Assembly (NCBI RefSeq): GCF_001425705.1
Contig: NZ_LMDC01000012.1
Coordinates: 189,402-253,401 of the forward strand
Reading direction: 5' to 3'
DNA from: Pelomonas sp. Root1217
GTDB lineage: Bacteria > Pseudomonadota > Gammaproteobacteria > Burkholderiales > Burkholderiaceae_C
DNA: 64,000 nucleotides
This document shows positions 1 to 64,000 of the stretch, piece after piece (the first letter of the stretch is position 1; every line of letters begins with the position of its first letter). The position numbers were made by a program, and so were the translations under genes. The notes below the pieces were generated by a model. It did not search any database, was not told the origin of the DNA, and was given only the letters and a program-made list of their open reading frames with translations.

Positions 1-45
1 GGCCTGCAGAACCTGCGCCAGCTTGCGGAAGGCCCCAAGTCATGA
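1..45 (+). CDS. C-terminal end of an upstream gene (partial)
   Basis: An open frame enters from the left edge and ends at TGA (43-45), giving a 14-residue tail that ends in AEGPKS. The stop overlaps the ATG of the next gene (ATGA), so the two are probably cotranslated. The fragment is too short to assign. ECF42-type sigma operons often carry a YciI/DGPF protein or another SRPBCC protein here, but nothing in these residues decides it. Confidence 0.55.
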   Translation, partial: GLQNLRQLAEGPKS

Positions 46-482
46 AGGATCTCGACTTCAGCATCGACATCGCCGCCCCGGTGGCGCGGGTCTGGGACTG
101 CATGTTCGACCCCACCGCCTACCGCGACTGGACCCGCGCCTTCGCCGAGGGTTCCTATTACGAAGGCGTCTGGGCGGCGGGCCGGCGCATCCGCTTCCTC
201 GACCCCAAGGGTTTTGGCATGGAGGCCGTCGTCGACGAATGCGTCCTGCACGAGCGGCTGTCGCTGCGCCTGGTCGGCGAGATCAAGGACGGCCGTCCGC
301 TGCCCGACAGCCGCCTGCACGATGAGCCCGCGCATGAGCGCTACGTCTTCAGCGCCACGCCCGCCGGCACGCAGTTGACGGTGCACCTGCAAAGCTGGGA
401 CGACGGCTTCACCGACTTTCTCCAGACCACCTGGCCGCAGGCGCTGCGCCGCCTCAAGGCCCTGGCCGAATCCATTCACTGA
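42..482 (+). CDS. SRPBCC (START/Bet v1-like) domain protein
   Basis: A 146-residue single-domain protein with the usual SRPBCC layout. The first strand reads DFSIDIAAPVARVWDCMFDPTA (given here as a pattern ending in the alpha-1 helix), a beta-sheet follows, and a long C-terminal helix (about 125-146) carries TWPQALRRLKALAES. The family forms a hydrophobic pocket (AHSA1, polyketide cyclase-like). No ligand can be named from sequence. The start overlaps the preceding stop (ATGA) and 11 bases separate it from the next gene, so it belongs to the sigma-factor operon that runs to 3887. Confidence 0.8.
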   Translation: MKDLDFSIDIAAPVARVWDCMFDPTAYRDWTRAFAEGSYYEGVWAAGRRIRFLDPKGFGMEAVVDECVLHERLSLRLVGEIKDGRPLPDSRLHDEPAHERYVFSATPAGTQLTVHLQSWDDGFTDFLQTTWPQALRRLKALAESIH

Positions 483-493
483 AAGGAATCATC

Positions 494-895
494 ATGCAGA
501 TCAAGATTTCCTCCGTCATGGTCGACGACCAGGACAAGGCCCTGGCCTTCTACACGGGCAAGCTCGGCTTCACCAAGATGGCCGACATCCCGATGGGCCC
601 GACCTACCGCTGGCTGACCGTCGTGTCGCCCGAGGGCATCGCCGGGGTCGAGCTGGCCCTGGAGCCCATGGGCTTCGCGCCGGCCAAGGTCTACCAGAAG
701 GCCTTGTACGACGCCAACATCCCGGCCACCGCCTTCGTCACCGACGACGTCGAGGCCGAGGCGCGCAAGCTGCGCGAGCGCGGCGTCGTCGTGCGCGGCG
801 AGCCCGAGAACATGGGGCCGATCAAGGCCGTCATGTTCGAGGACGGCTGCGGCAACCTCATCCACCTCGTCCAACCCCTGATCAAACCCGAGTGA
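494..895 (+). CDS. VOC family protein (glyoxalase/dioxygenase superfamily)
   Basis: A 133-residue protein with paired beta-alpha-beta-beta-beta modules. It starts MQIKISSVMVDDQDKALAFY and ends with EDGCGNLIHLVQ, the typical second-module end of VOC proteins, where the last acidic/His positions often bind metal. A GGAAT Shine-Dalgarno-like sequence precedes the ATG. Members include glyoxalase I-like and resistance proteins, and substrate cannot be inferred. Its stop overlaps the GTG start of the next VOC gene, so the two are translationally coupled. Confidence 0.88.
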   Translation: MQIKISSVMVDDQDKALAFYTGKLGFTKMADIPMGPTYRWLTVVSPEGIAGVELALEPMGFAPAKVYQKALYDANIPATAFVTDDVEAEARKLRERGVVVRGEPENMGPIKAVMFEDGCGNLIHLVQPLIKPE

Positions 896-1308
896 GCATC
901 ACCATGCACAAGCAGATCTACGTCAACATGCCCGTCAAGGACCTGGCCAAGAGCAAGGCCTTCTTCGAGGCCGTGGGCTACAAGTTCAACCCTCAGTTCA
1001 CCAACGACAAGGGCGCCGGCATGGAGCTGGGCGAGAACCTCTACGCCATGCTGCTGGCCGAGGACTTCGCCAGGACCTTCACCCCCAAGGCGTTCCCGGA
1101 CGCCAAGACCGCCACGACGGGCTGGGTGTGCCTGAGCTGCGAGAGCCGCGAGGAGGTCGATGCCCTGGTCGCGAAGGCCAAGGCCGCCGGCGGCAACATC
1201 CCGAGCGAGGCGCAGGACCATGGCTTCATGTACGGCCATGGCTTCGAGGACCTGGACGGCCACCACTGGGAACTCGTCCACATGACCGGCATGCCGCCTC
1301 AGGGATGA
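892..1308 (+). CDS. VOC family protein, second copy
   Basis: A 138-residue VOC protein that starts at GTG 892, overlapping the upstream TGA; an in-frame ATG at 904 (MHKQIYVNMPVKDLAKSKAF) is the alternative start. It has the shape of the 'lactoylglutathione lyase-like' group related to bacterial PhnB/YaeR proteins, and the C-terminal module ends in FEDLDGHHWELVHM. It is clearly paralogous in fold to the gene before it but not a recent duplicate. It is part of the sigma-factor operon, and its role is probably stress or detoxification by context. Confidence 0.87.
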   Translation: MSITMHKQIYVNMPVKDLAKSKAFFEAVGYKFNPQFTNDKGAGMELGENLYAMLLAEDFARTFTPKAFPDAKTATTGWVCLSCESREEVDALVAKAKAAGGNIPSEAQDHGFMYGHGFEDLDGHHWELVHMTGMPPQG

Positions 1309-1310
1309 AG

Positions 1311-1435
1311 CCCCTCGTCCAGTCGCGCTCGCTGAACGCGGGCGCACCTGGCCGGTCCCCCTGGGGGACGGCGATGCTTGGCGGCTCGACCGCCAAGCAC
1401 ATCGCCTGCCGGGCCGGCTTGGGGCGGCCCGGCGC
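1311..1435 (+). repeat. Structured intergenic repeat, copy 1
   Basis: This lies between the second VOC gene and the PhnB-like gene. It matches the block at 25267-25376 along most of its length. It holds three possible hairpins: a G/C-rich one around GTCCCCCTGGGGGAC, a perfect 10-bp stem TGCTTGGCGG / CCGCCAAGCA (1375-1384 and 1390-1399, loop CTCGA), and GGGCC...GGCCC near the end. The second copy keeps the middle stem with one compensating base-pair swap. No protein-coding signal was seen. The short antisense frame across both copies is a by-product of the repeat. Confidence 0.75.
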
Positions 1436-1485
1436 GCGGCCCGAAACACGCTCGTCAGACGGCGAGATTTGAATCAGGAACGACT

Positions 1486-1977
1486 ATGAAAATCCAGCAG
1501 AAACTCACGCCCTTCGTCTGGTACCAGAGCGGCGCCGAAGTTGCGGTGGCGCACTACCTGAAGGTGTTCGGCGCCGACAAGGGCCGCGTCATCCACACGC
1601 AGCGCTGGGGCGAGAACTCTCCCGGCGCGGCCGGCACCGTCATGGTGGTGCAGTTCGAACTGCTCGGCCAGCAGATGACGGCCTTCAACGGCGGCTCGCA
1701 CTTCAAACTCAACGAGGCGTTCTCGCTGATGGTCGCCTGCGAAGACCAGGCCGAGATCGACCACCTCTGGGAGCAGCTGCAGGCGGGCGGTGGCAAGCCC
1801 AAGGCATGCGGCTGGGTGGAGGACGCCTGGGGCCTGTCCTGGCAGATCATCCCCGCGGCCTGGTTCGAGATGATCCGCGACCCCGATCCGGCACGCGTGC
1901 AGCGCGTGTTCCAGTCGATCTGGTCGATGGAGAAGATCGACCTGGCCGCGCTCCAGCGCGCCTACGACGGCACCTGA
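1486..1977 (+). CDS. PhnB-like VOC protein (3-demethylubiquinone methyltransferase-like fold)
   Basis: A 163-residue protein. It begins MKIQQKLTPFVWYQSGAEVA, followed by HYLKVF and QLEVFELLGQQMTAFNGG-like elements characteristic of the PhnB/'3-dmu-9_3-mt' group. CGWVEDAWGLSWQIIPAAW occurs near 110-130 and is the typical signature of that group. The start at 1486 is chosen because CAGGAACG lies 5 bases upstream; the longer open frame from 1378 reads through the repeat. These proteins are commonly annotated as methyltransferases but lack a SAM-binding domain, so the activity is unknown. The ECF sigma gene follows after 4 bases. Confidence 0.88.
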   Translation: MKIQQKLTPFVWYQSGAEVAVAHYLKVFGADKGRVIHTQRWGENSPGAAGTVMVVQFELLGQQMTAFNGGSHFKLNEAFSLMVACEDQAEIDHLWEQLQAGGGKPKACGWVEDAWGLSWQIIPAAWFEMIRDPDPARVQRVFQSIWSMEKIDLAALQRAYDGT

Positions 1978-1981
1978 AGCC

Positions 1982-3241
1982 GTGAACCATGCTGAACTTG
2001 CAGCCGGCGTCTGGCGCATCGAGCGCAGCCGCCTCGTGGGCGCGGCGGCCAAGATGCTGCGCGACCTCGACGAGGCAGAAGACTGTGCACAGGACGCCCT
2101 CATCGCCGCCATGGAGAACTGGCCGCGCGACGGCCAACCCAACAACCCTGCCGCCTGGCTGATGACTGCCACCCGCAACAAGGCCCTGGACCGGCTGCGC
2201 CGGCGCGCGATGCTGGAGCGCGAACACGAGCACCTCGCGGCCGACGACGAGGCCGCCGGCACCCATGTCGTGCCCGACTTCGTCGACCACCTTGACGCCG
2301 CCCGCGACCAGGCCGAAATCGGCGACGAGCAGCTGCGCCTGATCTTCATCGCCTGCCACCCGGTGCTGCCGCGCGAGGCCCAGGTCGCGTTGACGCTGCG
2401 CCTGCTCGGCGGCCTGGAGACGCCCGAGATCGCGCGCGCCTTCCTGCAGCCCGAGGCCACCGTGGCGCAGCGCATCGTGCGCGCCAAGAAGGCGCTCAAC
2501 GGCCAGGCCTACGAGCTGCCGAGTGCCGGCGAGCGCGAGCAGCGCCTGGGCGCCGTGCTGGCGGTCGTCTATCTGATCTTCAACGAGGGCCACAGCGCCG
2601 GCAGCGGCGCCAGCCTGCTGCGGCCGGCCCTGTGCGACGAAGCCCTGCGCCTGGTGCGCCAGCTGCAGCACCTGCTGCCTCAAGATGCCGAAGTGCACGG
2701 TCTGGCCGCGCTGCTGGAGATCCAGGCCTCGCGCCTGCCCGCGCGCATGGACGCCCAGGGCCGCCCGGTGCTGCTGCCCGACCAGGACCGGCGCCGTTGG
2801 GACCCGCTGCTGATCCGCCGCGGCCTGGCGGCGCTGGAGCGCGCGCTGAGCCTGGGCGAGCCGGGGCCCTACACGCTGCAAGCGACGATCGCCGCCTGCC
2901 ACGCCCGCGCCGCACGCGCCGAGGACACCGACTGGCACGCCATCGTCGGCGGTTATGACCGCCTGCTGGCCCTCAATCCTTCGCCCGTCATCGCCCTGAA
3001 CCGTGCCGTGGCCGTCAGCTTCGCCGACGGGCCGGCCGCTGCACTGCCGCTGCTGGAGCAGCTCGCTGCCGAGCCGCAGCTCAAGCGATACCCTTTCCTG
3101 GCCGGCGCCCAGGCCGATGTGCTCGAACGACTGGGCCGCGCCGTCGAAGCGCGCGAGGCCTATCTGCGGGCCGCGGAGCTGACAGACAACGAGATGCAGC
3201 GCGAGCTGCTGACCACACGCGCCAGGCGACTGGCGAATTGA
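1982..3241 (+). CDS. RNA polymerase ECF sigma factor, ECF42-like with C-terminal DUF6596/TPR region
   Basis: A 419-residue protein, far longer than a classical ECF sigma factor. Region 2 (about 10-75) includes RDLDEAEDCAQDALIAA and NPAAWLMTATRNKALDRLRR. Region 4 (about 125-175) has ALTLRLLGGLETPEIARAFL, the helix-turn-helix. The remaining ~240 residues form the helical C-terminal extension of the ECF42 group (LAVVYLIFNEGH, then ALNPSPVIALNRAVAV). There is no anti-sigma gene next to it, as expected for that group, where the extension is thought to control activity. Translation starts at GTG; the nearby ATG is out of frame. One base separates it from the GST gene. Confidence 0.9.
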   Translation: MNHAELAAGVWRIERSRLVGAAAKMLRDLDEAEDCAQDALIAAMENWPRDGQPNNPAAWLMTATRNKALDRLRRRAMLEREHEHLAADDEAAGTHVVPDFVDHLDAARDQAEIGDEQLRLIFIACHPVLPREAQVALTLRLLGGLETPEIARAFLQPEATVAQRIVRAKKALNGQAYELPSAGEREQRLGAVLAVVYLIFNEGHSAGSGASLLRPALCDEALRLVRQLQHLLPQDAEVHGLAALLEIQASRLPARMDAQGRPVLLPDQDRRRWDPLLIRRGLAALERALSLGEPGPYTLQATIAACHARAARAEDTDWHAIVGGYDRLLALNPSPVIALNRAVAVSFADGPAAALPLLEQLAAEPQLKRYPFLAGAQADVLERLGRAVEAREAYLRAAELTDNEMQRELLTTRARRLAN

Positions 3242-3242
3242 C

Positions 3243-3887
3243 ATGACCATCACCATCACTGCTTTTGACCGCTCGCCTGATGGCGGCAAGGGACTGGCGC
3301 GCGACACCCGCGTGCGCTGGGCGCTCGAGGAGGTCGGCCTGCCCTACGAGGTGCGCCTCGTGCCCATGCCCGCGATGAAGCAGGCCGCGCACCTGGCGCT
3401 GCATCCCTTCGGCCAGATTCCCACCTACGAGGAAGGCGAGCTGACGCTGTTCGAGACCGGGTCCATCGTGCTGCACATCGCCGAGCGCGGGCCGGGTCTG
3501 TTCCCCGCCGACGCCAACGCCAGGGCGCGTGCCATCACGTGGATGTTCGCTGCGCTCAACTCGGTCGAGCCGCCCATCCTGGAACTCGTCATCGTCAAGT
3601 TCGCAGAAGGCGACAAGCCCTGGAAGGACGAGCGCCAGCCTCTGGTCGAGAACCGCGTGCGCGCGCGGCTGACCCAGCTGGCAGACCGCCTGGGTGATGC
3701 CGACTGGCTGGACGGCGATTTCAGCGCTGGCGACCTGCTGATGGTGTCGGTGCTGCTGCGGGCCCGGCCATCCGGCCTGCTCGATGAGTTCCCCAGCCTG
3801 GCTGCCTACGTCGCCCGCGGCGAGGCGCGGCCCGCCTACCAGCGCGCCTTCGCGGCACAACTGGCCGTCAACACGCGCCCAGCCTAG
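3243..3887 (+). CDS. Glutathione S-transferase family protein
   Basis: A 214-residue protein with an N-terminal thioredoxin-like domain (1-80) carrying ALEEVGLPYEVRLV, HPFGQIPTYEEGELTLFETGSI (cis-Pro and the glutathione-contacting E-T-G-S turn), and an all-helical C-terminal domain with SAGDLLMVSVLLR. It probably conjugates or reduces electrophiles with glutathione, and the substrate is unknown. It starts one base after the sigma factor stop, so it is the last gene of the VOC/SRPBCC/sigma operon, which fits a detoxification role. Confidence 0.9.
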   Translation: MTITITAFDRSPDGGKGLARDTRVRWALEEVGLPYEVRLVPMPAMKQAAHLALHPFGQIPTYEEGELTLFETGSIVLHIAERGPGLFPADANARARAITWMFAALNSVEPPILELVIVKFAEGDKPWKDERQPLVENRVRARLTQLADRLGDADWLDGDFSAGDLLMVSVLLRARPSGLLDEFPSLAAYVARGEARPAYQRAFAAQLAVNTRPA

Positions 3888-3923
3888 GCCTGGGCCGGCC
3901 TGTGGCGAGCCCGGCGGGCGGGG

Positions 3924-4118
3924 TTACTTTCGCCGAATGAACTTGACGGCGACCAGTACGCCCAGGGCCAGCGCCACCAGGGGCCAGCTGCCGGGCTCCG
4001 GCGTCGGGCAGGGCGGCGTGCCCGGCTGGCCGCAATTGGCCTGGGCCTGAGCCAGGGCGGGCAGCAAAGCCATGCCGGCCACGGCCGCGCGGCTCATCAG
4101 GGTGGACAGGGTGTTCAT
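3924..4118 (-). CDS. Very small PEP-CTERM-like exported protein
   Basis: A 64-residue protein consisting of a signal peptide (1-26, cleavage after ALAQA) and a short stretch with two cysteines (NCGQPGTPPC). It ends in PEPGSWPLVALALGVLVA followed by a basic tail FIRRK. The PEP motif, single membrane helix and Arg-rich end have the layout of the PEP-CTERM/exosortase sorting signal, leaving only about 15 residues of mature chain. AAGGAGAC lies just upstream of the ATG, so it is likely translated. It stands alone, facing away from the GST operon. No exosortase is in the window. Confidence 0.72.
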   Translation of the reverse strand: MNTLSTLMSRAAVAGMALLPALAQAQANCGQPGTPPCPTPEPGSWPLVALALGVLVAVKFIRRK

Positions 4119-4262
4119 CGTTGTCTCCTTGCCCGGAATCCCTCCGGTATGAAGAGCTTGGGCGGCGCGTGGGCCGCTTTCAACCGGGCTTGTCCTGCAA
4201 ACGGGCGGCAGACCCCGCAGATCCGGGGGGCCTTCTCCTTCGCTTGACGACTCGGCCGCTCC

Positions 4263-6776
4263 TCAGAGGTCGCCGCTGCTGAAGCGCGTATCAGGCAACT
4301 GCAGCAGGCTGCGCAACTGCAGCCGTGTCGACGGCCAGGCCGTCAGCGGCGGATTGACGGAGTCGAGGTGGGCCTCGCGTGCGGCGCCCAGGCCCTGGCG
4401 GTGGGCCAGCTCGACGAAGGCCTGGGTGGCGTCGCGCGGCAGGGCTTGGGCGAACAAAAAGCCCTGGCCCAGACTACAGCCCAGCTCGGTCAGCACCTGG
4501 TGCTGCTCGGCGGTCTCGATGCCCTCGGCCACCGTGTGCAGGCCCAGGGCCTCGGCAAGGTCGTGGATGGCCGCGACGATGGCGCGTGCCGTCGGGCCGG
4601 CCCGCGGGTGGTCGAGATCGGCGATGAAGGCGCGGTCGATCTTGAGCTGGTCCAGCGGCAGGCGGCGCAGATAGGCCAGCGACGAGAAGCCGGTGCCGAA
4701 GTCGTCCAGCGCAGTGCGCACACCCAGCGCGCGCAGCCGCGTCAACAGGTCGATGGCGTGTTGGCTGTCCTTCAGCAGGGCCGATTCGGTCAGTTCGATC
4801 TCCAGGCGGTCGGCGGGCAGGCGGCTGCGCTCCAGAGCCTCGAGCACATGCTGCTCGATGGGGCTGCGTTCGAACTGCAGGGCCGACACGTTGACGGCCA
4901 CGCGCAGCTCGCCCGGCCAGCGCGCAGCGTCCCGGCAGGCGATGAGCAGGGCCCAGGCGCCGATGGCGATGATCAGGCCGCTGTCTTCGGCCAACGGGAT
5001 GAAGACGGCCGGCGGCACCAGGCCGCGCACGGGGTGGCGCCAGCGCATCAGCGCCTCGAAGCCGCGCAGCTTGCCCGTGGCCAGCTCGATCTGCGGCTGG
5101 TAGTGCATCTCCAGCTGACCCGCGTCCAGTGCCAGGCGCAGGTCAGCCAGCAGCGCCAGGCGGTCCTGGGCGGCCTGCTGCAGGGCCGGCTCGTAGAGCA
5201 CGAGGCGGTCGCGCCCGGCGGCCTTGGCGGCGAACAGGGCCAGGTCGGCAGCGCGCAGCAGCGGGTCTACCGCCTGCGCATGGCGCGGTGCGCAGGCCGC
5301 GCCGATGCTGACGCGCACGTCGATTTCGTTGCCGTCGATGGCAACCGGCACGCGCAGGGCCGAGCGCAATTGCTTACCCAGGCGCTGCATGGCTTCGGGG
5401 CTGAGCTCGCCGCGCAGCAGCACGGCGAATTCGTCAGCGCCCAGCCGCGCGACCAGGTCGCCGTTGCCGCGCCGCGCTGCCAGGCTGTCGCGCAGCCGTT
5501 CACCCACGGCGGCAAGCAGGTGGTCGCCGGCAGCGTGGCCCAGGCTGTCGTTGACCTGCTTGAAGCAGTCCAGGTCCAGCAGCAGCACGGTGCACGGCGA
5601 GATGGGCCCGCCGCCGCCGAGATACAGGGCCAGGCGGCGGTGGAACTGGTGGCGGTTGGCTAGGCCGGTGACGGTGTCCTGGTCGGTCAGGCGCAACAGC
5701 TCGCGTTCGCGCTCGCGCACCTCGCTGATGTCACTGCCCACGCCGCGCCAGCCGCCGTCGCCTTCCAGGCGCCGCCCGCTGAGCGTCCACCAGACATCCT
5801 GGCCGCCAACCCGCAGATGCAGCGCATGATCGCCCAGCGGTTCGGTCGCCAGCAGCGCGTCGCCCAGCCGGTCTAGGCGCTGCTGCGCGTCGGTGTCATT
5901 GGCCGGCAGGTGTCGGGCCAGCACGGCCAGCAGCGGCTGGCCGATCAGCTCCTGTGCCTGCTGACGCAGGCTTTCGGCCATGCGCTGCGAGACATGGCGC
6001 AGCCGGCCGTCGCGGCCCAGTTCCCACAGCCAGTCGCTGGCGTGATGTTCGAAGTCGCGCAGCAGCAGCGACACGGTCAGGCGGTCACGGGCGGCCTCGT
6101 GCTGGGCGTGGCGGCCCCGCAGGAAGAGGCGGGCGTTCAGCAACGCTGCCATGCACAGCGCGATGGCGTACAGCGGCAGCAGCGGCAGCAGGCCGTTCAT
6201 CCAGGGCAGGGGCAGCAGCGCGATGCCGATGGCCAGCGTGCCGCAGGCGCCCAGCACCCAGCCGATGGCCACGGCAGGCAGCAGCGCGAACATCCAAGCC
6301 GCCGCGGCAATGGCGCCGGCCGCGGTAGCCACCAGCGGCGCCTGCAGACCGGGCTCGGCCTGCTGGGCGACTTGCAGCAGCAGCACCGCGTCCAGCACGC
6401 CGCCGGCAAAAAGGTCCAGCGCCAGCAGCAGGCCGGCACGGATGCCGCGCGGCGGCGCGTCGGGCGGGCGGTGGTGGCGCTCATGCCGCCACAGCGCGAA
6501 GTTGAAGCCGTTGAGCGCCACCAGCGCCATCAGCGTGGGCGCGATGGGCAGCAGGTCGATGCGCCCTTTCAGCGCCACCAGCAGCAGCGCGATGGCGATG
6601 GCCGTGGCCACGACCGAGGCCGGCAACTGGTCGACGACGGCGCGCCACTGGTCGCCCCGCAGCCTTGCCGCCTCTTCCGGATCGCCCGGCACCTCCCAGG
6701 CGGCGTGGATCAGCCGCTTGAATCCCGCCAGCGGCCGCCCGGCAGGCAGTGCAAAAGGGGGCAGTGGCTCGGCCAT
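4263..6776 (-). CDS. Membrane-bound GGDEF/EAL (cyclic di-GMP) protein with PAS-like domain
   Basis: An 837-residue protein. Several membrane helices (about 55-220) are followed by a PAS-like segment (about 240-350), a GGDEF domain (about 365-530) and an EAL domain (about 550-800). The diguanylate cyclase signature is GADEF, not GGDEF, and no RxxD inhibitory site precedes it. The EAL domain keeps EALMRWRHP, ELTES and DDFGTGFSSL, the phosphodiesterase metal and catalytic motifs. It is therefore probably a c-di-GMP phosphodiesterase whose GGDEF domain may be regulatory. It is a single gene with no obvious partner. Confidence 0.92.
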   Translation of the reverse strand: MAEPLPPFALPAGRPLAGFKRLIHAAWEVPGDPEEAARLRGDQWRAVVDQLPASVVATAIAIALLLVALKGRIDLLPIAPTLMALVALNGFNFALWRHERHHRPPDAPPRGIRAGLLLALDLFAGGVLDAVLLLQVAQQAEPGLQAPLVATAAGAIAAAAWMFALLPAVAIGWVLGACGTLAIGIALLPLPWMNGLLPLLPLYAIALCMAALLNARLFLRGRHAQHEAARDRLTVSLLLRDFEHHASDWLWELGRDGRLRHVSQRMAESLRQQAQELIGQPLLAVLARHLPANDTDAQQRLDRLGDALLATEPLGDHALHLRVGGQDVWWTLSGRRLEGDGGWRGVGSDISEVRERERELLRLTDQDTVTGLANRHQFHRRLALYLGGGGPISPCTVLLLDLDCFKQVNDSLGHAAGDHLLAAVGERLRDSLAARRGNGDLVARLGADEFAVLLRGELSPEAMQRLGKQLRSALRVPVAIDGNEIDVRVSIGAACAPRHAQAVDPLLRAADLALFAAKAAGRDRLVLYEPALQQAAQDRLALLADLRLALDAGQLEMHYQPQIELATGKLRGFEALMRWRHPVRGLVPPAVFIPLAEDSGLIIAIGAWALLIACRDAARWPGELRVAVNVSALQFERSPIEQHVLEALERSRLPADRLEIELTESALLKDSQHAIDLLTRLRALGVRTALDDFGTGFSSLAYLRRLPLDQLKIDRAFIADLDHPRAGPTARAIVAAIHDLAEALGLHTVAEGIETAEQHQVLTELGCSLGQGFLFAQALPRDATQAFVELAHRQGLGAAREAHLDSVNPPLTAWPSTRLQLRSLLQLPDTRFSSGDL

Positions 6777-6871
6777 GGCCGGGCCATCCTAGGCGGGCCC
6801 CGGCCGGCGTGGGTGTGACGCAATGCCCAATCCGCCGCAAATCAGCGCGGCGCAAGCTTCACGGGGCAGGC

Positions 6872-7432
6872 TCAGCGCTGGGCCGTGTTCTCGCGCAGCA
6901 TGCGCTGCATCAGCGTGAAGAAGCGGTCGTAGAACTCGCCCGCGGGAATGGTCTCGGAGGCCACCTTGACGAGGGAGTCATCGCTCGATGACAGCGGCAC
7001 CGAGATCGAGCCCAGTGCGCTGACGCCGAGGCTGGCGGCCTGGTTGCTTTTCTTCAGCGCGTAGCGGTCCTGCTGGGCGCTGACATAGGCCGTCGCAATC
7101 TGCTGCTTGGGGCCATCGCCCACGCAGACAACGTTGAAGCCGATCTCCACATGCACATCGCCCGCAGGCTGGAAGTGCTTGGCACCGCGCACGACGCCAC
7201 TTTCCGCCTTGCTGATCACATAGCCCTGGCTGAGCAGGGCGCGCCGGGCGGCCTCACAGGTGTCGTCGACATTGGCATCGAACAGCCGCGAGAAGGTCTC
7301 CTCGGCGGCGAAGCTCTCACCCTGGTAGACCGACTTCTGGGACTTGTCCGACCTCGATGGCAGGCCACCGCAGCCCGCCAGCAGCGTGAGGAGCAGGACG
7401 GCAGACAGGGTCAGGGAGCAGAGGCGATGCAT
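6872..7432 (-). CDS. DUF2242 family lipoprotein
   Basis: A 186-residue protein with a lipoprotein signal peptide (LLTLLAGC, Cys21). The body matches what I know of the betaproteobacterial DUF2242 family, with DDTCEAARRALLSQGY, QQDRYALKKSNQAASLGV and SSDDSLVKVASETIPAGEFYDRFF. The start is placed at 7432 because the signal peptide begins there; the open frame extends further upstream without support. The function of the family is unknown and it probably sits in the inner leaflet of the outer membrane. It is a single gene. Confidence 0.88.
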   Translation of the reverse strand: MHRLCSLTLSAVLLLTLLAGCGGLPSRSDKSQKSVYQGESFAAEETFSRLFDANVDDTCEAARRALLSQGYVISKAESGVVRGAKHFQPAGDVHVEIGFNVVCVGDGPKQQIATAYVSAQQDRYALKKSNQAASLGVSALGSISVPLSSSDDSLVKVASETIPAGEFYDRFFTLMQRMLRENTAQR

Positions 7433-7731
7433 GGGGCGATTATTCCGTCCGCGAAAGGGCGCTTTGTTACCGGGCGGGCGCCAGGCCCCGCGCGCAACGC
7501 CGCCGGACCGGGATCCGATGACAGGGACATTCAGGGGAAGGTGCGGCATTCAGCGTGCCCATCAGCCGGCCCACCGGAACGCGAAGCGGCAAGGTTGCCA
7601 TGGTCGGCGCAGGCAGACGGCAATGTAAGCGCAGGCTCACAACGCGAAGCTCGCCCATGCCCATCCGGACGGCATTGACCGTCGATCTGGTTTTGCTTCA
7701 CATGCGGCCGTTGACGGCGAAGATGCTCCCC
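7433..7731. other. Divergent intergenic region, no clear feature
   Basis: About 300 bases lie between the DUF2242 lipoprotein (minus) and the secreted hypothetical protein (plus). Both promoters must be here. I see no strong sigma70 boxes, repeat or structured RNA. Both flanking open frames can be extended into it, but the signal peptides fix the real starts at its edges. Confidence 0.5.
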
Positions 7732-8397
7732 ATGAAGCGCCGTACCTTTGCATTTGTCGCACTGCTGCCAGCTCTGGCCTGCGGCGCTGAAGAGACCGCC
7801 GAGTCCGCGTTCGGCGGTCATGGCATGGCCGTGTTCGGCGGCCGTGAGGGCCTGTATGCCTCGCACCTGCCGATGTTCCACACACCGCATGACAGCCAGG
7901 TGCTGCTGCGCTTTCACCTCGCCGATGCGGCGGCCGACAAGTCGCTGCGCGAGACGCTGGCCCGCCAGCCGAGCTTGTGGACCTTCGACCCCGAGGCCTT
8001 CGACCTGCTGCGCTTCACGCCGGGCCACGCCATGCCGCTGCGCGAATTCAAGGCGCGTTTCTTCGCGGGCCACTTCGAGCGTGGCGGCAAGCCACAGCCG
8101 GCCGAGCAGCGCGTCGTCGTCGATGAGGTGATGTTGTTTCGGCGGCTGAGCCCCGCTCAACGCGAGGCATCGACCGGGCGCTATCGGCTGATCGGCAAAG
8201 GCAGCGAGTGGTTCGCGCTCAAGACCATCGACCGCCGCCCGGACTTCGACCACATCGTGCGCCTGAAGGCGCCTCAGGTCCGCGGCGAGGTCGATGTGCC
8301 GCTGCAGGGCGTCGCCAGCCCCGGCGCCACGGTCCAGCGTGCCTTCAAGGCCAAGGGTTTGACGGAGATCTACTTCGAGACCGACGACCTGCGTTGA
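7732..8397 (+). CDS. Secreted hypothetical protein, His-rich N-terminal motif
   Basis: A 221-residue protein. The start at 7732 is chosen because it gives a signal peptide (MKRRTFAFVALLPALACGAE). The mature protein begins with GGHGMAVFGG, YASHLPMFHTPHDSQ and LLRFHLAD, a histidine-dense segment conserved in a group of proteobacterial hypothetical proteins that I recognise but cannot name. Metal binding is possible but not shown. A beta-rich C-terminal half ends TEIYFETDDLR. Its tail overlaps the convergent glycosylase gene by 28 bases. Confidence 0.8.
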   Translation: MKRRTFAFVALLPALACGAEETAESAFGGHGMAVFGGREGLYASHLPMFHTPHDSQVLLRFHLADAAADKSLRETLARQPSLWTFDPEAFDLLRFTPGHAMPLREFKARFFAGHFERGGKPQPAEQRVVVDEVMLFRRLSPAQREASTGRYRLIGKGSEWFALKTIDRRPDFDHIVRLKAPQVRGEVDVPLQGVASPGATVQRAFKAKGLTEIYFETDDLR

Positions 8398-8996
8398 GGC
8401 GTCTCTCCTTGAGGATTGGGGGCGTTCAAAGGCCTGCTCAGGAACGGCGAGTTCGCCAACGCAAACCGCCAGGGTCGGTCGGCCGCCCGCGTGATGCCGA
8501 TGCGTACGCCGCATGCGACCTCTGCGGGCGCGGTGGGCGCAAGCCATTCAAACGGCGGCGCATCCAGGCGCCTGCCGTCGTGCGACCCGTCGATGCCAAG
8601 CGCCGCGCTCACCCGGCCCGGGCCCGAAGCCAGCAGGCGCAAGCACGCGGTGTGCCGGCGCTCCTGCATCTGCGCGATGCCATAGGTCGGTTGCAGGGCC
8701 CGGATCAACACGGCTGCACCCTGGCCCGTGCCGCGGCAGACGACGTTCAGGCACCAGTGCAGGCCATAGCTCAGATAGACATAGGCATGGCCCGCGGGAC
8801 CGAACATGCTGCGGTTGCGGGCGGTGGGCCCGCGAAAGCCGTGCGACGCGGGGTCGTCGACGTCGTAGGCCTCGGTTTCCACGATGACGCCGCCGACGCC
8901 ATCGACCAGCAGCGTCCAGCCGATGAGCTGGCGGGCAAGGGCCATGGGGGCGGTGTCGAAGTCGGGTGTCATCACGCAGGTCTGGGCAAGGGGCAT
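8370..8996 (-). CDS. mpg: DNA-3-methyladenine glycosylase (Mpg/AAG family)
   Basis: A 208-residue protein with the AAG fold signatures ALARQLIGWTLLVDG, IVETEAYDVDDPASHGFRGPT (Glu-Thr-Glu-Ala-Tyr with the catalytic Glu), NRSMFGPAGHAYVYLSYG and LNVVC, then LLASGPGRVSAALGI near the C-terminus. The enzyme excises alkylated purines by base flipping. The start at 8996 is preferred (AAGGCC upstream), and ATG 8972 also fits the family length. The 3' end overlaps the convergent hypothetical gene. Confidence 0.93.
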   Translation of the reverse strand: MPLAQTCVMTPDFDTAPMALARQLIGWTLLVDGVGGVIVETEAYDVDDPASHGFRGPTARNRSMFGPAGHAYVYLSYGLHWCLNVVCRGTGQGAAVLIRALQPTYGIAQMQERRHTACLRLLASGPGRVSAALGIDGSHDGRRLDAPPFEWLAPTAPAEVACGVRIGITRAADRPWRFALANSPFLSRPLNAPNPQGETPQRRSSVSK

Positions 8997-9070
8997 GCGC
9001 GGCCTTGTCGGCATGCACCTACATGGCAAGAGGCTGGGCGCCGGCCCGGGCAGTTTCGCCGCTGACAACA

Positions 9071-9991
9071 ATGGTTGTCGCCATGACTCGCGTGACTTCT
9101 CACACTGCCGAGCCTGCCACCAGCTGGTGGGCATTGGCGAAAGAATCGGTGTCGGCCTGGATCGACGACTACGCACCCAGCATGGGCGCGGCACTGTCCT
9201 ACTACACGGTGTTCTCACTGGCGCCGCTGCTGGTCATCGTCGTGTCGGTGGCCGGGTTGGTGTTCGGCGAGGAGGCCGTTCGCGGCGAGCTCTTCGGCCA
9301 GGTTGCCGGTCTGATGGGGGCGGAGGCCGCCAAGGGCATCCAGACCCTGCTGGCCGCTGCCAGCAAACCCAGCACGGGGGCCTTGGGCACCGTCGTCGGT
9401 GCCGGGGTGCTGCTGATCGGCGCCACCACGGTGTTCGGCGAACTGCAGGACGCGCTGGACCGCATCTGGCAGGCTCCGGCGCGGGCAAAAACCAGCGGTT
9501 GGTGGGCGCTCGTGCGCGCACGGCTGCTGTCCTTCGGCATGGTGCTGGGCCTGGCCTTCCTGCTGGTCGTGTCCCTGGTGGTCAGCGCTGCCATCGCGGC
9601 GCTGGGCAAATGGTGGGGCGGCTGGTTCGGTGGCTGGGAAGTCCTGGCCCAGGCCCTGAACGTCGTCGTCGGTTTTGTCTTGACCACGGCCGTGTTTGCG
9701 CTGATCTACAAGGTCATGCCGCGGGTCAAGGTCGGCTGGGGCGACGTCTGGATCGGCGCCGCGGTCACCGCGCTGCTCTTCAGCGTGGGGCGCTTCCTGA
9801 TCGGCCTGTACATCGGCAAGACCGGCGTGGCCAGCGGCTTTGGCGCGGCCGGCTCGGTCGCCGTGGTGTTCGTGTGGGTCTACTACTCGGCGCAGATCTT
9901 CCTGGTGGGCGCCGAATTCACCTGGGTCTACGCACGCCGCCTCGGTTCATGGCGGGGCAGGCCGGAGGTGGACCGCCGGGCGCCAGCGTGA
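9071..9991 (+). CDS. YihY/BrkB family inner-membrane protein
   Basis: A 306-residue protein with about six membrane helices. It carries the family signatures DDYAPSMGAALSYYTVFSLAP near the N-terminus and FGAAGSVAVVFVWVYYSAQIFLVGAEFTWVYA near the C-terminus. The function of the family is not settled, and older annotation as ribonuclease BN is wrong. Starts at 9071 (MVVAMTR) and 9083 are both possible; neither has a good ribosome-binding site. The gene diverges from mpg with only about 75 bases between them. Confidence 0.92.
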   Translation: MVVAMTRVTSHTAEPATSWWALAKESVSAWIDDYAPSMGAALSYYTVFSLAPLLVIVVSVAGLVFGEEAVRGELFGQVAGLMGAEAAKGIQTLLAAASKPSTGALGTVVGAGVLLIGATTVFGELQDALDRIWQAPARAKTSGWWALVRARLLSFGMVLGLAFLLVVSLVVSAAIAALGKWWGGWFGGWEVLAQALNVVVGFVLTTAVFALIYKVMPRVKVGWGDVWIGAAVTALLFSVGRFLIGLYIGKTGVASGFGAAGSVAVVFVWVYYSAQIFLVGAEFTWVYARRLGSWRGRPEVDRRAPA

Positions 9992-10088
9992 AGGCATCAT
10001 GGGGACTTCAGATCTCCAAGGTCGAACGGACAGTCATCGGGTGTCTCAGATGTATTTGTAGGAATGATTAGGCGGCAGCGGCTGCGAT

Positions 10089-10640
10089 TCACGCGGGCTC
10101 GGTGGCCGGCGCTGGTTCTTGACCCTGATCGGTTGGCATGACGCGGACTCGGCTGGGTTCTGCAAGTGCCTTGAGCTGATCCAAACCGCTTGCGCCTGGC
10201 AACGCCGGGCACAGGTCAGCGAGCCCGTGACGGGCCTGCCGCAACGCGGCGTCGATGGCCGCGCCGACGTACTGGGTTTGCCCCTCAACTTCCAGGCGGC
10301 GAAGCTCGCTCAAGCTGGCGTTTTCATCGCGGCGCAGCAGGTCAAGCTCAGCGTTCTTGCGAGCTGACTGCCTCTGCAGGTAGGCGTCCAGCGTCTGTGT
10401 CGGCGCACCTGTCCAGAATCGCAGCCAAGCCCGTGCCTCAGCCGCCGCAGCAACAAAGCCTTGGCGCAGCGCTGGGTCGTCCAGGTGGGGCTGCAAAGCC
10501 GCATCCATGGCAATAGGCTCAGCCTTTGCCTTCGCAAAGTTTGAGGCAAGCGCGTTGTTCTGCTTGATGATGAGGTTGACTGCTGCAACCGCGTCTCTGA
10601 TGCCTTCTTCAAGTCCGTCGGCCAATGGCGTAGGAACCAT
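10089..10640 (-). CDS. Hypothetical helical protein
   Basis: About 183 residues from ATG 10640 (MVPTPLADGLEEGIRDA). The chain is almost all predicted helix, with heptad-like stretches around QRQSARKNAELDLLRRDENASLSELRRLE (about 85-115), and ends in a Pro/Ala/Glu tail. There is no signal peptide or known domain that I recognise. The region is a little poorer in GC than its neighbours, and a 200-base spacer without recognisable signals lies upstream. It might be a small acquired gene. Confidence 0.55.
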   Translation of the reverse strand: MVPTPLADGLEEGIRDAVAAVNLIIKQNNALASNFAKAKAEPIAMDAALQPHLDDPALRQGFVAAAAEARAWLRFWTGAPTQTLDAYLQRQSARKNAELDLLRRDENASLSELRRLEVEGQTQYVGAAIDAALRQARHGLADLCPALPGASGLDQLKALAEPSRVRVMPTDQGQEPAPATEPA

Positions 10641-10841
10641 GGCCGTTGGTCCCGTCACGGAGCAGTGACGACTCATTTGAGTTGCTGGCAAGCTACGTCC
10701 TCCTCTCTGATCTACGCATCCTGCATGCCAGGCGTTCGCAACTTTGGCATTTGTGTTGACCGAACGTCGAGGCGTCGGTTCGAAACATTGACCTCCAGTT
10801 CGACACTTTGTTATCAACTACCTCCCACAACAGGCCTCTCG

Positions 10842-11297
10842 ATGGACAACCCCAGCGTCACCCTGATCCAGCGTCAGGGCTATCAGTTCGAACACCATTA
10901 CGCACCGGAGATTGCCGTGCTGCTGTCGGACGAGCCGGCGCCTTTCGGCACCGGGCTGGGGCCCGACCCGGTCGAGCTGCTGGCCTCGGCCATCGGCAAT
11001 TGCCTCTCCGCGTCGCTGTGGTTTGCCTGCCAAAAGTACAAGGACGACCCGTCGCCGCTGCGCACCGAGGTCAAGGCGACCGTCGGCAGGAACGAGCGCG
11101 GCCGCAACCGCGTGCAGGGGCTGGCGGTTGACCTGCACTTGGGTAAGCCGGCGGCGGAGCTTGCGCATATCCAGCGCGTGCTCGACACCTTCGAGGATTT
11201 CTGCACCGTCACGCAAAGCGTGGCGCCCGCGATCCCAGTGACGCTGCGAGTGCTGGACAGCACCGGAGCTGTTCTGAAGCCGGCCGCGGTCGTCTGA
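10842..11297 (+). CDS. OsmC family protein
   Basis: A 151-residue protein beginning MDNPSVTLIQRQGYQFEHHY. It has GPDPVELLASAIGNCLSASLWFAC, the OsmC/Ohr helix bearing the first peroxidatic Cys region, and DFCTVTQSVAPAIPVTLRV with a second cysteine near the C-terminus. The two-cysteine layout fits thiol peroxidase-like OsmC proteins. The start is at 10842 because upstream in-frame sequence has no similarity or Shine-Dalgarno. It is a single gene facing the minus-strand ABC operon. Confidence 0.87.
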   Translation: MDNPSVTLIQRQGYQFEHHYAPEIAVLLSDEPAPFGTGLGPDPVELLASAIGNCLSASLWFACQKYKDDPSPLRTEVKATVGRNERGRNRVQGLAVDLHLGKPAAELAHIQRVLDTFEDFCTVTQSVAPAIPVTLRVLDSTGAVLKPAAVV

Positions 11298-11360
11298 TCT
11301 TTTGCGGGCCGAGCGCCGGGCCGTCGCGCTGGCCAGCCCGCGTTGGCGACGCGATTCAGC

Positions 11361-12137
11361 TCAAGCGGGCATTTCCAGGCCGAGTTCCTTCAGGATCGCC
11401 TCGCGCAGCGCATCCATTTCCGGGCTGATCAATCGCCTCGGGTGCGGCATGTCCAGCTCGAAGCGGGCCTGGATGCGCGTGGGCCGCGGCGACAGCACGA
11501 GGATGCGGTCGGCCATGTAGAGGGCCTCGTCGACGTCGTGGGTGATGAGCAGCACCGTGTGCTTTTCTTCGGCCAGAATGCGCAGCAGCTCGTTGCGCAT
11601 GCGCAGGTTCATCAGCGCATCCAGCGCCGAGAAAGGTTCGTCCAGATAGAGGATCTCGGGCTTGACGATGAAGGCCCGCGCCAGCTCCACGCGCTTGAGC
11701 ATGCCGCCCGACAGCTCGTGCGGATAGGCGCCCTCGAAGCCCTTGAGCCCGACCATGGCGGCGTAGTGGTCGGCCAGCTTGACGCGCTCGGCATCGACGC
11801 CATGCTCCTGGCCGGTCAAGCCGAACATCAGGTTCTGCTGCACCGTCAGCCAGGGGAAGACCGAGCCGTATTGCGAGATGACGATGCCCTGCGGGCTGGG
11901 GCCGGGATGGGGCTGGCCGTCGATCAGCAGCGAGCCGCCGTCGGTCTTTTCGAAGCCCGCGAGGATGTTCATCAACGTCGACTTGCCGCAGCCGGACGGG
12001 CCGACGATGGCGACGAACTCGCCCTCGGCGACGTCGAAGTCCACGCCCTGGATGACGGGCAGCTGGCCGCCCTTGGCGGACTTGAAGCTCTTCGTCAGGC
12101 CATTGACAGCGATCTTGGGAGTCTTGTTATCGGACAT
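11361..12137 (-). CDS. ABC transporter ATP-binding protein (NrtD/SsuB/TauB family)
   Basis: A 258-residue ATPase with Walker A GPSGCGKSTLM, the signature ELSGGMLKRVELARAF, Walker B ILYLDEPFSALD and the H-loop LLITHDVDEAL. It is the motor subunit of the importer whose permease lies directly upstream (the permease end overlaps this start by 11 bases). The family imports nitrate, alkanesulfonates, taurine, thiamine precursors or similar small solutes. It is the last gene of a five-gene overlapping operon with SCO1-like and cupredoxin-like proteins, which suggests a copper-linked solute. Confidence 0.93.
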   Translation of the reverse strand: MSDNKTPKIAVNGLTKSFKSAKGGQLPVIQGVDFDVAEGEFVAIVGPSGCGKSTLMNILAGFEKTDGGSLLIDGQPHPGPSPQGIVISQYGSVFPWLTVQQNLMFGLTGQEHGVDAERVKLADHYAAMVGLKGFEGAYPHELSGGMLKRVELARAFIVKPEILYLDEPFSALDALMNLRMRNELLRILAEEKHTVLLITHDVDEALYMADRILVLSPRPTRIQARFELDMPHPRRLISPEMDALREAILKELGLEMPA

Positions 12138-12888
12138 AGCGCCAACGGACAGTCTTGAGTTTTTCGAGCAGGCGGGTCGCGCCGTCCAGCATCAGGCCGA
12201 TGACGCCGATGAGGATCATGCTGGCGATGACGAGGTCATAGCGGTTGCCGGCATTGCGCGAATCCATGATGAGATAGCCCAGGCCCGAGCGCAGCGCGAT
12301 CATCTCGGCCGCCACGACGACCAGCCACGCCACGCCGATGCCGATGCGCATGCCGATGATGATTTCCGGCAGCACGGCCGGGATGACGACGCGGCGGAAC
12401 ATCACCGCGCGCGACACGCCGAAGTTGGTGGCCGCGCGCAGGTAGCGCCGGTCGATGGTGTGCACGCCCGAGGTCGTCTGCACGATCAGCGGGAACACCG
12501 ACGAGATGAAGATCAGGAAGATGGGCGAGATGTCGCCGACGCCGAACCACAGGATGGCCAGCGGGATCCAGGCGATCGGCGAGATCGGCCGCAGCATCTG
12601 GAAGATCGGGTTGAAGGTGCGGTAGGCCGCGTCCACCCAGCCCATCCACAGGCCGAGCGGGATGCCAACGAGCATGGCCAGGCCGAAGCCGATGCCCACG
12701 CGCATCAGCGACGCGGTGATGTGCTCCCACAGCGTGCCGTCCTGGGCCAGCTCCAGCGTGCCGGTGACGACGGCCCAGGGTGTCGGGAAGATGGGGCTCT
12801 CGGTGTAGACGACGATGCCCCACCAGGCCGCGATGACCAGGGCAATGACCGCCAGCGGCGGCAGGATTCGATTCAGGCGCAGGTTCAC
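12127..12888 (-). CDS. ABC transporter permease (NrtB/SsuC/TauC family)
   Basis: A 253-residue permease with about six membrane helices and the BPD_transp_1 EAA-type loop (LPEIIIGMRIGIGVAWLVVVAAEMI). I chose GTG 12888 because AAGGAGG sits 5 bases upstream, inside the end of the cupredoxin-like gene, whose TGA overlaps this GTG (GTGA). The longer frame from 12933 would overlap that gene by about 50 bases. Translational coupling to the upstream gene is therefore likely. Confidence 0.92.
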   Translation of the reverse strand: MNLRLNRILPPLAVIALVIAAWWGIVVYTESPIFPTPWAVVTGTLELAQDGTLWEHITASLMRVGIGFGLAMLVGIPLGLWMGWVDAAYRTFNPIFQMLRPISPIAWIPLAILWFGVGDISPIFLIFISSVFPLIVQTTSGVHTIDRRYLRAATNFGVSRAVMFRRVVIPAVLPEIIIGMRIGIGVAWLVVVAAEMIALRSGLGYLIMDSRNAGNRYDLVIASMILIGVIGLMLDGATRLLEKLKTVRWRYVR

Positions 12889-13319
12889 CGCCCCTCCTTC
12901 CAGTGGTTCTTCATGAGGCGTTGCCAGCGCCATTGCAATGCTGGCCAGCCGCGCGCTGGCGTTGGCGCGACGACGACGGCCATCTGGCCGCTGGCATGTG
13001 CGCTGCACGCGAAGCTATAGATCGATGCGACCTCGAAGGGCAGGCGAAAACTCTGCCCCGGCATGATGAGCACGGGGCCGAACTGCTGCGGCACCTCGTC
13101 GCGGTTGCGCAGCAGCAGCACGTCGTTCAGGCCGAGGGTCAGGTCAATGCGCTCCGGCAGGATCTCGACCTTGTCACCGGCCATGCGGCGCGCATAGGTG
13201 CCGGGCGGGATCTCGAACAGCTCGTCGCGCGTGGCCAGCTCGATGGGTGCCAGCGCCGCCCAGGCCACCAGGGCTACCGGCAGCGTGACCGGCAGGAGCC
13301 AGAGCCAGCGCTTTCTCAC
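12885..13319 (-). CDS. Membrane-anchored cupredoxin-like protein
   Basis: A 144-residue protein with one N-terminal membrane helix or uncleaved signal (about 5-26) and a beta-rich domain. The C-terminal part has SFACSAHASGQM: Cys-x2-His-x4-Met, the spacing of the last three ligands of a type-1 copper site. The strand that usually supplies the first His reads LLLRNRDEVPQQFG, with Gln where His is expected, so a classical blue-copper site may be incomplete. The start overlaps the SCO gene stop by 4 bases and the end overlaps the permease start. It is probably periplasm-facing. The cupredoxin assignment rests on motif reading only. Confidence 0.68.
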   Translation of the reverse strand: MRKRWLWLLPVTLPVALVAWAALAPIELATRDELFEIPPGTYARRMAGDKVEILPERIDLTLGLNDVLLLRNRDEVPQQFGPVLIMPGQSFRLPFEVASIYSFACSAHASGQMAVVVAPTPARGWPALQWRWQRLMKNHWKEGR

Positions 13320-13888
13320 TTCGAAGCCAAGAGCAGCTTGAGGTCGTGCACGAAGTCCTTGGCCTCATGGCCGTAGGGCATCATGGCCCGCAGCTTGCCG
13401 GCGCGGTCGATCAGCCAGACCGACGTGGAGTGGTTCATGCCGTAGGCATTGGGCTGCGCAGAAGCGATCTTCTCGGCGACCACGCCGTAGCGCTTGCGCA
13501 TCGCGGCCAGCTTGTCCGGTGCCTCGGTGCCACCGATGAAGGTCGGGTCGAAGGCGGCCAGGTATTGGCGGATGCGCGGGATGTCGTCGCGCGCCGGATC
13601 CACCGTCACGTAGACGACCTGCACATCCGCGGCGTCTGCGCCGAGCTGCTTGCGCGTTTGTGCAAGCGTGGCCAGCGTCGTCGGGCAGACCTCGGGACAG
13701 TGGGTGAAGCCGAACACCAGCAGCACCAGCTTGCCCTTGAAGCGCGCGAGGTTGAGGTCGGCGCCATCGCTGCCCTTGAGCGCGAACTCGGGCGCTGCCT
13801 GGGCGGGCTCGAAGACGCCGGCCTTCAGCGTCGGCGCAGCCTGCGCCGTCAAAGGCAGCGCGGCCCATAACAGGGCGCGGCGTTTCAT
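13316..13888 (-). CDS. SCO1/SenC family copper/redox protein
   Basis: A 190-residue protein with a cleavable signal (ALLWAALPLTAQA) and a thioredoxin-like SCO domain. FGFTHCPEVCPTTLATLA holds the CxxxC copper pair, YVTVDPARDD follows, and MNHSTSVWLIDRAG carries the conserved His ligand. SCO proteins deliver copper to, or reduce, CuA-type sites in the periplasm. Both ends overlap neighbours by 4 bases (substrate-binding protein upstream, cupredoxin-like downstream), so it is embedded in an ABC importer operon rather than in a cytochrome oxidase operon. Confidence 0.93.
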   Translation of the reverse strand: MKRRALLWAALPLTAQAAPTLKAGVFEPAQAAPEFALKGSDGADLNLARFKGKLVLLVFGFTHCPEVCPTTLATLAQTRKQLGADAADVQVVYVTVDPARDDIPRIRQYLAAFDPTFIGGTEAPDKLAAMRKRYGVVAEKIASAQPNAYGMNHSTSVWLIDRAGKLRAMMPYGHEAKDFVHDLKLLLASK

Positions 13889-14925
13889 ATCGGGATGGGC
13901 GCGGCCTTGGCCGCCTTGACGAAGCTGTCGTCCACGTATTTCTCGTAGGCCACCGGGGCCTTGAGCGTGCCGGCCTCGATGGACAGCTGCATCAGGTCGT
14001 CGAACTCGGCGCGGATCATGCGCAGGTCGCCATAGGTCACGCGGTCCGTCGGGTTCTCCATCACGAAGCGCAGGATGTTGGGGTCCTGGTTGAAGAACTT
14101 GCGGCCGGCGGCGATCTGGATGGCCTTCTCGCGGTTGGCGGCCTGCAGGTCCAGCCAGTTGCCAGCGCCCTGCACGTGGTTCACCAGGTCCTGCACCAGC
14201 GGCCGGCTTTCCTTGATCAGTTCCTCGCGCACCGTCAGCACGCAGCAGATGTAGTTGCGCCACTCGTCGCGCGTCATGCGCAGCGGCCGCGCATAGCCGG
14301 CGCGCTGGGCCGAGGCACCGAAGGGTTCGCCGGTGCAATACGCGTCCACTGCCTTGGCGTACAGCGCCGCCGGCATGTCGGGCGGCGGCATCTCGATGAT
14401 CTGGATGTCCTTGGGCGTCATGCCCTCCTGGGCCAACATCTTGCGCAGGAACAGGAAATCCACCGCGAAGCGGCTGGGGATGGCGATGCGCTTGCCGCTC
14501 AAGTCCTTGAACTTCTTGTAGGGCGAATCGGTGCGCACCATGATGACGGCGCCCGAGCGGTGGCCCAGCGAGACGATCTTGACGGGGATCTTCTTGTCCG
14601 CCAGGTCCATGACCAGCGGCGCCAGCATGTAGGCCGCCTGGATGCGGCCGGTCATCAGCGATTCCTTGATCTCGGGCCAGCCGTTGTACTTGCTGTACTC
14701 GAACTGGAAGGCGGAGCTCCCGGATGCCTTGTTGGACGCCAGGCGCGCCGAGCAGGCCACGGGCAGCGTCAAGTTGCAGGTGACGGGCAGGCCACCGACG
14801 ATCAACGGGCCGGAGGCGGCCGCCACGGGCGGGCTCAGCGTCGGCAGCGCCGACGCCAGCGCGCCGCGCAGCAATTGCCGGCGATCGAGGCCGGCGCGGA
14901 GGATTTCAGGCAATTCGTGAGTCAT
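13885..14925 (-). CDS. ABC transporter substrate-binding protein (NrtA/SsuA family)
   Basis: A 346-residue protein with a Tat-like leader (LDRRQLLRGALASALP) and a periplasmic binding fold. Typical NrtA/CmpA elements are FQFEYSKYNGWPEIKESLMTGRIQAAYMLAP (split here as a pattern), LSGKRIAIPSRF and YCTGEPFG. Cysteines are frequent (VTCNLTLPVACS, NYICCVL), which is unusual for nitrate or sulfonate binders. The start is at ATG 14925; the frame extends to a TTG at 14949. It is the first gene of the five-gene operon that ends at 11361, and the ligand is unknown. Confidence 0.88.
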   Translation of the reverse strand: MTHELPEILRAGLDRRQLLRGALASALPTLSPPVAAASGPLIVGGLPVTCNLTLPVACSARLASNKASGSSAFQFEYSKYNGWPEIKESLMTGRIQAAYMLAPLVMDLADKKIPVKIVSLGHRSGAVIMVRTDSPYKKFKDLSGKRIAIPSRFAVDFLFLRKMLAQEGMTPKDIQIIEMPPPDMPAALYAKAVDAYCTGEPFGASAQRAGYARPLRMTRDEWRNYICCVLTVREELIKESRPLVQDLVNHVQGAGNWLDLQAANREKAIQIAAGRKFFNQDPNILRFVMENPTDRVTYGDLRMIRAEFDDLMQLSIEAGTLKAPVAYEKYVDDSFVKAAKAAPIPI

Positions 14926-15011
14926 GTCCAGGGCGCATGACTTTGCCAACTTCTAGGGGGCTGTCCATGCGGGATGACCGAATTGTGCCTACGTACCTAC
15001 TTTGAAACTGC

Positions 15012-15045
15012 ACCGCCGCCAGGCCTTGCGGCGGCTGGCGGCGGT
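15012..15045 (-). terminator. Hairpin downstream of the glutamate dehydrogenase gene
   Basis: A perfect 11-bp stem ACCGCCGCCAG / CTGGCGGCGGT encloses a 12-base loop and lies 24 bases past the stop of the minus-strand dehydrogenase gene. There is no clear T-run, so termination may be weak or protein-assisted. Confidence 0.5.
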
Positions 15046-15068
15046 TGGCAGGGAGGGCCGGTGCTGGA

Positions 15069-16340
15069 TTACGGGTAAAGCCCACGCTCCTCACGCGCCT
15101 GCAGCACCCGGGTGCAGGCCACCGTGAAGGCGGCGGTGCGCAGCGTGATCTTGTGCAGCTCGCTGGTTTCCCAGATGTGCTTGAAGGCGCCGATCATGAT
15201 CTTGTCCAGGCGGACATTGATCTCGTCCTCGGTCCAGAAGAAGGACGAGAAGTCCTGCACCCACTCGAAGTAGGACACCGTCACGCCACCGGCGTTGGCG
15301 ATCACGTCGGGCACGACAACGATGCCGCGGTCGGCCAGCACGGCCTCGCCGTCGGGCGTGGTCGGGCCGTTGGCGCCTTCCAGCACCAGGCGGGTGCGGA
15401 TGCGCTGGGCGCGCTCAGCGGTGATCTGGCCTTCCAGCGCGGCCGGGATCAGCACGTCGCTCTGCACGTCCCAGAAGTTCTCGTCGGCGATCTTGTCGGC
15501 ACCGGCGAAGCCCGCCACGCCCTTGTACGCGGCCACATGGTCGAGCAGGCTCTGCATGTCAAAGCCGTTCTCGTTCAGGATGGTGCCGGTGTGGTCCTGC
15601 ACGCAGACGACCTTCGCGCCGTTGGCGGCAAACAGCTTGGCGGCAATGGAGCCGACGTTGCCGAAGCCCTGCACGGCGATGCGGGCGCCTTCCAGCGGCT
15701 GGCCCAGGCGGCGCATCGCTTCGCGGCCAACGACGAACACACCGCGGCCGGTGGCGGCCACGCGGCCGAGCGAGCCACCCAGCTCGATGGGCTTGCCGGT
15801 GACGACGCCGGTCGCCGTGGCGCCGGTGTTCATCGAGTAGGTGTCCATCATCCAGGCCATGATCTGGCCGTTGGTGTTGACGTCCGGTGCCGGGATGTCC
15901 TGCTGCGGGCCGATGATGATGCCGATCTCGCTGGTGTAGCGGCGCGTCATCTTTTCCAGCTCCTTGAGGCTGAGCAGCTTGGGGTCGACGCGGATGCCGC
16001 CCTTGGCGCCGCCATAGGGCAGGTTCACCGCGGCGTTCTTGATCGTCATCCAGGCCGATAGGGCCATCACTTCTTCCAGCGTCACGTCGGGGTGGTAGCG
16101 CACGCCGCCCTTGCCCGGGCCGCGCGTCAGGCTGTGCTGCACGCGGTAGCCCTCGAAGTGGGCGATGCTGCCGTTGTCCATCTCGATGGGGATGTCGACG
16201 ATCAGGGCGCGCTTGGGACGGCGCAGCGTCTCGACCCAGCGGGCCAAGCTGCCGAGATAGGGCTCGACCGCATCGATCTGCGACAGATAGGTTCCCCACG
16301 GACTGTTTCGCGTCGGCGAAACAAAGGACAGGTTGGGCAT
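15069..16340 (-). CDS. gdhA: Glu/Leu/Phe/Val dehydrogenase, glutamate dehydrogenase type
   Basis: A 423-residue protein. The N-terminal domain holds [40 protein letters not shown] (pattern with the catalytic Lys of PYGGAKGG). The Rossmann domain has [15 protein letters not shown], then [10 protein letters not shown] and [13 protein letters not shown]. The length and motifs fit the hexameric NAD-type bacterial enzyme that interconverts glutamate and 2-oxoglutarate. ATG 16340 has GGAGCG upstream. It could feed or drain the 2-oxoglutarate made by the arabinose pathway further right, but that is only inference. Confidence 0.94.
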
Positions 16341-16523
16341 GAAACGCTCCGTAACTTTGAGTGGGGCGAACGGTAGCGCGAAGCTCCGGTCCCTCGGCAG
16401 AGCTTGTCTAGCCAAGTCCGTATGCGCTCATGCATGCAATGCATGGCATCGGTTTCGGGTGCCGGATTTCACACTTGGCGGGTCGCGGCGGTGGGCGCGC
16501 GGCCGCCCGCATACCATCGCCCG

Positions 16524-18512
16524 GTGACCTCCCTCGACCTCGCCCTGCTCTACCTCGTGGCCGCCGTGATGGGCGTGGTCGCCTGTCGCCTGCTGAAGCT
16601 GCCGCCCATGCTGGGCTATCTGGCCGTCGGCGTGCTGATCGGGCCGAACGCGCTGGCCTTTGCCCATGATTCAGCCAGCATCCAGTACCTGGCCGAGTTC
16701 GGCGTCGTCTTCCTGATGTTTGCCATCGGGCTGGAATTCAACCTGCCCAAGCTGCGCGCGCTGAAGACGGCCGTCTTCGGCATCGGCATGGCTCAAGTGG
16801 CGCTGACCATTGCCGGGGCCATGCTCGGCAACGCGCTGCTGATCGCCGGCTTCGCGATGCTGGGCAGCGCCTGGCAGATGGGTTGGCAGGGGGCCCTGGT
16901 GCTGGGCTCGGCGATGGCCATGAGCTCGACGGCCATCATCGTCAAGTTGATGGCCGAGCGGCTGGAGCTGGAGAGCCCGCACGGCAAGCTGGTCATGGGC
17001 GTGCTGCTGTTCCAGGATCTGGCCGTCGTGCCGCTGCTCGTGCTGATTCCGGCGCTGAACAGCACCGGCAGCGAGATGATGAGCGCGCTGGCCTGGGCCG
17101 GGCTGAAAGCCGCGGCCCTGCTGACCTTGCTGCTGTATGGCGGCCAGAAGGCGATGCGCTGGTGGTTGACGCTGGTGGCGCGGCGCAAGAGCGACGAGCT
17201 CTTCATGCTCAACCTGCTGCTGGTCACGCTCGGCCTGGCCTGGCTGACCGAGCATTTCGGGCTCAGCCTGGCCCTGGGCGCATTTGTCGCCGGCATGCTG
17301 ATCTCGGAGACCGAGTACCGCCACCAGGTGGAGACCGACATCCGCCCCTTCCACGACGTGCTGCTGGGCCTGTTCTTCATCACCATTGGCATGAAGCTGG
17401 ACTGGCGGCCGCTGGTAGACACGTGGTGGCTGGTCATCCTGCTCACCCTGGCGCCGGTGCTGGCCAAGTTCGCGCTGATCGCCGGCCTGGCCCGCCTGTT
17501 CAAGTCGCCACCGGGTGTCGCGCTGCGCACGGGCCTGTATCTCGCACAGGCCGGCGAGTTCGGCTTCGTGCTGCTGACGCTGGGCACCCAGCACGGCCTG
17601 GTGGCGCAGCAGTGGGTCAGCCCGGTGCTGGCCAGCATGGTGCTGTCCATGCTGGGTACGCCCATCCTCGTCATGTACAGCAACCGCATCGTCATGAAGC
17701 TGTCCAGCAGCGACTGGCTGATGCAGTCGGTGCAGCTGACGATGATCGCCAAGAAGTCCATCCAGTCCGAGGCGCACGTCATCATCTGCGGCTACGGTCG
17801 CTCGGGCCAGAACCTGGCACGGCTGCTGGAGGGAGAACACATTCCCTATATGGCCCTGGACCTCGACCCGGACCGCGTGCGCCAGGCCGCGGCGGCGGGC
17901 CAGAGCGTCGTCTTCGGTGACGCGGCCAAGGTCCAGAGCCTGATGGCCGCTGGCCTGGCTCGGGCCAGCGCCGTCGTCGTCAGCTACCACGACACGCCGT
18001 CGGCACTGAAGATCCTCGACCTCGTGCGAGCCCATGCGCCCAGGGTGCCGGTCGTCGTGCGCACCATCGACGACACCGACCTCGAGCGGCTCAAGACCGC
18101 CGGCGCCACCGAGGTCGTGCCCGAGGCCATCGAGGGCTCGCTGATGCTGGCCTCGCATGCGCTGGCATTGGTGGGCGTGCCGATGCGCCGCGTCATCCGC
18201 ATCACGCGCGATGCCCGCGACAAGCGCTACGGCCTGCTGCGCGGCTATTTCCACGGCGCCGACGACGACACTGCCGACGAGCTCGACCAAGCCCGCCTGG
18301 CGTCGGTGACGCTGCCCGCTGCCAGCGTACATGCCGGCAAGTTGCTGGCCGACCTGGCCCTGCACGCCCTGGGTGTCGCCGTGGTGTCACTTCGACGCGC
18401 CAACGGCAAGGGCTTGCTCGTTGACGGCGCGACGCTGGCCAGTGGTGACACCCTGGTCATCAGCGGCAAGCCGGAGGCCCTGGCGCTGGCCGAAGAGAAG
18501 CTGCTGGGCTAG
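16524..18512 (+). CDS. CPA2 cation:proton antiporter with TrkA domains (KefB/KefC/YbaL type)
   Basis: A 662-residue protein. About twelve membrane helices (1-385) include LPPMLGYLAVGVLIGP, GSAMAMSSTAIIVKLM, DLAVVPLLVLIP and LGAFVAGMLISETEY. A TrkA-N/RCK nucleotide-binding domain follows (HVIICGYGRSGQNLARLL), then a TrkA-C domain near the end (LADLALHALGVAVVSLRR). It probably exports K+ or exchanges it for H+ under ligand control. The start at GTG 16524 fits the first helix; the upstream frame is non-coding in character. Its stop codon runs directly into a 52-bp palindrome. Confidence 0.93.
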   Translation: MTSLDLALLYLVAAVMGVVACRLLKLPPMLGYLAVGVLIGPNALAFAHDSASIQYLAEFGVVFLMFAIGLEFNLPKLRALKTAVFGIGMAQVALTIAGAMLGNALLIAGFAMLGSAWQMGWQGALVLGSAMAMSSTAIIVKLMAERLELESPHGKLVMGVLLFQDLAVVPLLVLIPALNSTGSEMMSALAWAGLKAAALLTLLLYGGQKAMRWWLTLVARRKSDELFMLNLLLVTLGLAWLTEHFGLSLALGAFVAGMLISETEYRHQVETDIRPFHDVLLGLFFITIGMKLDWRPLVDTWWLVILLTLAPVLAKFALIAGLARLFKSPPGVALRTGLYLAQAGEFGFVLLTLGTQHGLVAQQWVSPVLASMVLSMLGTPILVMYSNRIVMKLSSSDWLMQSVQLTMIAKKSIQSEAHVIICGYGRSGQNLARLLEGEHIPYMALDLDPDRVRQAAAAGQSVVFGDAAKVQSLMAAGLARASAVVVSYHDTPSALKILDLVRAHAPRVPVVVRTIDDTDLERLKTAGATEVVPEAIEGSLMLASHALALVGVPMRRVIRITRDARDKRYGLLRGYFHGADDDTADELDQARLASVTLPAASVHAGKLLADLALHALGVAVVSLRRANGKGLLVDGATLASGDTLVISGKPEALALAEEKLLG

Positions 18513-18563
18513 GGCCTGGCAACGGGGCGGCAATGGGCCCATTGCCGCCCCGTTGCCAGGCCC
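18512..18563 (+). terminator. 52-bp perfect palindrome after the antiporter gene
   Basis: Bases 18512-18537 and 18538-18563 are exact reverse complements with no unpaired loop base; the centre is GGGCCC. The palindrome starts at the last base of the antiporter stop codon and lies before the acyl-CoA dehydrogenase gene. A hairpin this strong should stop or protect transcripts from both sides, but no T-run follows. It may also act as DNA (cruciform or protein site). Confidence 0.75.
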
Positions 18564-18637
18564 TGCCACCTGAGTGACAAGTGCCCGCGGGTCGCTGCGC
18601 CACACTGGCGCACCCCGCACTCGAAAGAAGCCGCGCC

Positions 18638-19900
18638 ATGAACTTCGACTACAGCCCCAAGGTCGCGCAGATGCGTGAGCGCCTGCTTGCCTTCTTCGAC
18701 GAGCACATCTATCCGAACGAGAAGCGCTATCTCGACGAGGTGGCTGCCAACCGTCGCGCCGGCAATCCCTGGGTGCCCACGAAGGTCATCGAAGAGCTCA
18801 AGCCCAAGGCCCGCGCCGCCGGTTTGTGGAACCTCTTCCTGCCCAAGTCCGCCCGCGCGCCCGAGGGGCTGTCCAACCTTGAATATGCGCCGATGTGCGA
18901 AATCATGGGCCGCGTGTTCTGGGCGCCCGAGGTCTTCAACTGCTCGGCACCTGACACCGGCAACATGGAGACGCTGGAGCGCTATGCCTCCGAGGGGTTG
19001 AAGGACAAATGGCTGGAGCCGCTGCTGCGCGGCGAGATCCGCTCGGCCTTCCTGATGACGGAGCCGGCCGTGGCTTCGAGCGACGCGACCAACATCGAAT
19101 GCCGAATTGAGCGCGATGGTGACGACTACGTCATCAACGGCCGCAAGTGGTGGAGCTCCGGTGCTGGCGACCCGCGCTGCGCCGTCTACATCGTCATGGG
19201 CAAGACCAACGCCGAGGCCGGCCGCCACGAGCAGCAGTCCATGGTCGTCGTGCCGGCCAACGCGCCGGGCATCACGGTGGTCCGTCCGCTGTCCGTGTTC
19301 GGCTATGACGACGCGCCCCACGGCCACATGGAAGTCGAGCTGAAGAATGTGCGCGTGCCGGCGACCAACATCCTGCTCGGCGAGGGCCGTGGCTTCGAGA
19401 TCGCGCAGGGGCGCCTGGGCCCGGGCCGCATCCACCACTGCATGCGCAGCATTGGCGCCGCCGAGCGTGCGCTGCAGCTGCTGTGCGAACGCGCCATCGC
19501 CCGCACGGCTTTTGGCAAGACCATCGCCCAGCAGACCGTCACGCAGGAGCGCATCGCCGAGTCGCGCTGCATGATCGAACAGGCGCGCCTGCTGACGCTC
19601 AAGGCCGCCTACATGATGGACACGGTGGGCAACAAGGTCGCCAAGGCCGAGATCGCGATGATCAAGATCGTTGCGCCCAACATGGCCCTGCAGGTGATCG
19701 ACTGGGCCATCCAGGTCTTCGGCGGCATGGGCGTCAGCGACGACACGCCGCTGGCCATGATGTGGGCGCACCAGCGCACCTTGAGGCTGGCCGACGGCCC
19801 GGACGAGGTGCACCGCAACTCGCTGGCCAAGCTGGAGCTGGCCAGCCACATGAAGCTGCCGCGCGACTCGGTGCAGATGCCGATCACGCGCGGAGCTTGA
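18638..19900 (+). CDS. Acyl-CoA dehydrogenase
   Basis: A 420-residue flavoenzyme with [38 protein letters not shown] (pattern) in the middle domain and [21 protein letters not shown] in the C-terminal helical domain. It ends [34 protein letters not shown], typical of the ACAD10/11-like long-chain group. It catalyses alpha,beta-oxidation of acyl-CoA with FAD. ATG 18638 starts the conserved N-terminus ([19 protein letters not shown]). It is a single gene between two hairpins. Confidence 0.93.
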
Positions 19901-19904
19901 ACAA

Positions 19905-19950
19905 AGCCCCTCGGCTGGTTCCGTCGCGCTGAACGCACGGGGGGGGCTCA
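19905..19950 (+). repeat. Possible degenerate fragment of the structured intergenic repeat
   Basis: AGCCCCTCG followed by GTCGCGCTGAACGC (19923-19936) and a G-run resembles the first third of the repeat at 1311-1435. The hairpin TGCTTG(S)CGG part is absent. The similarity is short and may be partly GC bias. Confidence 0.35.
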
Positions 19951-19962
19951 GCCGGTCTTGCA

Positions 19963-19993
19963 GACACGACAAATCATCAGGACTTGTCGTGTC
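19963..19993 (+). terminator. Hairpin downstream of the acyl-CoA dehydrogenase gene
   Basis: A perfect 10-bp stem GACACGACAA / TTGTCGTGTC with an 11-base loop, about 60 bases past the stop. No T-run follows. It is likely a transcript end or RNA-stability hairpin. Confidence 0.5.
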
Positions 19994-20123
19994 CGGGGCT
20001 CAGCCTCGCGAGGAGGACGGCATGGAAGGCGCCCGGAAGGGCTGCAAGGGCCACCTTTGTAGCCCGACAGCAAGGATGCGCGGCTAGAGTCGGTTCTTCC
20101 AACGAAGGACAGCGACCCAGGCC

Positions 20124-22289
20124 ATGGACGTCCACCCGCAGTTCGAGCGCCATATCCACTACCTGGAGTCGCAGGCGCAGCCCTTTGCCCAGCAATGGCT
20201 GGACGCGATGCTGCAGTCGATGCGCCAGCCGGTCGGGACGGGAGTCGATGGGCTGGGTCGCAAGGGCACCTATGGCCTGCTCGGCCTGCTGGCGGCGGTC
20301 GAGCCGCTGCGCATGCATGTGGCGGAATGCCTGTCCGGCCATCTGCTGCAGGGCATCCAGGGCGCCAGGGCGCGCGCGCTGGGCCTGGGCACGACGGCGT
20401 CGGCGCTGCGCGGTTTCGACATCAACGAGCTCAAGCTCGTGGACGAGGCCCAGGTCGAAAAGGACATCGAGATCTCGCGCATCGTGCAGCTGGCCGAGCT
20501 CAAGCTCGAATGGGAGTTGCGCGAACTCAACGGGCTTGGCGCGGTGATGCTGCCGCAGGGCCGCTGGGACGAGGACCCGAGCGCCTGCGGACCCGCCGTG
20601 TTCGCGCGGGCCATCAGCCAAACGGTCTATGAGCAGACCCTGGAGACCGAGCAGCAGGCGCTATGGATGCGTCTGGCCCCGTCCACGCTGCTGACGCTGT
20701 TGCGCCCCCTGCTCGCCGAAGTGACCTCGCAGCTCAAGGTGGCGGGTCTGCAGGCCCCGCGCTACCGCGCCATCCGGGCGCCCGATTCCAGCGCCGTGCT
20801 CGGCGGTGCCGCCGCGGCGAACGCGCCGGCGGCGGTTGCCACCATCCCTGCGGAGCAGTTGCAGGCGCTGCTGCGCAGCATGCCCCTGCTGCAGCGCGTC
20901 CTGCCCGGCAGCGGCGCGCCGCCTGTGGTGCCCACGCTGCCGTGTGCCGAGGGTGAGCAGGAATTCCGGCTTGAGCCGATGGGCAAGTCCACGACCGAGC
21001 CTGAGGCCGCCGCCGTCATGGGCCACGCGCTGCTCGGTCGCTTGTTTGAGCGCCTGCTGGCCGACCCCGAGCTGGCCCCGGCCCTGCGCGGCTCGATCGC
21101 GCGGCTGCAGGCGCCGGTGCGCGAGCTGGCGGCCCGCGATCCCGGCGTGCTCAGTTCCGAGCAGCACCCGGCCTGGGCACTGATCAACAAGATCGCGGGT
21201 CATTCCATAGCCCTGCCGGCGCATGATGCCGAGCGCGGCCAAGCCTTCCAGCGCTTCGTCGACCCGCTGGTGGCGCGGCTCAGCGCGGCCCCGCCCGCCG
21301 AGCCGGAGGTCTATGCAGAGGCCCTGCAGCAGGTGCAGTCCTTCATCGACGACGACCGGCAGCAGCAGATCGAAAGCACGCTGCCCGCCATGGATGCGCT
21401 CGGCGAGGCGCAGGCCCGGCGCCGGCTGCTGCCGTTGCTGCGTAGCCAGGTCGAGGTGCAGCTCGGCAAGGCCGAGGAGGTCAGCCCGCTGGTGCAGACT
21501 TTCCTGCGCGGGCCGTGGATCGACGTGCTGGCCAAGGTGATGGCCGAAGACGGCGCCGAATCGCCCGCCACGCAGGCGCTGGTGGACACCGTGGACGAGC
21601 TGCTGGCCAGCTTGCAGCGGCCGCGGACCGCCGCCGAGCGCGCCGACCTGCGCCGGCGCCTGCCCAAGCTGATCGGCCGGTTGCAGCAGGGCATGGCCCT
21701 CATTGAACTGCCCCAGCAGCACCGCAACCGCGTGCTGGCCGAGCTGATGCAGACACACCGCCGCCACCTGGCCGAGCGTGTCGAGGCGCCACCTGAGCCG
21801 ACAGCCGAGCCCGCGCACCCGCCGGCCCCGACCGTCTCCAACTCGCCCACCGTAGCGGCCGGGCCGGTCGAGCCGGTGGCAGCTGCGGTGGTGGATGACA
21901 AGGGCGAGGTGGCCGAGGTGACCGAGCGCGCCGCGCTGCGTGACTGGCAGGGCCACGACACCCACGTCGGCGGCCTGCCCACGGTGCCAATGCCGCTGGG
22001 CGATGCGTCCGCCGGCGACCCGGCGGGCGACTGGATCGACGCGCTGCGGCCAGGCATGCGCTGCAAGCTGCACCTGCAGGGCGTCTGGGCCACGGCTCAG
22101 TTCGCCTGGGCCAGCGACAACGGTGCGTTCTTCATGTTCACTAGCAACCTCGCTGGCGGCATGCACTCCATGACGCGCCGCGGCCTCAAGCGCCTGCGCA
22201 GCGAGGGCCTGGCCACCGACATGGCCGAGGCCAGCCCCGTGCAGCGTGCGCTCGGCGGCTTGCTGCAGGAGCTGGCCGCGCCGGCCTGA
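20124..22289 (+). CDS. DUF1631 family protein
   Basis: A 721-residue soluble protein without signal peptide. The N-terminal part has LRGFDINELKLVDEAQVEKDIEISRIV (pattern), the middle is helical, and the C-terminal domain reads LRPGMRCKLHLQGVWATAQFAWAS, then GAFFMFTSNLAGGMHSMTRRGLKRL, a PilZ-like arrangement I associate with DUF1631. A Pro/Ala/Glu linker (about 555-600) separates the two parts. The function is unknown; the family is sometimes misannotated as thymidine phosphorylase. It is a single gene. Confidence 0.85.
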   Translation: MDVHPQFERHIHYLESQAQPFAQQWLDAMLQSMRQPVGTGVDGLGRKGTYGLLGLLAAVEPLRMHVAECLSGHLLQGIQGARARALGLGTTASALRGFDINELKLVDEAQVEKDIEISRIVQLAELKLEWELRELNGLGAVMLPQGRWDEDPSACGPAVFARAISQTVYEQTLETEQQALWMRLAPSTLLTLLRPLLAEVTSQLKVAGLQAPRYRAIRAPDSSAVLGGAAAANAPAAVATIPAEQLQALLRSMPLLQRVLPGSGAPPVVPTLPCAEGEQEFRLEPMGKSTTEPEAAAVMGHALLGRLFERLLADPELAPALRGSIARLQAPVRELAARDPGVLSSEQHPAWALINKIAGHSIALPAHDAERGQAFQRFVDPLVARLSAAPPAEPEVYAEALQQVQSFIDDDRQQQIESTLPAMDALGEAQARRRLLPLLRSQVEVQLGKAEEVSPLVQTFLRGPWIDVLAKVMAEDGAESPATQALVDTVDELLASLQRPRTAAERADLRRRLPKLIGRLQQGMALIELPQQHRNRVLAELMQTHRRHLAERVEAPPEPTAEPAHPPAPTVSNSPTVAAGPVEPVAAAVVDDKGEVAEVTERAALRDWQGHDTHVGGLPTVPMPLGDASAGDPAGDWIDALRPGMRCKLHLQGVWATAQFAWASDNGAFFMFTSNLAGGMHSMTRRGLKRLRSEGLATDMAEASPVQRALGGLLQELAAPA

Positions 22290-22338
22290 TCCGGCAGCAT
22301 CGGGCAGGGACAGGAGCAACCTGGCACGCTCAGCACGC

Positions 22339-24093
22339 TCAGCGCGCCGTGGTCAGCACGAAGTCCGGGTGGATGTCGCGGATACCGTGGCGCGGGAAGG
22401 CGATGCGCACAGCGTCAGCACTACAGGCCTGCACCTCGCCCCAGCCGAAGCGGCGCACCCGCACGCGCTGGCCCGGCTGGTAGGCCGCCGCAGGGGCCGG
22501 CGGCGGTGCCTCGGGCGGGGAGGCGGCGCGTTCGCCGGCCAGCAGGCGTTCAAAGCGGGCGCAGCTGTCGCAATGACCGCAGCGACCCGACTCGCCATCC
22601 AGCGCTTCGCCGAAATGGGCCAGCACGCCGGCCCATCGGCAGCCGCCGGCCTTGGCATAGAGCACCATGGCGGCAAGGCCGTCGCGGCCGCTCTGCCGGC
22701 GTTGCACTGCCACGGCCTCTGCCGCATCGACGACGGCGTCGGGAGCGCGTCGTGTTGCGGGTCGCAGGCCGTCTGTCTCGTTGCCGCGCAGGGCCCGCAC
22801 CGAACGCAGTGCCGACAGCACCCTCTCTAGGCGCCGTTGCGGCAACCGCGCCATTTCAGCCAGTGCCGCCGGCAGCCAGCCGCCCTGTGGCGTGTGGCTG
22901 GCCAGGGCGCGCCAGACCGCGCTCAGCTCCTCGCGTGACGGGCCCTGTCCGCCGGCGAAGAACTGCTGCAGCGCGCGGTCACCTTCGCGGAACAGCAGCA
23001 CGCAGTCCGCCGCCTCGCCGTCGCGCCCCGCGCGGCCGAACTCCTGCACATAGGCCTCGATGGAAGCCGGCATCTGCGCATGCAGCACGAGGCGGATGTC
23101 CGGCTTGTCGATGCCCATGCCGAACGCATTGGTCGCCACCATGATGCGTGTCGCGTCGGCCATGAAGGCCTCTTGCGCGGCGGCTCTGTCCTTGGCGGGC
23201 AGTTTGCCGTGATACAGGCCCGCGGGCAGGTCGGCCTCGCGCAAGGCGCGATGCAGGGCCGTGGCCTCGCGCACCGTGGCGCAATAGACGATGGCGCTGC
23301 CCGCACAGTCCTGCAGCCGGTGCAGGATGAAAGCGCGGCGCTCCTTCTCCGTTTGCGGCAGTTCCACGGCCAGGCGCAAATTGGGCCGGTAGACCCCATG
23401 GCAGAGCACGCCATCGCGCGGAATGCCCAGCGCCTCGGCGATCTCGCGCTGCACCGGCGTGGAGGCCGTGGCCGTCAGCGCCAGCACGGGCGGGCGGCCG
23501 AGTGCGCGGCGGGCGTCGCGCAGCGCGCTGAAGGCCGGCCTGAAGTCATGCCCCCACTGCGCGATGCAGTGCGCCTCGTCCACCACCAGCAGGCCCACGC
23601 GCTGTTCCTGCAGCACGCCCAGCGTGCGCGCATCGCTCAGCCGCTCGGGTGTCGTGAACAGCACGCGCACGGCGCCGCGCGCCAGCAACGCCTCGTTTTG
23701 CAAGCGGCTGTTGGCGTCCAGCGCCGAATGCAACTGCACGGCGGCCACACCCTTGGCGGCCAGGGCTTCGCACTGGTCCTTCATCAGCGCAATCAGCGGC
23801 GAGATGACCACGGTGAGCGCGCCGCTGAGCACGGCGGGCAGCTGGTAGCACAGCGACTTGCCCGCGCCAGTGGGCATGATCGCCAGCGTGTTCTGCCCGG
23901 CCATCACGCGATGGATGACCTCAGCCTGACCGGGCCGCAGCGCACGCAGCCCGAAGACGCGCTGCAGCGTCTGGCGCAGCCTGGCCGGCGTGACCGGTTC
24001 GCGCTGCGGCAGCTTCTCGGGCGGCGGGGCGGGGTCGGGTGAATCTTTGCGGGGGCCCATGCGGCTCGGCCAAGTCGCGGCGGTGATGCTCAC
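22339..24093 (-). CDS. RecQ-family ATP-dependent DNA helicase
   Basis: A 584-residue protein. The helicase core has IMPTGAGKSLCYQLPA (Walker A), DEAHCIAQWGHDFRP (DEAH and the RecQ aromatic-loop region), LALTATAS and MVATNAFGMGIDKPDIR, and IEAYVQEFGRAGRDG (motif VI). A zinc-binding RQC-type segment ends GRCGHCDSCARF. There is no HRDC domain; about 65 residues follow the zinc motif. It unwinds 3'-tailed and forked DNA. GTG 24093 overlaps the stop of the upstream hydrolase (GTGA), so the pair is cotranslated. Confidence 0.92.
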   Translation of the reverse strand: MSITAATWPSRMGPRKDSPDPAPPPEKLPQREPVTPARLRQTLQRVFGLRALRPGQAEVIHRVMAGQNTLAIMPTGAGKSLCYQLPAVLSGALTVVISPLIALMKDQCEALAAKGVAAVQLHSALDANSRLQNEALLARGAVRVLFTTPERLSDARTLGVLQEQRVGLLVVDEAHCIAQWGHDFRPAFSALRDARRALGRPPVLALTATASTPVQREIAEALGIPRDGVLCHGVYRPNLRLAVELPQTEKERRAFILHRLQDCAGSAIVYCATVREATALHRALREADLPAGLYHGKLPAKDRAAAQEAFMADATRIMVATNAFGMGIDKPDIRLVLHAQMPASIEAYVQEFGRAGRDGEAADCVLLFREGDRALQQFFAGGQGPSREELSAVWRALASHTPQGGWLPAALAEMARLPQRRLERVLSALRSVRALRGNETDGLRPATRRAPDAVVDAAEAVAVQRRQSGRDGLAAMVLYAKAGGCRWAGVLAHFGEALDGESGRCGHCDSCARFERLLAGERAASPPEAPPPAPAAAYQPGQRVRVRRFGWGEVQACSADAVRIAFPRHGIRDIHPDFVLTTAR

Positions 24094-24848
24094 GCCGCTG
24101 CCTTCCTGCGGCAGCCCAGCACGCCCGTCACGTGGTTCAGCACCTCGGGCGCCCAGCCCATGCCCATGTGGCTGGCCTGCACCTCGATGTCGCGCGCCAG
24201 CGGCCAGCGGCGCGCATGCGTGCAGGCTTCCCAGGAGACGACGCCGTCGCGACGGCTGTACAGCGAGATCGTCGGCACCGGTGGCGGCTCCGCCAGGCGC
24301 TCGCGCAGCGCCGCCTCGGCGGGGGCCTCCCGTCCGTTGAGCAGGCGAAACAGCCAGCCCACGTTGGTGTCGTCGACGCCGCCATTGAAGGGCGTGCCGA
24401 TGGTGACGACGTGGTGCACGCGGTCATGCCAGCGCTTGGCCAGCTCACGCGCATAGAAGCCCCCCAGGCTCCAGCCCACGAAGCTGACCTCGCGTGCCGG
24501 CGCCACCCGTTCGTGCAGCTTGTCGGCCAGCGCTTCCAGCCAGGCATCGACATCCCCCTTGGGGCCGGTGTTCATGCCCTGGCCCCAGTCCAGCGCCCGA
24601 AAGCCGGCGCGCTCCAGGTGTCGACGCAGCGGCCACAGCGTCAGGCCGTCCGTTCCCAGGCCCGGAAAGAGCACCACGGTATGGCCGGCGCCGACCTGGC
24701 TGGGCTTCTTCCCCCACTGCAGCAATGCGGCCCAGGCTTCCAGCGTGGCGCGTGCCGGCTCGGAGGCCAACAAAGACAGGGCCGGCCGCCGGTTGGGCGC
24801 GGCGACGGGCTTGGGTGGCAGGGTCACGACAGGGGAGGAGGTGGTCAT
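24090..24848 (-). CDS. Alpha/beta-hydrolase (PGAP1/lipase-like)
   Basis: A 252-residue protein. HTVVLFPGLGTDGLTLWPLRRHL gives the oxyanion strand, and VSFVGWSLGGFYARELAKR holds the nucleophile elbow G-W-S-L-G. TIGTPFNGG and a late SHMGMGW segment can supply the catalytic His. The start is at ATG 24848; the open frame upstream has no support. It overlaps the helicase gene by 4 bases. The substrate is unknown and no signal peptide was seen. Confidence 0.85.
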   Translation of the reverse strand: MTTSSPVVTLPPKPVAAPNRRPALSLLASEPARATLEAWAALLQWGKKPSQVGAGHTVVLFPGLGTDGLTLWPLRRHLERAGFRALDWGQGMNTGPKGDVDAWLEALADKLHERVAPAREVSFVGWSLGGFYARELAKRWHDRVHHVVTIGTPFNGGVDDTNVGWLFRLLNGREAPAEAALRERLAEPPPVPTISLYSRRDGVVSWEACTHARRWPLARDIEVQASHMGMGWAPEVLNHVTGVLGCRRKAAA

Positions 24849-25023
24849 GGCTGTGGTGGCGCGAGCCGATGGATCAGTCAATGGCCCCGATGCTGGCGTG
24901 CCGCTCCAAGGCGTGGTGCCAGCGCGACGGCACAGGCGCTGTAGGACGGCACTGGCCGCTTGACGATGGGCCCACCCCTCATTGGCGGGGTGAGCCCGTT
25001 GCTTCGGCTGACAAAATGCGTCC

Positions 25024-25257
25024 ATGGCCAAGCCCGCACCCAAACTCAGCCCCGAAGAAGTCAAGCGCGTCGTCGCCACTGCTTTCGAGGACACGCCGCC
25101 CTACACCAAGGTGCTGCTGATGCATGGCATTGGCCATGGCGAGCTGGTGGCCCTGCTCAAGCGCGAGCTGACGCCGGCGGCCTACAAGCTCTGGACCGCA
25201 CGCGGCAGGTCGAGCAAAGGCCCGACCAAGCGGGCCACCTGGCCCCATGGTCGTTAA
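25024..25257 (+). CDS. DUF2805 (TIGR03643) family small protein
   Basis: A 77-residue protein with SPEEVKRVVATAFEDTPPY, GIGHGELVALLKRELTPAAYKLWTARGRSSKGPTKRA (pattern). The L..E-V..L..-L-P..-Y-.LW..R order is that of the small DUF2805 family of unknown function, which looks like a compact helical, possibly helix-turn-helix, protein. It starts at ATG 25024. Copy 2 of the structured repeat begins 9 bases after the stop. Confidence 0.75.
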   Translation: MAKPAPKLSPEEVKRVVATAFEDTPPYTKVLLMHGIGHGELVALLKRELTPAAYKLWTARGRSSKGPTKRATWPHGR

Positions 25258-25266
25258 GACATGGCG

Positions 25267-25376
25267 CCCCTCGTCCAAGGCGTACCTTGGCCGGTCCCCC
25301 GGGGGGACGGCGATGCTTGCCGGATTGACCGGCAAGCACATCGCCATGGCGGGCCGGCTTGGGAGCGGCCCGGCGC
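25267..25376 (+). repeat. Structured intergenic repeat, copy 2
   Basis: The second copy of the element at 1311-1435, lying between the DUF2805 gene and the AGE epimerase gene. The middle stem is TGCTTGCCGG / CCGGCAAGCA (25314-25323 and 25329-25338, loop ATTGA). Compared with copy 1, one G-C pair has become C-G with both partners changed, and the loop is different. The upstream CCGGTCCCC...GGGGAC stem and the GGGCC...GGCCC end are also kept. Confidence 0.75.
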
Positions 25377-25421
25377 TCGACCCGAAGGGCGTCTTGCTCG
25401 GTGCTTTGTGAAGCCACTGAC

Positions 25422-26654
25422 ATGGGATTGAACATCAACCGCCGGTCTGCCCTCGCGCTGCTCGCCGCCCTGGCCGCCTGCAGCGACCCGGATGCGCGCA
25501 TCCGCAACCGCATCGATACCGGCTGGCACCGGGACGATCTCGAAGCCCTGCTGCTGCACTGGCACGACCATGCGCTGCGGCCCGACGGCAGCTTCCAGCT
25601 GGCTTTCAATCGCGCTTGGCAGCCCCTGCCGCAAGCCGAGCTGGAACTGATCGGCCAGGCCCGCCTGGTCTACGCCTTCGCGGCCGGTCACGAGTTCATT
25701 CCCGACGCGGGTTATCTCAAGGTGGCCCGCCGGGGTGCCGACTATCTGTTGCAGCGCTTCCGCGACCCGGTGCACGGCGGCTTCTTCCACACCGTGGGGG
25801 CCGACGGCACCCCGCGCGCCTCCATCAAGCGCGCCTACGGCCACGCCTTTGCGCTGCTGGCCCTGGCCGAGCTCTACCGCATCGGTGGCGATGTGCGCTA
25901 TCGCGACGCGGCGCTGCAGGCCTGGCGCGAGATCGAGCTCAACTTCTTCGATCCGGCCGGTGGCCTCTACAACGAATGCGAGCGTGACTTCAAGCCCATC
26001 CCGGGCGCGCGCACGCAGAACCCGGTCATGCACATGTTCGAGGCGCTGCTGGCGCTGCGCGAGGCCACCGGCGACAAGATGGCCGAGGCCGGCGCCCGGC
26101 GCCTGGGCGACTTCGTAGCCTACAAACTGCTGCAGGGGCAGGCTGAGGGCAGCGCCCACATCCCCGAGTGGTACGGCGAGGACTGGAAGCCCTTGCCGAC
26201 GCGGGAAGCTGGCGGCTATATCGATCTTGGCCACCAGTTCGAGTGGAGCCACCTGCTGGCGACGGGCGCTGTCGTCTCCCCCATCTATTCTCAGGTTGCC
26301 GAACGCGTGCTCTCGTACGCACTGGCGGCCGGCTATGACGACATCGACGGAGGTTGCGGCCAACGTGCCTTCCCCGATGGCGGCAAGTTGGACACGCGCA
26401 AGGGCTGGTGGCAGCAGGCCGAATGCCTGCACGCGCTGATGGTGGCCGCCAAGGAGACGGCACGCAACGACCTGTGGCGGCGTTACGAGCAGACGCAGGA
26501 GCTCATCAAGAAGCAGCTCGTCGATGCCGAGCATGGGGGTTGGCGCGCCGCCGAGGCACTGCCTTGCAAGAGCGGCGGCTGCCAGGACGTGCAGCCCGAC
26601 CCGTATCACATGGTGCGCCTGCATCAGGCAGCGTTGAAGCTGGCGAGCGGCTGA
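25422..26654 (+). CDS. AGE family epimerase/isomerase, exported lipoprotein form
   Basis: A 410-residue (alpha/alpha)6-barrel protein of the N-acylglucosamine 2-epimerase/mannose isomerase/cellobiose epimerase superfamily. Motifs are HDHALRPDGSFQLAFN, YGHAFALLALAELYRIGGD, YNECERDFKPIPGARTQNPVMHMFEALLAL (pattern) and DLGHQFEWSHLL, with catalytic His candidates in the last two. The N-terminus NRRSALALLAALAAC has a twin-Arg-like start and a lipobox ending at Cys20, so it is probably exported. The likely substrate is a sugar or oligosaccharide, given the TonB receptor and glycosidases downstream. Confidence 0.85.
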   Translation: MGLNINRRSALALLAALAACSDPDARIRNRIDTGWHRDDLEALLLHWHDHALRPDGSFQLAFNRAWQPLPQAELELIGQARLVYAFAAGHEFIPDAGYLKVARRGADYLLQRFRDPVHGGFFHTVGADGTPRASIKRAYGHAFALLALAELYRIGGDVRYRDAALQAWREIELNFFDPAGGLYNECERDFKPIPGARTQNPVMHMFEALLALREATGDKMAEAGARRLGDFVAYKLLQGQAEGSAHIPEWYGEDWKPLPTREAGGYIDLGHQFEWSHLLATGAVVSPIYSQVAERVLSYALAAGYDDIDGGCGQRAFPDGGKLDTRKGWWQQAECLHALMVAAKETARNDLWRRYEQTQELIKKQLVDAEHGGWRAAEALPCKSGGCQDVQPDPYHMVRLHQAALKLASG

Positions 26655-26692
26655 AAGTCCTGGACGCGCCGCTGTGACGGCGCAGCGCACTG

Positions 26693-26718
26693 CAACGCCC
26701 TCGTCATCGAGGGCGTTG
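26693..26718 (+). terminator. Rho-independent terminator after the AGE epimerase gene
   Basis: An 11-bp perfect stem CAACGCCCTCG / CGAGGGCGTTG with loop TCAT, followed by TTGTTC. It lies at the start of the 327-base gap before the TonB receptor. It separates the epimerase transcript from the receptor, whose own promoter block is at 26856-26893. Confidence 0.75.
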
Positions 26719-26855
26719 TTGTTCATGCTCGACAAGCGCCTTGATCGACGTTCTCTGCGGCAGGTGTCGCGTCAAGAGAACTTGGAAGGCCGCCCCGGGA
26801 TGGCTAGTGGCTAACCCGGACATGCGATGTGAAAACCAGCATCGAGAAGTCCAAA

Positions 26856-26893
26856 AATGTGATTAGTCGCGAATCGGTCGGGCCCCTAGCATC
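26856..26893 (+). promoter_or_regulatory. Shared 38-bp block, copy A (upstream of TonB receptor)
   Basis: It starts AATGTGATT, continues GTCGCGAATC and ends CCCCTAGCATC. The same block, with identical 38-base length, occurs at 30941-30978 and 42252-42289, each upstream of a sugar-utilisation transcription unit. The end (TAGCAT) could be a -10 element, but no good -35 sits 17 bases upstream, so an activator or special promoter is likely. It lies 89 bases before the receptor ATG. Confidence 0.7.
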
Positions 26894-26981
26894 ATTTCAG
26901 ACCCGAGTTACATCAGCCCCACAGAGGCTGAAGACGCTGACAGGGTTGGACCCGCTACCCCATAACGATTCCGGAGACACG

Positions 26982-29864
26982 ATGAAGAAACAAGGCCTGG
27001 CGCTGCTGCGTGAGCGCGCCCACATCCAGAGCTTGCCCAGCTTTGCCCTCAACCTCATCGCCGGCGCCGCGCTGACCGCCCTGTCCGGCGCCGCCGTGGC
27101 ACAGGAAGCCGCCAAGAACGACACGCAGCTGGAAACGGTGACCGTCACCGGCGTCAGGGCGTCGCTGACCAAGAGCCTGGCGATCAAGCGCACCAGCGAC
27201 CAGGTCGTGGAGTCGGTCGTTGCCGAGGACATCGGCAAGCTGCCCGACAACAATGTCGTCGAAGCGCTGCAGCGTGTGACGGGCATCCAGGTCACCAACC
27301 GCGCCGGCGGCGAAGTCGGCACCTTGTCCATCCGCGGCCTGCCCGATGTGGCAACCACCTGGAACGGCCGCAATATCTTCACCGCATCCGGTACGCAGGT
27401 GGCGCTTCAGGACATCCCGTCGACCCTGGTTCGCCAGATCGACGTCTACAAGACGCGCGACGCCGGCCAGTTGGAAAACGGCATCGCCGGCCAGATCGAC
27501 GTCAAGTCACTGCGTCCGTTCGATTTCAAGGGCTCGAAGTTTTCGCTTCTGGCGCGTGAAACCTATCTCGACCCGGCGAAAAAGTGGAACCCGCAGCTGA
27601 GCGGGCTGGCCAGCAACCGCTGGAAAACCGACGCCGGTGAATTCGGTGCGCTGGTCAATCTGTCGATGGTCAAGACGGACTACCGCAACGAAAGCGTGAC
27701 GCCGGGTGCCATGGTGCCTTTCACCAGCCCCAATGCCGCTGAAGTTCCGGCAGGCTATACCCCGCTGCAGCGGATCTTCGACAACAACATCTGGACGCCT
27801 GGGACCTATACCGGCCTGCCGCAGAAGGCGGGTTCGACGCTGAATTTCAACGGCACTGCACGCCCCTACTACCTTGCGCGGGACGCCGTTTTCCAGAGCG
27901 ACGTCGCGGGGCAGCGCGAGCGCCCGGCCGCTAACGTCGCCTTGCAGTGGCAACCGAACGACGATGCCGTCTACACGTTTGAAGCGATGTACAACGGGTA
28001 TCGCGACAAGACGTTCAACAAGCTGCTGTTCAGCTTCGTGGATTGGTGGGGCAGCCTGGGCAGCAACCCCGCGAGCACGATCACGACGTTCCCGGGAACA
28101 AACGTCATCAAGACGCGAAGCGTGAATGATGTCTATGGTTTCAACAGCGGCGACTACACCACGTCGGCCACCGATTCCTTCGTCTATGCGCTGAACGGCA
28201 AGTGGAATCTCGGTGACCGTCTGCGGCTGGACGGTGACGTGTCGTACCAGACCAGCAAGTACCACTCGGAATTCACCGCCACCCGCATCGATCGCGTTGC
28301 GCCGTCCATCAACGTGGATTTCAACTCCGGCGGCGGCAATATGGCCTTCCGCTTCAACGACAACGCCGAGTTGGCCGACCCCGCCAAGTGGAACGTGGCG
28401 CAGTTCTACGACAACGCCAACCGCAACCAGGGCAGCGCCGCAACTGCCAGCCTGTCCGGTGTCTACGATGCCGACTGGGGTCCGCTGAAGACACTGCATT
28501 TCGGCGGGCGCTTCGACAGCCGCAAGGCGTCGGAGGCCAACCGGACGCAATCGGCCTTCCTGGGCCGCAACCTGGCCTCGCTGGGTGCGAACTACTACCA
28601 CGTCAATTCGAATTTCGGCACCGATATCTCGGACGTCCCGCGCTCCTGGATCGAGCCGAATGCCTACTACATCCGCGACAACATCGATGCGTGGCGCAAG
28701 CTGTACAACTCGGTCGACGCCAATTTCCTGACGACCGACAAGCTGAGCCTGCAAAAGACCTTCGACGTCAAGGAAGACACCACCAACCTGTTCCTGATGG
28801 CCGATACCGAGCACGAGTTGTTCGGCCGTCGCCTGCGCGCCAACTTCGGCGTGCGCTACGTGCAGGTCGATACCAGCATGACCGCCTACAAGGTCGATCC
28901 CACCACCAAGGTGGTGACGCCGACCAACGGGGAGAAGTCGGCCAAGAAGTTCCTGCCCAGCCTGACGCTGCGCTACGAGCCGGTCAGGGATGTGCTGGTG
29001 CGCTTCAATTACGGTGAAACGCTGCGCCGCCCGAACTTCGGCGACCTCAATCCCATCATTCAGCCCAGCGACGACGTTTCCAAGGTGGGTTATGGCGGCG
29101 GCAGCGGCGGCAATCCCAACCTGGAACCGACACGCTCCAAGAACCTGGACCTTACCGGCGAGTGGTACTTCCAGAAGGACAGTGCGATCTACGGCACCGT
29201 GTTCCAACGCAAGATCGAGGGCCTGGTCGTGCCGCTGCGCCGCCGCATTCACTTGTCCCCGGCCGAAGATCCGTTCCGCAATTCCACGTCGGGAGGCGAC
29301 CACACGAACGGCTATGACTACGTCATCAGTTCGCCGGTCAATGCGTCCAACGGCAAGATCAGCGGCCTCGAACTGGGCGCCATCTACTTCCCGAAGGGCC
29401 TGCCGTGGTACCTGGATGGCCTGGGTTTCCAGGGCAGCGTCACGCGCCTGACGTCTTCGCAGAACGTGCCGACCGCCAACAACGCCGGCGAGATCGTCTC
29501 CCAGCTCGAGGGGCCGTTCTTTGGCGTATCCAAGCTGTCATGGAACGCCACGCTGGCCTACGAGAAGGGCCCGGTCGGCGCACGCCTGTCGTACGTCCGC
29601 CGCAACGCCTTCCTGTCCAGCAATGAAGCGGCGCTGTTCGCCAACCCGATCGGCATCTGGCGCCAGCCGGAAAAGAGCGTGGATTTCCAGCTGACCTACA
29701 ACATCAACGATCGCATGGCGTTCGACATCAGCGGCGTCAACCTGACCAACGAGATGCAGCAGCAGTACTACCACTTCGGCGACGCGGGCAGCCCGGAATT
29801 GACCAACTTCGGCACGGTCCAGATCGGACGCGCGGTCTCGGTCGGGTTCCGCTGGAAGATGTAA
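26982..29864 (+). CDS. TonB-dependent outer-membrane receptor (TIGR01782 type)
   Basis: A 960-residue protein. A long signal peptide ends GAAVAQ, followed by a TonB box-like TQLETVTVTGVRASL. A plug domain has KLPDNNVVEALQRVTGIQVTNRAGGEVGTLSIRGLP (pattern), and a beta-barrel ends in aromatic VGFRWKM. The plug sequence is that of the Xanthomonas/Caulobacter receptors for plant-polymer oligosaccharides. No SusD-like partner is present. The start at 26982 has GGAGACAC upstream; the frame extends to 26829 across the promoter block and is not used. It is followed by a strong terminator. Confidence 0.94.
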   Translation: MKKQGLALLRERAHIQSLPSFALNLIAGAALTALSGAAVAQEAAKNDTQLETVTVTGVRASLTKSLAIKRTSDQVVESVVAEDIGKLPDNNVVEALQRVTGIQVTNRAGGEVGTLSIRGLPDVATTWNGRNIFTASGTQVALQDIPSTLVRQIDVYKTRDAGQLENGIAGQIDVKSLRPFDFKGSKFSLLARETYLDPAKKWNPQLSGLASNRWKTDAGEFGALVNLSMVKTDYRNESVTPGAMVPFTSPNAAEVPAGYTPLQRIFDNNIWTPGTYTGLPQKAGSTLNFNGTARPYYLARDAVFQSDVAGQRERPAANVALQWQPNDDAVYTFEAMYNGYRDKTFNKLLFSFVDWWGSLGSNPASTITTFPGTNVIKTRSVNDVYGFNSGDYTTSATDSFVYALNGKWNLGDRLRLDGDVSYQTSKYHSEFTATRIDRVAPSINVDFNSGGGNMAFRFNDNAELADPAKWNVAQFYDNANRNQGSAATASLSGVYDADWGPLKTLHFGGRFDSRKASEANRTQSAFLGRNLASLGANYYHVNSNFGTDISDVPRSWIEPNAYYIRDNIDAWRKLYNSVDANFLTTDKLSLQKTFDVKEDTTNLFLMADTEHELFGRRLRANFGVRYVQVDTSMTAYKVDPTTKVVTPTNGEKSAKKFLPSLTLRYEPVRDVLVRFNYGETLRRPNFGDLNPIIQPSDDVSKVGYGGGSGGNPNLEPTRSKNLDLTGEWYFQKDSAIYGTVFQRKIEGLVVPLRRRIHLSPAEDPFRNSTSGGDHTNGYDYVISSPVNASNGKISGLELGAIYFPKGLPWYLDGLGFQGSVTRLTSSQNVPTANNAGEIVSQLEGPFFGVSKLSWNATLAYEKGPVGARLSYVRRNAFLSSNEAALFANPIGIWRQPEKSVDFQLTYNINDRMAFDISGVNLTNEMQQQYYHFGDAGSPELTNFGTVQIGRAVSVGFRWKM

Positions 29865-29892
29865 GCCCAAAGGCTGAACGCATCCGTGCCGT

Positions 29893-29935
29893 GGGCGTTG
29901 CACGGGCCCTCGCCGTGCAACGCCCTCCTTTTTTG
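29893..29935 (+). terminator. Strong rho-independent terminator after the TonB receptor
   Basis: A 13-bp perfect stem GGGCGTTGCACGG / CCGTGCAACGCCC, a 7-base loop, then TCCTTTTTTG. It should end most receptor transcripts before the GH43 gene that starts 12 bases later. Confidence 0.9.
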
Positions 29936-29946
29936 CCGCCGCAGCC

Positions 29947-30912
29947 ATGTCTGACCTGCCTGAGCCATTGATCACGCCGCTGATCCGCCAGCGCGCCGAC
30001 CCGCACATCTCCCGCCACGCCGACGGCTTCTACTACTTCACCGCGTCGGTGCCGCAGTACGACCGCGTCGAGATCCGCCGGGCCCTCGCCATCGAGGGCC
30101 TGGCGGATGCGCCGGTCTTCGACGTCTGGCACAAGCCCGACACAGGGCCGTACTCGGAGCTGGTCTGGGCGCCCGAGCTGCATTTCAACGACGGCGCCTG
30201 GTACGTCTACTTTGCTGCCGCGCCGACCCGGGCGCTGGATGGCCTGGGCATGTTCCAGCACCGCATGTACGCGATTCGCAATCAAGCCGGGGACCCGCTC
30301 GGCGGCACCTGGGAGTTCATGGGCCAGGTCGACAGCGGCATCGACAGCTTCTGCCTGGACGCGACCACCTTCACGCACCGCGGTCAGCTCTATTACCTGT
30401 GGGCGCAGAAGGACCCGGCCATCCCGGGCAATTCCAATCTCTACCTCGCGCCGATGAAAACACCCTGGCAGCTGGGCGGCGCGCCGGTGTTGTTGAGCCG
30501 GCCCGAGTACGACTGGGAGTGCCGCGGCTTCCTGGTCAACGAAGGGCCGTCGGCGCTGCAGCGAAACGGCCGCGTCTTCATCAGCTACTCGGCCAGCGCC
30601 ACCGACGAGAACTACGCGATGGGCCTGCTGTGGGCGGACGACGGCGCCGACCTGCTGGACCCGGCGAGTTGGCGCAAGTCCGTCCAGCCGGTCATGCGCA
30701 GTTGCGCCGAGGACAGCGTCTTCGGCCCAGGCCACAACAGCTTCACGACGGGCCAGGACCCCGACGAGGTGCTGCTGGTCTATCACGCCCGCACCTACAC
30801 CGAGATCGTCGGCGACCCGCTGTGGAACCCCGACCGCCACAGCTTTGTGAAGCCGCTGCGGTGGTCGGCCGACGGCATGCCGCTGTTTGGTAAGCCTTCC
30901 CGGCTGGATTGA
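29947..30912 (+). CDS. GH43 family glycosidase without signal peptide (arabinofuranosidase-like)
   Basis: A 321-residue five-bladed propeller enzyme. RQRADPHISRHADGFYYFTAS places the catalytic base Asp at residue 18, LDATTFTHRGQLYYLWAQ carries the pKa-modulating Asp, and YDWECRGFLVNEGP carries the acid Glu. No export signal is visible, so it should act on imported arabino-oligosaccharides in the cytoplasm. It starts right after the receptor terminator and may be expressed by read-through. The arabinonate dehydratase operon with its own promoter block follows. Confidence 0.9.
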   Translation: MSDLPEPLITPLIRQRADPHISRHADGFYYFTASVPQYDRVEIRRALAIEGLADAPVFDVWHKPDTGPYSELVWAPELHFNDGAWYVYFAAAPTRALDGLGMFQHRMYAIRNQAGDPLGGTWEFMGQVDSGIDSFCLDATTFTHRGQLYYLWAQKDPAIPGNSNLYLAPMKTPWQLGGAPVLLSRPEYDWECRGFLVNEGPSALQRNGRVFISYSASATDENYAMGLLWADDGADLLDPASWRKSVQPVMRSCAEDSVFGPGHNSFTTGQDPDEVLLVYHARTYTEIVGDPLWNPDRHSFVKPLRWSADGMPLFGKPSRLD

Positions 30913-30940
30913 TGCCGGTTTCGATATCGATACGTTGTGG

Positions 30941-30978
30941 AATTTGATTGGATCGCGTATCCCTCGGCCCCTAGCATC
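30941..30978 (+). promoter_or_regulatory. Shared 38-bp block, copy B (upstream of arabonate dehydratase operon)
   Basis: It starts AATTTGATTGG, continues ATCGCGTATC and ends CCCCTAGCATC. Its last 11 bases are identical to copy A. It lies 87 bases before the ATG of the dehydratase gene, nearly the same distance as copy A from its gene (89), which supports a promoter role. Confidence 0.7.
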
Positions 30979-31064
30979 GTTTGACGGGCTGCCCGCGTCT
31001 GCATGGCGCAGCCAGCCCCATGAAGCGGCAAACCTGCGTGCCGGGAACGACATCGAGACAACAC

Positions 31065-32819
31065 ATGACGACTGACGACAAGAAGAGCAAGGTCAAGCTG
31101 CGCTCCGCCGAGTGGTTCGGCACCCAGGACAAGAACGGTTTCATGTACCGCTCCTGGATGAAGAACCAGGGCATCCCCGACCATGAATTCCAGGGCAAGC
31201 CCATCATCGGCATCTGCAACACCTGGAGCGAGCTGACCCCCTGCAACGCCCACTTCCGCAAGCTGGCCGAGCACGTCAAGCGTGGCATCCTGGAGGCGGG
31301 CGGCTTCCCCGTCGAGTTCCCGGTGTTCTCCAACGGCGAGAGCAATCTGCGCCCGACCGCCATGCTGACGCGCAACCTCGCCAGCATGGACGTCGAGGAA
31401 AGCATTCGCGGCAACCCGATGGACGCCGTCGTGCTGCTGGTGGGCTGCGACAAGACCACGCCGGCCCTGCTGATGGGCGCGGCCAGCGTCGACGTGCCGG
31501 CCATCGTCGTCACCGGCGGCCCCATGCTCAACGGCAAGCTCAAGGGCAAGAACATCGGCTCGGGCACGGCCGTGTGGCAGCTGCACGAGCAGGTCAAGGC
31601 CGGCGAACTCAGCATGCACGACTTCATGGCCGCCGAGGCCGGCCACTCGCGCTCGGCCGGCACCTGCAACACCATGGGCACGGCCTCGACGATGGCCTGC
31701 ATGGCCGAGGCGCTGGGCACGTCGCTGCCGCACAACGCCGCGATTCCCGCCGTCGATGCGCGCCGGTATGTGCTGGCCCATTTGTCGGGCATGCGCATCG
31801 TCGAGATGGTGTGGGAGCAGCTGACACTGTCCAAGGTGCTGACCAAGGAAGCCTTCGAGAACGCCATCCGCGTCAACGCCGCCATCGGTGGCTCGACCAA
31901 CGCCGTCATCCACCTGAAGGCCATCGCCGGGCGCATCGGCGTGGACCTGGAGCTGGAGGACTGGACCCGCATCGGCCGTGGCACGCCCACCGTCGTGGAC
32001 CTGCTGCCTTCGGGCCGCTTCCTGATGGAAGAGTTCTATTACGCCGGCGGCCTGCCCGCCGTCATCCGCCGCCTGGGCGAGGGCGGCCTGCTGCCGCACA
32101 AGGACGCGCTGACCGTCAACGGCAAGAGCCTGTGGACCAACTGCGTGGACGCGCCCATCTATGACGACGAAGTCATCCGCCAGCTGGACAAGCCGCTGAT
32201 CGCCGACGGCGGCATCTGCATCCTGCGCGGCAACTTGGCGCCGCGCGGTGCCGTGCTCAAGCCCTCGGCCGCCACGCCCGAGCTGATGAAGCATCGCGGC
32301 CGTGCCGTCGTATTCGAGGACTTCGAGGACTACAAGGCGCGCATCGTCGATCCCGACTTGGACGTCGACGCCAATTCAATCCTCGTCATGAAGAACTGCG
32401 GCCCCAAGGGCTACCCCGGCATGGCCGAGGTCGGCAACATGGGCTTGCCCCCGAAGCTGCTCGCTGCTGGCGTCAAGGACATGGTGCGCATCTCGGATGC
32501 GCGCATGAGCGGCACCGCCTACGGCACCGTCGTGCTGCACGTCGCGCCCGAAGCGCGCGCCGGTGGGCCGCTGGCCGTGGTCAAGGAGGGCGATTTCATC
32601 GAGCTCGACTGCGCCGCCGGCCGCCTGCACCTGGACGTGCCCGAGGCCGAACTGGCCGAGCGCCTGGCTGCCTGGGCCGCGGCACAGACCGTCGACCCCC
32701 AGGACGCCAGTGGCTACCGCAGCCTGTACGTGCAGCACGTGCTGCAGGCCGACGAGGGCTGCGACTTCGACTTCCTGCGCGGCAAGCGCGGCTCTGCCGT
32801 CCCGCGCCATTCTCATTAA
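31065..32819 (+). CDS. IlvD/Edd family sugar-acid dehydratase (L-arabonate/D-xylonate type)
   Basis: A 584-residue protein. Three cysteines in family positions can hold a [2Fe-2S] cluster: Cys60 (ELTPCNAHF), Cys128 (VGCDKTTPAL) and Cys201 (SAGTCNTMGTAST). The opening RSAEWFGTQDKNGFMYRSWMKNQG (pattern) is typical of L-arabonate and related pentonate dehydratases, not of IlvD itself. It converts L-arabonate to 2-keto-3-deoxyarabonate (D-xylonate or D-fuconate are alternatives). ATG 31065 follows the promoter block. The semialdehyde dehydrogenase starts 9 bases after the stop. Confidence 0.92.
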   Translation: MTTDDKKSKVKLRSAEWFGTQDKNGFMYRSWMKNQGIPDHEFQGKPIIGICNTWSELTPCNAHFRKLAEHVKRGILEAGGFPVEFPVFSNGESNLRPTAMLTRNLASMDVEESIRGNPMDAVVLLVGCDKTTPALLMGAASVDVPAIVVTGGPMLNGKLKGKNIGSGTAVWQLHEQVKAGELSMHDFMAAEAGHSRSAGTCNTMGTASTMACMAEALGTSLPHNAAIPAVDARRYVLAHLSGMRIVEMVWEQLTLSKVLTKEAFENAIRVNAAIGGSTNAVIHLKAIAGRIGVDLELEDWTRIGRGTPTVVDLLPSGRFLMEEFYYAGGLPAVIRRLGEGGLLPHKDALTVNGKSLWTNCVDAPIYDDEVIRQLDKPLIADGGICILRGNLAPRGAVLKPSAATPELMKHRGRAVVFEDFEDYKARIVDPDLDVDANSILVMKNCGPKGYPGMAEVGNMGLPPKLLAAGVKDMVRISDARMSGTAYGTVVLHVAPEARAGGPLAVVKEGDFIELDCAAGRLHLDVPEAELAERLAAWAAAQTVDPQDASGYRSLYVQHVLQADEGCDFDFLRGKRGSAVPRHSH

Positions 32820-32828
32820 GGACTCCTC

Positions 32829-34415
32829 ATGAGCAACACCATCCAAGGCCTGGCGCTGATCGGCGGCCAGCCGGTGCGCGGCGCGGGCAAGCCCTTCCAG
32901 GCTTTCGATCCGGGCAAGAACGAAGCCATCGGCCCCGACTTCAACGCCGTCGACGCGGCCCAGGTGTCTGAAGCCTGTGCCCTCGCCGGCGCCGCGTTCG
33001 ACACCTTCCGGGCCACCAGCGACCAGGAGCGTGCCGACTTCCTGGAGCAGATCGCCGCGCAGATCCTGGCGCTGGGCGACGACCTGATCGTGCGCGCCAT
33101 GGCCGAGACTGGCCTGCCGCGTGCCCGCCTGGAAGGCGAGCGTGGCCGCACGATGAACCAGCTCAAGCTGTTCGCCGAGCTGCTGCGCGAAGGCAGCTGG
33201 CAGGACGCCCGCATCGACACGGCGCTGCCCACCCGCACACCGCCGCGGCCGGATCTGCGCCTGCGCTTCGTCGGCGTCGGCCCGGTGGCCGTGTTCGGCG
33301 CCAGCAACTTCCCGCTGGCCTTCTCGGTCGCCGGTGGCGACACCGCCGCGGCCCTGGCCGCCGGCTGCCCGGTCGTCGTCAAGGCGCACTCGGCCCACCC
33401 GGGCACGTCCGAGCTGGTCGGCCGCGCGGTCGTCGAGGCGGTCAAGCTGTCCAAGCTGCCTGCCGGCGTCTTCGCGCTGCTGACCGGCAGCGGCCACGGC
33501 ATCGGCGACACGCTTGTGCGCCACCCGGCTATCCAGGCTGTGGGCTTCACCGGCTCGCGCAGCGGTGGCATCGCGCTGATGGCCGCGGCGGCTTCGCGGC
33601 CCCAGCCCATCCCGGTCTATGCCGAGATGAGCAGCATCAACCCCGTCGTCCTGCTGCCCGGCGCGCTGGCCGCACGCGGCGCCGAGATCGCGACCGGCTT
33701 CGCGGGTTCGCTGACGATGGGTGTCGGCCAGTTCTGCACCAACCCTGGCCTGGTGCTGGGCCTGGCCAGCGCGGATTTCGACCGCTTCGCCAGCGCCGCT
33801 GCCGAGGCGCTCAAGCCCGTGCCGGCCGCCACCATGCTGACTCCCGGCATCGCTGGCGCCTACCAGCGCGGCGAGGACCAGCTTGCCGGCCAGCCGGCCG
33901 TCGACACGTTGCTGCGCGGCGAATCGAGTGCCTGCAAGGGGGCGCCCAGCCTGTTCAAGACGACCGGCGCGGCCTTCCTGGCCAACCACGCGATGCAGTC
34001 CGAGATCTTCGGCCCCGCCTCGCTGCTGGTGGCCTGCTCGGACCTGGACGAACTGCTCGCCGTCATCGAGAGCCTGGAAGGCCAGTTGACCGCCACGCTG
34101 CAGCTGCAGGACGACGACGAGGTCGACATCGCCGCCGCTCGCCGCCTGCTGCCGGCGCTGGAGCGCAAGGTCGGCCGCATCCTGGCCAACGGCTACCCGA
34201 CGGGCGTCGAGGTATCGACGGCCATGGTCCATGGCGGCCCCTTCCCGGCGACCAGCGACGGCCGCAGCAGCTCTGTCGGCACGGCCGCCATTCAGCGCTT
34301 CCTGCGCCCGGTCTGCTACCAGAACATGCCGCGCGCGCTGCTGCCGCCGGTGCTGCGCGAACCGAACGAGCGTGGCCTCTGGCGCCGCCGCGACGGCGCG
34401 CTGACGCGCAACTGA
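32829..34415 (+). CDS. Alpha-ketoglutarate semialdehyde dehydrogenase (NADP-type aldehyde dehydrogenase)
   Basis: A 528-residue protein with FGASNFPLAFSVAGGDTAAALAAGCPVVVKAHSAHPGTSEL (pattern), VGFTGSRSGG, the catalytic Glu in YAEMSSINPVVL and the nucleophile Cys303 in GQFCTNPG. These are hallmarks of the alpha-ketoglutaric semialdehyde dehydrogenases that finish pentose and hexarate oxidation. It should oxidise 2,5-dioxopentanoate to 2-oxoglutarate, the last step of the non-phosphorylated arabinose route. It is probably cotranscribed with the dehydratase and the GH51 gene (35-base gap with AGGAGAC). Confidence 0.93.
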   Translation: MSNTIQGLALIGGQPVRGAGKPFQAFDPGKNEAIGPDFNAVDAAQVSEACALAGAAFDTFRATSDQERADFLEQIAAQILALGDDLIVRAMAETGLPRARLEGERGRTMNQLKLFAELLREGSWQDARIDTALPTRTPPRPDLRLRFVGVGPVAVFGASNFPLAFSVAGGDTAAALAAGCPVVVKAHSAHPGTSELVGRAVVEAVKLSKLPAGVFALLTGSGHGIGDTLVRHPAIQAVGFTGSRSGGIALMAAAASRPQPIPVYAEMSSINPVVLLPGALAARGAEIATGFAGSLTMGVGQFCTNPGLVLGLASADFDRFASAAAEALKPVPAATMLTPGIAGAYQRGEDQLAGQPAVDTLLRGESSACKGAPSLFKTTGAAFLANHAMQSEIFGPASLLVACSDLDELLAVIESLEGQLTATLQLQDDDEVDIAAARRLLPALERKVGRILANGYPTGVEVSTAMVHGGPFPATSDGRSSSVGTAAIQRFLRPVCYQNMPRALLPPVLREPNERGLWRRRDGALTRN

Positions 34416-34450
34416 AGATCAACACAAGACAAACGACAGGAGACAAGACG

Positions 34451-36004
34451 ATGAAGAAGCAACTGCTCGCCAAGGTGGTCGCGCTGGGGGCGACCCTGGC
34501 CCTGGGCGCCAGCGCCCTGGCCGCCGACATCAAGCTGGTGGTCAACCCCGACCAGCCCGGCCCCGTCATCCACCGCAACATCTACGGCCAGTTCGCCGAG
34601 CACCTGGGCACCGGCATCTACGAGGGCATGTGGGTCGGTCCCGACTCCAAGATCCCCAACGTGCGCGGCTGGCGCAAGGACGTCGTCGCGGCGCTCAAGG
34701 AGCTCAAGGTGCCGCTGGTGCGCTGGCCCGGCGGCTGCTTCGCCGACGAATACCACTGGCGCGAAGGCATCGGCCCGCGCAAGCAACGCCCGGTCAAGGT
34801 CAACAGCAACTGGGGCGGTGTGCCCGAGGACAACGCGGTTGGCACGCACGAGTTCTTCGACCTCGTCGAGCAGATCGGCGCCGAGGCCTACGTCAACGGC
34901 AACCTGGGCACCGGCAGCGCGCAGGAAATGTCCGAATGGCTGGAGTACATGACGGCCGAGGGCAAGTCTTCGCTGGCCGAGCTGCGCCGCAAGAACGGCC
35001 GTGACAAGCCCTTCCGCGTGCACTACTTCGCCGTCGGCAACGAGACCTGGGGCTGTGGCGGCAACATGCGCCCCGAGTACTACGCCGACCAGTTCCGCCA
35101 GGTCGCCTCCTTCCTGAGGGCACCCGGCCACAACCGGCCCATCATCATCGCCAGCGGCGGCAACGGCATGCAGACCGAGTGGACCGACGTGCTCAGCAAG
35201 GGCGTGCCGGGCGTCAACGCGATCTCCCACCACGCCTACACCCTGCCCACCGGCAACTGGGAAAAGAAGGGCGCGGCCATCGGCTTCCCCGAGAGCGAAT
35301 GGATCTCGACGCTGGGCAACGTCCAGCAGATCGAGCAGATGATCGCCAAGAACTCGGCCGTCCTCGACAAGAACGACCCCAGCAAGAAGATCGGCTTCTA
35401 CTTCGACGAGTGGGGCAGCTGGTATGACGCGGACCCCGGCACCAACCCCGGCTTCCTGGTCCAGCGCAACACGCTGCGCGACGCGCTGCTCGCGGCCCTG
35501 CACTTCAACGTCTTCCACGCCCATGCCGACCGCGTGCAGATGACCAATATCGCGCAGATGGTCAACGTGCTGCAGGCCATGATCCAGACGACCAAGGACA
35601 AGCTGGTCCTGACGCCGACCTACCACGCCTTCGCGCTGTACACGCCCTTCCAGGACGCGACCTCGCTGCCCGCCAAGATCGAGAACAACCCGGTCTACAA
35701 GGTCGGCGCGGCCGAGATGCCGGGCCTGAGCGTGACGGCCGCGCGGGCCAAGGACGGCAAGCTCTACGTCGGCCTGGTCAACGCCAACCCCAACCAGCCC
35801 GCCGAGCTGAGCGTGCAGGTCGGCGCCGGTGCAGCCAAGGCCGCGCGCGGCAAGCTGCTGACCGCCGCCGCGATGGATGCGCAAAACGAACTGGGCAAGG
35901 CGCCGCTGGTCACGCCGCAGGCCTATGAGGCGCAGGCCGTCGGCGGCAAGCTCACGCTGAAGCTGCCTGCCAAGTCCGTCCTGGTCGTCGCCATCGAAGG
36001 CTGA
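34451..36004 (+). CDS. GH51 alpha-L-arabinofuranosidase, exported
   Basis: A 517-residue protein. The signal peptide ends GASALAAD. The (beta/alpha)8 domain starts IHRNIYGQFAEHLG. The acid/base Glu198 is in VGNETWGCGGNM and the nucleophile Glu320 in FYFDEWGSWY. The C-terminal beta-domain is of the arabinofuranosidase type. It removes terminal alpha-L-arabinofuranosyl residues. Most GH51 enzymes of this shape are cytosolic, so the clear signal peptide is notable. Three bases separate it from the GH43 gene. Confidence 0.94.
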   Translation: MKKQLLAKVVALGATLALGASALAADIKLVVNPDQPGPVIHRNIYGQFAEHLGTGIYEGMWVGPDSKIPNVRGWRKDVVAALKELKVPLVRWPGGCFADEYHWREGIGPRKQRPVKVNSNWGGVPEDNAVGTHEFFDLVEQIGAEAYVNGNLGTGSAQEMSEWLEYMTAEGKSSLAELRRKNGRDKPFRVHYFAVGNETWGCGGNMRPEYYADQFRQVASFLRAPGHNRPIIIASGGNGMQTEWTDVLSKGVPGVNAISHHAYTLPTGNWEKKGAAIGFPESEWISTLGNVQQIEQMIAKNSAVLDKNDPSKKIGFYFDEWGSWYDADPGTNPGFLVQRNTLRDALLAALHFNVFHAHADRVQMTNIAQMVNVLQAMIQTTKDKLVLTPTYHAFALYTPFQDATSLPAKIENNPVYKVGAAEMPGLSVTAARAKDGKLYVGLVNANPNQPAELSVQVGAGAAKAARGKLLTAAAMDAQNELGKAPLVTPQAYEAQAVGGKLTLKLPAKSVLVVAIEG

Positions 36005-36007
36005 GCC

Positions 36008-37564
36008 ATGAGCGCCCCCAAGCGACGCGAGTTCCTCGCGGGCGCAGCCGTGCTCACCTTGACGGCCTGCGGCGGGGGCGGCGGCGACTCGCCGGCGCCT
36101 TCGCCTGCACCGACGCCGGCACCCGCTCCGCCTCCCGCACCTGCACCCGCGCCCGCGCCGGCCCCAGCGCCTGCGCCTTCGCAGGCACCGGTGAGCTTCG
36201 CCAACGTCGCCGTGCATGACCCCTCGGTCATCCGCACCGACGGCACCTTCTACGTCTTCGGCTCCCATCTCGCCGCGGCCAAGACGACGGACCTGATGAA
36301 CTGGACCAAAGTGGCCGATGGCGTCAACGACGCCAACGCGCTGTTCGGCAACAAGGTCACGACGGCCCTGGCGGATACCTTCGCCTGGGCCCAGGTCACC
36401 GACCTGTGGGCGCCCGACGTCGCAAGGCTCGACGACGGCAAGTTCTACATGTATTACTGCGCCTGCAAGGGCGACTCTCCGCGTTCGGCGCTGGGCGTGG
36501 CCGTGGCCGACAAGGTGGACGGCCCCTACGTCAACAAGCAGATCCTGCTGAAATCGGGCATGTGGGGGCTGCCCAGCGAGGACGGCACGGTCTATGACGC
36601 GACCGTCCACCCCAACGTCGTCGACCCCCAGGTGTTCAAGGACGCAACGGGCAAGCTGTGGATGATCTACGGCTCCTACTCGGGCGGCCTGTTCATCCTG
36701 CAGCTGAACGCGACGACCGGCCTGCCGCTGCCGGGCCAGGGCTACGGCAGGCACCTGATGGGCGGCAACCATGCGCGCATTGAAGGGGCCTACGTTCTCT
36801 ACAGCCCGCAGAGCCAGTACTACTACCTGTTCACGTCCTTCGGCGGCCTGGATGCGGCCGGCGGCTACAACGTCCGCGTGACGCGGTCCCTGCAACCCGA
36901 TGGGCCCTACGTGGATGGTGCCGGCACCGACATGGCCACCGTCAAGGGTGCGGCCGGCACGGTCTTTGACGACGCCAGCATCACGCCGCACGGCATGAAG
37001 CTGATGGGCGGCCACCAGTTCGCCAACGCGGCCGGCGAGACCGGCACGGCGCTGGGCTATGTCTCGCCGGGCCACAACTCGGCCTACCACGACGCGGCCA
37101 CCGGTCAGTACTTCATCATCTTTCACACGCGCTTCCCTGGCACCGGCGAGGTCCACGAGGTGCGGGTGCACGAGATGCATCTGAACGAGGACGGCTGGCT
37201 CGTCGTCGCGCCGCTGCGCTACGCGCCGCTGAGCCTGGCCACGCCGGCGCAGACGGCCGACGTCAGCGCCGCGCAGGCGGCCGGCAACTACAAGCTCGTC
37301 AACCATGGCAAGGACATCACGGCAGTGAGCAAGACTTCGATCAACGTCACGCTGAACGCCGATGGCACGCTCGGCGGCGGCATGACAGGCAACTGGATGC
37401 ACAAGGGCAGCAACAAACTGAGTGTGGTGAGCGGCGGAGCGACCTATGCCGGCGTACTGTCCCGGCAATGGAACACCAACTCCAGCGCATTCGTCGTGAC
37501 CTTCAGCGCGCTGTCCTCCGGCGGCGTGTCGCTGTGGGCGGTTCGCACAGGGAGCTCGCAATGA
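36008..37564 (+). CDS. GH43 arabinanase/arabinosidase-like lipoprotein with Ala-Pro linker
   Basis: A 518-residue protein. Its Tat-type lipoprotein leader is KRREFLAGAAVLTLTAC (Cys21). About 40 residues of Gly/Ser then alternating Ala-Pro form a stiff spacer (22-62). The GH43 propeller starts VHDPSVIRTDGTFYVFGSH, with DPQVFKDATGKLWMIYGSYSGG and a late Glu in RIEGAYV. A C-terminal beta-domain (about 420-518) resembles the end domain of extracellular endo-1,5-alpha-L-arabinanases. It is probably tethered to a membrane and cuts arabinan. The stop overlaps the next start (ATGA). Confidence 0.9.
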   Translation: MSAPKRREFLAGAAVLTLTACGGGGGDSPAPSPAPTPAPAPPPAPAPAPAPAPAPAPSQAPVSFANVAVHDPSVIRTDGTFYVFGSHLAAAKTTDLMNWTKVADGVNDANALFGNKVTTALADTFAWAQVTDLWAPDVARLDDGKFYMYYCACKGDSPRSALGVAVADKVDGPYVNKQILLKSGMWGLPSEDGTVYDATVHPNVVDPQVFKDATGKLWMIYGSYSGGLFILQLNATTGLPLPGQGYGRHLMGGNHARIEGAYVLYSPQSQYYYLFTSFGGLDAAGGYNVRVTRSLQPDGPYVDGAGTDMATVKGAAGTVFDDASITPHGMKLMGGHQFANAAGETGTALGYVSPGHNSAYHDAATGQYFIIFHTRFPGTGEVHEVRVHEMHLNEDGWLVVAPLRYAPLSLATPAQTADVSAAQAAGNYKLVNHGKDITAVSKTSINVTLNADGTLGGGMTGNWMHKGSNKLSVVSGGATYAGVLSRQWNTNSSAFVVTFSALSSGGVSLWAVRTGSSQ

Positions 37565-39927
37565 AACGCCTTCTCGCCATCTTCGCCCTCGCGCTGTGTG
37601 CCCACGGCGCGCATGCGGCGACGCAAGCCTTTGCGCTGGATCGTGTACGTCTACAGGACGGGCCGTTCCTCGACGCGCAGAGCACCGACCTGCGCTACCT
37701 GATGGCGCTCGACCCCGAGCGCCTGCTGGCGCCCTTCCGCCGCGAGGCCGGCCTGCCGGTGCCTACGCCCAGCTACGGCAATTGGGAGTCCCACGGCCTG
37801 GACGGTCACATGGGCGGCCACTATGTTTCAGCGCTGGCGCTGATGTGGGCCTCCACCGGCGACGCTGAGGTCAAGAAGCGACTGGACTACTTCATCGCCG
37901 AACTCAAGCGCTGCCAGGAGAAGCTCGGCAACGGCTACATCGGCGGCGTTCCCGACGGCGCCAAGGCTTGGGGCCAGGTGGCCGCGGGCGAGCTCAAGGT
38001 CGAAAGCTTCGGACTCAACGGGCGCTGGGTGCCCTGGTACAACCTCCACAAGACGTTCGCCGGCCTGCGCGACGCCTGGGTGCACGCCGGCAATGCCGAC
38101 GCCAAGGCCATGCTCGTGCGCCTGAGCGACTGGGCGCTGCGCCTGACCACGCCGCTGAGCGACGCGCAGATGCAGGACATGTTGCGCGCCGAGCACGGCG
38201 GCATGAACGAGGTGCTGGCCGACGTGGCCGAGATGACCGGCGACCTGCGCTACCTGGCGCTGGCGCGGCGCTTCTCGCACCGGGCCATCCTGCAGCCGCT
38301 CGCGGCCGGCCAGGACAAGCTCACCGGCCTGCATGCCAACACGCAGATCCCCAAGGTCATCGGCTTTGCGCGCATCGCGCAGCAGGCTGGCGAGGACGAG
38401 GGCTGGCGCGCGGCGGAGTTCTTCTGGCGCACCGTCGTCGAAAAGCGCAGCGTGGCGATCGGCGGCAACAGCGTCAAGGAGCACTTCCATCCGGCCGACG
38501 ACTTCAAGCCGATGCTCGACGCGGTGGAAGGCCCCGAGACCTGCAACAGCTACAACATGCTCAAGCTGACCGCGCTGCTGGCGCAGGCCCGGCCGAAGCA
38601 GGGCGCGGGAACGGGCAAGTACGCCGACTACTACGAGCGCACGCTCTACAACCACATCCTCGCGTCCCAGCACCCGGGCGATGGCGGCTTGGTCTACTTC
38701 ACGCCGATGCGGCCGCAGCACTACCGCGTCTACTCCAAGGTGGACGACAGCATGTGGTGCTGCGTGGGCTCCGGCATCGAGAGCCACGCGCGTCACGGCG
38801 AGTTCATCTACGCGCATGAGGGCGACGACGCACTGGTCGTCAACCTCTTCGTCGCCTCCAAGCTGGACTGGCGCGAGCGCGGCATCAAGCTCACGCAGTC
38901 CACCCGGTTCCCCGACGAGTCGCGCACGCGGCTGACGGTGGACGGCGCCGGCAGCTTCGCGCTCAAGGTTCGCTACCCCGGTTGGGTCGCGCCCGGCGCG
39001 CTGAGGGTCAAGCTGAACGGCAACCCCGTCAAGGTGACGGCCAAGCCCGGCGACTATGTCGAACTGCGCCGCGACTGGAAGGCCGGCGACCGGGTCGACA
39101 TCGAGCTGCCCATGCGCACGACGCTGGAGCCCATGCCCGGCCTGAAGAACTACGTCGCCGTGCTGCACGGCCCCATCGTGCTGGCCGCCAAGACGCCGCA
39201 GCCGGGCGAGACGCTGAACTTCATGGCCGACAGCGCGCGTGGGGACCAAGTCCCGGCCGGCGCCGTTTGCCCGCAGGACAGCGCGCCGGTGTTCGTCAGC
39301 GACAAGGCCGACTTCATCCGCCGCTTCAAGCCCGTGCCCGGCCAGCCGCTCACCTTTACCGCGCCCGACCTCATCCAGGGTGGCAAGGACGCGGACAAGC
39401 TGCAGCTCATCCCCTTCTTCCGCCTGCACGACTCGCGTTACATGGTCTATTGGGCGCGGTCCACGCCGGCCCAGCAGAGCCTGATGCGTGCCGAGCTGGC
39501 CAAGGCCGAGGAAGAGCGCCTGGCGCTGGACGCGCAGACCATCGACCAGGTCGCCCCGGGCGAGCAGCAGCCCGAGTCCGACCACAGCTTCCAGGGCGAG
39601 GGCGCCGAAACCGGCATCGCGCCGGCCGGCCGCTGGCGGCATGCGAAGCAGTGGTTCGGCTACACGCTGAACGACCCGCAGGCACAGGGCCGGCTGCTGC
39701 GCCTGATGCTGGCCAGCGGCGATGCGGGCCGGCGCTTTGACGTGGTCGTCAACGGCCGTGTCGTCGCCGAGCTGGCGCTGGCCTCCGAAGCCCAGCCGCT
39801 GTATGCCCGCGAAGTGCCACTGCCGCCCGATCTCGTCGCTGCCGCAGGCGGCAAGCTGGAGGTGCGCTTCGTTGCCAAGCCGGGTTCCCTCGCCGGTGGC
39901 CTCTACGGCCTGAGGCTGTTGCGTTGA
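37561..39927 (+). CDS. GH127/GH146-type beta-L-arabinofuranosidase (DUF1680)
   Basis: A 788-residue protein with signal peptide (LAIFALALCAHGAHA). The (alpha/alpha)6 barrel carries the zinc/nucleophile site of the family: Glu326 and Cys328 in GPETCNSYNMLKL, and the Cys400-Cys401 pair in MWCCVGSGIESHARHGEF. The second half has a jelly-roll and DUF4986-like domains. The family hydrolyses beta-L-arabinofuranosyl ends (hydroxyproline-linked arabinan, extensin, some pectin and xyloglucan side chains). It is translationally coupled to the GH43 gene through ATGA. Confidence 0.92.
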   Translation: MKRLLAIFALALCAHGAHAATQAFALDRVRLQDGPFLDAQSTDLRYLMALDPERLLAPFRREAGLPVPTPSYGNWESHGLDGHMGGHYVSALALMWASTGDAEVKKRLDYFIAELKRCQEKLGNGYIGGVPDGAKAWGQVAAGELKVESFGLNGRWVPWYNLHKTFAGLRDAWVHAGNADAKAMLVRLSDWALRLTTPLSDAQMQDMLRAEHGGMNEVLADVAEMTGDLRYLALARRFSHRAILQPLAAGQDKLTGLHANTQIPKVIGFARIAQQAGEDEGWRAAEFFWRTVVEKRSVAIGGNSVKEHFHPADDFKPMLDAVEGPETCNSYNMLKLTALLAQARPKQGAGTGKYADYYERTLYNHILASQHPGDGGLVYFTPMRPQHYRVYSKVDDSMWCCVGSGIESHARHGEFIYAHEGDDALVVNLFVASKLDWRERGIKLTQSTRFPDESRTRLTVDGAGSFALKVRYPGWVAPGALRVKLNGNPVKVTAKPGDYVELRRDWKAGDRVDIELPMRTTLEPMPGLKNYVAVLHGPIVLAAKTPQPGETLNFMADSARGDQVPAGAVCPQDSAPVFVSDKADFIRRFKPVPGQPLTFTAPDLIQGGKDADKLQLIPFFRLHDSRYMVYWARSTPAQQSLMRAELAKAEEERLALDAQTIDQVAPGEQQPESDHSFQGEGAETGIAPAGRWRHAKQWFGYTLNDPQAQGRLLRLMLASGDAGRRFDVVVNGRVVAELALASEAQPLYAREVPLPPDLVAAAGGKLEVRFVAKPGSLAGGLYGLRLLR

Positions 39928-39992
39928 CTGATGGCAGCGGCGCAATGTTGCTGCTCATGGACAAGCGCCTGGCCTTGCGTTGTTGGCACCAC

Positions 39993-40016
39993 GTTCGCGG
40001 CGCAGATGCCGCGAAC
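39993..40016 (+). terminator. Hairpin between the GH127 and second GH51 genes
   Basis: A perfect 9-bp stem GTTCGCGGC / GCCGCGAAC with a 6-base loop and no T-run. It may be an RNA-stability or partial termination element within the glycosidase operon. Confidence 0.45.
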
Positions 40017-40067
40017 CTCACACATAAGCGCCCGCAAGCGCAGTTTCACTCACGGACCATCCTGCCC

Positions 40068-42113
40068 ATGACCTCGAACATTCCATCGCACAGCGCCGCC
40101 ATGCCCATCGTGCAACGCCGCTTCCGCCTCTCCCGCCTGGTGTCGCTGGTTGCGCTGATCGCCCCGCTGGCGATGGCGCAGACCACCGTCAGGATCGACC
40201 TCACCAAGCCTGGCCTGCCGGTCAGCCCGACCCTGTACGGTTTGATGACCGAGGAGATCAACTTCTCCTACGACGGCGGCCTGTATGCGGAACTGGTGCG
40301 CAACCGCGCCTTCAAGAATCACGGCTACACGCCGGAACACTGGTCGCTGGTGCAGGACGCCGGCGGCAGCGCCGCGATGGCGCTCGACGAGCGTTACCCG
40401 GTCGCCGGCACTGCCCTGACGACCAGTCTGCGGATCGACGCCGAGAACGCTTCGCCGGGTCACCGTGTCGGTATCGCCAATGCGGGCTACTGGGGCATCC
40501 CTGTCACGCCGAACACCAGCTACCGCGCCAGCTTCTACGCCAAGACGTCCGGCGCCGCCGGCGTGCCGCTGACCATTAGCATTGAAGGCGTCGACGGCAA
40601 GACCGTCTACGCGCAGGCCGAAGGCGGCCGCATCGACGGTCAATGGAAGCGCTATAGCGTCACCCTCACCACCGGTGCGAACGTCAAGCCGACCGCCGAA
40701 GCGCGCCTGGTGCTTGCCACCGAAAGCCCGGGCAAGGTGTGGTTCAACCTTGTGTCGCTGTTCCCGCCGACCCACAAGGACCGGCCGAACGGCCTGCGGC
40801 CCGACCTGATGCAAAAGATGATCGACATGAAGCCGGGCTTCCTGCGCTTTCCCGGCGGGAACTATGTCGAAGGCGGCAGCGTGACGAACCGCTTCAAGTG
40901 GAAGGAAACGCTGGGCCCGATCGACCAGCGTCCAGGCAATCCCGGCACCTGGGGCTACCGCTCCACCGACGGCATGGGGCTGCTCGAATTTCTGCTGTGG
41001 TGCGAGGACATGAAGGCCGAGCCGGTGCTGGCGGTGTTCGCCGGCTACGCGCTCAACGGCGAGTCCGTCCCGGTCGGCAAGGAACTGCAGCCCTTCGTCC
41101 AGGACGCGCTTGACGAGATCGAATATGTGACCGGCGACGTGAGCACGAAGTGGGGCGCCAAGCGCGCCAAGGACGGCCATCCGGCGCCGTTCAAGCTGCG
41201 CTATGTCGAGATCGGCAACGAGGATGGCTTCGAGAAGAACAAGACCTACGACGGCCGCTACACCCAGTTCCACGACGCCATCAAGAAGAAGTACCCGAAG
41301 ATCAAGCTGATCTCCACCGTCAACGGCAAGGACTGGTTGGGCCAGCAACAGAAGGTGTCCAGCCGGGTGCCCGACCTGGTCGACGAGCATTACTACTACA
41401 GCCCGATGAAGATGATGAACGACGCCGCGCGCTACGACAGTTATGCGCGCAGCGGGCCGAAGGTCTTCATCGGCGAATGGGCCGGGCACGAAGGCTCGCC
41501 GACCACCAACCTGCACGCCGCACTGGCCGATGCCGCCTTCATGGCCGGCATGGAGCGCAATGCCGACATCATCGAGATGGCTTGCTACGCGCCGCTGTTT
41601 GTGAACGTGAACCCGGGCGGCATGCAGTGGCAGCACAACCTGATCGGCTACAACGCGCAGTCCAGCTACGGCTCGCCGTCGTACTACGCGCAAAAGATGT
41701 TCAGCAACTACCTGGGCAATGTGTCGCTGCCGGTGCAGGCCGAGAAGGTCAGCATGCAAACCTGGCAGGAGGAGGCCAAGAAGGAGACGCCGCAGGACGT
41801 GCCGCCGGCCAGGCAGGTGCCGACGATGTTCTTCTCGGCGACCAAGTCGGACCAGCGCGGCGAGATCTACCTGAAGGTCGTCAACGCGATCGGCAACGCG
41901 CAGACGGTGCAGGTCGACCTGGCCGGCGCCGCCAAGGTGGCGGCCGAAGGCGAGGCCATCGTACTGAGCTCGGCGCACAAGGAAGACACCAACACCATCA
42001 CCGAGCCGACCAAGGTGGTGCCGGTGACGAGCAAGGCGAGCGGGCTCGGCAAGCAGTTCAGCTATAGCTTCGCGCCGTATTCTGTGACGGTGCTGGTGCT
42101 GTCGACCAAATAG
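40068..42113 (+). CDS. GH51 alpha-L-arabinofuranosidase, large exported form with carbohydrate-binding module
   Basis: About 681 residues from ATG 40068; ATG 40101 also gives a signal peptide ending LIAPLAMAQ. After the leader come TLYGLMTEEINFSYDGGLYAELVRNRAF (pattern), a CBM4/9-like beta-sandwich (about 90-240), and the catalytic barrel with FLRFPGGNYVEG, the acid/base Glu in VEIGNEDGF and the nucleophile Glu in FIGEWAGHEG. An arabinofuranosidase C-terminal domain ends the protein. It differs clearly from the GH51 gene at 34451 and belongs to the larger plant/Bacteroides-like subgroup. Nothing directly couples it to the next gene. Confidence 0.93.
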   Translation: MTSNIPSHSAAMPIVQRRFRLSRLVSLVALIAPLAMAQTTVRIDLTKPGLPVSPTLYGLMTEEINFSYDGGLYAELVRNRAFKNHGYTPEHWSLVQDAGGSAAMALDERYPVAGTALTTSLRIDAENASPGHRVGIANAGYWGIPVTPNTSYRASFYAKTSGAAGVPLTISIEGVDGKTVYAQAEGGRIDGQWKRYSVTLTTGANVKPTAEARLVLATESPGKVWFNLVSLFPPTHKDRPNGLRPDLMQKMIDMKPGFLRFPGGNYVEGGSVTNRFKWKETLGPIDQRPGNPGTWGYRSTDGMGLLEFLLWCEDMKAEPVLAVFAGYALNGESVPVGKELQPFVQDALDEIEYVTGDVSTKWGAKRAKDGHPAPFKLRYVEIGNEDGFEKNKTYDGRYTQFHDAIKKKYPKIKLISTVNGKDWLGQQQKVSSRVPDLVDEHYYYSPMKMMNDAARYDSYARSGPKVFIGEWAGHEGSPTTNLHAALADAAFMAGMERNADIIEMACYAPLFVNVNPGGMQWQHNLIGYNAQSSYGSPSYYAQKMFSNYLGNVSLPVQAEKVSMQTWQEEAKKETPQDVPPARQVPTMFFSATKSDQRGEIYLKVVNAIGNAQTVQVDLAGAAKVAAEGEAIVLSSAHKEDTNTITEPTKVVPVTSKASGLGKQFSYSFAPYSVTVLVLSTK

Positions 42114-42136
42114 GTCGCCAGTACCGCGTGGACGCG

Positions 42137-42175
42137 CTGTGTCGGTTCCTTTGTTTACATGGCATTCCGACACAG
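42137..42175 (+). terminator. Inverted repeat after the second GH51 gene
   Basis: A 9-bp perfect inverted repeat CTGTGTCGG / CCGACACAG with a 21-base T-rich loop, 24 bases after the stop. It could form a long-loop hairpin ending the glycosidase transcript, but a protein-binding dyad is equally possible. Confidence 0.4.
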
Positions 42176-42251
42176 ATGCGGCGACCGCGCCAGGCGCTCG
42201 GCCAGAGGTGAGAGACTGGCCCATACCGAAATCGACATGGCTTGACGGAGA

Positions 42252-42289
42252 AATGTCATTGGTCGCGCATCACTGGCCTTCCTACCATC
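42252..42289 (+). promoter_or_regulatory. Shared 38-bp block, copy C (upstream of sugar ABC operon)
   Basis: It starts AATGTCATTGG, continues TCGCGCATC and ends CCTACCATC. It aligns without gaps to copy A over 38 bases and is the most diverged copy in its second half. The ATG of the binding-protein gene is only 32 bases after it, much closer than at the other two sites. Confidence 0.6.
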
Positions 42290-42320
42290 GGCTGTCACAA
42301 GACCTCAGATGGAGACAACC

Positions 42321-43271
42321 ATGAGAATTCTGCGTCGCAGCCTGCTGGCCGCCGCTTTGCTGACCCCCGCGTTCAGTGCCCTCGCCGCCCCGCTCGTCAT
42401 GGGCTTCTCCCAGGTGGGCGCCGAAAGCGAATGGCGCACGGCCAATTCCGCGTCCATCAAGGCTGCAGCCAAGGAGGCCGGCATCACGCTGAAGTTTGCC
42501 GACGCGCAGCAAAAGCAGGAGAACCAGGTCAAGGCCATCCGCAGCTACATCGCGCAGAAGGTCGACGTCATCGCCTTCTCGCCGGTCGTCGAATCCGGCT
42601 GGGACACGGTGCTCAAGGAAGCCAAGACGGCCGGCATCCCTGTCATCCTGACCGACCGCGCCGTCAAGGTGGCCGATCCGTCGCTGTACGTGACCTTCAT
42701 CGGCTCGGACTTCGTCGAAGAAGGCCGCAAGGCGGGCAAGTGGGTCCTGGAGCGGGCGGCCAAGGCGCCGGGCGGCGCCCTGAACATCGTCGAGCTGCAG
42801 GGCACCGTGGGCTCGGCCCCGGCCATCGACCGCAAGAAGGGCTTCGAGGAAGCCATCAAGGGCAACCCCAAGCTGCAGATCATCCGTTCGCAGTCGGGCG
42901 AGTTCACGCGTGCCAAGGGCAAGGAAGTGATGGAGTCCTTCCTGAAGCAGCGCGACAAGAAGATCGACGTGCTGTTCGCGCACAACGACGACATGGCGAT
43001 CGGTGCCATCCAGGCGATTGAAGAGGCGGGGCTCAAGCCCGGTCAGGACATCGCCATCGTGTCGATCGACGGCGTGCGCGGTGCCTTCGAAGCGATGAAG
43101 GCCGGCAAGCTCAACGTGACCGTCGAATGCAACCCGCTGCTGGGGCCGCAGCTGATGCAGTTGGCCAAGGACGTGGTCGCCAAGAAGCCGGTAGAAAAGC
43201 GCATCACCGTGACGGAGGGCGTGTACACGGCGGATCAGGCGGCCAAGGAATTGCCGAACCGGAAGTACTGA
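42321..43271 (+). CDS. ytfQ: Sugar ABC transporter substrate-binding protein (YtfQ/galactofuranose type)
   Basis: A 316-residue periplasmic protein. Its signal peptide ends PAFSALAA. The binding fold carries MGFSQVGAESEWRTAN, IAFSPVVESGWDTVLKEAK, ILTDRAV, GSDFVEEGRKAG and FAHNDDMAIGAIQAIEEAG. The opening FSQVGAESEWR is that of YtfQ-like proteins, which bind furanose sugars, so arabinofuranose or galactofuranose is the likely ligand. ATG 42321 is preferred over 42309 because GGAGACAACC then gives proper spacing. It is the first gene of the importer operon. Confidence 0.93.
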   Translation: MRILRRSLLAAALLTPAFSALAAPLVMGFSQVGAESEWRTANSASIKAAAKEAGITLKFADAQQKQENQVKAIRSYIAQKVDVIAFSPVVESGWDTVLKEAKTAGIPVILTDRAVKVADPSLYVTFIGSDFVEEGRKAGKWVLERAAKAPGGALNIVELQGTVGSAPAIDRKKGFEEAIKGNPKLQIIRSQSGEFTRAKGKEVMESFLKQRDKKIDVLFAHNDDMAIGAIQAIEEAGLKPGQDIAIVSIDGVRGAFEAMKAGKLNVTVECNPLLGPQLMQLAKDVVAKKPVEKRITVTEGVYTADQAAKELPNRKY

Positions 43272-43318
43272 GTGAGGACCGAGGACGGGACCTGCGTCCT
43301 GTCCGACGCCTCACGAAG

Positions 43319-43344
43319 GACTCGGCGCCTGCTGGCGCCGAGTC
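43319..43344 (+). terminator. Intercistronic hairpin after the binding-protein gene
   Basis: An 11-bp perfect stem GACTCGGCGCC / GGCGCCGAGTC with loop TGCT, lying between the binding-protein gene and the ATPase gene. Such hairpins commonly stabilise the binding-protein message and lower expression of the downstream membrane genes. No T-run follows. Confidence 0.75.
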
Positions 43345-43360
43345 ATGAGAACGCGAAACC

Positions 43361-44914
43361 ATGACTCCCCAAAGAACCGCCGAGCCCGTGCTGGAGCTTT
43401 CCGGCATCCACAAAGGCTTCCCCGGCGTCAAGGCGCTCAGCGACGTCAGCCTGCGCCTGTTCCCCGGCGAGGTTCATGCGCTGATGGGCCAGAACGGCGC
43501 CGGCAAGTCCACGCTCATCAAGGTGCTGACCGGCCTGTACACGCCCGAAGCCGGCGTCATCAGGCTCGGCGGCGAGACCATCGCCCCGCGCCGCACCGAG
43601 GACGCCCAGGCACTGGGCATCCAGACCGTCTATCAGGAGGTCAACCTCTGCACCAACCTCAGCGTGGCGGAGAACATCTGTGCCGGTCGCTTCCCGCGCA
43701 AATCACTGCTCGGTATGGGCCGCATCGACTGGTCCGCCGTCAACGCCGAAGCCCGGCGCGTGCTCGCGCAGATGGACCTCGACATCGACGTCACCGCGCC
43801 GCTGTCGCGCTATTCGCTGTCGGTGCAGCAGATGGTCGCCATCGCGCGTGCGCTGCGGGTGCAGGCGAAGGTGCTCATCCTCGACGAGCCCACGTCCAGC
43901 CTGGACGACGCGGCGGTGCAGCGCCTGTTCACCGTGCTGCGCCGCCTGCGCGGCCAGGGGCTGGCCATTCTCTTCGTCACCCACTTCCTCGACCAGACCT
44001 ATGCGCTGGCCGATCGCATCACGGTCATGCGCAATGGCGAGACCGAGGGCGAGTACCTGGCCAGTGACTTGAGTCGCCTGGCCCTGGTCAACAAGATGGT
44101 GGGCGCGCCGCCCGACCAACAGCCCACCCGCCTGGACAGCCGCGCCGCCGAAACCGGTGCCCCTGTGCTGCGCGCTTCGGGGTTGGCTCGCAGCGGAGCG
44201 CTGCATCCGCTGGACCTGGAGCTGCGCCGCGGCGAGGTGCTGGGGCTGGCCGGCCTGCTCGGCTCGGGCCGCACCGAGGCCGCGCGGCTGCTGTTCGGCG
44301 CCGACACGGCCGACGCCGGCGAGGTGCAAACCGGCGGCCACACCGGCCGCTGGCATTCGCCGCGCCAGGCCATCGCTGCCGGCATCGCCTTCTGCTCGGA
44401 AGACCGCAAGCATGAAGGCGCCATCCTCGACCTCTCGGTGCGCGACAACATCCTGCTCGCGCTGCAGGCCAGGGCAGGGCTGCGCCTGGCCATGAGCCAC
44501 GAGCAACAGCAGGCCCTGGCCGACGACTACATCAAGCGGCTGGGCATCAAGACCGCGAGCGCCGACACGCCTATCGGGCAACTGTCAGGCGGCAACCAGC
44601 AAAAGGCCTTGCTGGCGCGCTGGCTGGCCACCGAGCCCACCGTCCTCATCCTCGACGAGCCCACGCGCGGCATCGACGTGCGTGCCAAGGAAGACCTGAT
44701 GGACGCCGTCCGGGCGCTCGCCCATCGAGAAGATGAGAACGGTCAACTGGGCATGTCCATCCTCTTCATCTCCTCCGAGCTGCCCGAGGTCCTGCATTGC
44801 AGTGACCGCGTCCTCGTCATGCGTGACCGCCGCGCTGCCGGCGAATACCGCCGCGGCGAGCTGGACGAGCGCAGCGTGCTCGAGGTCATCGCGGCCGAAC
44901 CCGCGACTGCCTGA
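43361..44914 (+). CDS. ytfR: Sugar ABC transporter ATP-binding protein, two nucleotide-binding domains (YtfR type)
   Basis: A 517-residue tandem ATPase. The first domain has Walker A GQNGAGKSTLIK and the signature SLSVQQMVAIARAL with Walker B LILDEPTSSLD. The second has the usual degenerate Walker A GLLGSGRTEAARLL, the signature LSGGNQQKALLARWL and LILDEPTRGID. This is typical of ribose/galactofuranose importers. ATG 43361 follows the intercistronic hairpin. The two permease genes come after an inserted GH31 gene, so the operon order is binding protein, ATPase, GH31, permease, permease. Confidence 0.94.
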   Translation: MTPQRTAEPVLELSGIHKGFPGVKALSDVSLRLFPGEVHALMGQNGAGKSTLIKVLTGLYTPEAGVIRLGGETIAPRRTEDAQALGIQTVYQEVNLCTNLSVAENICAGRFPRKSLLGMGRIDWSAVNAEARRVLAQMDLDIDVTAPLSRYSLSVQQMVAIARALRVQAKVLILDEPTSSLDDAAVQRLFTVLRRLRGQGLAILFVTHFLDQTYALADRITVMRNGETEGEYLASDLSRLALVNKMVGAPPDQQPTRLDSRAAETGAPVLRASGLARSGALHPLDLELRRGEVLGLAGLLGSGRTEAARLLFGADTADAGEVQTGGHTGRWHSPRQAIAAGIAFCSEDRKHEGAILDLSVRDNILLALQARAGLRLAMSHEQQQALADDYIKRLGIKTASADTPIGQLSGGNQQKALLARWLATEPTVLILDEPTRGIDVRAKEDLMDAVRALAHREDENGQLGMSILFISSELPEVLHCSDRVLVMRDRRAAGEYRRGELDERSVLEVIAAEPATA

Positions 44915-44937
44915 ACCTGGCCCCGCCGCCCCTCGCC

Positions 44938-47886
44938 ATGAATCGGACACCGCACGTGAACGAATGCACCCTGCCGCGCCCTGCCGCGATCCTGGCGGCC
45001 TTCGTGCTGGCCGCATTGGCGACGCTGCTGCCTGGCCCGGCCCTGGCCGACGCCCCGAACGGCTTCGACGACAAGGGCCAGACGCTGCGCCAGACGCTGG
45101 CGCCCGCGCCGCAAGGCTTCGCGTGGATGCGGGTGGCCGGCGGCGTGCAACTGCAGCTCGGGCCCCTGACCCGCAATGTGGTGTTCTACGGCCCTGGCCT
45201 TGTGCGCGTGACGGCCCACCTGGGCCAGAGCTACGCCACCCAGCAGAGCCTGGTCGTCGTCACATCGCCCATGGCCGTGCCCTTCGATGTGAAGGAGTCC
45301 GCCGACGCGCTGGTGGTCACCAGCACGGGGGTGCGCGTGGACATCGACAAGCGCAGCGGCGCGCTGGCCTTCTACCGGCCCGACGGCAGCGTGCTCACGC
45401 GCGAGCAGGCACCCGCCACGCTCAACCGGGTCGAGATCTCGGGCGCGCCGACCTACGAGATGACACAGGCCTTCAGCCTCACGCCCGAGGAGTCGCTCTA
45501 CGGCCTGGGCCAATACAACGAGCCCTACATGGACTACCGTGGCCGCGACGTGTCCATGGTTCAGACCAATATCGGCATCGTCGTGCCCTTCATGGTCTCG
45601 ACGCGTCGGTGGGGCCTGCTGTGGGACGTCTACTCCAAGATGCGCTTCACGGATGACGCCAAGGGCGCCCGCTTCTGGGCGGAAAGCGCGCCGGCTGGTG
45701 CCGACTATTACTTCGTGGCCGGCACGACGATGGACGACGTGATGGCCGGCTACCGCAAGCTCACCGGTGCGGCGCCGATGTTCCCGAAGAGCGCCTTCGG
45801 CCTGTTCATGAGCAAGGAGCGCTACAAGACCCAGCAGCAGTTGCTGGACGTCGCCAAGCGCTTTCGTGCCGACCACTTCCCGCTCGACACCATCGTGCAG
45901 GACTGGCAGTACTGGGGGGGCGACAAGGACGGCACCTGGAGCGGCATGACGTGGAACGCCGAGCGCTTCCCTGACCCGCGCGGCATGGTCGACACGTTGC
46001 ACCGCGAGCTGAACGCCAAGCTGATGGTGTCCATCTGGCCCTCGATCGGCGACGACACCGAACTCGCGCACGAGCTCGACGCCCAGGGCCTGCGCTTTGC
46101 GCCCAAGCACTGGATCTCGGGCAAGGCGCAGATCTACGACGCCTTCAGCGCCCAGGGCCGCGCCATCTACTTCAAGCACGTCAAGAAGGGGCTGCTGGAC
46201 ATCGGCGTGGATGCGCTGTGGATGGACGGCACCGAAGTCGAGGTGGGCGGCGCCGCCCACGACCCCGGCGAGGTCGAGGCCGACATCAAGCGCCTGGGCA
46301 CCAACGCCATGGGCGACTTCACGCGCTACCTCAACGTCTACAGCCTGGTCACCACGCGCGGCGTCTACGAAGGCCAGCGCGCCAGCGGCGACAAACGCGC
46401 GATGACGCTGACCCGCTCCGCCTGGGCCGGCCAGCAGCGCTATGCCGCCATGCCGTGGTCGGGCGACACGACGGCCAGCTGGGCCACGCTGCGCGCGCAG
46501 ATCGCCGGTGGTCTGAACGTCGGCATGGCCGGCCTGCCCTACTGGACGCAGGACACCGGCGGCTTCTTCGTGCCCTACCCGGGCGGCGAGCGCAACGCCG
46601 CCTGGCGCGAGCTGTATGCGCGCTGGAACCAGTTCGGCATCTTCAACCCGATCTACCGCATCCACGGCACCGACGTCGAGCGCGAGCCCTACCTGTACAA
46701 GACGCTGGACCCGGCCGTCTACCGCTCGCTGCTCAGCGCCGCGCAGCTGCGCTACCGGCTGCTGCCCTATCTGTACGGCCTGGCCTGGCGCGCCCACGAG
46801 GAGGGCTACGTGATGATGCGCGGCCTGGCGATGGACTTCCCCGACCAGACCGCGCTGCGCAAGGTCGACGACACCTACATGTTCGGCCCGGCCTTCCTCG
46901 TGCAGCCCGTCACGCACTCCACGCTCTATGCCGAAGTGCCGCCCGCCGCCACCATTCCCGCCAGCGCGCTGCGTACGCCTTCCGGCGAGCCGGGGCTGGC
47001 GCTGGAGTACTTCGCCGGCATGAATTTCGAGAAGCCGGCCAGCCGCACCGTAGACGGCCCGGTCGCCCACGACTGGCCGCCCGCGCCGCTCGGCAGCGTG
47101 CCGCCCGGCTTGCAGAGCCTGAACCAGTTCTCGGCGCGCTGGCAGGGCACCCTCGTCGTGCCCGAATCGGGTGAGTACGAGGTCGGCGTCGAGGGCGACG
47201 ACGGCTTCCGCCTGTGGCTGGACGACAAGCTCCTGGTCGACGACTGGAAGAACGGCCCCGCACGCTTCGAAGGCAAGCGCGTCATGCTGAACGCCGGCCA
47301 GGCCGTCAAGCTGCGCATCGAGTTCTACCAGGACGGCGGCGGCCGCAAGCTGCGCCTGGCCTGGCGCACGCCGAGCCAGCTGCGCACGCTGGCCGACCAG
47401 CAACGCCACATCGACAAGCGCCAGGCCACGCTGCTGCCGGCCGGCGCCGCCTGGTTCGACTTCTGGACCGGGCGCCGCCACGCTGGCGGCCAGTCCGTGG
47501 CCCGCGAGTACCCGCTGGACCAGTTCCCGCTGTTCGTGCGCGCCGGCAGCATCGTGCCGATGGGCCCGGTCATCGAACACGTCGGCCAGCAGCCCGATGC
47601 GCCCATCGAGCTGCGCATCTACCCCGGCGCCGACGCACAGTTCACGCTCTACGAGGATGACGGTGAGACGTACCGTTACGAGAGCGGCGAGCGCGCCACC
47701 GTCACGTTGCGCTGGGACGACGCCCGGGGCACATTGCAAGTCGGCGCCCGCGAGGGCCGTTTCCCCGGCCTCGTCCAGCAGCGCCGCTTCAATGTGACGC
47801 TGGTCGATGCCGGCGGCCGCAGCACGAAACCGCAGTCCGTCCTCTACCGTGGCGAAGCGACGGCGCTGCAATTCACGACCCCATGA
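44938..47886 (+). CDS. GH31 glycosidase with inserted PA14 domain, alpha-xylosidase-like
   Basis: A 982-residue exported enzyme (signal peptide ending GPALADA). An N-terminal beta-sandwich has ESLYGLGQYNEPYMDYRG. The catalytic barrel has nucleophile Asp430 (WMDGTEVEVGG) and acid/base Asp510 (WSGDTTASW). A PA14 domain (about 685-820, EYFAGMNF to LRLAWRTPSQ) is inserted between the barrel and the C-terminal sheets. PA14-bearing GH31 enzymes include xyloglucan alpha-xylosidases, while alpha-glucosidase remains possible. It lies inside the ABC operon and its stop overlaps the first permease start by 4 bases. Confidence 0.9.
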   Translation: MNRTPHVNECTLPRPAAILAAFVLAALATLLPGPALADAPNGFDDKGQTLRQTLAPAPQGFAWMRVAGGVQLQLGPLTRNVVFYGPGLVRVTAHLGQSYATQQSLVVVTSPMAVPFDVKESADALVVTSTGVRVDIDKRSGALAFYRPDGSVLTREQAPATLNRVEISGAPTYEMTQAFSLTPEESLYGLGQYNEPYMDYRGRDVSMVQTNIGIVVPFMVSTRRWGLLWDVYSKMRFTDDAKGARFWAESAPAGADYYFVAGTTMDDVMAGYRKLTGAAPMFPKSAFGLFMSKERYKTQQQLLDVAKRFRADHFPLDTIVQDWQYWGGDKDGTWSGMTWNAERFPDPRGMVDTLHRELNAKLMVSIWPSIGDDTELAHELDAQGLRFAPKHWISGKAQIYDAFSAQGRAIYFKHVKKGLLDIGVDALWMDGTEVEVGGAAHDPGEVEADIKRLGTNAMGDFTRYLNVYSLVTTRGVYEGQRASGDKRAMTLTRSAWAGQQRYAAMPWSGDTTASWATLRAQIAGGLNVGMAGLPYWTQDTGGFFVPYPGGERNAAWRELYARWNQFGIFNPIYRIHGTDVEREPYLYKTLDPAVYRSLLSAAQLRYRLLPYLYGLAWRAHEEGYVMMRGLAMDFPDQTALRKVDDTYMFGPAFLVQPVTHSTLYAEVPPAATIPASALRTPSGEPGLALEYFAGMNFEKPASRTVDGPVAHDWPPAPLGSVPPGLQSLNQFSARWQGTLVVPESGEYEVGVEGDDGFRLWLDDKLLVDDWKNGPARFEGKRVMLNAGQAVKLRIEFYQDGGGRKLRLAWRTPSQLRTLADQQRHIDKRQATLLPAGAAWFDFWTGRRHAGGQSVAREYPLDQFPLFVRAGSIVPMGPVIEHVGQQPDAPIELRIYPGADAQFTLYEDDGETYRYESGERATVTLRWDDARGTLQVGAREGRFPGLVQQRRFNVTLVDAGGRSTKPQSVLYRGEATALQFTTP

Positions 47887-48890
47887 GTTCTCCCACGCTT
47901 GCCATGACTTCTGCGCCCGCGCGCGCCGCCCTCTGGCGCCATCCCCTGCTCCGGCCCGTTGCCGCGCTCGCGCTGCTGCTGGCCGTCGCGGCCCTGTTCG
48001 TGCCGGGCTTCCTGCACCTGGAGATCAAGGACGGCCACCTCTACGGCAGCCTGATCGACATCCTGCATCGCGCAGCTCCGCTGATGCTCGCGGCCCTGGG
48101 CATGACGCTGGTCATCGCCACGCGCGGCATCGACGTGTCGGTCGGTGCCGTCGTCGCCATCGCTGGCACCGTGGCCTGCGTGCTGGTCGGCTCGCATGGC
48201 CTGGCCGTCGCCTTCGCCGCGGCGCTGGGCACCGCGCTGCTGTGCGGGCTGTGGAACGGGCTGCTCGTGTCGGCTCTGGGTCTGCAGCCCATCATCGCCA
48301 CGCTGATCCTGATGGTTGCCGGCCGGGGCCTGGCGCAGCTGCTGACCGACGGCCAGATCATCACCGTCTACGAGCCGGCGAGCTTCTTCTGGCTGGGCGG
48401 CGGCTACCTGCTCGGCCTGCCGGTGTCGCTGTTCGTCGTCGCGACGGTGGGCGGCCTCACGGCCTTGCTGATGAAGCGAACGGCCCTGGGCCTGTTCATC
48501 CAGACCGTCGGCATCAACCCCGTCGCTGCGCGCCTGGCCGGTGTGCGCACCGCGGCCATCGTCTTCTTCGTCTACGTCTACTGCAGCCTGGGCGCCGGCC
48601 TGGCCGGATTGATGATCTCGTCCAACATCAAGAGCGCCGATGCCAACAACGCCGGCCTGCTGCTGGAGCTGGACGCCATCCTCGCCGTCACGCTCGGTGG
48701 CGGGCAGTTGAGCGGCGGCAAGTTCAGCCTGGCCGGCAGCCTGATCGGCGCGCTGATCATCCAGACGCTCACGTCCACCATCTACGCGATGGGCGTGCCG
48801 CCGCAGGTCACGATGGTCGTCAAGGCCGTCGTCGTCTTCGCCGTCTGCATCTCGCAGTCGTCCGCCTGGTCGACCTGGAAGAAAGCATGA
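47883..48890 (+). CDS. ytfT: Sugar ABC transporter permease (YtfT type)
   Basis: A 335-residue inner-membrane protein of the ribose-type permease family (BPD_transp_2), with about ten helices and the motifs ATRGIDVSVGAVVAIAG, NPVAARLAGVRT and AILAVTLGGGQLSGGKFSLAG. It starts within the end of the GH31 gene (ATGA overlap) and ends in the start of the second permease (ATGA), so all three are coupled. It forms the channel with YjfF for the furanose sugar delivered by the binding protein at 42321. Confidence 0.93.
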   Translation: MSSPTLAMTSAPARAALWRHPLLRPVAALALLLAVAALFVPGFLHLEIKDGHLYGSLIDILHRAAPLMLAALGMTLVIATRGIDVSVGAVVAIAGTVACVLVGSHGLAVAFAAALGTALLCGLWNGLLVSALGLQPIIATLILMVAGRGLAQLLTDGQIITVYEPASFFWLGGGYLLGLPVSLFVVATVGGLTALLMKRTALGLFIQTVGINPVAARLAGVRTAAIVFFVYVYCSLGAGLAGLMISSNIKSADANNAGLLLELDAILAVTLGGGQLSGGKFSLAGSLIGALIIQTLTSTIYAMGVPPQVTMVVKAVVVFAVCISQSSAWSTWKKA

Positions 48891-49861
48891 AAGCCTTGCG
48901 CGCGGCCATGGCCGCCCCGTCCTTCACCACCTGGGTCAGCGTCGTACTGATGGCCCTTCTCTTCATCGCCGGCGCCGCCAACTACACCGGCTTCGCGTCC
49001 TCGCAGGTCGTGCTCAACCTGCTCATCGACAACGCCTTCCTGCTCGTCATCGCCGTGGGCATGAGCTTCGTCATCCTGTCCGGCGGCATCGACCTGTCGG
49101 TGGGTTCGGTGCTGGCCCTCACCACGATGGTGGCGGCCTGGCTGCTGCAGGTGGCGCAGTGGCCGGCCGAATTGGTCATCGCCCTCGTGCTGCTGGGCGG
49201 TGCGGCCTTCGGCGCGCTGCAGGGCGCGGTCATCCATGTCTTCAGGCTGCAGCCCTTCATCGTCACGCTGGCCGGCATGTTCCTGGCGCGCGGCCTGTGC
49301 TTCCTGATCAGCGTGGACAGCATCACCATCGATGCGCCGCTGTTCGTGACGCTGTCGCAGACGCAGATCTCGCTCTTTGGTGCCTTCCTGTCCCCCGGCG
49401 CGGTGATCGCGCTGGCGATGCTGGGCGTGGGCCTGTGGGTGGCGCACTGCACCGCCTTCGGCCGCACCGTCTACGCGCTGGGCGGCAGCGAGCAGTCGGC
49501 GCTGATGATGGGCTTGCCCGTGGGCCGCACCAAGGTCGCCGTCTACGGCCTCAGCGGCTTCTGCGCGTCGCTGGCCGGCTTGCTGTTCGCCTTCTACATG
49601 CTCAGCGGCTACGGCCAGCACGCCCAGGGCGTGGAGCTGGACGCCATTGCGGCGGTCGTCATCGGCGGCACCGTGCTGACGGGCGGCTATGGCTATGTGG
49701 CCGGCGCGTTGTCGGGCGTGCTGGTGCTCGGCTTGATCCAGACGCTGATCGCCTTCGACGGCACGCTCAGCTCCTGGTGGACCAAGATCGTCATCGGCGC
49801 CCTGCTCTTCGTCTTCTGCGCCGTGCAGCGCCTGCTGTCCCTGAGGAAGGTCGCTGCCTGA
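48887..49861 (+). CDS. yjfF: Sugar ABC transporter permease (YjfF type)
   Basis: A 324-residue permease, the second half of the channel. Motifs include VILSGGIDLSVGSVLALT, ALGGSEQSALMMGLPVGRTK, DAIAAVVIGGTVLTGGYG and a final helix before LRKVAA. It overlaps the first permease by 4 bases. The DUF6250 gene follows after 40 bases and is likely the last gene of the operon. Confidence 0.93.
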   Translation: MKALRAAMAAPSFTTWVSVVLMALLFIAGAANYTGFASSQVVLNLLIDNAFLLVIAVGMSFVILSGGIDLSVGSVLALTTMVAAWLLQVAQWPAELVIALVLLGGAAFGALQGAVIHVFRLQPFIVTLAGMFLARGLCFLISVDSITIDAPLFVTLSQTQISLFGAFLSPGAVIALAMLGVGLWVAHCTAFGRTVYALGGSEQSALMMGLPVGRTKVAVYGLSGFCASLAGLLFAFYMLSGYGQHAQGVELDAIAAVVIGGTVLTGGYGYVAGALSGVLVLGLIQTLIAFDGTLSSWWTKIVIGALLFVFCAVQRLLSLRKVAA

Positions 49862-49901
49862 TGGTTAAGAGGCGGTCTCTCGCGTCGCCCGGCTGCAAAC
49901 C

Positions 49902-50609
49902 ATGAAAGTCCCGCGCCGCGCGCTGCTGTTCTGCCTGGCGTCCTGCCTGGTATTGAGCGGCGCGGCGGTGGCCGATCCGGCGACGCTTGGCGAACGCGGC
50001 CGGCTGATCTTCAGTGACGACTTCACGCAGCCGCTGGACGGGCAGACCTGGGTCGCGGAGGTCGAGGCCAAGCCGGGCTCCAGGGTGAGCGTGCGCGATG
50101 GCCATCTCGTCCTCGACACGGCCGGCGGCGTCACCGTCTGGCTGAACCGGCGCCTGAGCGGCAACCTGCTCATCGAGTACCGCCGCCGTGTCGTCCTGCA
50201 GGGCGGCGCCAACGACCGGCTCAGTGACCTCAACCAGTTCTGGATGGCGACCGGCCCCGATGGCGGCTCACCCATCGGCCGCAACGGCGCTTTCGAATCC
50301 TATGACGCCCTGAGCTTGTACTACTTCGGCATTGGCGGCAATGGCAACACCAGCACGCGGCTGCGCAAGTACGGCGACGGCCAGCGCGTGCTGCTGCAGG
50401 AGCGGCTGGACGCCGAACACCTGCTCAAGCCCAACCACGACTACCTCGTCCAGACCCTCGTCAAGGACGGTCGCTCAGCGGTCTACGTCGACGGCCAGCT
50501 GTTCTTCGAGCACCGCGACGCGAGCCCGCTGCGCCAGGGCTGGTTCGGCCTGCGCAGCACCTGGTCGCGCCAGCAGATCGGTGCGCTGCGCATCTACGCG
50601 CTGGACTGA
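49902..50609 (+). CDS. DUF6250 domain exported protein (lectin/lyase-like jelly-roll)
   Basis: A 235-residue protein with signal peptide (FCLASCLVLSGAAVA) and one concanavalin-like beta-sandwich. Recognisable blocks are FSDDFTQPLDGQTWVAEVEAKPGS, GGVTVWLNRRLSGNLLIEYRRRVV, LNQFWMATGPDGG and LVKDGRSAVYVDGQLFFEH (all shown as short patterns of the family). DUF6250 proteins occur in polysaccharide loci, and the fold resembles GH16/LamG and some lyases. No catalytic pair can be assigned here. By position it should act on, or bind, the polymer handled by this operon. Confidence 0.8.
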   Translation: MKVPRRALLFCLASCLVLSGAAVADPATLGERGRLIFSDDFTQPLDGQTWVAEVEAKPGSRVSVRDGHLVLDTAGGVTVWLNRRLSGNLLIEYRRRVVLQGGANDRLSDLNQFWMATGPDGGSPIGRNGAFESYDALSLYYFGIGGNGNTSTRLRKYGDGQRVLLQERLDAEHLLKPNHDYLVQTLVKDGRSAVYVDGQLFFEHRDASPLRQGWFGLRSTWSRQQIGALRIYALD

Positions 50610-50625
50610 GTTAGCCTGCGCAGTG

Positions 50626-50925
50626 ATGCGCTACCTGATCTTCGACTACAGCGACGGCGACGACGGCATCGCCACGCTGGAGGCCATGGCCTCGACGCGG
50701 GCCGAGGAGCACCCCCGCGTGCTGGCCGAGGCCCAGCGGGTGCTGGACTGGGCGCACAGCCAGTTTCCCGGCCGCCACGGTCCCGTCGAGGACGGCCAGG
50801 CCTGGGACCACGAGCTGCTCGTGCAGCACGAGGAGGGCGGCTGGCTGACCGTCACGCTGACGCTGAGCGCGTCGGCGGAATTCCTCGAGGCCTTCCTGGC
50901 GGTCTACGGCGAAGCCGAAGACTGA
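50626..50925 (+). CDS. Small hypothetical protein next to dnaA
   Basis: A 99-residue acidic protein, [20 protein letters not shown] through [35 protein letters not shown] (pattern). It looks like a compact alpha/beta protein; no domain is recognised. It starts at ATG 50626, right after an overlapping GTG, and lies 16 bases from the DUF6250 stop. It converges on dnaA with a 30-base gap. Confidence 0.7.
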
Positions 50926-50955
50926 GCGCCTTCAGTCTTTGATCCAGCCCTTGAT

Positions 50956-52488
50956 TCAACCCTTGAGCGTCTGCTCCAGCACGTGCAGCTGCTGGTTCAG
51001 CTCGGTGTTCTTCTGGCGCTCGCCACCGATCTTGCGCACCGCGTGCAGCACTGTCGTGTGGTCGCGGCCGCCGAAGAGTTCGCCGATCTCGGGCAGGCTC
51101 TTTTGCGTCATCTCCTTGGCCAGGTACATCGCGATCTGGCGCGGCCGGGCGATGCTGGCAGGGCGCTTCTTGGAGTACATGTCGGCGACCTTGATCTTGT
51201 AGAAGTCGGCCACCGTCTTCTGGATGTTCTCGACACCGATCTGCCGGTTCTGGATCGACAGCAGGTCCTTCAGCGCCTCGCGGGCCAGCGTGATGCTGAT
51301 CTCCTTGTGCGAGAACTTGGCGTAGGCCAGCACCTTGCGCAGCGCGCCTTCGAGTTCGCGCACGTTGGCGCGCACGTTCTTGGCCACGAAGAAGGCGACA
51401 TCCTCGGGCATGGGCGTGCCTTCGGCCTCGGCCTTCTTGATCAGGATGGCGACGCGCATCTCCAGCTCGGGCGGCTCGATGGCCACCGTGAGGCCGGCGT
51501 CAAAGCGGCTGGTCAGGCGCTCGTCGATGTCCACCAACCCCTTGGGGTAGGTGTCCGACGTCATGATGATGTGGGCCTTCTTGGCCAGCAGCGCCTCGAA
51601 GGCGTTGAAGAACTCCTCCTGCGTGCGGTCCTTGCCGGCGAAGAACTGCACGTCGTCGATCAGCAGCAGGTCCAGCGAGTGGTACTTGGCCTTGAGCTCG
51701 TCGAAGGTCTTGCGCTGGTAATTCTTGACGACGTCGGAGATGAACTGCTCGGCGTGCAGATAGAGCACGCGGGCGTCCGGGCGGTCTTTCAGCAGCGCGT
51801 TGCCGACAGCGTGGATCAGGTGGGTCTTGCCCAGGCCGACTCCGCCGTAGATGAACAGCGGGTTGTAGGTCACGCCCGGCGCGCCGGCCACGTGCAGCGC
51901 GGCCGTGCGCGCCATCTGGTTGGCGCGCCCGGGCACCAGCGTGTCGAAGGTCAGCTGCGGGTTGATGCGGTGCTTGGCCGAGGCAGGCGCCTGCGAGGGC
52001 AGCATGATGGTGCTGGCCGGAGGCGCGCTGACGGGCCGCAGCGCTGCGCTCGGTTCGGCCGCCAACGCTGCTGGATGTTGAGGCGTCGGTGCGGCGCCCG
52101 ACATCGAGCTGGGCATGGTGATGGGCACGCTCGACGCATCGCGCGCAACCAGAGACAGCTCCAGCCGTGTCGGGCGGCCGGCCAGTTCGGTCAGGATGGC
52201 TTCGATGCGGGCCGCGTACTGACGGCGGATCCAGTCGCGCTTGAAGTGGTTGGGCACCTTCAGCGTCGCCACGAGGGCGCTGTCAGCAGCTTCGCCAGAC
52301 ACCGTGGCGGGTGGCAGCGGACGGATCCAGGTGTTGAACTGCTGTTCAGGCAGCTCAGTGGCCAGGCGCTCGCAGCCCCGCCGCCAGAGCTCTGACGCCC
52401 AATCCGGCGAATTCATGCCCTCTACGCCCGTCATCACGCCCGTCTTCAAAGCCTGCACCCCATCCACCGTATGTTCTTCTTCGCTCAT
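50956..52488 (-). CDS. dnaA: Chromosomal replication initiator DnaA
   Basis: A 510-residue protein. Domain I has [20 protein letters not shown] variable Pro/Ala-rich linker follows (about 110-170). The AAA+ domain has [22 protein letters not shown] (Walker A), [13 protein letters not shown] (Walker B) and [12 protein letters not shown]. The DNA-binding domain has the signature [16 protein letters not shown]. The protein binds DnaA boxes and opens oriC. The start may be ATG 52488 or the internal [11 protein letters not shown] about 24 codons later. It diverges from rpmH across a 308-base region with a perfect DnaA box. Confidence 0.97.
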
Positions 52489-52796
52489 TGTGGAAAACTT
52501 CTTTTCGAGCGGCTGGATTGTACGGACCCGAGGCCACCGAAGGACGGGTTATCCACAGAATTTGGAAGGGGGTCAATCCCTGGCAAACCCGGCTTGAGAC
52601 TGGCGACTCATTGACCGGGCCCGCGGCTTCTGCTGTAATGCCGGGTTTTCGCGCATTGCCGACCGGTTGCGACTGGTTCGCCACGCGCTTTTCTTGCCAG
52701 GTGTCAACCGGCCTTCTTGCCGGATGCCAACCGGCCATTCTTGCCGGGTGCCAACCGCTGTGCCCGGCCTGCACAAACCCTCCAAAGAGGTTTCCC
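52489..52796. other. dnaA-rpmH intergenic region, candidate part of oriC
   Basis: This holds a consensus DnaA box TTATCCACA at 52549-52557 and a box-like TGTGGAAAA at 52489-52497 next to the dnaA start. It also holds three tandem repeats near 52691-52760. Divergent dnaA and the rpmH operon are the classical origin neighbourhood. No very AT-rich unwinding stretch is obvious and only one perfect box is present, so the full origin may extend elsewhere. The promoters of dnaA and rpmH must also be here. Confidence 0.6.
52691..52760 (+). repeat. Three tandem 23-24-bp repeats upstream of rpmH
   Basis: Units at 52691-52713, 52714-52737 and 52738-52760 share the pattern TTCTTGCC-RG-RTG-YCAACCG. They end 36 bases before the rpmH ATG. 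The spacing of about two DNA turns is iteron-like. They could be protein-binding sites at the origin or in the rpmH promoter/leader. Confidence 0.65.
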
Positions 52797-52931
52797 ATGA
52801 AGCGTACCTACCAAGCCTCCAAGACCCGCCGCGCCCGTACCCACGGTTTCCTGGTGCGCATGAAGACCCGCGGTGGCCGTGCCGTCATCGCCGCACGCCG
52901 CGCCAAGGGCCGCAAGCGCCTGGCCGTCTAA
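52797..52931 (+). CDS. rpmH: 50S ribosomal protein L34
   Basis: A 44-residue basic protein, [18 protein letters not shown] then [19 protein letters not shown]. Length and sequence are standard for L34. AAAGAGG upstream serves as the Shine-Dalgarno. It is the first gene of the conserved rpmH-rnpA-yidD-yidC-mnmE series. Confidence 0.98.
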
Positions 52932-52987
52932 GCCTCGCCGTTGATCGAAGACGGCGCCCCGCGCGTCGTCAGCTTCCCGGGCAACCG

Positions 52988-53467
52988 ATGATCGGCAAGC
53001 TGCAGCGCCCGGTGGACTTTGAGCGTGTGCTCGGCAAACAAAGCCGGGCTCGCAGCGCGCATTTCGCGCTGCACCATCTCTCGGCCAACCCGGCACCCAG
53101 CGCTTGGCGCGCCGCCAAGTTGCGCACAGCCTCAGCCGAGTTATCAACAGGCGACTCACAGCCTGTTCACAACCCTGTGGAACAGAACCCGCCCGTTGCG
53201 CCTGAAGGCTGCTGGGTGGGTATCGTCGTTCCCAAGCGGCATGCCAAGCGATCGGTGACGCGTCAGCTCTTGAAGCGCCAGATCCGCGCCGCATTTGTCG
53301 AGCGTCCCAGCATGCCGCCGGGTTTGTGGGTCGTCCGCTTGCGCGCTCCGTTTGACCGCCAGAAGTTCCCCAGCGCCGCGTCCGACGCGCTGCGCCGGGC
53401 TGCCCGGGCCGAACTGGCCCAGCTCCTGGACAAGGCCATGGCCGCCAAGCCAGGCTCTAAGACGTGA
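52988..53467 (+). CDS. rnpA: Ribonuclease P protein component
   Basis: A 159-residue protein, longer than the usual ~120. The N-terminal strand is QRPVDFERVLGKQSRARSAHFALH and the RNA-binding signature is KRHAKRSVTRQLLKRQIR. Between them lies an insertion of about 30-35 residues (LRTASAELSTGDSQPVHN onward) rich in Ser, Pro and Gln. The protein helps the RNase P RNA process tRNA 5' ends. The DNA of the insertion contains DnaA-box-like words. The stop overlaps the yidD GTG start by 4 bases. Confidence 0.95.
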   Translation: MIGKLQRPVDFERVLGKQSRARSAHFALHHLSANPAPSAWRAAKLRTASAELSTGDSQPVHNPVEQNPPVAPEGCWVGIVVPKRHAKRSVTRQLLKRQIRAAFVERPSMPPGLWVVRLRAPFDRQKFPSAASDALRRAARAELAQLLDKAMAAKPGSKT

Positions 53468-53793
53468 AGCCGAGCTGGCCCGCCCGCGCTTTGATGACCG
53501 TCGTGCGCGGCTACCGCCTGATGCTCAGCCCCTGGCTGGGCAACGCCTGCCGCTTCGAGCCGACCTGCTCGCGCTACTCGCTGGGCGCGCTTGAGAAACA
53601 CGGTGCACTGGCCGGCAGCTATCTGACCGTCCACCGCATCCTGCGCTGCCAGCCGTGGTGTGACGGCGGGCACGACCCCGTGCCTGACCGCGTGCTTGAC
53701 AATGCGCCGCGGCTGTTTTCCCGCCTCTTCTCTCCCCCCGTGGCGCGCGCTTCCTGCGCGTCCTCTTCCTCGTCCGAGTCTCCTCATGACTGA
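53464..53793 (+). CDS. yidD: Membrane protein insertion efficiency factor YidD
   Basis: A 109-residue protein with the family core YRLMLSPWLGNACRFEPTCSRYSLGALEKHG and ILRCQPWCDGGHDPVP (patterns), including the conserved cysteines and an N-terminal amphipathic helix. The C-terminal ~25 residues (Ser-rich) are not conserved and overlap the start of yidC by 8 bases. It starts with GTG, coupled to rnpA. Confidence 0.95.
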   Translation: MKPSWPARALMTVVRGYRLMLSPWLGNACRFEPTCSRYSLGALEKHGALAGSYLTVHRILRCQPWCDGGHDPVPDRVLDNAPRLFSRLFSPPVARASCASSSSSESPHD

Positions 53794-55507
53794 TATTCGC
53801 CGCACCGTGCTGTGGGTGGTGTTCACGATGTCTCTCGTCCTGCTCTGGGACGGTTGGCAAAAGCACAACGGGCATCCTTCGATGTTCAGCCCGACGCCCA
53901 AGACCGTGTCGACGGCACCGGCAGGGCCTGCATCGTCCGGCGTGCCGGCGGCGGCCACCGCTGGCGGCACCGCTGCTGCCCAGGCGCCAACGACCGCCGC
54001 ACCGGTGGCCGCGCCGTCCGAGAAGATCACCATCCGCACCGACGTGCTGACGGTCACGGTGGACACCCTGGGCGGCGACATCGTCCGCGCCGAGTTGCCC
54101 AAATACCTGACGTCGCCGGATCCGACCGTCACCGACCAGCTGCTGCAGATGGTGCATCTGCAGAAGAAGCCCGAGTTCACCCCCCAGCCGGTCGTTCTGT
54201 TCAATGAAGGCCAGCACTACCGGGCCCAGACCGGCCTGGTGAGCGCCCAGGGCCCGCTGCCGGCCCACACCACGCCGATGACGGCGGTGGCCGGCGAGCG
54301 CGAGCTCAAGGACGGCCAGAACGAGGTCAAGTTGCGCCTGGAGTCGGCCGAAGTCGGCGGCGTCAAGCTCATCAAGACCTTCACATTCAAGCGCGGCGTC
54401 TACACGGTGGGCGTGACGCACGAAGTCGTCAACCACGGCACCGCGCCCGTCACGCCGCAGGTCTATCTGCAATTGGTGCGCGACGGCAGCACCGTCACCG
54501 GCGGCGCGGCCTTCACGCCCAGCTTCACGGGCCCGGCGGTCTACAACAGCAACACCAAGTTCAAGACGCTGAAGTTCGAGGACATCGACAAGGGCAAGGT
54601 CGACATCGAGAAGCAGGCCAACGACGGCTGGGTCTCGATGGTGCAGCATTACTTCGCCAGCGCTTGGCTCGTCAACGAACCAGGCAACCGCGAGTTCTTC
54701 GTGCGCAAGCTGCCCGGCCAGGCCGGCGTGCGCGGCGACGCCTATGCCACCGGCATGGTCTTCACGCTGCCCACGCTCGCGCCCGACACCAGCGCCACCC
54801 AGCAGGCCACCCTCTTCGCCGGCCCGCAGGAGGAAAACAACCTCTCGGCACTGGCGCCGGGCCTGGAGCGCGTCAAGGACTACGGCGTGCTGACGATCCT
54901 GGCCGAGCCGCTGTTCTGGCTGCTGGACAAGCTGCATGGCGTCATCGGCAACTGGGGCTGGACCATCGTTGCCCTGGTGCTGCTGCTGAAGGTTGCTCTC
55001 TACAGCCTCAACGCGAGCGCCTACAAGTCCATGGCCCGCATGAAGGCCGTCGCGCCCCGCATCAACGAGATGAAGGAGCGCCTGAAGGACAAGCCGCAGG
55101 AAATGCAGCAGGAGATGATGAAGATCTACCGCGAGGAGAAGATCAACCCCATCGGCGGCTGCCTGCCCATCTTCTTGCAGATGCCCATCTTCATGGCCCT
55201 GTACTGGGTGCTGCTGTCCACCGTCGAGATGCGCCAGGCGCCGTGGATGCTGTGGATCACCGACTTGTCGGTGCGCGACCCCTACTTCATCCTGCCGCTG
55301 CTGATGATGGCGTCCAGCCTGTTCCAGGTCTGGCTCAACCCGCCGGCGGCTGACCCCATGCAGCAGAAGATGATGTGGATCATGCCCGTGGCCTTCGGCG
55401 TCATGTTCTTCGTCTTCCCGGCTGGCCTCGTGCTGTATTGGCTGACGAACAACATCCTGTCGATCGCCCAGCAGTGGCTGATCAACAGACGGTTGGGCGT
55501 GAACTGA
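53786..55507 (+). CDS. yidC: Membrane protein insertase YidC
   Basis: A 573-residue inner-membrane protein. The N-terminal helix ([24 protein letters not shown]) is followed by a Pro/Ala/Thr linker and the large periplasmic beta-sandwich (about 85-330). The insertase core has [56 protein letters not shown] (pattern) and five helices. It ends [17 protein letters not shown] terminator follows within 20 bases. Confidence 0.97.
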
Positions 55508-55524
55508 ATCACGTGAATCTGCAC

Positions 55525-55550
55525 AGCCCCCGCACCCGGGGGCTTCTTTC
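55525..55550 (+). terminator. Rho-independent terminator after yidC
   Basis: An 8-bp perfect stem AGCCCCCG / CGGGGGCT with loop CACC, followed by TCTTTC. It is placed 17 bases after the yidC stop and should end the rpmH-yidC transcript. Confidence 0.8.
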
Positions 55551-55652
55551 TGCCCGGGGTTAGCAGTTCAATGGCTTCGCGGGGCAGAGAACACCGGCCC
55601 GGACGGGACTCACGAGAGCGCCCGAACCGAGCCTCCCCCGCGCCAATTCTTC

Positions 55653-55678
55653 AAACAGCCACCTCAGGGTGGCTGTTT
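55653..55678 (+). terminator. Hairpin between yidC and mnmE
   Basis: An 11-bp perfect stem AAACAGCCACC / GGTGGCTGTTT with loop TCAG. The A-run/T-run flanks make it look like a bidirectional terminator. It lies just upstream of mnmE, so that gene should have its own promoter within the next 25 bases or be read through. The ~100 bases between the two hairpins show no gene or tRNA. Confidence 0.75.
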
Positions 55679-55703
55679 GCCTTGGCCGCTGACAATTGCG
55701 CCC

Positions 55704-57068
55704 ATGCTTGCACGCCACGCCGATCCAATAGCAGCCATCGCCACCGCGCCAGGGCGCGGCGCCGTCGGCATCGTGCGGGTGTCGTCGCCTCAAGACCTGG
55801 CTCCACTCATCGAAGCTTTGTGCGGCCGAGCGCTCAAACCGCGCGAGGCGACTTACCTGCCCTTTCGCGATGCGACGGGCGCGGCCATCGACCAGGGCCT
55901 TGCTCTGCACTTCCCGGCACCGCACTCCTACACCGGTGAGCATGTGCTGGAACTGCAGGCCCACGGCGGCGCCGTCGTCATGCAGTTGCTGCTGGCACGG
56001 GTGATCGAAGCGAGCGCCGGTGTTCGCCTGGCCGAGCCCGGCGAGTTCACGCAGCGCGCCTTCCTCAACGGCAAGCTCGACCTCGCCCAGGCCGAGGCAG
56101 TGGCCGACCTCATCGATGCCAGCACCGAGGCCGCAGCGCGCAGTGCGAGCCGGGCGCTGGGCGGCGCGCTGTCGCATGAAGTCGGTGTCCTGCGCGACCA
56201 GCTCATCCAGCTGCGCATGCTCGTCGAGGCGACGCTGGACTTCCCGGAAGAGGAGATCGATTTCCTCGAAAAGGCCGATGCATTTGGCCGGCTGGACCGC
56301 CTGACCGCGCAACTGAGCGCCGTGCAGGCCCGCACGCGCCAGGGTGCGCTGCTGCGCGACGGCTTGAAGGTGGTGCTCGCCGGCCAGCCCAATGTGGGCA
56401 AGAGTTCGCTGCTGAATGCACTCGCCGGCGCCGAGCTGGCCATTGTCACGCCCATCCCCGGCACGACGCGTGACAAGGTCAGCCAGACCATCCAGATCGA
56501 AGGCGTGCCCCTGCACATCACCGACACGGCGGGCCTGCGCGATGCGACGGCCGACGAAGTCGAGCGCATCGGCGTGTCGCGCTCCTGGGATGCCATTGCG
56601 GACGCCGACGTCGTGCTCTTCCTGCACGACCTGGGCCGCGTCGGCCAGGGGGACTACGAGGCTGAGGACGAGCGCATCCGCGCGCGGCTGGCCGGCGTGG
56701 ACGCAAGCCGCATCGTGCAGGTGTTCAACAAGGCTGACCTTGCCGGAGCGCCCGAAGGCGAGATTGCGCTGAGCCTGAGGACGGGCGAAGGCCTGGAAGC
56801 GCTGCGCCAGCGCCTGCTGCAGACGGCCGGCTGGCAAGCGGTGCCCGAAGGTTTGTTCATCGCTCGCGAGCGCCATGTACAGGCGTTGGCGCGCACGGCC
56901 GAGCACCTGACCTTGGCGCGCGAAGTTGCCGCTCAGCGCGACGCCGCGCTGGATCTGCTCGCCGAGGAGCTGCGTCTGGCCCACGATGCGCTGGGTGAAA
57001 TCACCGGCGCGTTCTCGGCCGACGAGTTGCTCGGTGTCATCTTCAGCAGTTTTTGCATCGGCAAGTAG
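55704..57068 (+). CDS. mnmE: tRNA uridine-5-carboxymethylaminomethyl modification GTPase MnmE
   Basis: A 454-residue protein. The N-terminal folate-binding domain begins [21 protein letters not shown]. The G domain has [32 protein letters not shown] and FNKADL. The helical domain ends with the invariant C-terminal motif FCIGK. With MnmG it modifies the wobble uridine of several tRNAs. ATG 55704 is preferred to the upstream TTG at 55677, which lies inside the hairpin. Confidence 0.97.
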
Positions 57069-57121
57069 TCCGACGCCGCCTTTGCTGCGTTGTGGACGAA
57101 CGCAACGCAAGAGGAGGTCGC

Positions 57122-57295
57122 ATGCGACGCCTTCAGAACTCCAGCTTCACGATCGAAGCCGCACCGCGCCGGCTCATGCCGCAGGCCAAGCCCGTTGCAC
57201 TTGCCCAGCCGCGCGACGAGATGTGGCGCTCACGCCGCGTGCTGTCGGGGTCCGACTGGATGGATGCCTGGGTGCAGAAACCCGGCAAGCGGTGA
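57122..57295 (+). CDS. Small hypothetical protein after mnmE
   Basis: A 57-residue basic protein, MRRLQNSSFTIEAAPRRLMP ending SDWMDAWVQKPGKR. GAGGAGGTCGC gives a strong ribosome-binding site, which is the main reason to believe it. No domain is recognised. It lies 53 bases after mnmE and ends against the convergent lactonase gene (stops adjacent). Confidence 0.6.
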   Translation: MRRLQNSSFTIEAAPRRLMPQAKPVALAQPRDEMWRSRRVLSGSDWMDAWVQKPGKR

Positions 57296-58216
57296 TCAGG
57301 CGTCGTTGAACAGCGGGTCGGGCAAGTAGAGCCCGGGCTCGACGGCCATGCCGAACAGGCTGCCCGACAGCGGGCGGGCCATCAGGTCGGCGGTGCTGAG
57401 GCCTTCGCGGGCCGTCGTGACGAGGATCTGGTCGCCGGCCGGGCCGCCAAACGCGGGGCAGGTGACATTGCTGACCGGCACCGAATAGCGGCCCAGCAGC
57501 CGGCCGTCAGGCGCGTAGCGGGCCACCGCCGCGTTGCCCCACTCGGCATTCCACAAGCAACCCTTGGCATCGATGACGGAGCCGTCCGGCCAGCAGTTGT
57601 CGTCGTATTCCTTCTTCGCGAACAGGCGTGGCTCGCTGACCTGGGCGCTGTCCGCGTCGTAGTCGCAGACCATCATGCGGGTGGTGGTCGTGTCGCAGTA
57701 GTGCATGCGCTTGCCGTTGGGGCTGAAGCAGATGCTGTTGGAGATGCCCACGCCGTCCAGCGCCAGCCGGCGCAGGCCGTGGGCCAGCGAGTATTGATAG
57801 AAGCTGCCGATGCGCTGGCGCGGGTTGGCTTCGTCCAGCGTGCCAAAGACGAAGTTGCCACTGCGGTCGCAACGCCCGTCATTGGCACGCGTGGTGGGCA
57901 GATGAGCTTCCAGCGGCGTGAGGGTCTCGGGCTCGGCGGCGATGCTGCCGGTGGCCTGCAGGTCGGGCAGCGTCAGGCGCGCCAGGCGCTTGGCCATGGC
58001 CAGGATGATGGCGCCGGAGCGGCCATGCACGAAGCAGCCGACGCGCTCGGGCAGGCGCACCTGCAGCGTGACGTTGGCGCCGGGGGTCCACGCATAGATG
58101 CAGGCGCCCTCGATATCGGTCCACCACCAGCGGCCACTCGCGGCATGCCATTGGATGCCTTCACCGAGGTTGTTGGCCTGGGCAAGGGCGAGGGCGAAAG
58201 GGTGTTCAGCTTGCAT
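57296..58216 (-). CDS. SMP-30/gluconolactonase family protein, probable L-arabinonolactonase
   Basis: A 306-residue six-bladed propeller. Metal ligands are in LGEGIQWH (Glu), LPTTRANDGRCDRSGNFVFGT, VGISNSICFSPNG (Asn) and NCWPDGSVIDAKG (Asp). The family opens sugar-acid lactones. In this operon with a sugar dehydrogenase and mutarotase the expected substrate is L-arabino-1,4-lactone. The start overlaps the thioesterase gene by 11 bases. No signal peptide, so cytoplasmic. Confidence 0.92.
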   Translation of the reverse strand: MQAEHPFALALAQANNLGEGIQWHAASGRWWWTDIEGACIYAWTPGANVTLQVRLPERVGCFVHGRSGAIILAMAKRLARLTLPDLQATGSIAAEPETLTPLEAHLPTTRANDGRCDRSGNFVFGTLDEANPRQRIGSFYQYSLAHGLRRLALDGVGISNSICFSPNGKRMHYCDTTTTRMMVCDYDADSAQVSEPRLFAKKEYDDNCWPDGSVIDAKGCLWNAEWGNAAVARYAPDGRLLGRYSVPVSNVTCPAFGGPAGDQILVTTAREGLSTADLMARPLSGSLFGMAVEPGLYLPDPLFNDA

Positions 58217-58676
58217 CGGGTGAGGTTTCCAGGCTCGCGCGGGCCTGCTTGCGTGCGAGGGCCGCGGCGTGGCGGCGGCGCTCGTCGGGAGTGAAAGGGC
58301 GCAGCGGCGCCACGGGCACCGGCTTGTTGTCGTCGCCCACGGCCACCATCGTGAAGTAGCAGCTGTTGACGTGGCGCGTCTCCTGCGTGCGGATGTTCTC
58401 GGCCACGACCTTGATGCCCACTTCCATCGACGAGGTGCCGGTCATGTTGACGCTGGCCAGGAAGGTGACCAGCTCGCCGACGTGGATGGCCTGGCGAAAG
58501 ATCACCCGGTCCACCGACAGCGTCACGACATAGCGGCCGGCGTAGCGGCTGGCGCAGGCATAGGCGACCTGGTCGAGCAGCTTGAGGATGTTGCCGCCAT
58601 GGACATTGCCGGCGAAGTTGGCGGTGTCCGGTGTCATCAGCACCGTCATCGTCAGTTGGTGGGCGGGCAGGTCCAT
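58206..58676 (-). CDS. Acyl-CoA thioesterase, hotdog fold (YciA/BFIT-like)
   Basis: A 156-residue protein with TMTVLMTPDTANFAGNVHGGNILKLLDQVAYACASRYAG (pattern containing the hotdog N/D-H-G-G motif), DRVIFRQAIHVGELVTFLA and SSMEVGIKVVAENI. It hydrolyses acyl-CoA esters. It is an odd member of a sugar-oxidation operon, but it overlaps the lactonase start by 11 bases and is 17 bases from galM, so cotranscription is likely. Confidence 0.92.
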   Translation of the reverse strand: MDLPAHQLTMTVLMTPDTANFAGNVHGGNILKLLDQVAYACASRYAGRYVVTLSVDRVIFRQAIHVGELVTFLASVNMTGTSSMEVGIKVVAENIRTQETRHVNSCYFTMVAVGDDNKPVPVAPLRPFTPDERRRHAAALARKQARASLETSPDAS

Positions 58677-58692
58677 GGCGTTCTCTTCGCGG

Positions 58693-59763
58693 TCAGGAGA
58701 AGCGATGGATTGTGGTGCTGCGCCACACCTCGCCCGGCCTCAGCACGGTGGTGGGCCAGTCGCTGCTGGCTTCGTGGTGCGGTGAGTCGGGGTTGTGCTG
58801 GGTCTCCAGGCACAGGCCGTCGCCCTGGCGGTAGATGCGCCCGCAGGGACCGGCCAGGCTGCCGTCGAGGAAATTGCCGGAATAGAACTGGATCGCCGGC
58901 TCGCTGGTCCGCATGTCCATGCGGCGGCCGGAGTGGGGGTCTTCCAGCATGGCGGCGTGGCGCAGGCCGTCGGCGCCCGGCTCGCCGTCGAGCAACCAGT
59001 TGTGGTCGTACCCCTTGGCGCGCAGCAGCTGCGGGTATCCCTGGCGGATGCGGGCGACGATCGGCGTGGGCGTGCGGAAGTCGAACGGCGTGCCGTCGAC
59101 CGCGGCGTGGCGCAGCGGGATCAAGTGCTCGTCGACCTCGCTGTAGCGCGAGGCGGGGATGCTCAGGCGGTGGCGCAACGCGCTGCCTTCGCCGGCGAGG
59201 TTGAAGTAGTTGTGATGCGTCAGGTTGACGACGGTGGCGCGATCGGTCGTGGCTTCGTAGTCGATGCGCCAGCTGTTGTCCGTCTCACTCAGCGAATAGC
59301 GCACGCTGACCTTGAGCTCGCCGGGGAAGCCCTGATCGCCGTGCGGGCTGGTGAGGGTGAACAGCAGTGCCTCGGCCTCGCCAGGCAGGAGATCAGGGGG
59401 TTCGACGGGCTCGGCCGCCCACAGCCGGTGGCCGAAACCCTCGGTGCCGCCATGCAGGCAGTTGGGGCCGTTGTTGCAGGACAGCGTGTGCGTTTGGCCG
59501 TCCAGCTCGAAGCTGGCGCCGGCGATGCGATTGCCGTAGCGGCCGACGATGGCGCCGAAAAACGGATTGCGGTTGGCGTAGTCGGGGAGGTTGTCGAAGC
59601 CGAGCACGATGTTGTCGATGCGGCCTTCCCGATCCGGCACCCACAGGCCGGTGACGATGCCGCCCAGCGTGATGGCCGTGAGCGCCAGGCCCAGTCCGTT
59701 GGTCAGCGTGTATTCATGCACCGGCCGGCCGTCGGCCAACAGGCCGTAGTCGCGGCGCTGCAT
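58693..59763 (-). CDS. galM: Aldose 1-epimerase (mutarotase)
   Basis: A 356-residue protein of galactose-mutarotase fold, with YANRNPFFGAIVGRYGNRIAG, NNGPNCLHGGTEGFGHRLW, NLTHHNYFNLAGEG (catalytic His) and a late FYSGNFLDG then LETQHNPDSPHH (catalytic Glu region). It equilibrates alpha and beta anomers, here probably arabinose for the adjacent 1-dehydrogenase. The ATG shares one base with the dehydrogenase stop (TGATG). Confidence 0.93.
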   Translation of the reverse strand: MQRRDYGLLADGRPVHEYTLTNGLGLALTAITLGGIVTGLWVPDREGRIDNIVLGFDNLPDYANRNPFFGAIVGRYGNRIAGASFELDGQTHTLSCNNGPNCLHGGTEGFGHRLWAAEPVEPPDLLPGEAEALLFTLTSPHGDQGFPGELKVSVRYSLSETDNSWRIDYEATTDRATVVNLTHHNYFNLAGEGSALRHRLSIPASRYSEVDEHLIPLRHAAVDGTPFDFRTPTPIVARIRQGYPQLLRAKGYDHNWLLDGEPGADGLRHAAMLEDPHSGRRMDMRTSEPAIQFYSGNFLDGSLAGPCGRIYRQGDGLCLETQHNPDSPHHEASSDWPTTVLRPGEVWRSTTIHRFS

Positions 59764-60527
59764 CACGCCCACCCGCCGTCGACGATGAAGTCCTGCGCCG
59801 TGCACATGGCGCTGTCGTCGGCCGCCAGGAACAGCGCCATGCTGGCGATGTGCTGCGGCATCAGCGGCGCGTCGATGCATTGGCCCTTGGCGATCTCGAC
59901 CTTGGTCTCTTCGGTGACCCAGAGCTTCAATTGCTTCTCGGTCATCACCCAGCCCGGCACCAGCGTGTTGACACGGATCTTGTGCGGGCCGAAGTCGCGT
60001 GCCAGGCAGCGCGTCAAGCCTTGCACCGCCGCCTTGCTTGCCGTGTACGCCGGCATGCCGCCCTGCTTGAGCATCCAGCTGATGGAGCCGAAGTTGATGA
60101 TGGAACCGTAACCCGCCGCCTTCATGTCCGCCAGCACGGCTTGCGCAGTGAAGAACTGGTGCTTGATGTTGACGGCCACGCTGGTGTCCCAGAACTCCGG
60201 CGTCGTCTCCTCGACGGCGTGGCGCTTGTCGTTGGCGGCGTTGTTGAGCAACACCGTGAACGGGCCGCTGCGCTCGCGCAGCCCGGCGATGGCCCCGCGC
60301 AGGGATTCGACGTTGGACAGGTCCGCCGCCATGAACTGCGGCGCGTGGCGCGAACCGGCCAGGCGGGCCGCGAGCGCGTTGCCCTCTTCGGCGGCCAGGT
60401 CGATGAAGGCCACCTTGGCACCCTGTTCGGCAAACGCCTGCACCAACGTTTCGCCGATGCCGGTGGCCCCGCCGGTGATCAGGACGCCACGGTCCTGAAG
60501 GCTGGGGTAGCGGGCGTAAGAACTCAT
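59763..60527 (-). CDS. SDR family sugar 1-dehydrogenase (XylB-like; L-arabinose or D-xylose)
   Basis: A 254-residue classical short-chain dehydrogenase. It has GVLITGGATGIGETL, LLNNAANDKRHAVEE, the catalytic Ser in INFGSISWMLKQGG, Tyr-x3-Lys in AYTASKAAVQ and a C-terminal CTAQDFIVDGGWA. The NNA-NDKRH and FGSISW blocks resemble the Caulobacter D-xylose dehydrogenase XylB. With the lactonase, arabonate dehydratase and KDA dehydratase it should make L-arabinono-lactone. It is the first gene of the minus-strand operon and diverges from the KDA dehydratase. Confidence 0.91.
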   Translation of the reverse strand: MSSYARYPSLQDRGVLITGGATGIGETLVQAFAEQGAKVAFIDLAAEEGNALAARLAGSRHAPQFMAADLSNVESLRGAIAGLRERSGPFTVLLNNAANDKRHAVEETTPEFWDTSVAVNIKHQFFTAQAVLADMKAAGYGSIINFGSISWMLKQGGMPAYTASKAAVQGLTRCLARDFGPHKIRVNTLVPGWVMTEKQLKLWVTEETKVEIAKGQCIDAPLMPQHIASMALFLAADDSAMCTAQDFIVDGGWA

Positions 60528-60585
60528 CAGACTGTCTCCTGCGATAGGCGGCCCGGCTGCTTTGGTCGAGCGCTGAAGGGATTAT

Positions 60586-60596
60586 TAGTCATACTA
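60586..60596. promoter_or_regulatory. Dyad TAGT-CAT-ACTA, probable regulator site 1
   Basis: A perfect 4+3+4 inverted repeat 59 bases upstream of the SDR start, in the divergent region. The form T-x-GT-N3-AC-x-A is that of many GntR (FCD subgroup) operators. A near-identical site lies 64 bases away. Confidence 0.6.
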
Positions 60597-60649
60597 TTTC
60601 GTTTGCAAAGCCGGCGAATTTCGGGTTAACCCCGATGAACAAGCATAAA

Positions 60650-60660
60650 TAGTCATACTT
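60650..60660. promoter_or_regulatory. Dyad TAGT-CAT-ACTT, probable regulator site 2
   Basis: The second copy of TAGTCATACT, with one mismatch in the last dyad base. It lies 88 bases before the DapA-type gene. The 64-base distance to site 1 is about six helical turns, which would allow two dimers on one face. No regulator gene is in the window. Confidence 0.6.
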
Positions 60661-60747
60661 TAATGAGAGGTATGCCGGCGATGACAGCCAGCCTTGCGCC
60701 GCCAGCCGGCGCCTGAATCAACTTCCCCCAGAGACAAGGGCCCGCAC

Positions 60748-61677
60748 ATGAGCGCCTCCACCAGCCGTCCGTATCGCGGCGTCTTCCCCGTCGTTCCGAC
60801 CATCTTCCACGCCGACGGCACGCTGGACGTTCCCGGCCAGCTGCGCTGCGTCGACTTCATGATCGACGCCGGCTCCACGGGCCTGTGCATCCTCGCCAAC
60901 TTCTCCGAACAGTTCGTGCTGTCGGATGCCGAGCGCGAGACGCTGACCCGCGCCATCCTCGCGCACGTGGCCGGCCGCGTGCCGGTCATCGTCACGACGA
61001 CGCATTACTCCACACAGATCTGCATCGAGCGCAGCAAGCTCGCGCAGGACCTGGGCGCGGCCATGGTCATGGTCATGCCGCCGTACCACGGCGCCACCTT
61101 CCGCGTGTCGGAAGGCCAGATCGAGAGCTTCTACCAGCGCCTGTCCGACGCGATCGGCATTCCCATCATGATCCAGGATGCCCCGGTGGCCGGCACGCCG
61201 CTGTCGGTGCCGCTGCTGGCGCGCATGGCGACAAACATCGCCAACGTGAAGTACTTCAAGCTGGAGATGCCGCAGGCTGCCAGCAAGATGCGCGAGCTCA
61301 TTCGCGTCGGTGGCGCGGCCATCGAAGGTCCGTGGGATGGCGAGGAAGCCATCACGCTGCTGGCCGACCTAGACGCCGGCGCCACTGGCGCGATGACCGG
61401 CGGCGGTTTCCCCGACGGCATCCGCAAGATCTTTGACGCCTTCCACGCCGGCGACCGCGAGGAAGCCGTCGTCCAGTACGGCCGCTGGCTGCCGCTGATC
61501 AACTACGAGAACCGCCAGGGCGGCATCCTGACCGCCAAGGCGCTGATGAAGGAAGGCGGCGTCATCAAGAGCGATGCGCCGCGCCACCCCTTCCCCGAGA
61601 TGAGCCCCGAAGTGCGCGCCGGCTTGATGGACGCCGCCAAGCGGCTCGACCCCCTCGTGCTGCGCTGGGGCAAGTAG
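60748..61677 (+). CDS. DapA family L-2-keto-3-deoxyarabonate dehydratase
   Basis: A 309-residue (beta/alpha)8 protein of the dihydrodipicolinate synthase superfamily. It has FPVVPTIFHADGTLDVPGQ, GLCILANFSEQFVLSDAER (where aldolases have GT.GE), VMVMPPYHGAT and the Schiff-base lysine in VKYFKLEMPQA (Lys168 or Lys171; the second is the likely one). It should convert 2-keto-3-deoxy-L-arabonate to alpha-ketoglutarate semialdehyde. The start at ATG 60748 fits the family N-terminus. Confidence 0.9.
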   Translation: MSASTSRPYRGVFPVVPTIFHADGTLDVPGQLRCVDFMIDAGSTGLCILANFSEQFVLSDAERETLTRAILAHVAGRVPVIVTTTHYSTQICIERSKLAQDLGAAMVMVMPPYHGATFRVSEGQIESFYQRLSDAIGIPIMIQDAPVAGTPLSVPLLARMATNIANVKYFKLEMPQAASKMRELIRVGGAAIEGPWDGEEAITLLADLDAGATGAMTGGGFPDGIRKIFDAFHAGDREEAVVQYGRWLPLINYENRQGGILTAKALMKEGGVIKSDAPRHPFPEMSPEVRAGLMDAAKRLDPLVLRWGK

Positions 61678-61806
61678 CCCAACCCGACTGGCTGCGCCGA
61701 CCCCTGCAGGGCGGCGCCACGAATGGCCCGGCAAGGCCGGTTCCACGGCGCCACGCGATGGTGGCGTCCCGCGCCGCCGGTCATTCGGCGTACGGAGATG
61801 CCTGTG

Positions 61807-62730
61807 ATGCGATTGCTGCTGATCCTGTGTTGCGCCTGGCTTCTTGCCGGCGATGCACGGGCATGGGAGCCGCAGGGCGACACGGGCGCGCATGACCCGA
61901 CGCTGCTGGGCCAGGGCGAGCACTGGTTCGTCTTCGCGACCGGCCGCGGCCTGCAGCGGCTGGCGTCTGACGATGCCGGCAGGACGTGGAGGCGCCTCGC
62001 GCCCATGTTCAGCGAGCCGCCCGCCTGGTGGGCCGACGCGGTGCCAGAGCACAAGGGCCTGGACATGTGGGCGCCCAAGCTGTTCTCGCACCGCGGCCGC
62101 TTCTGGGTGCTTTACTCCATCTCCACCTTCGGCAAGAACCGCTCGGCCATCGGCCTGGCCAGCAGCGACAGGCCCGACGGCGATTGGCGTGACGAGGGCC
62201 TGGTCGTGCAAAGCCGCGCCGAGGACGATTTCAACGCCATCGACCCCGACTTCTTCGTCGACACCGACGCGCGCCTGTGGTTGAGCTATGGCTCCTTTTG
62301 GGACGGCATCCGCCTGACCGAACTGGGTGCCGATACGCTGCGCCCCATCGGCCAGACGCGCTTCATCGCCCGCCGCAAGGGCGGCATCGAGGCGCCGACG
62401 ATGGTTCGCCACGGCGACTGGGTCTATCTGTTTGCCTCCTACGACCTGTGCTGCCGGGGCGCCGCGAGCACCTACAACATCCGCGTCGGCCGCGCCCGCA
62501 GCGTGACAGGCCCCTACCTCGACCGCGATGGCAAGGACCTGATGGATGCGGGCGGCACGGTGCTGCTCTCGGGCGGTGCGCGCTGGAAGGGCCCGGGCCA
62601 CCAGGACGTCGTTGGCGACTGGCTGGTCCATCACGCCTACGACACCGAACGCGGCGGCAAGCCGCATCTGCGCATCAAGCGCCTGAGCTGGTCCGACGAT
62701 GGCTGGCCCGTGATTGCCCAAGAAGAATGA
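61807..62730 (+). CDS. GH43 endo-arabinanase/arabinosidase-like, exported
   Basis: A 307-residue protein with signal peptide (LLLILCCAWLLAGDARA) and a compact GH43 propeller. The base is Asp30 in GAHDPTLLGQGEHW, the modulator Asp is in NAIDPDFFVDTDARLW, and the acid is Glu195 in GGIEAPTMV. LFASYDLCCRGAASTYNIRVGR is typical of endo-1,5-alpha-L-arabinanases. The start at 61807 gives GGAG with 9-base spacing, whereas ATG 61798 would abut the Shine-Dalgarno. An ABC ATPase gene follows 16 bases later. Confidence 0.9.
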   Translation: MRLLLILCCAWLLAGDARAWEPQGDTGAHDPTLLGQGEHWFVFATGRGLQRLASDDAGRTWRRLAPMFSEPPAWWADAVPEHKGLDMWAPKLFSHRGRFWVLYSISTFGKNRSAIGLASSDRPDGDWRDEGLVVQSRAEDDFNAIDPDFFVDTDARLWLSYGSFWDGIRLTELGADTLRPIGQTRFIARRKGGIEAPTMVRHGDWVYLFASYDLCCRGAASTYNIRVGRARSVTGPYLDRDGKDLMDAGGTVLLSGGARWKGPGHQDVVGDWLVHHAYDTERGGKPHLRIKRLSWSDDGWPVIAQEE

Positions 62731-62746
62731 ACCGGAGACACCCAAC

Positions 62747-63834
<1,088 letters not shown>

Positions 63835-63838
<4 letters not shown>

Positions 63839-64000
63839 GCGCAAGCGCCGTCGGGCTGCGCGCCTCTCGCCCGGCCTATGCACTCTTCGTGCTGCCCTTC
63901 GTGGCGTGCTACGCACTGCTGCTGCTGTGGCCGCTGGCCAAGGGCGTATGGATCAGCTTGCACGACCACGACCTGCTGTCCAACGACAGCTTCTGGGTGG
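63835..64000 (+). CDS. Sugar ABC transporter permease (CUT1 type), partial
   Basis: Only the first 55 residues are in the window: MSASAVGLRASRPAYALF, then a hydrophobic helix LPFVACYALLLLWPLAKG followed by VWISLHDHDLL. This is the usual start of MalF/UgpA-type permeases. It overlaps the ATPase stop by 4 bases. The rest of the importer, including its binding protein, must lie to the right. Confidence 0.85.

Follow-up and report, generated by a model that had tools for sequence, protein, structure and literature searches.

Three transcription units of an arabinose locus in Pelomonas sp. Root1217 share a promoter element of probable LysR type

Three 38-bp blocks stand before three sets of genes in an arabinose locus of Pelomonas sp. 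Root1217, which raises the question of whether one regulator serves all three and, if so, to which family it belongs. The window analysed here is a stretch of 64,000 nucleotides (positions 189,402 to 253,401 of contig NZ_LMDC01000012.1), and coordinates refer to it unless another sequence is named. All three 38-mers were confirmed where a preliminary description had placed them, namely copy A at 26856-26893, copy B at 30941-30978 and copy C at 42252-42289. The genes behind them are the following:

26982-29864, + strand: TonB-dependent receptor, behind copy A (Pfam PF00593/PF07715; NCBIfam TIGR01782 above cutoff)
31065-32819, + strand: arabonate dehydratase-like gene of the IlvD/EDD family (scoring 845 bits against the L-arabinonate dehydratase equivalog, whose cutoff is 882)
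32829-34415, + strand: aldehyde dehydrogenase-family gene (Pfam PF00171)
34451-42113, + strand: whole run of hydrolase genes (Pfam)
34451-36004, + strand: alpha-L-arabinofuranosidase (Pfam)
36008-37564, + strand: GH43 gene (Pfam)
37468-39927, + strand: GH127 gene (Pfam)
39924-42113, + strand: arabinofuranosidase (Pfam)
42321-43271, + strand: YtfQ-like sugar-binding protein of a furanose ABC transporter (below the YtfQ equivalog cutoff)
43361-49861, + strand: rest of the ABC operon (profile matches)
43361-44914, + strand: YtfR-like ATPase (below equivalog cutoff)
44938-47886, + strand: GH31-family gene
47883-48890, + strand: YtfT-like permease (below equivalog cutoff)
frame ending at 49861, + strand: second permease domain

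The arabonate dehydratase label corresponds to a subfamily match above cutoff, with the equivalog score below it. Since the dehydratase, YtfQ, YtfR and YtfT matches all fall below equivalog cutoffs, we can only infer that the effector and the substrate of the regulon are of arabinose type.

The blocks had been described as aligning end to end. Their shared pieces are real (ATnTnATT, TCGCGnATC and CTAsCATC, with TCGCG-x-ATC present in A, B and C), but B comes into register with C and A only via indels; the ungapped identities are 22/38 for A-B, 27/38 for A-C and 18/38 for B-C. Relative to the element model presented below, copy B carries one inserted and one deleted base, and the equal length of the three blocks is partly accidental, because these two changes cancel out. 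Exact patterns derived from the blocks recovered A and C only, missing B because of its indels. The blocks end in CTAGCATC in A and B and in CTACCATC in C, and their ends lie 89 (A) and 87 (B) bases before the start codon, as had been claimed, and 32 bases before it in C.

With the binding-protein gene behind block C as query, 80 loci were obtained from named genomes, the closest of which include Roseateles, Mitsuaria, Rugamonas, Duganella and Massilia. When the promoters of 29 relatives were read by eye, 24 displayed a longer layout consisting of GATAC-N8-GTATC, a linker, AAAATnTnATTGGATAGATAT, a short gap and CTAnnAT, which was not visible in the 200 bases inspected for each of the other five (L021, L025, L057, L058 and L062). 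The 38-bp block is the promoter-proximal half of an element of ~68 bp that it cuts through; the element extends ~30 bp further upstream, and this upstream half was missed in the preliminary description. The TCGCG form is a local feature, most aligned relatives differing at that spot, and a search for it at the relatives' promoters did not find it. A strict TTRG-TCGCG-nAT pattern matched the window's own loci only, plus one site in L068 whose continuation does not resemble the element. The missing TCGCG form in the relatives resembled non-conservation before their promoters were inspected by eye.

From the loci of 24 relatives, 26 elements were taken to build a sequence-only model (R1) that contains no sequence of the window, and two position matrices were made from 24 of the 26 elements, L022 and L026 being omitted for their longer spacer. 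In order, the element comprises an imperfect 18-bp dyad (GATAC-N8-GTATC, i.e. ATA-N10-TAT), a linker, an ATTGG box that overlies a weak -35, and a -10. Its copies in the window are:

26826-26843, + strand: upstream dyad of copy A, GATGTGAAAACCAGCATC, proposed LysR recognition site centred at -64.5
26856-26893, + strand: 38-bp block of copy A, with an ATTAG box over the -35, -10-like TAGCAT at 26887-26892 and putative start at ~26899
30911-30928, + strand: upstream dyad of copy B, GATGCCGGTTTCGATATC, proposed recognition site centred at -64.5
30941-30978, + strand: 38-bp block of copy B, with an ATTGG box, -10-like TAGCAT at 30972-30977 and putative start at ~30984
42222-42239, + strand: upstream dyad of copy C, CATACCGAAATCGACATG, proposed recognition site centred at -64.5
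42252-42289, + strand: 38-bp block of copy C, with an ATTGG box, -10-like TACCAT at 42283-42288 and putative start at ~42295

The start sites at 26899, 30984 and 42295 are those obtained by taking TAGCAT, TAGCAT and TACCAT as the -10, and would give leaders of 83 (A), 81 (B) and 26 (C) bases. Relative to these putative starts the dyad centre at -64.5 is identical in A, B and C, as is the 18-bp spacer. The dyads have 4/9 (A), 5/9 (B) and 6/9 (C) complementary pairs, and their cores are variants in the window (ATG/CAT in A, ATG/TAT in B, ATA/CAT in C); among the 24 training elements the left core is ATA in 21 and ATG in three, and the right one TAT in 19, CAT in four and GAT in one. The ATTGG...AT box is conserved at -35 in the relatives and holds no clear dyad. 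The earlier statement that no -35 fits the -10 proved half right: a strict sigma-70 scan of 26700-31100 gave no site, but weak hexamers are found 18 bp before the -10 (TTAGTC in A, TTGGAT in B and TTGGTC in C, with 2, 3 and 3 of 6 positions matching TTGACA), the -10-like hexamers matching TATAAT at 4/6 positions in each copy. An activator-dependent promoter with a poor -35, as had been suggested, is the best reading of the blocks. Two features typical of LysR promoters are present, namely a dyad near -65 at a fixed distance from the putative start and a core of the ATA-N10-TAT type. No Rfam family matched in the window at gathering threshold.

When the whole 6.65-Mb genome was scanned with R1, blocks C, A and B were the three best sites (E 5.3e-9, 8.9e-6 and 1.5e-3). 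Four matches were obtained at E<=5, the fourth of which is weak (E 0.21) and lies before a GH27-type gene; it is probably real, because two further species of the genus have relatives of this gene (84 and 86% identical) with a better-scoring element. In a matrix scan of the window, C (55.1), A (48.7) and B (39.8) took ranks 1-3 of 127,858 positions. Part by part, the copies ranked 2-4 for the dyad, 1-3 for the ATTGG part and 3-9 for the -10 part, and the linker part alone did not single them out in the window. An earlier matrix, in which three training rows were out of register, had scored C, A and B at 47.2, 44.3 and 31.4, versus a best score of 4.9 in 40 Markov-shuffled windows. The score of C partly reflects common descent, since C is orthologous to most of the training elements; two of these stand before dehydratase genes, as B does, and none stands before a TonB receptor gene, as A does. 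The three blocks are genuine and far beyond chance.

Beyond this genome, the 80 named loci contain 62 element matches, 60 of them on the strand of the transporter gene and the two reverse ones weak (E 0.043 and 0.049). Four matches, in L077 and L062 and on the minus strand of L008 and L051 (E 0.015-0.049), were dropped from the locus counts. Within the genus, 34 of 37 matches precede TonB-receptor, arabonate-dehydratase, furanose-ABC or GH27/28/43 genes. The targets are dehydratase (15, including block B), TonB receptor (11), binding protein (4), GH27 (2), GH43 (1), GH28 (1) and a ROK-family regulator (1), and two are unassigned, one of them the L208 site, which may be a chance match and whose nearest long frame, H-NS-like by eye, is ~340 bp off. 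The proposal that the blocks are the signature of a regulon comprising three transcription units of the locus was borne out by these genome-wide and genus scans, and survived the check for genome-wide matches at random or before housekeeping genes.

As to the regulator, many relatives have a LysR-family gene close to the transporter operon (14 members across the 22 loci compared), and an 81% identical LysR is encoded in the genome of the window at C12:261594, which, read back to a likely ATG, gives a gene at 261555-262535. It is located ~8.2 kb past the end of the window, equivalent to window positions 72154-73134, and its product has an N-terminal PF00126 and a C-terminal PF03466 domain, both above cutoff. 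The gene follows a GntR/FCD regulator gene (L093:7358-8140) by 13 bases, itself preceded by GH97, GH43 and arabinofuranosidase genes. It is near, yet adjoins none of the three promoters and is not divergent from them, and the 22.6-kb stretch containing it gave no match to R1. The nearest NCBIfam model is the PcaQ equivalog TIGR02424, but identity with PcaQ was rejected at 190.7 bits against a cutoff of 303.8; a PDB sequence search at E<=1e-20 gave no match. In a tree of 75 LysR rows, the LysR of the window's genome falls in a clade of Roseateles and Oxalobacteraceae (21 rows), and a second clade (51 rows) contains a Xanthomonadales-type branch along with Comamonadaceae. Support is good for each of the two clades and weaker for the node that joins them and for the placement of the paralogues (long-branch warnings). 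The element occurs in both clades, and was not found at cutoff in a 7-row branch of Xanthomonas, Pseudoxanthomonas and Solimonas.

Element and LysR gene are linked both in presence and in position. Among 200 family genomes, surveyed with a LysR threshold of E<=1e-100 and an element search whose stricter filters lose weak matches, the element was found in 33, the LysR in 29 and both in 25, where 4.8 are expected (Fisher p = 6e-21). In eight of the 33 element-positive genomes (element E 2.8e-4 to 9.4e-3) no such LysR reached E<=1e-100, with ~2 chance matches expected in 171 genomes at this element threshold, and four of the 29 LysR-bearing genomes gave no element match. In the genus (n=20), 16 genomes have the element, 17 the LysR and 16 both; the three genomes without LysR also have no element, and the fourth element-negative one (G215) has only a 56% LysR. 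The 80 named loci include 52 with the element, 49 with the LysR and 40 with both (Fisher p 1.1e-4). In 12 of the 52 element loci no LysR was found in the DNA retrieved around the locus, and nine of the 80 have a LysR and no counted element match; inspected by eye, L062 (E 0.025) and L056 of this group have a diverged form of the element, and the Xanthomonas loci look different. Outside the R1 training set there are 28 element loci; the LysR is present at 24 of these, and every one of the 24 has a divergently read LysR match that begins 4-72 bp from the element. The same spacing and orientation were observed in 16 of 19 non-close family genomes with both, the other three having distances of 1.8-4.8 kb; all these distances run to where the protein match begins rather than to a mapped start codon. 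In the relatives, the LysR gene is therefore linked to the element and often divergent from it.

The preliminary description had looked to a LacI, GntR or AraC regulator, and this guess was not borne out. Of these classes, GntR was the only one found next door, and the element could be the operator of the GntR/FCD regulator encoded directly before the LysR gene. This regulator is kept beside the LysR in 5 of 20 stretches, and a GntR-family AraR2 is predicted beside the LysR-type AraR of Halomonas (PMC5507952). However, of the 52 element loci 40 have the LysR and only 2 an orthologue of the GntR gene, which also occurs in 3 of 28 loci without the element, and a better GntR-type site, TAGTCATACTA, is found elsewhere, at 60586 and 60650. 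On the orthologue counts we rejected it as the binder of the element, and consider such an assignment very improbable. The LysR-type operator grammar could also be read by another LysR of the genome, such as a paralogue at C31 that is 48-49% identical, but it is the C12 lineage for which co-occurrence and divergent position were established, a search of 8 kb around the C31 gene found no element, and the tree puts this gene outside, on a long branch; a LysR other than the C12 protein is just as improbable as the binder. The -10-like hexamers and the ATTGG box do resemble a bipartite promoter, which could operate as a plain or alternative-sigma promoter, or be fused to a LacI or AraC operator, with no LysR involved. 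The dyad at -64.5 is nevertheless conserved along with the rest of the element, the element tracks the LysR gene in presence and position, and Pfam scans of selected proteins around the element revealed no AraC-type or LacI-type DNA-binding domain, making this the least probable of the alternatives.

Each block is very probably the promoter-proximal half of a LysR-type activator promoter at which the C12 LysR binds, switching the three units jointly. Proteins of the LysR family work as tetramers that occupy sites at -65 and -35. A tetramer of the C12 protein would recognise the upstream dyad (ATA-N10-TAT, with its centre at -64.5) and also contact the ATTGG...AT box over the -35, nearer the start. 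An arabinose-derived effector would then allow it to recruit RNA polymerase to the weak -35/-10 pair with its 18-bp spacer, that is, to activate rather than repress, and the outer-membrane receptor, the operon of the dehydratase and the arabinan hydrolases, and the furanose ABC transporter of the inner membrane would be induced together.

In broader terms, we lean towards the view of an arabinose-specialised, PcaQ-like LysR lineage that has retained a single operator grammar throughout the Burkholderiales, namely a dyad at -64.5, an ATTGG box and TA-n-n-AT. Its regulon would have been rewired from a single divergent promoter, the Comamonadaceae type, to several dispersed promoters that run the whole arabinan uptake in Roseateles, from TonB receptor to ABC transporter, with a second, GntR-type switch over dehydrogenase and aldolase-like genes. 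The arabinan-utilisation regulon of a widespread plant- and soil-associated group thereby gains a candidate regulator together with a full operator and a list of targets, the element allows a function to be predicted for the GH27, GH28 and GH43 genes that also carry it, and the system offers a clean case for following the spread of a LysR regulon from one divergent promoter to several. The mechanism is already familiar. The literature searched, which covered few subscription papers, did not describe the regulator, the full operator or the targets for this group: it yielded no such regulator or motif in Burkholderiales, and LysR control of arabinose genes only as the Halomonas prediction.

Several known systems can be compared with this one. 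The other arabinose regulators, namely AraC of E. coli, the LacI-type and GntR-type AraR (PMC10204090) and the NrtR-type AraR (PMC4666351), have the same physiological role but belong to protein families unrelated to LysR. The PcaQ site of Sinorhizobium is ATA-N10-TAT centred at -65.5 (PMC5002191), and the protocatechuate promoters thus resemble ours in having this dyad near -65, whereas the PcaQ targets are aromatic and those found here are sugar-related; a divergent layout is usual for the LysR genes studied there and their targets. The closest precedent is the LysR-family AraR predicted in Halomonas, which is divergent from the arabinose operon and has the GntR-family AraR2 in the same locus (PMC5507952), a comparison made at the level of the published description. 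Both systems would pair a LysR for an oxidative L-arabinose pathway with a GntR regulator alongside, and the divergent arrangement recurs in the Comamonadaceae loci. Unlike the regulon predicted in Halomonas (araMFGHCY and araR), the one proposed here comprises dispersed promoters, including those of a TonB receptor and arabinan hydrolases.

Copy A of the candidate LysR-type promoter element (~68 bp) stands before a TonB receptor gene, which was compared with the fetched stretches L158, L161, L164, L101, L190 and L200:

26982-29864, TonB receptor gene behind copy A

The receptor encoded behind the counterpart of copy A in several relatives shares merely 31-41% identity with that of the window, while the neighbouring genes of the same relatives are mostly much closer to theirs (~70-100%). 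Judged from these sequences, the TonB receptor seems to have been swapped with retention of the promoter in front of it. The receptor gene is separated from the next GH43 gene, which lacks its own copy of the element, by a strong terminator-like hairpin at 29893-29925 (13 pairs, 10 of them G-C, then TCCTTTTTTG). A GH31-family gene with a PA14 domain (44938-47886, 982 aa) lies in the interior of the ABC operon, flanked by the ATPase gene on one side and the permease genes on the other.

Elsewhere in the genus-level search, an element match of 24.6 bits was found upstream of a ROK-family regulator gene (L197, from G202:C26), possibly reflecting a regulatory cascade in one species. The divergent gap beside the LysR gene in the Xanthomonas loci L050, L052, L054 and L055 has a different common sequence, approximately GATATTTGTTGCATATAG, with GTATA upstream of it, and this is perhaps a diverged operator.

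The genes dnaA and dnaN are not adjacent, being separated by ~21.5 kb that include yidC and arabinose genes:

50956-52488, minus strand, dnaA
L093:10039-11154, plus strand, dnaN (L093 being a further stretch of the same genome)

Finally, TAGTCATACT occurs twice in the window, at 60586-60595 and 60650-60659 (64 bp apart), against a chance expectation of 0.02 occurrences per window, between two divergent genes:

59763-60527, minus strand, SDR gene
60694-61677, plus strand, DHDPS-family gene

Allowing at most one mismatch, an extended form matches these two sites alone in the whole genome (the reversed control gave one match), and the pair is again present in a sister species with identical spacing. 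Its motif, TAGT-N3-ACTA, resembles a GntR-type operator, and the pair may therefore be the site for the regulator encoded by the GntR/FCD gene adjoining the LysR gene.
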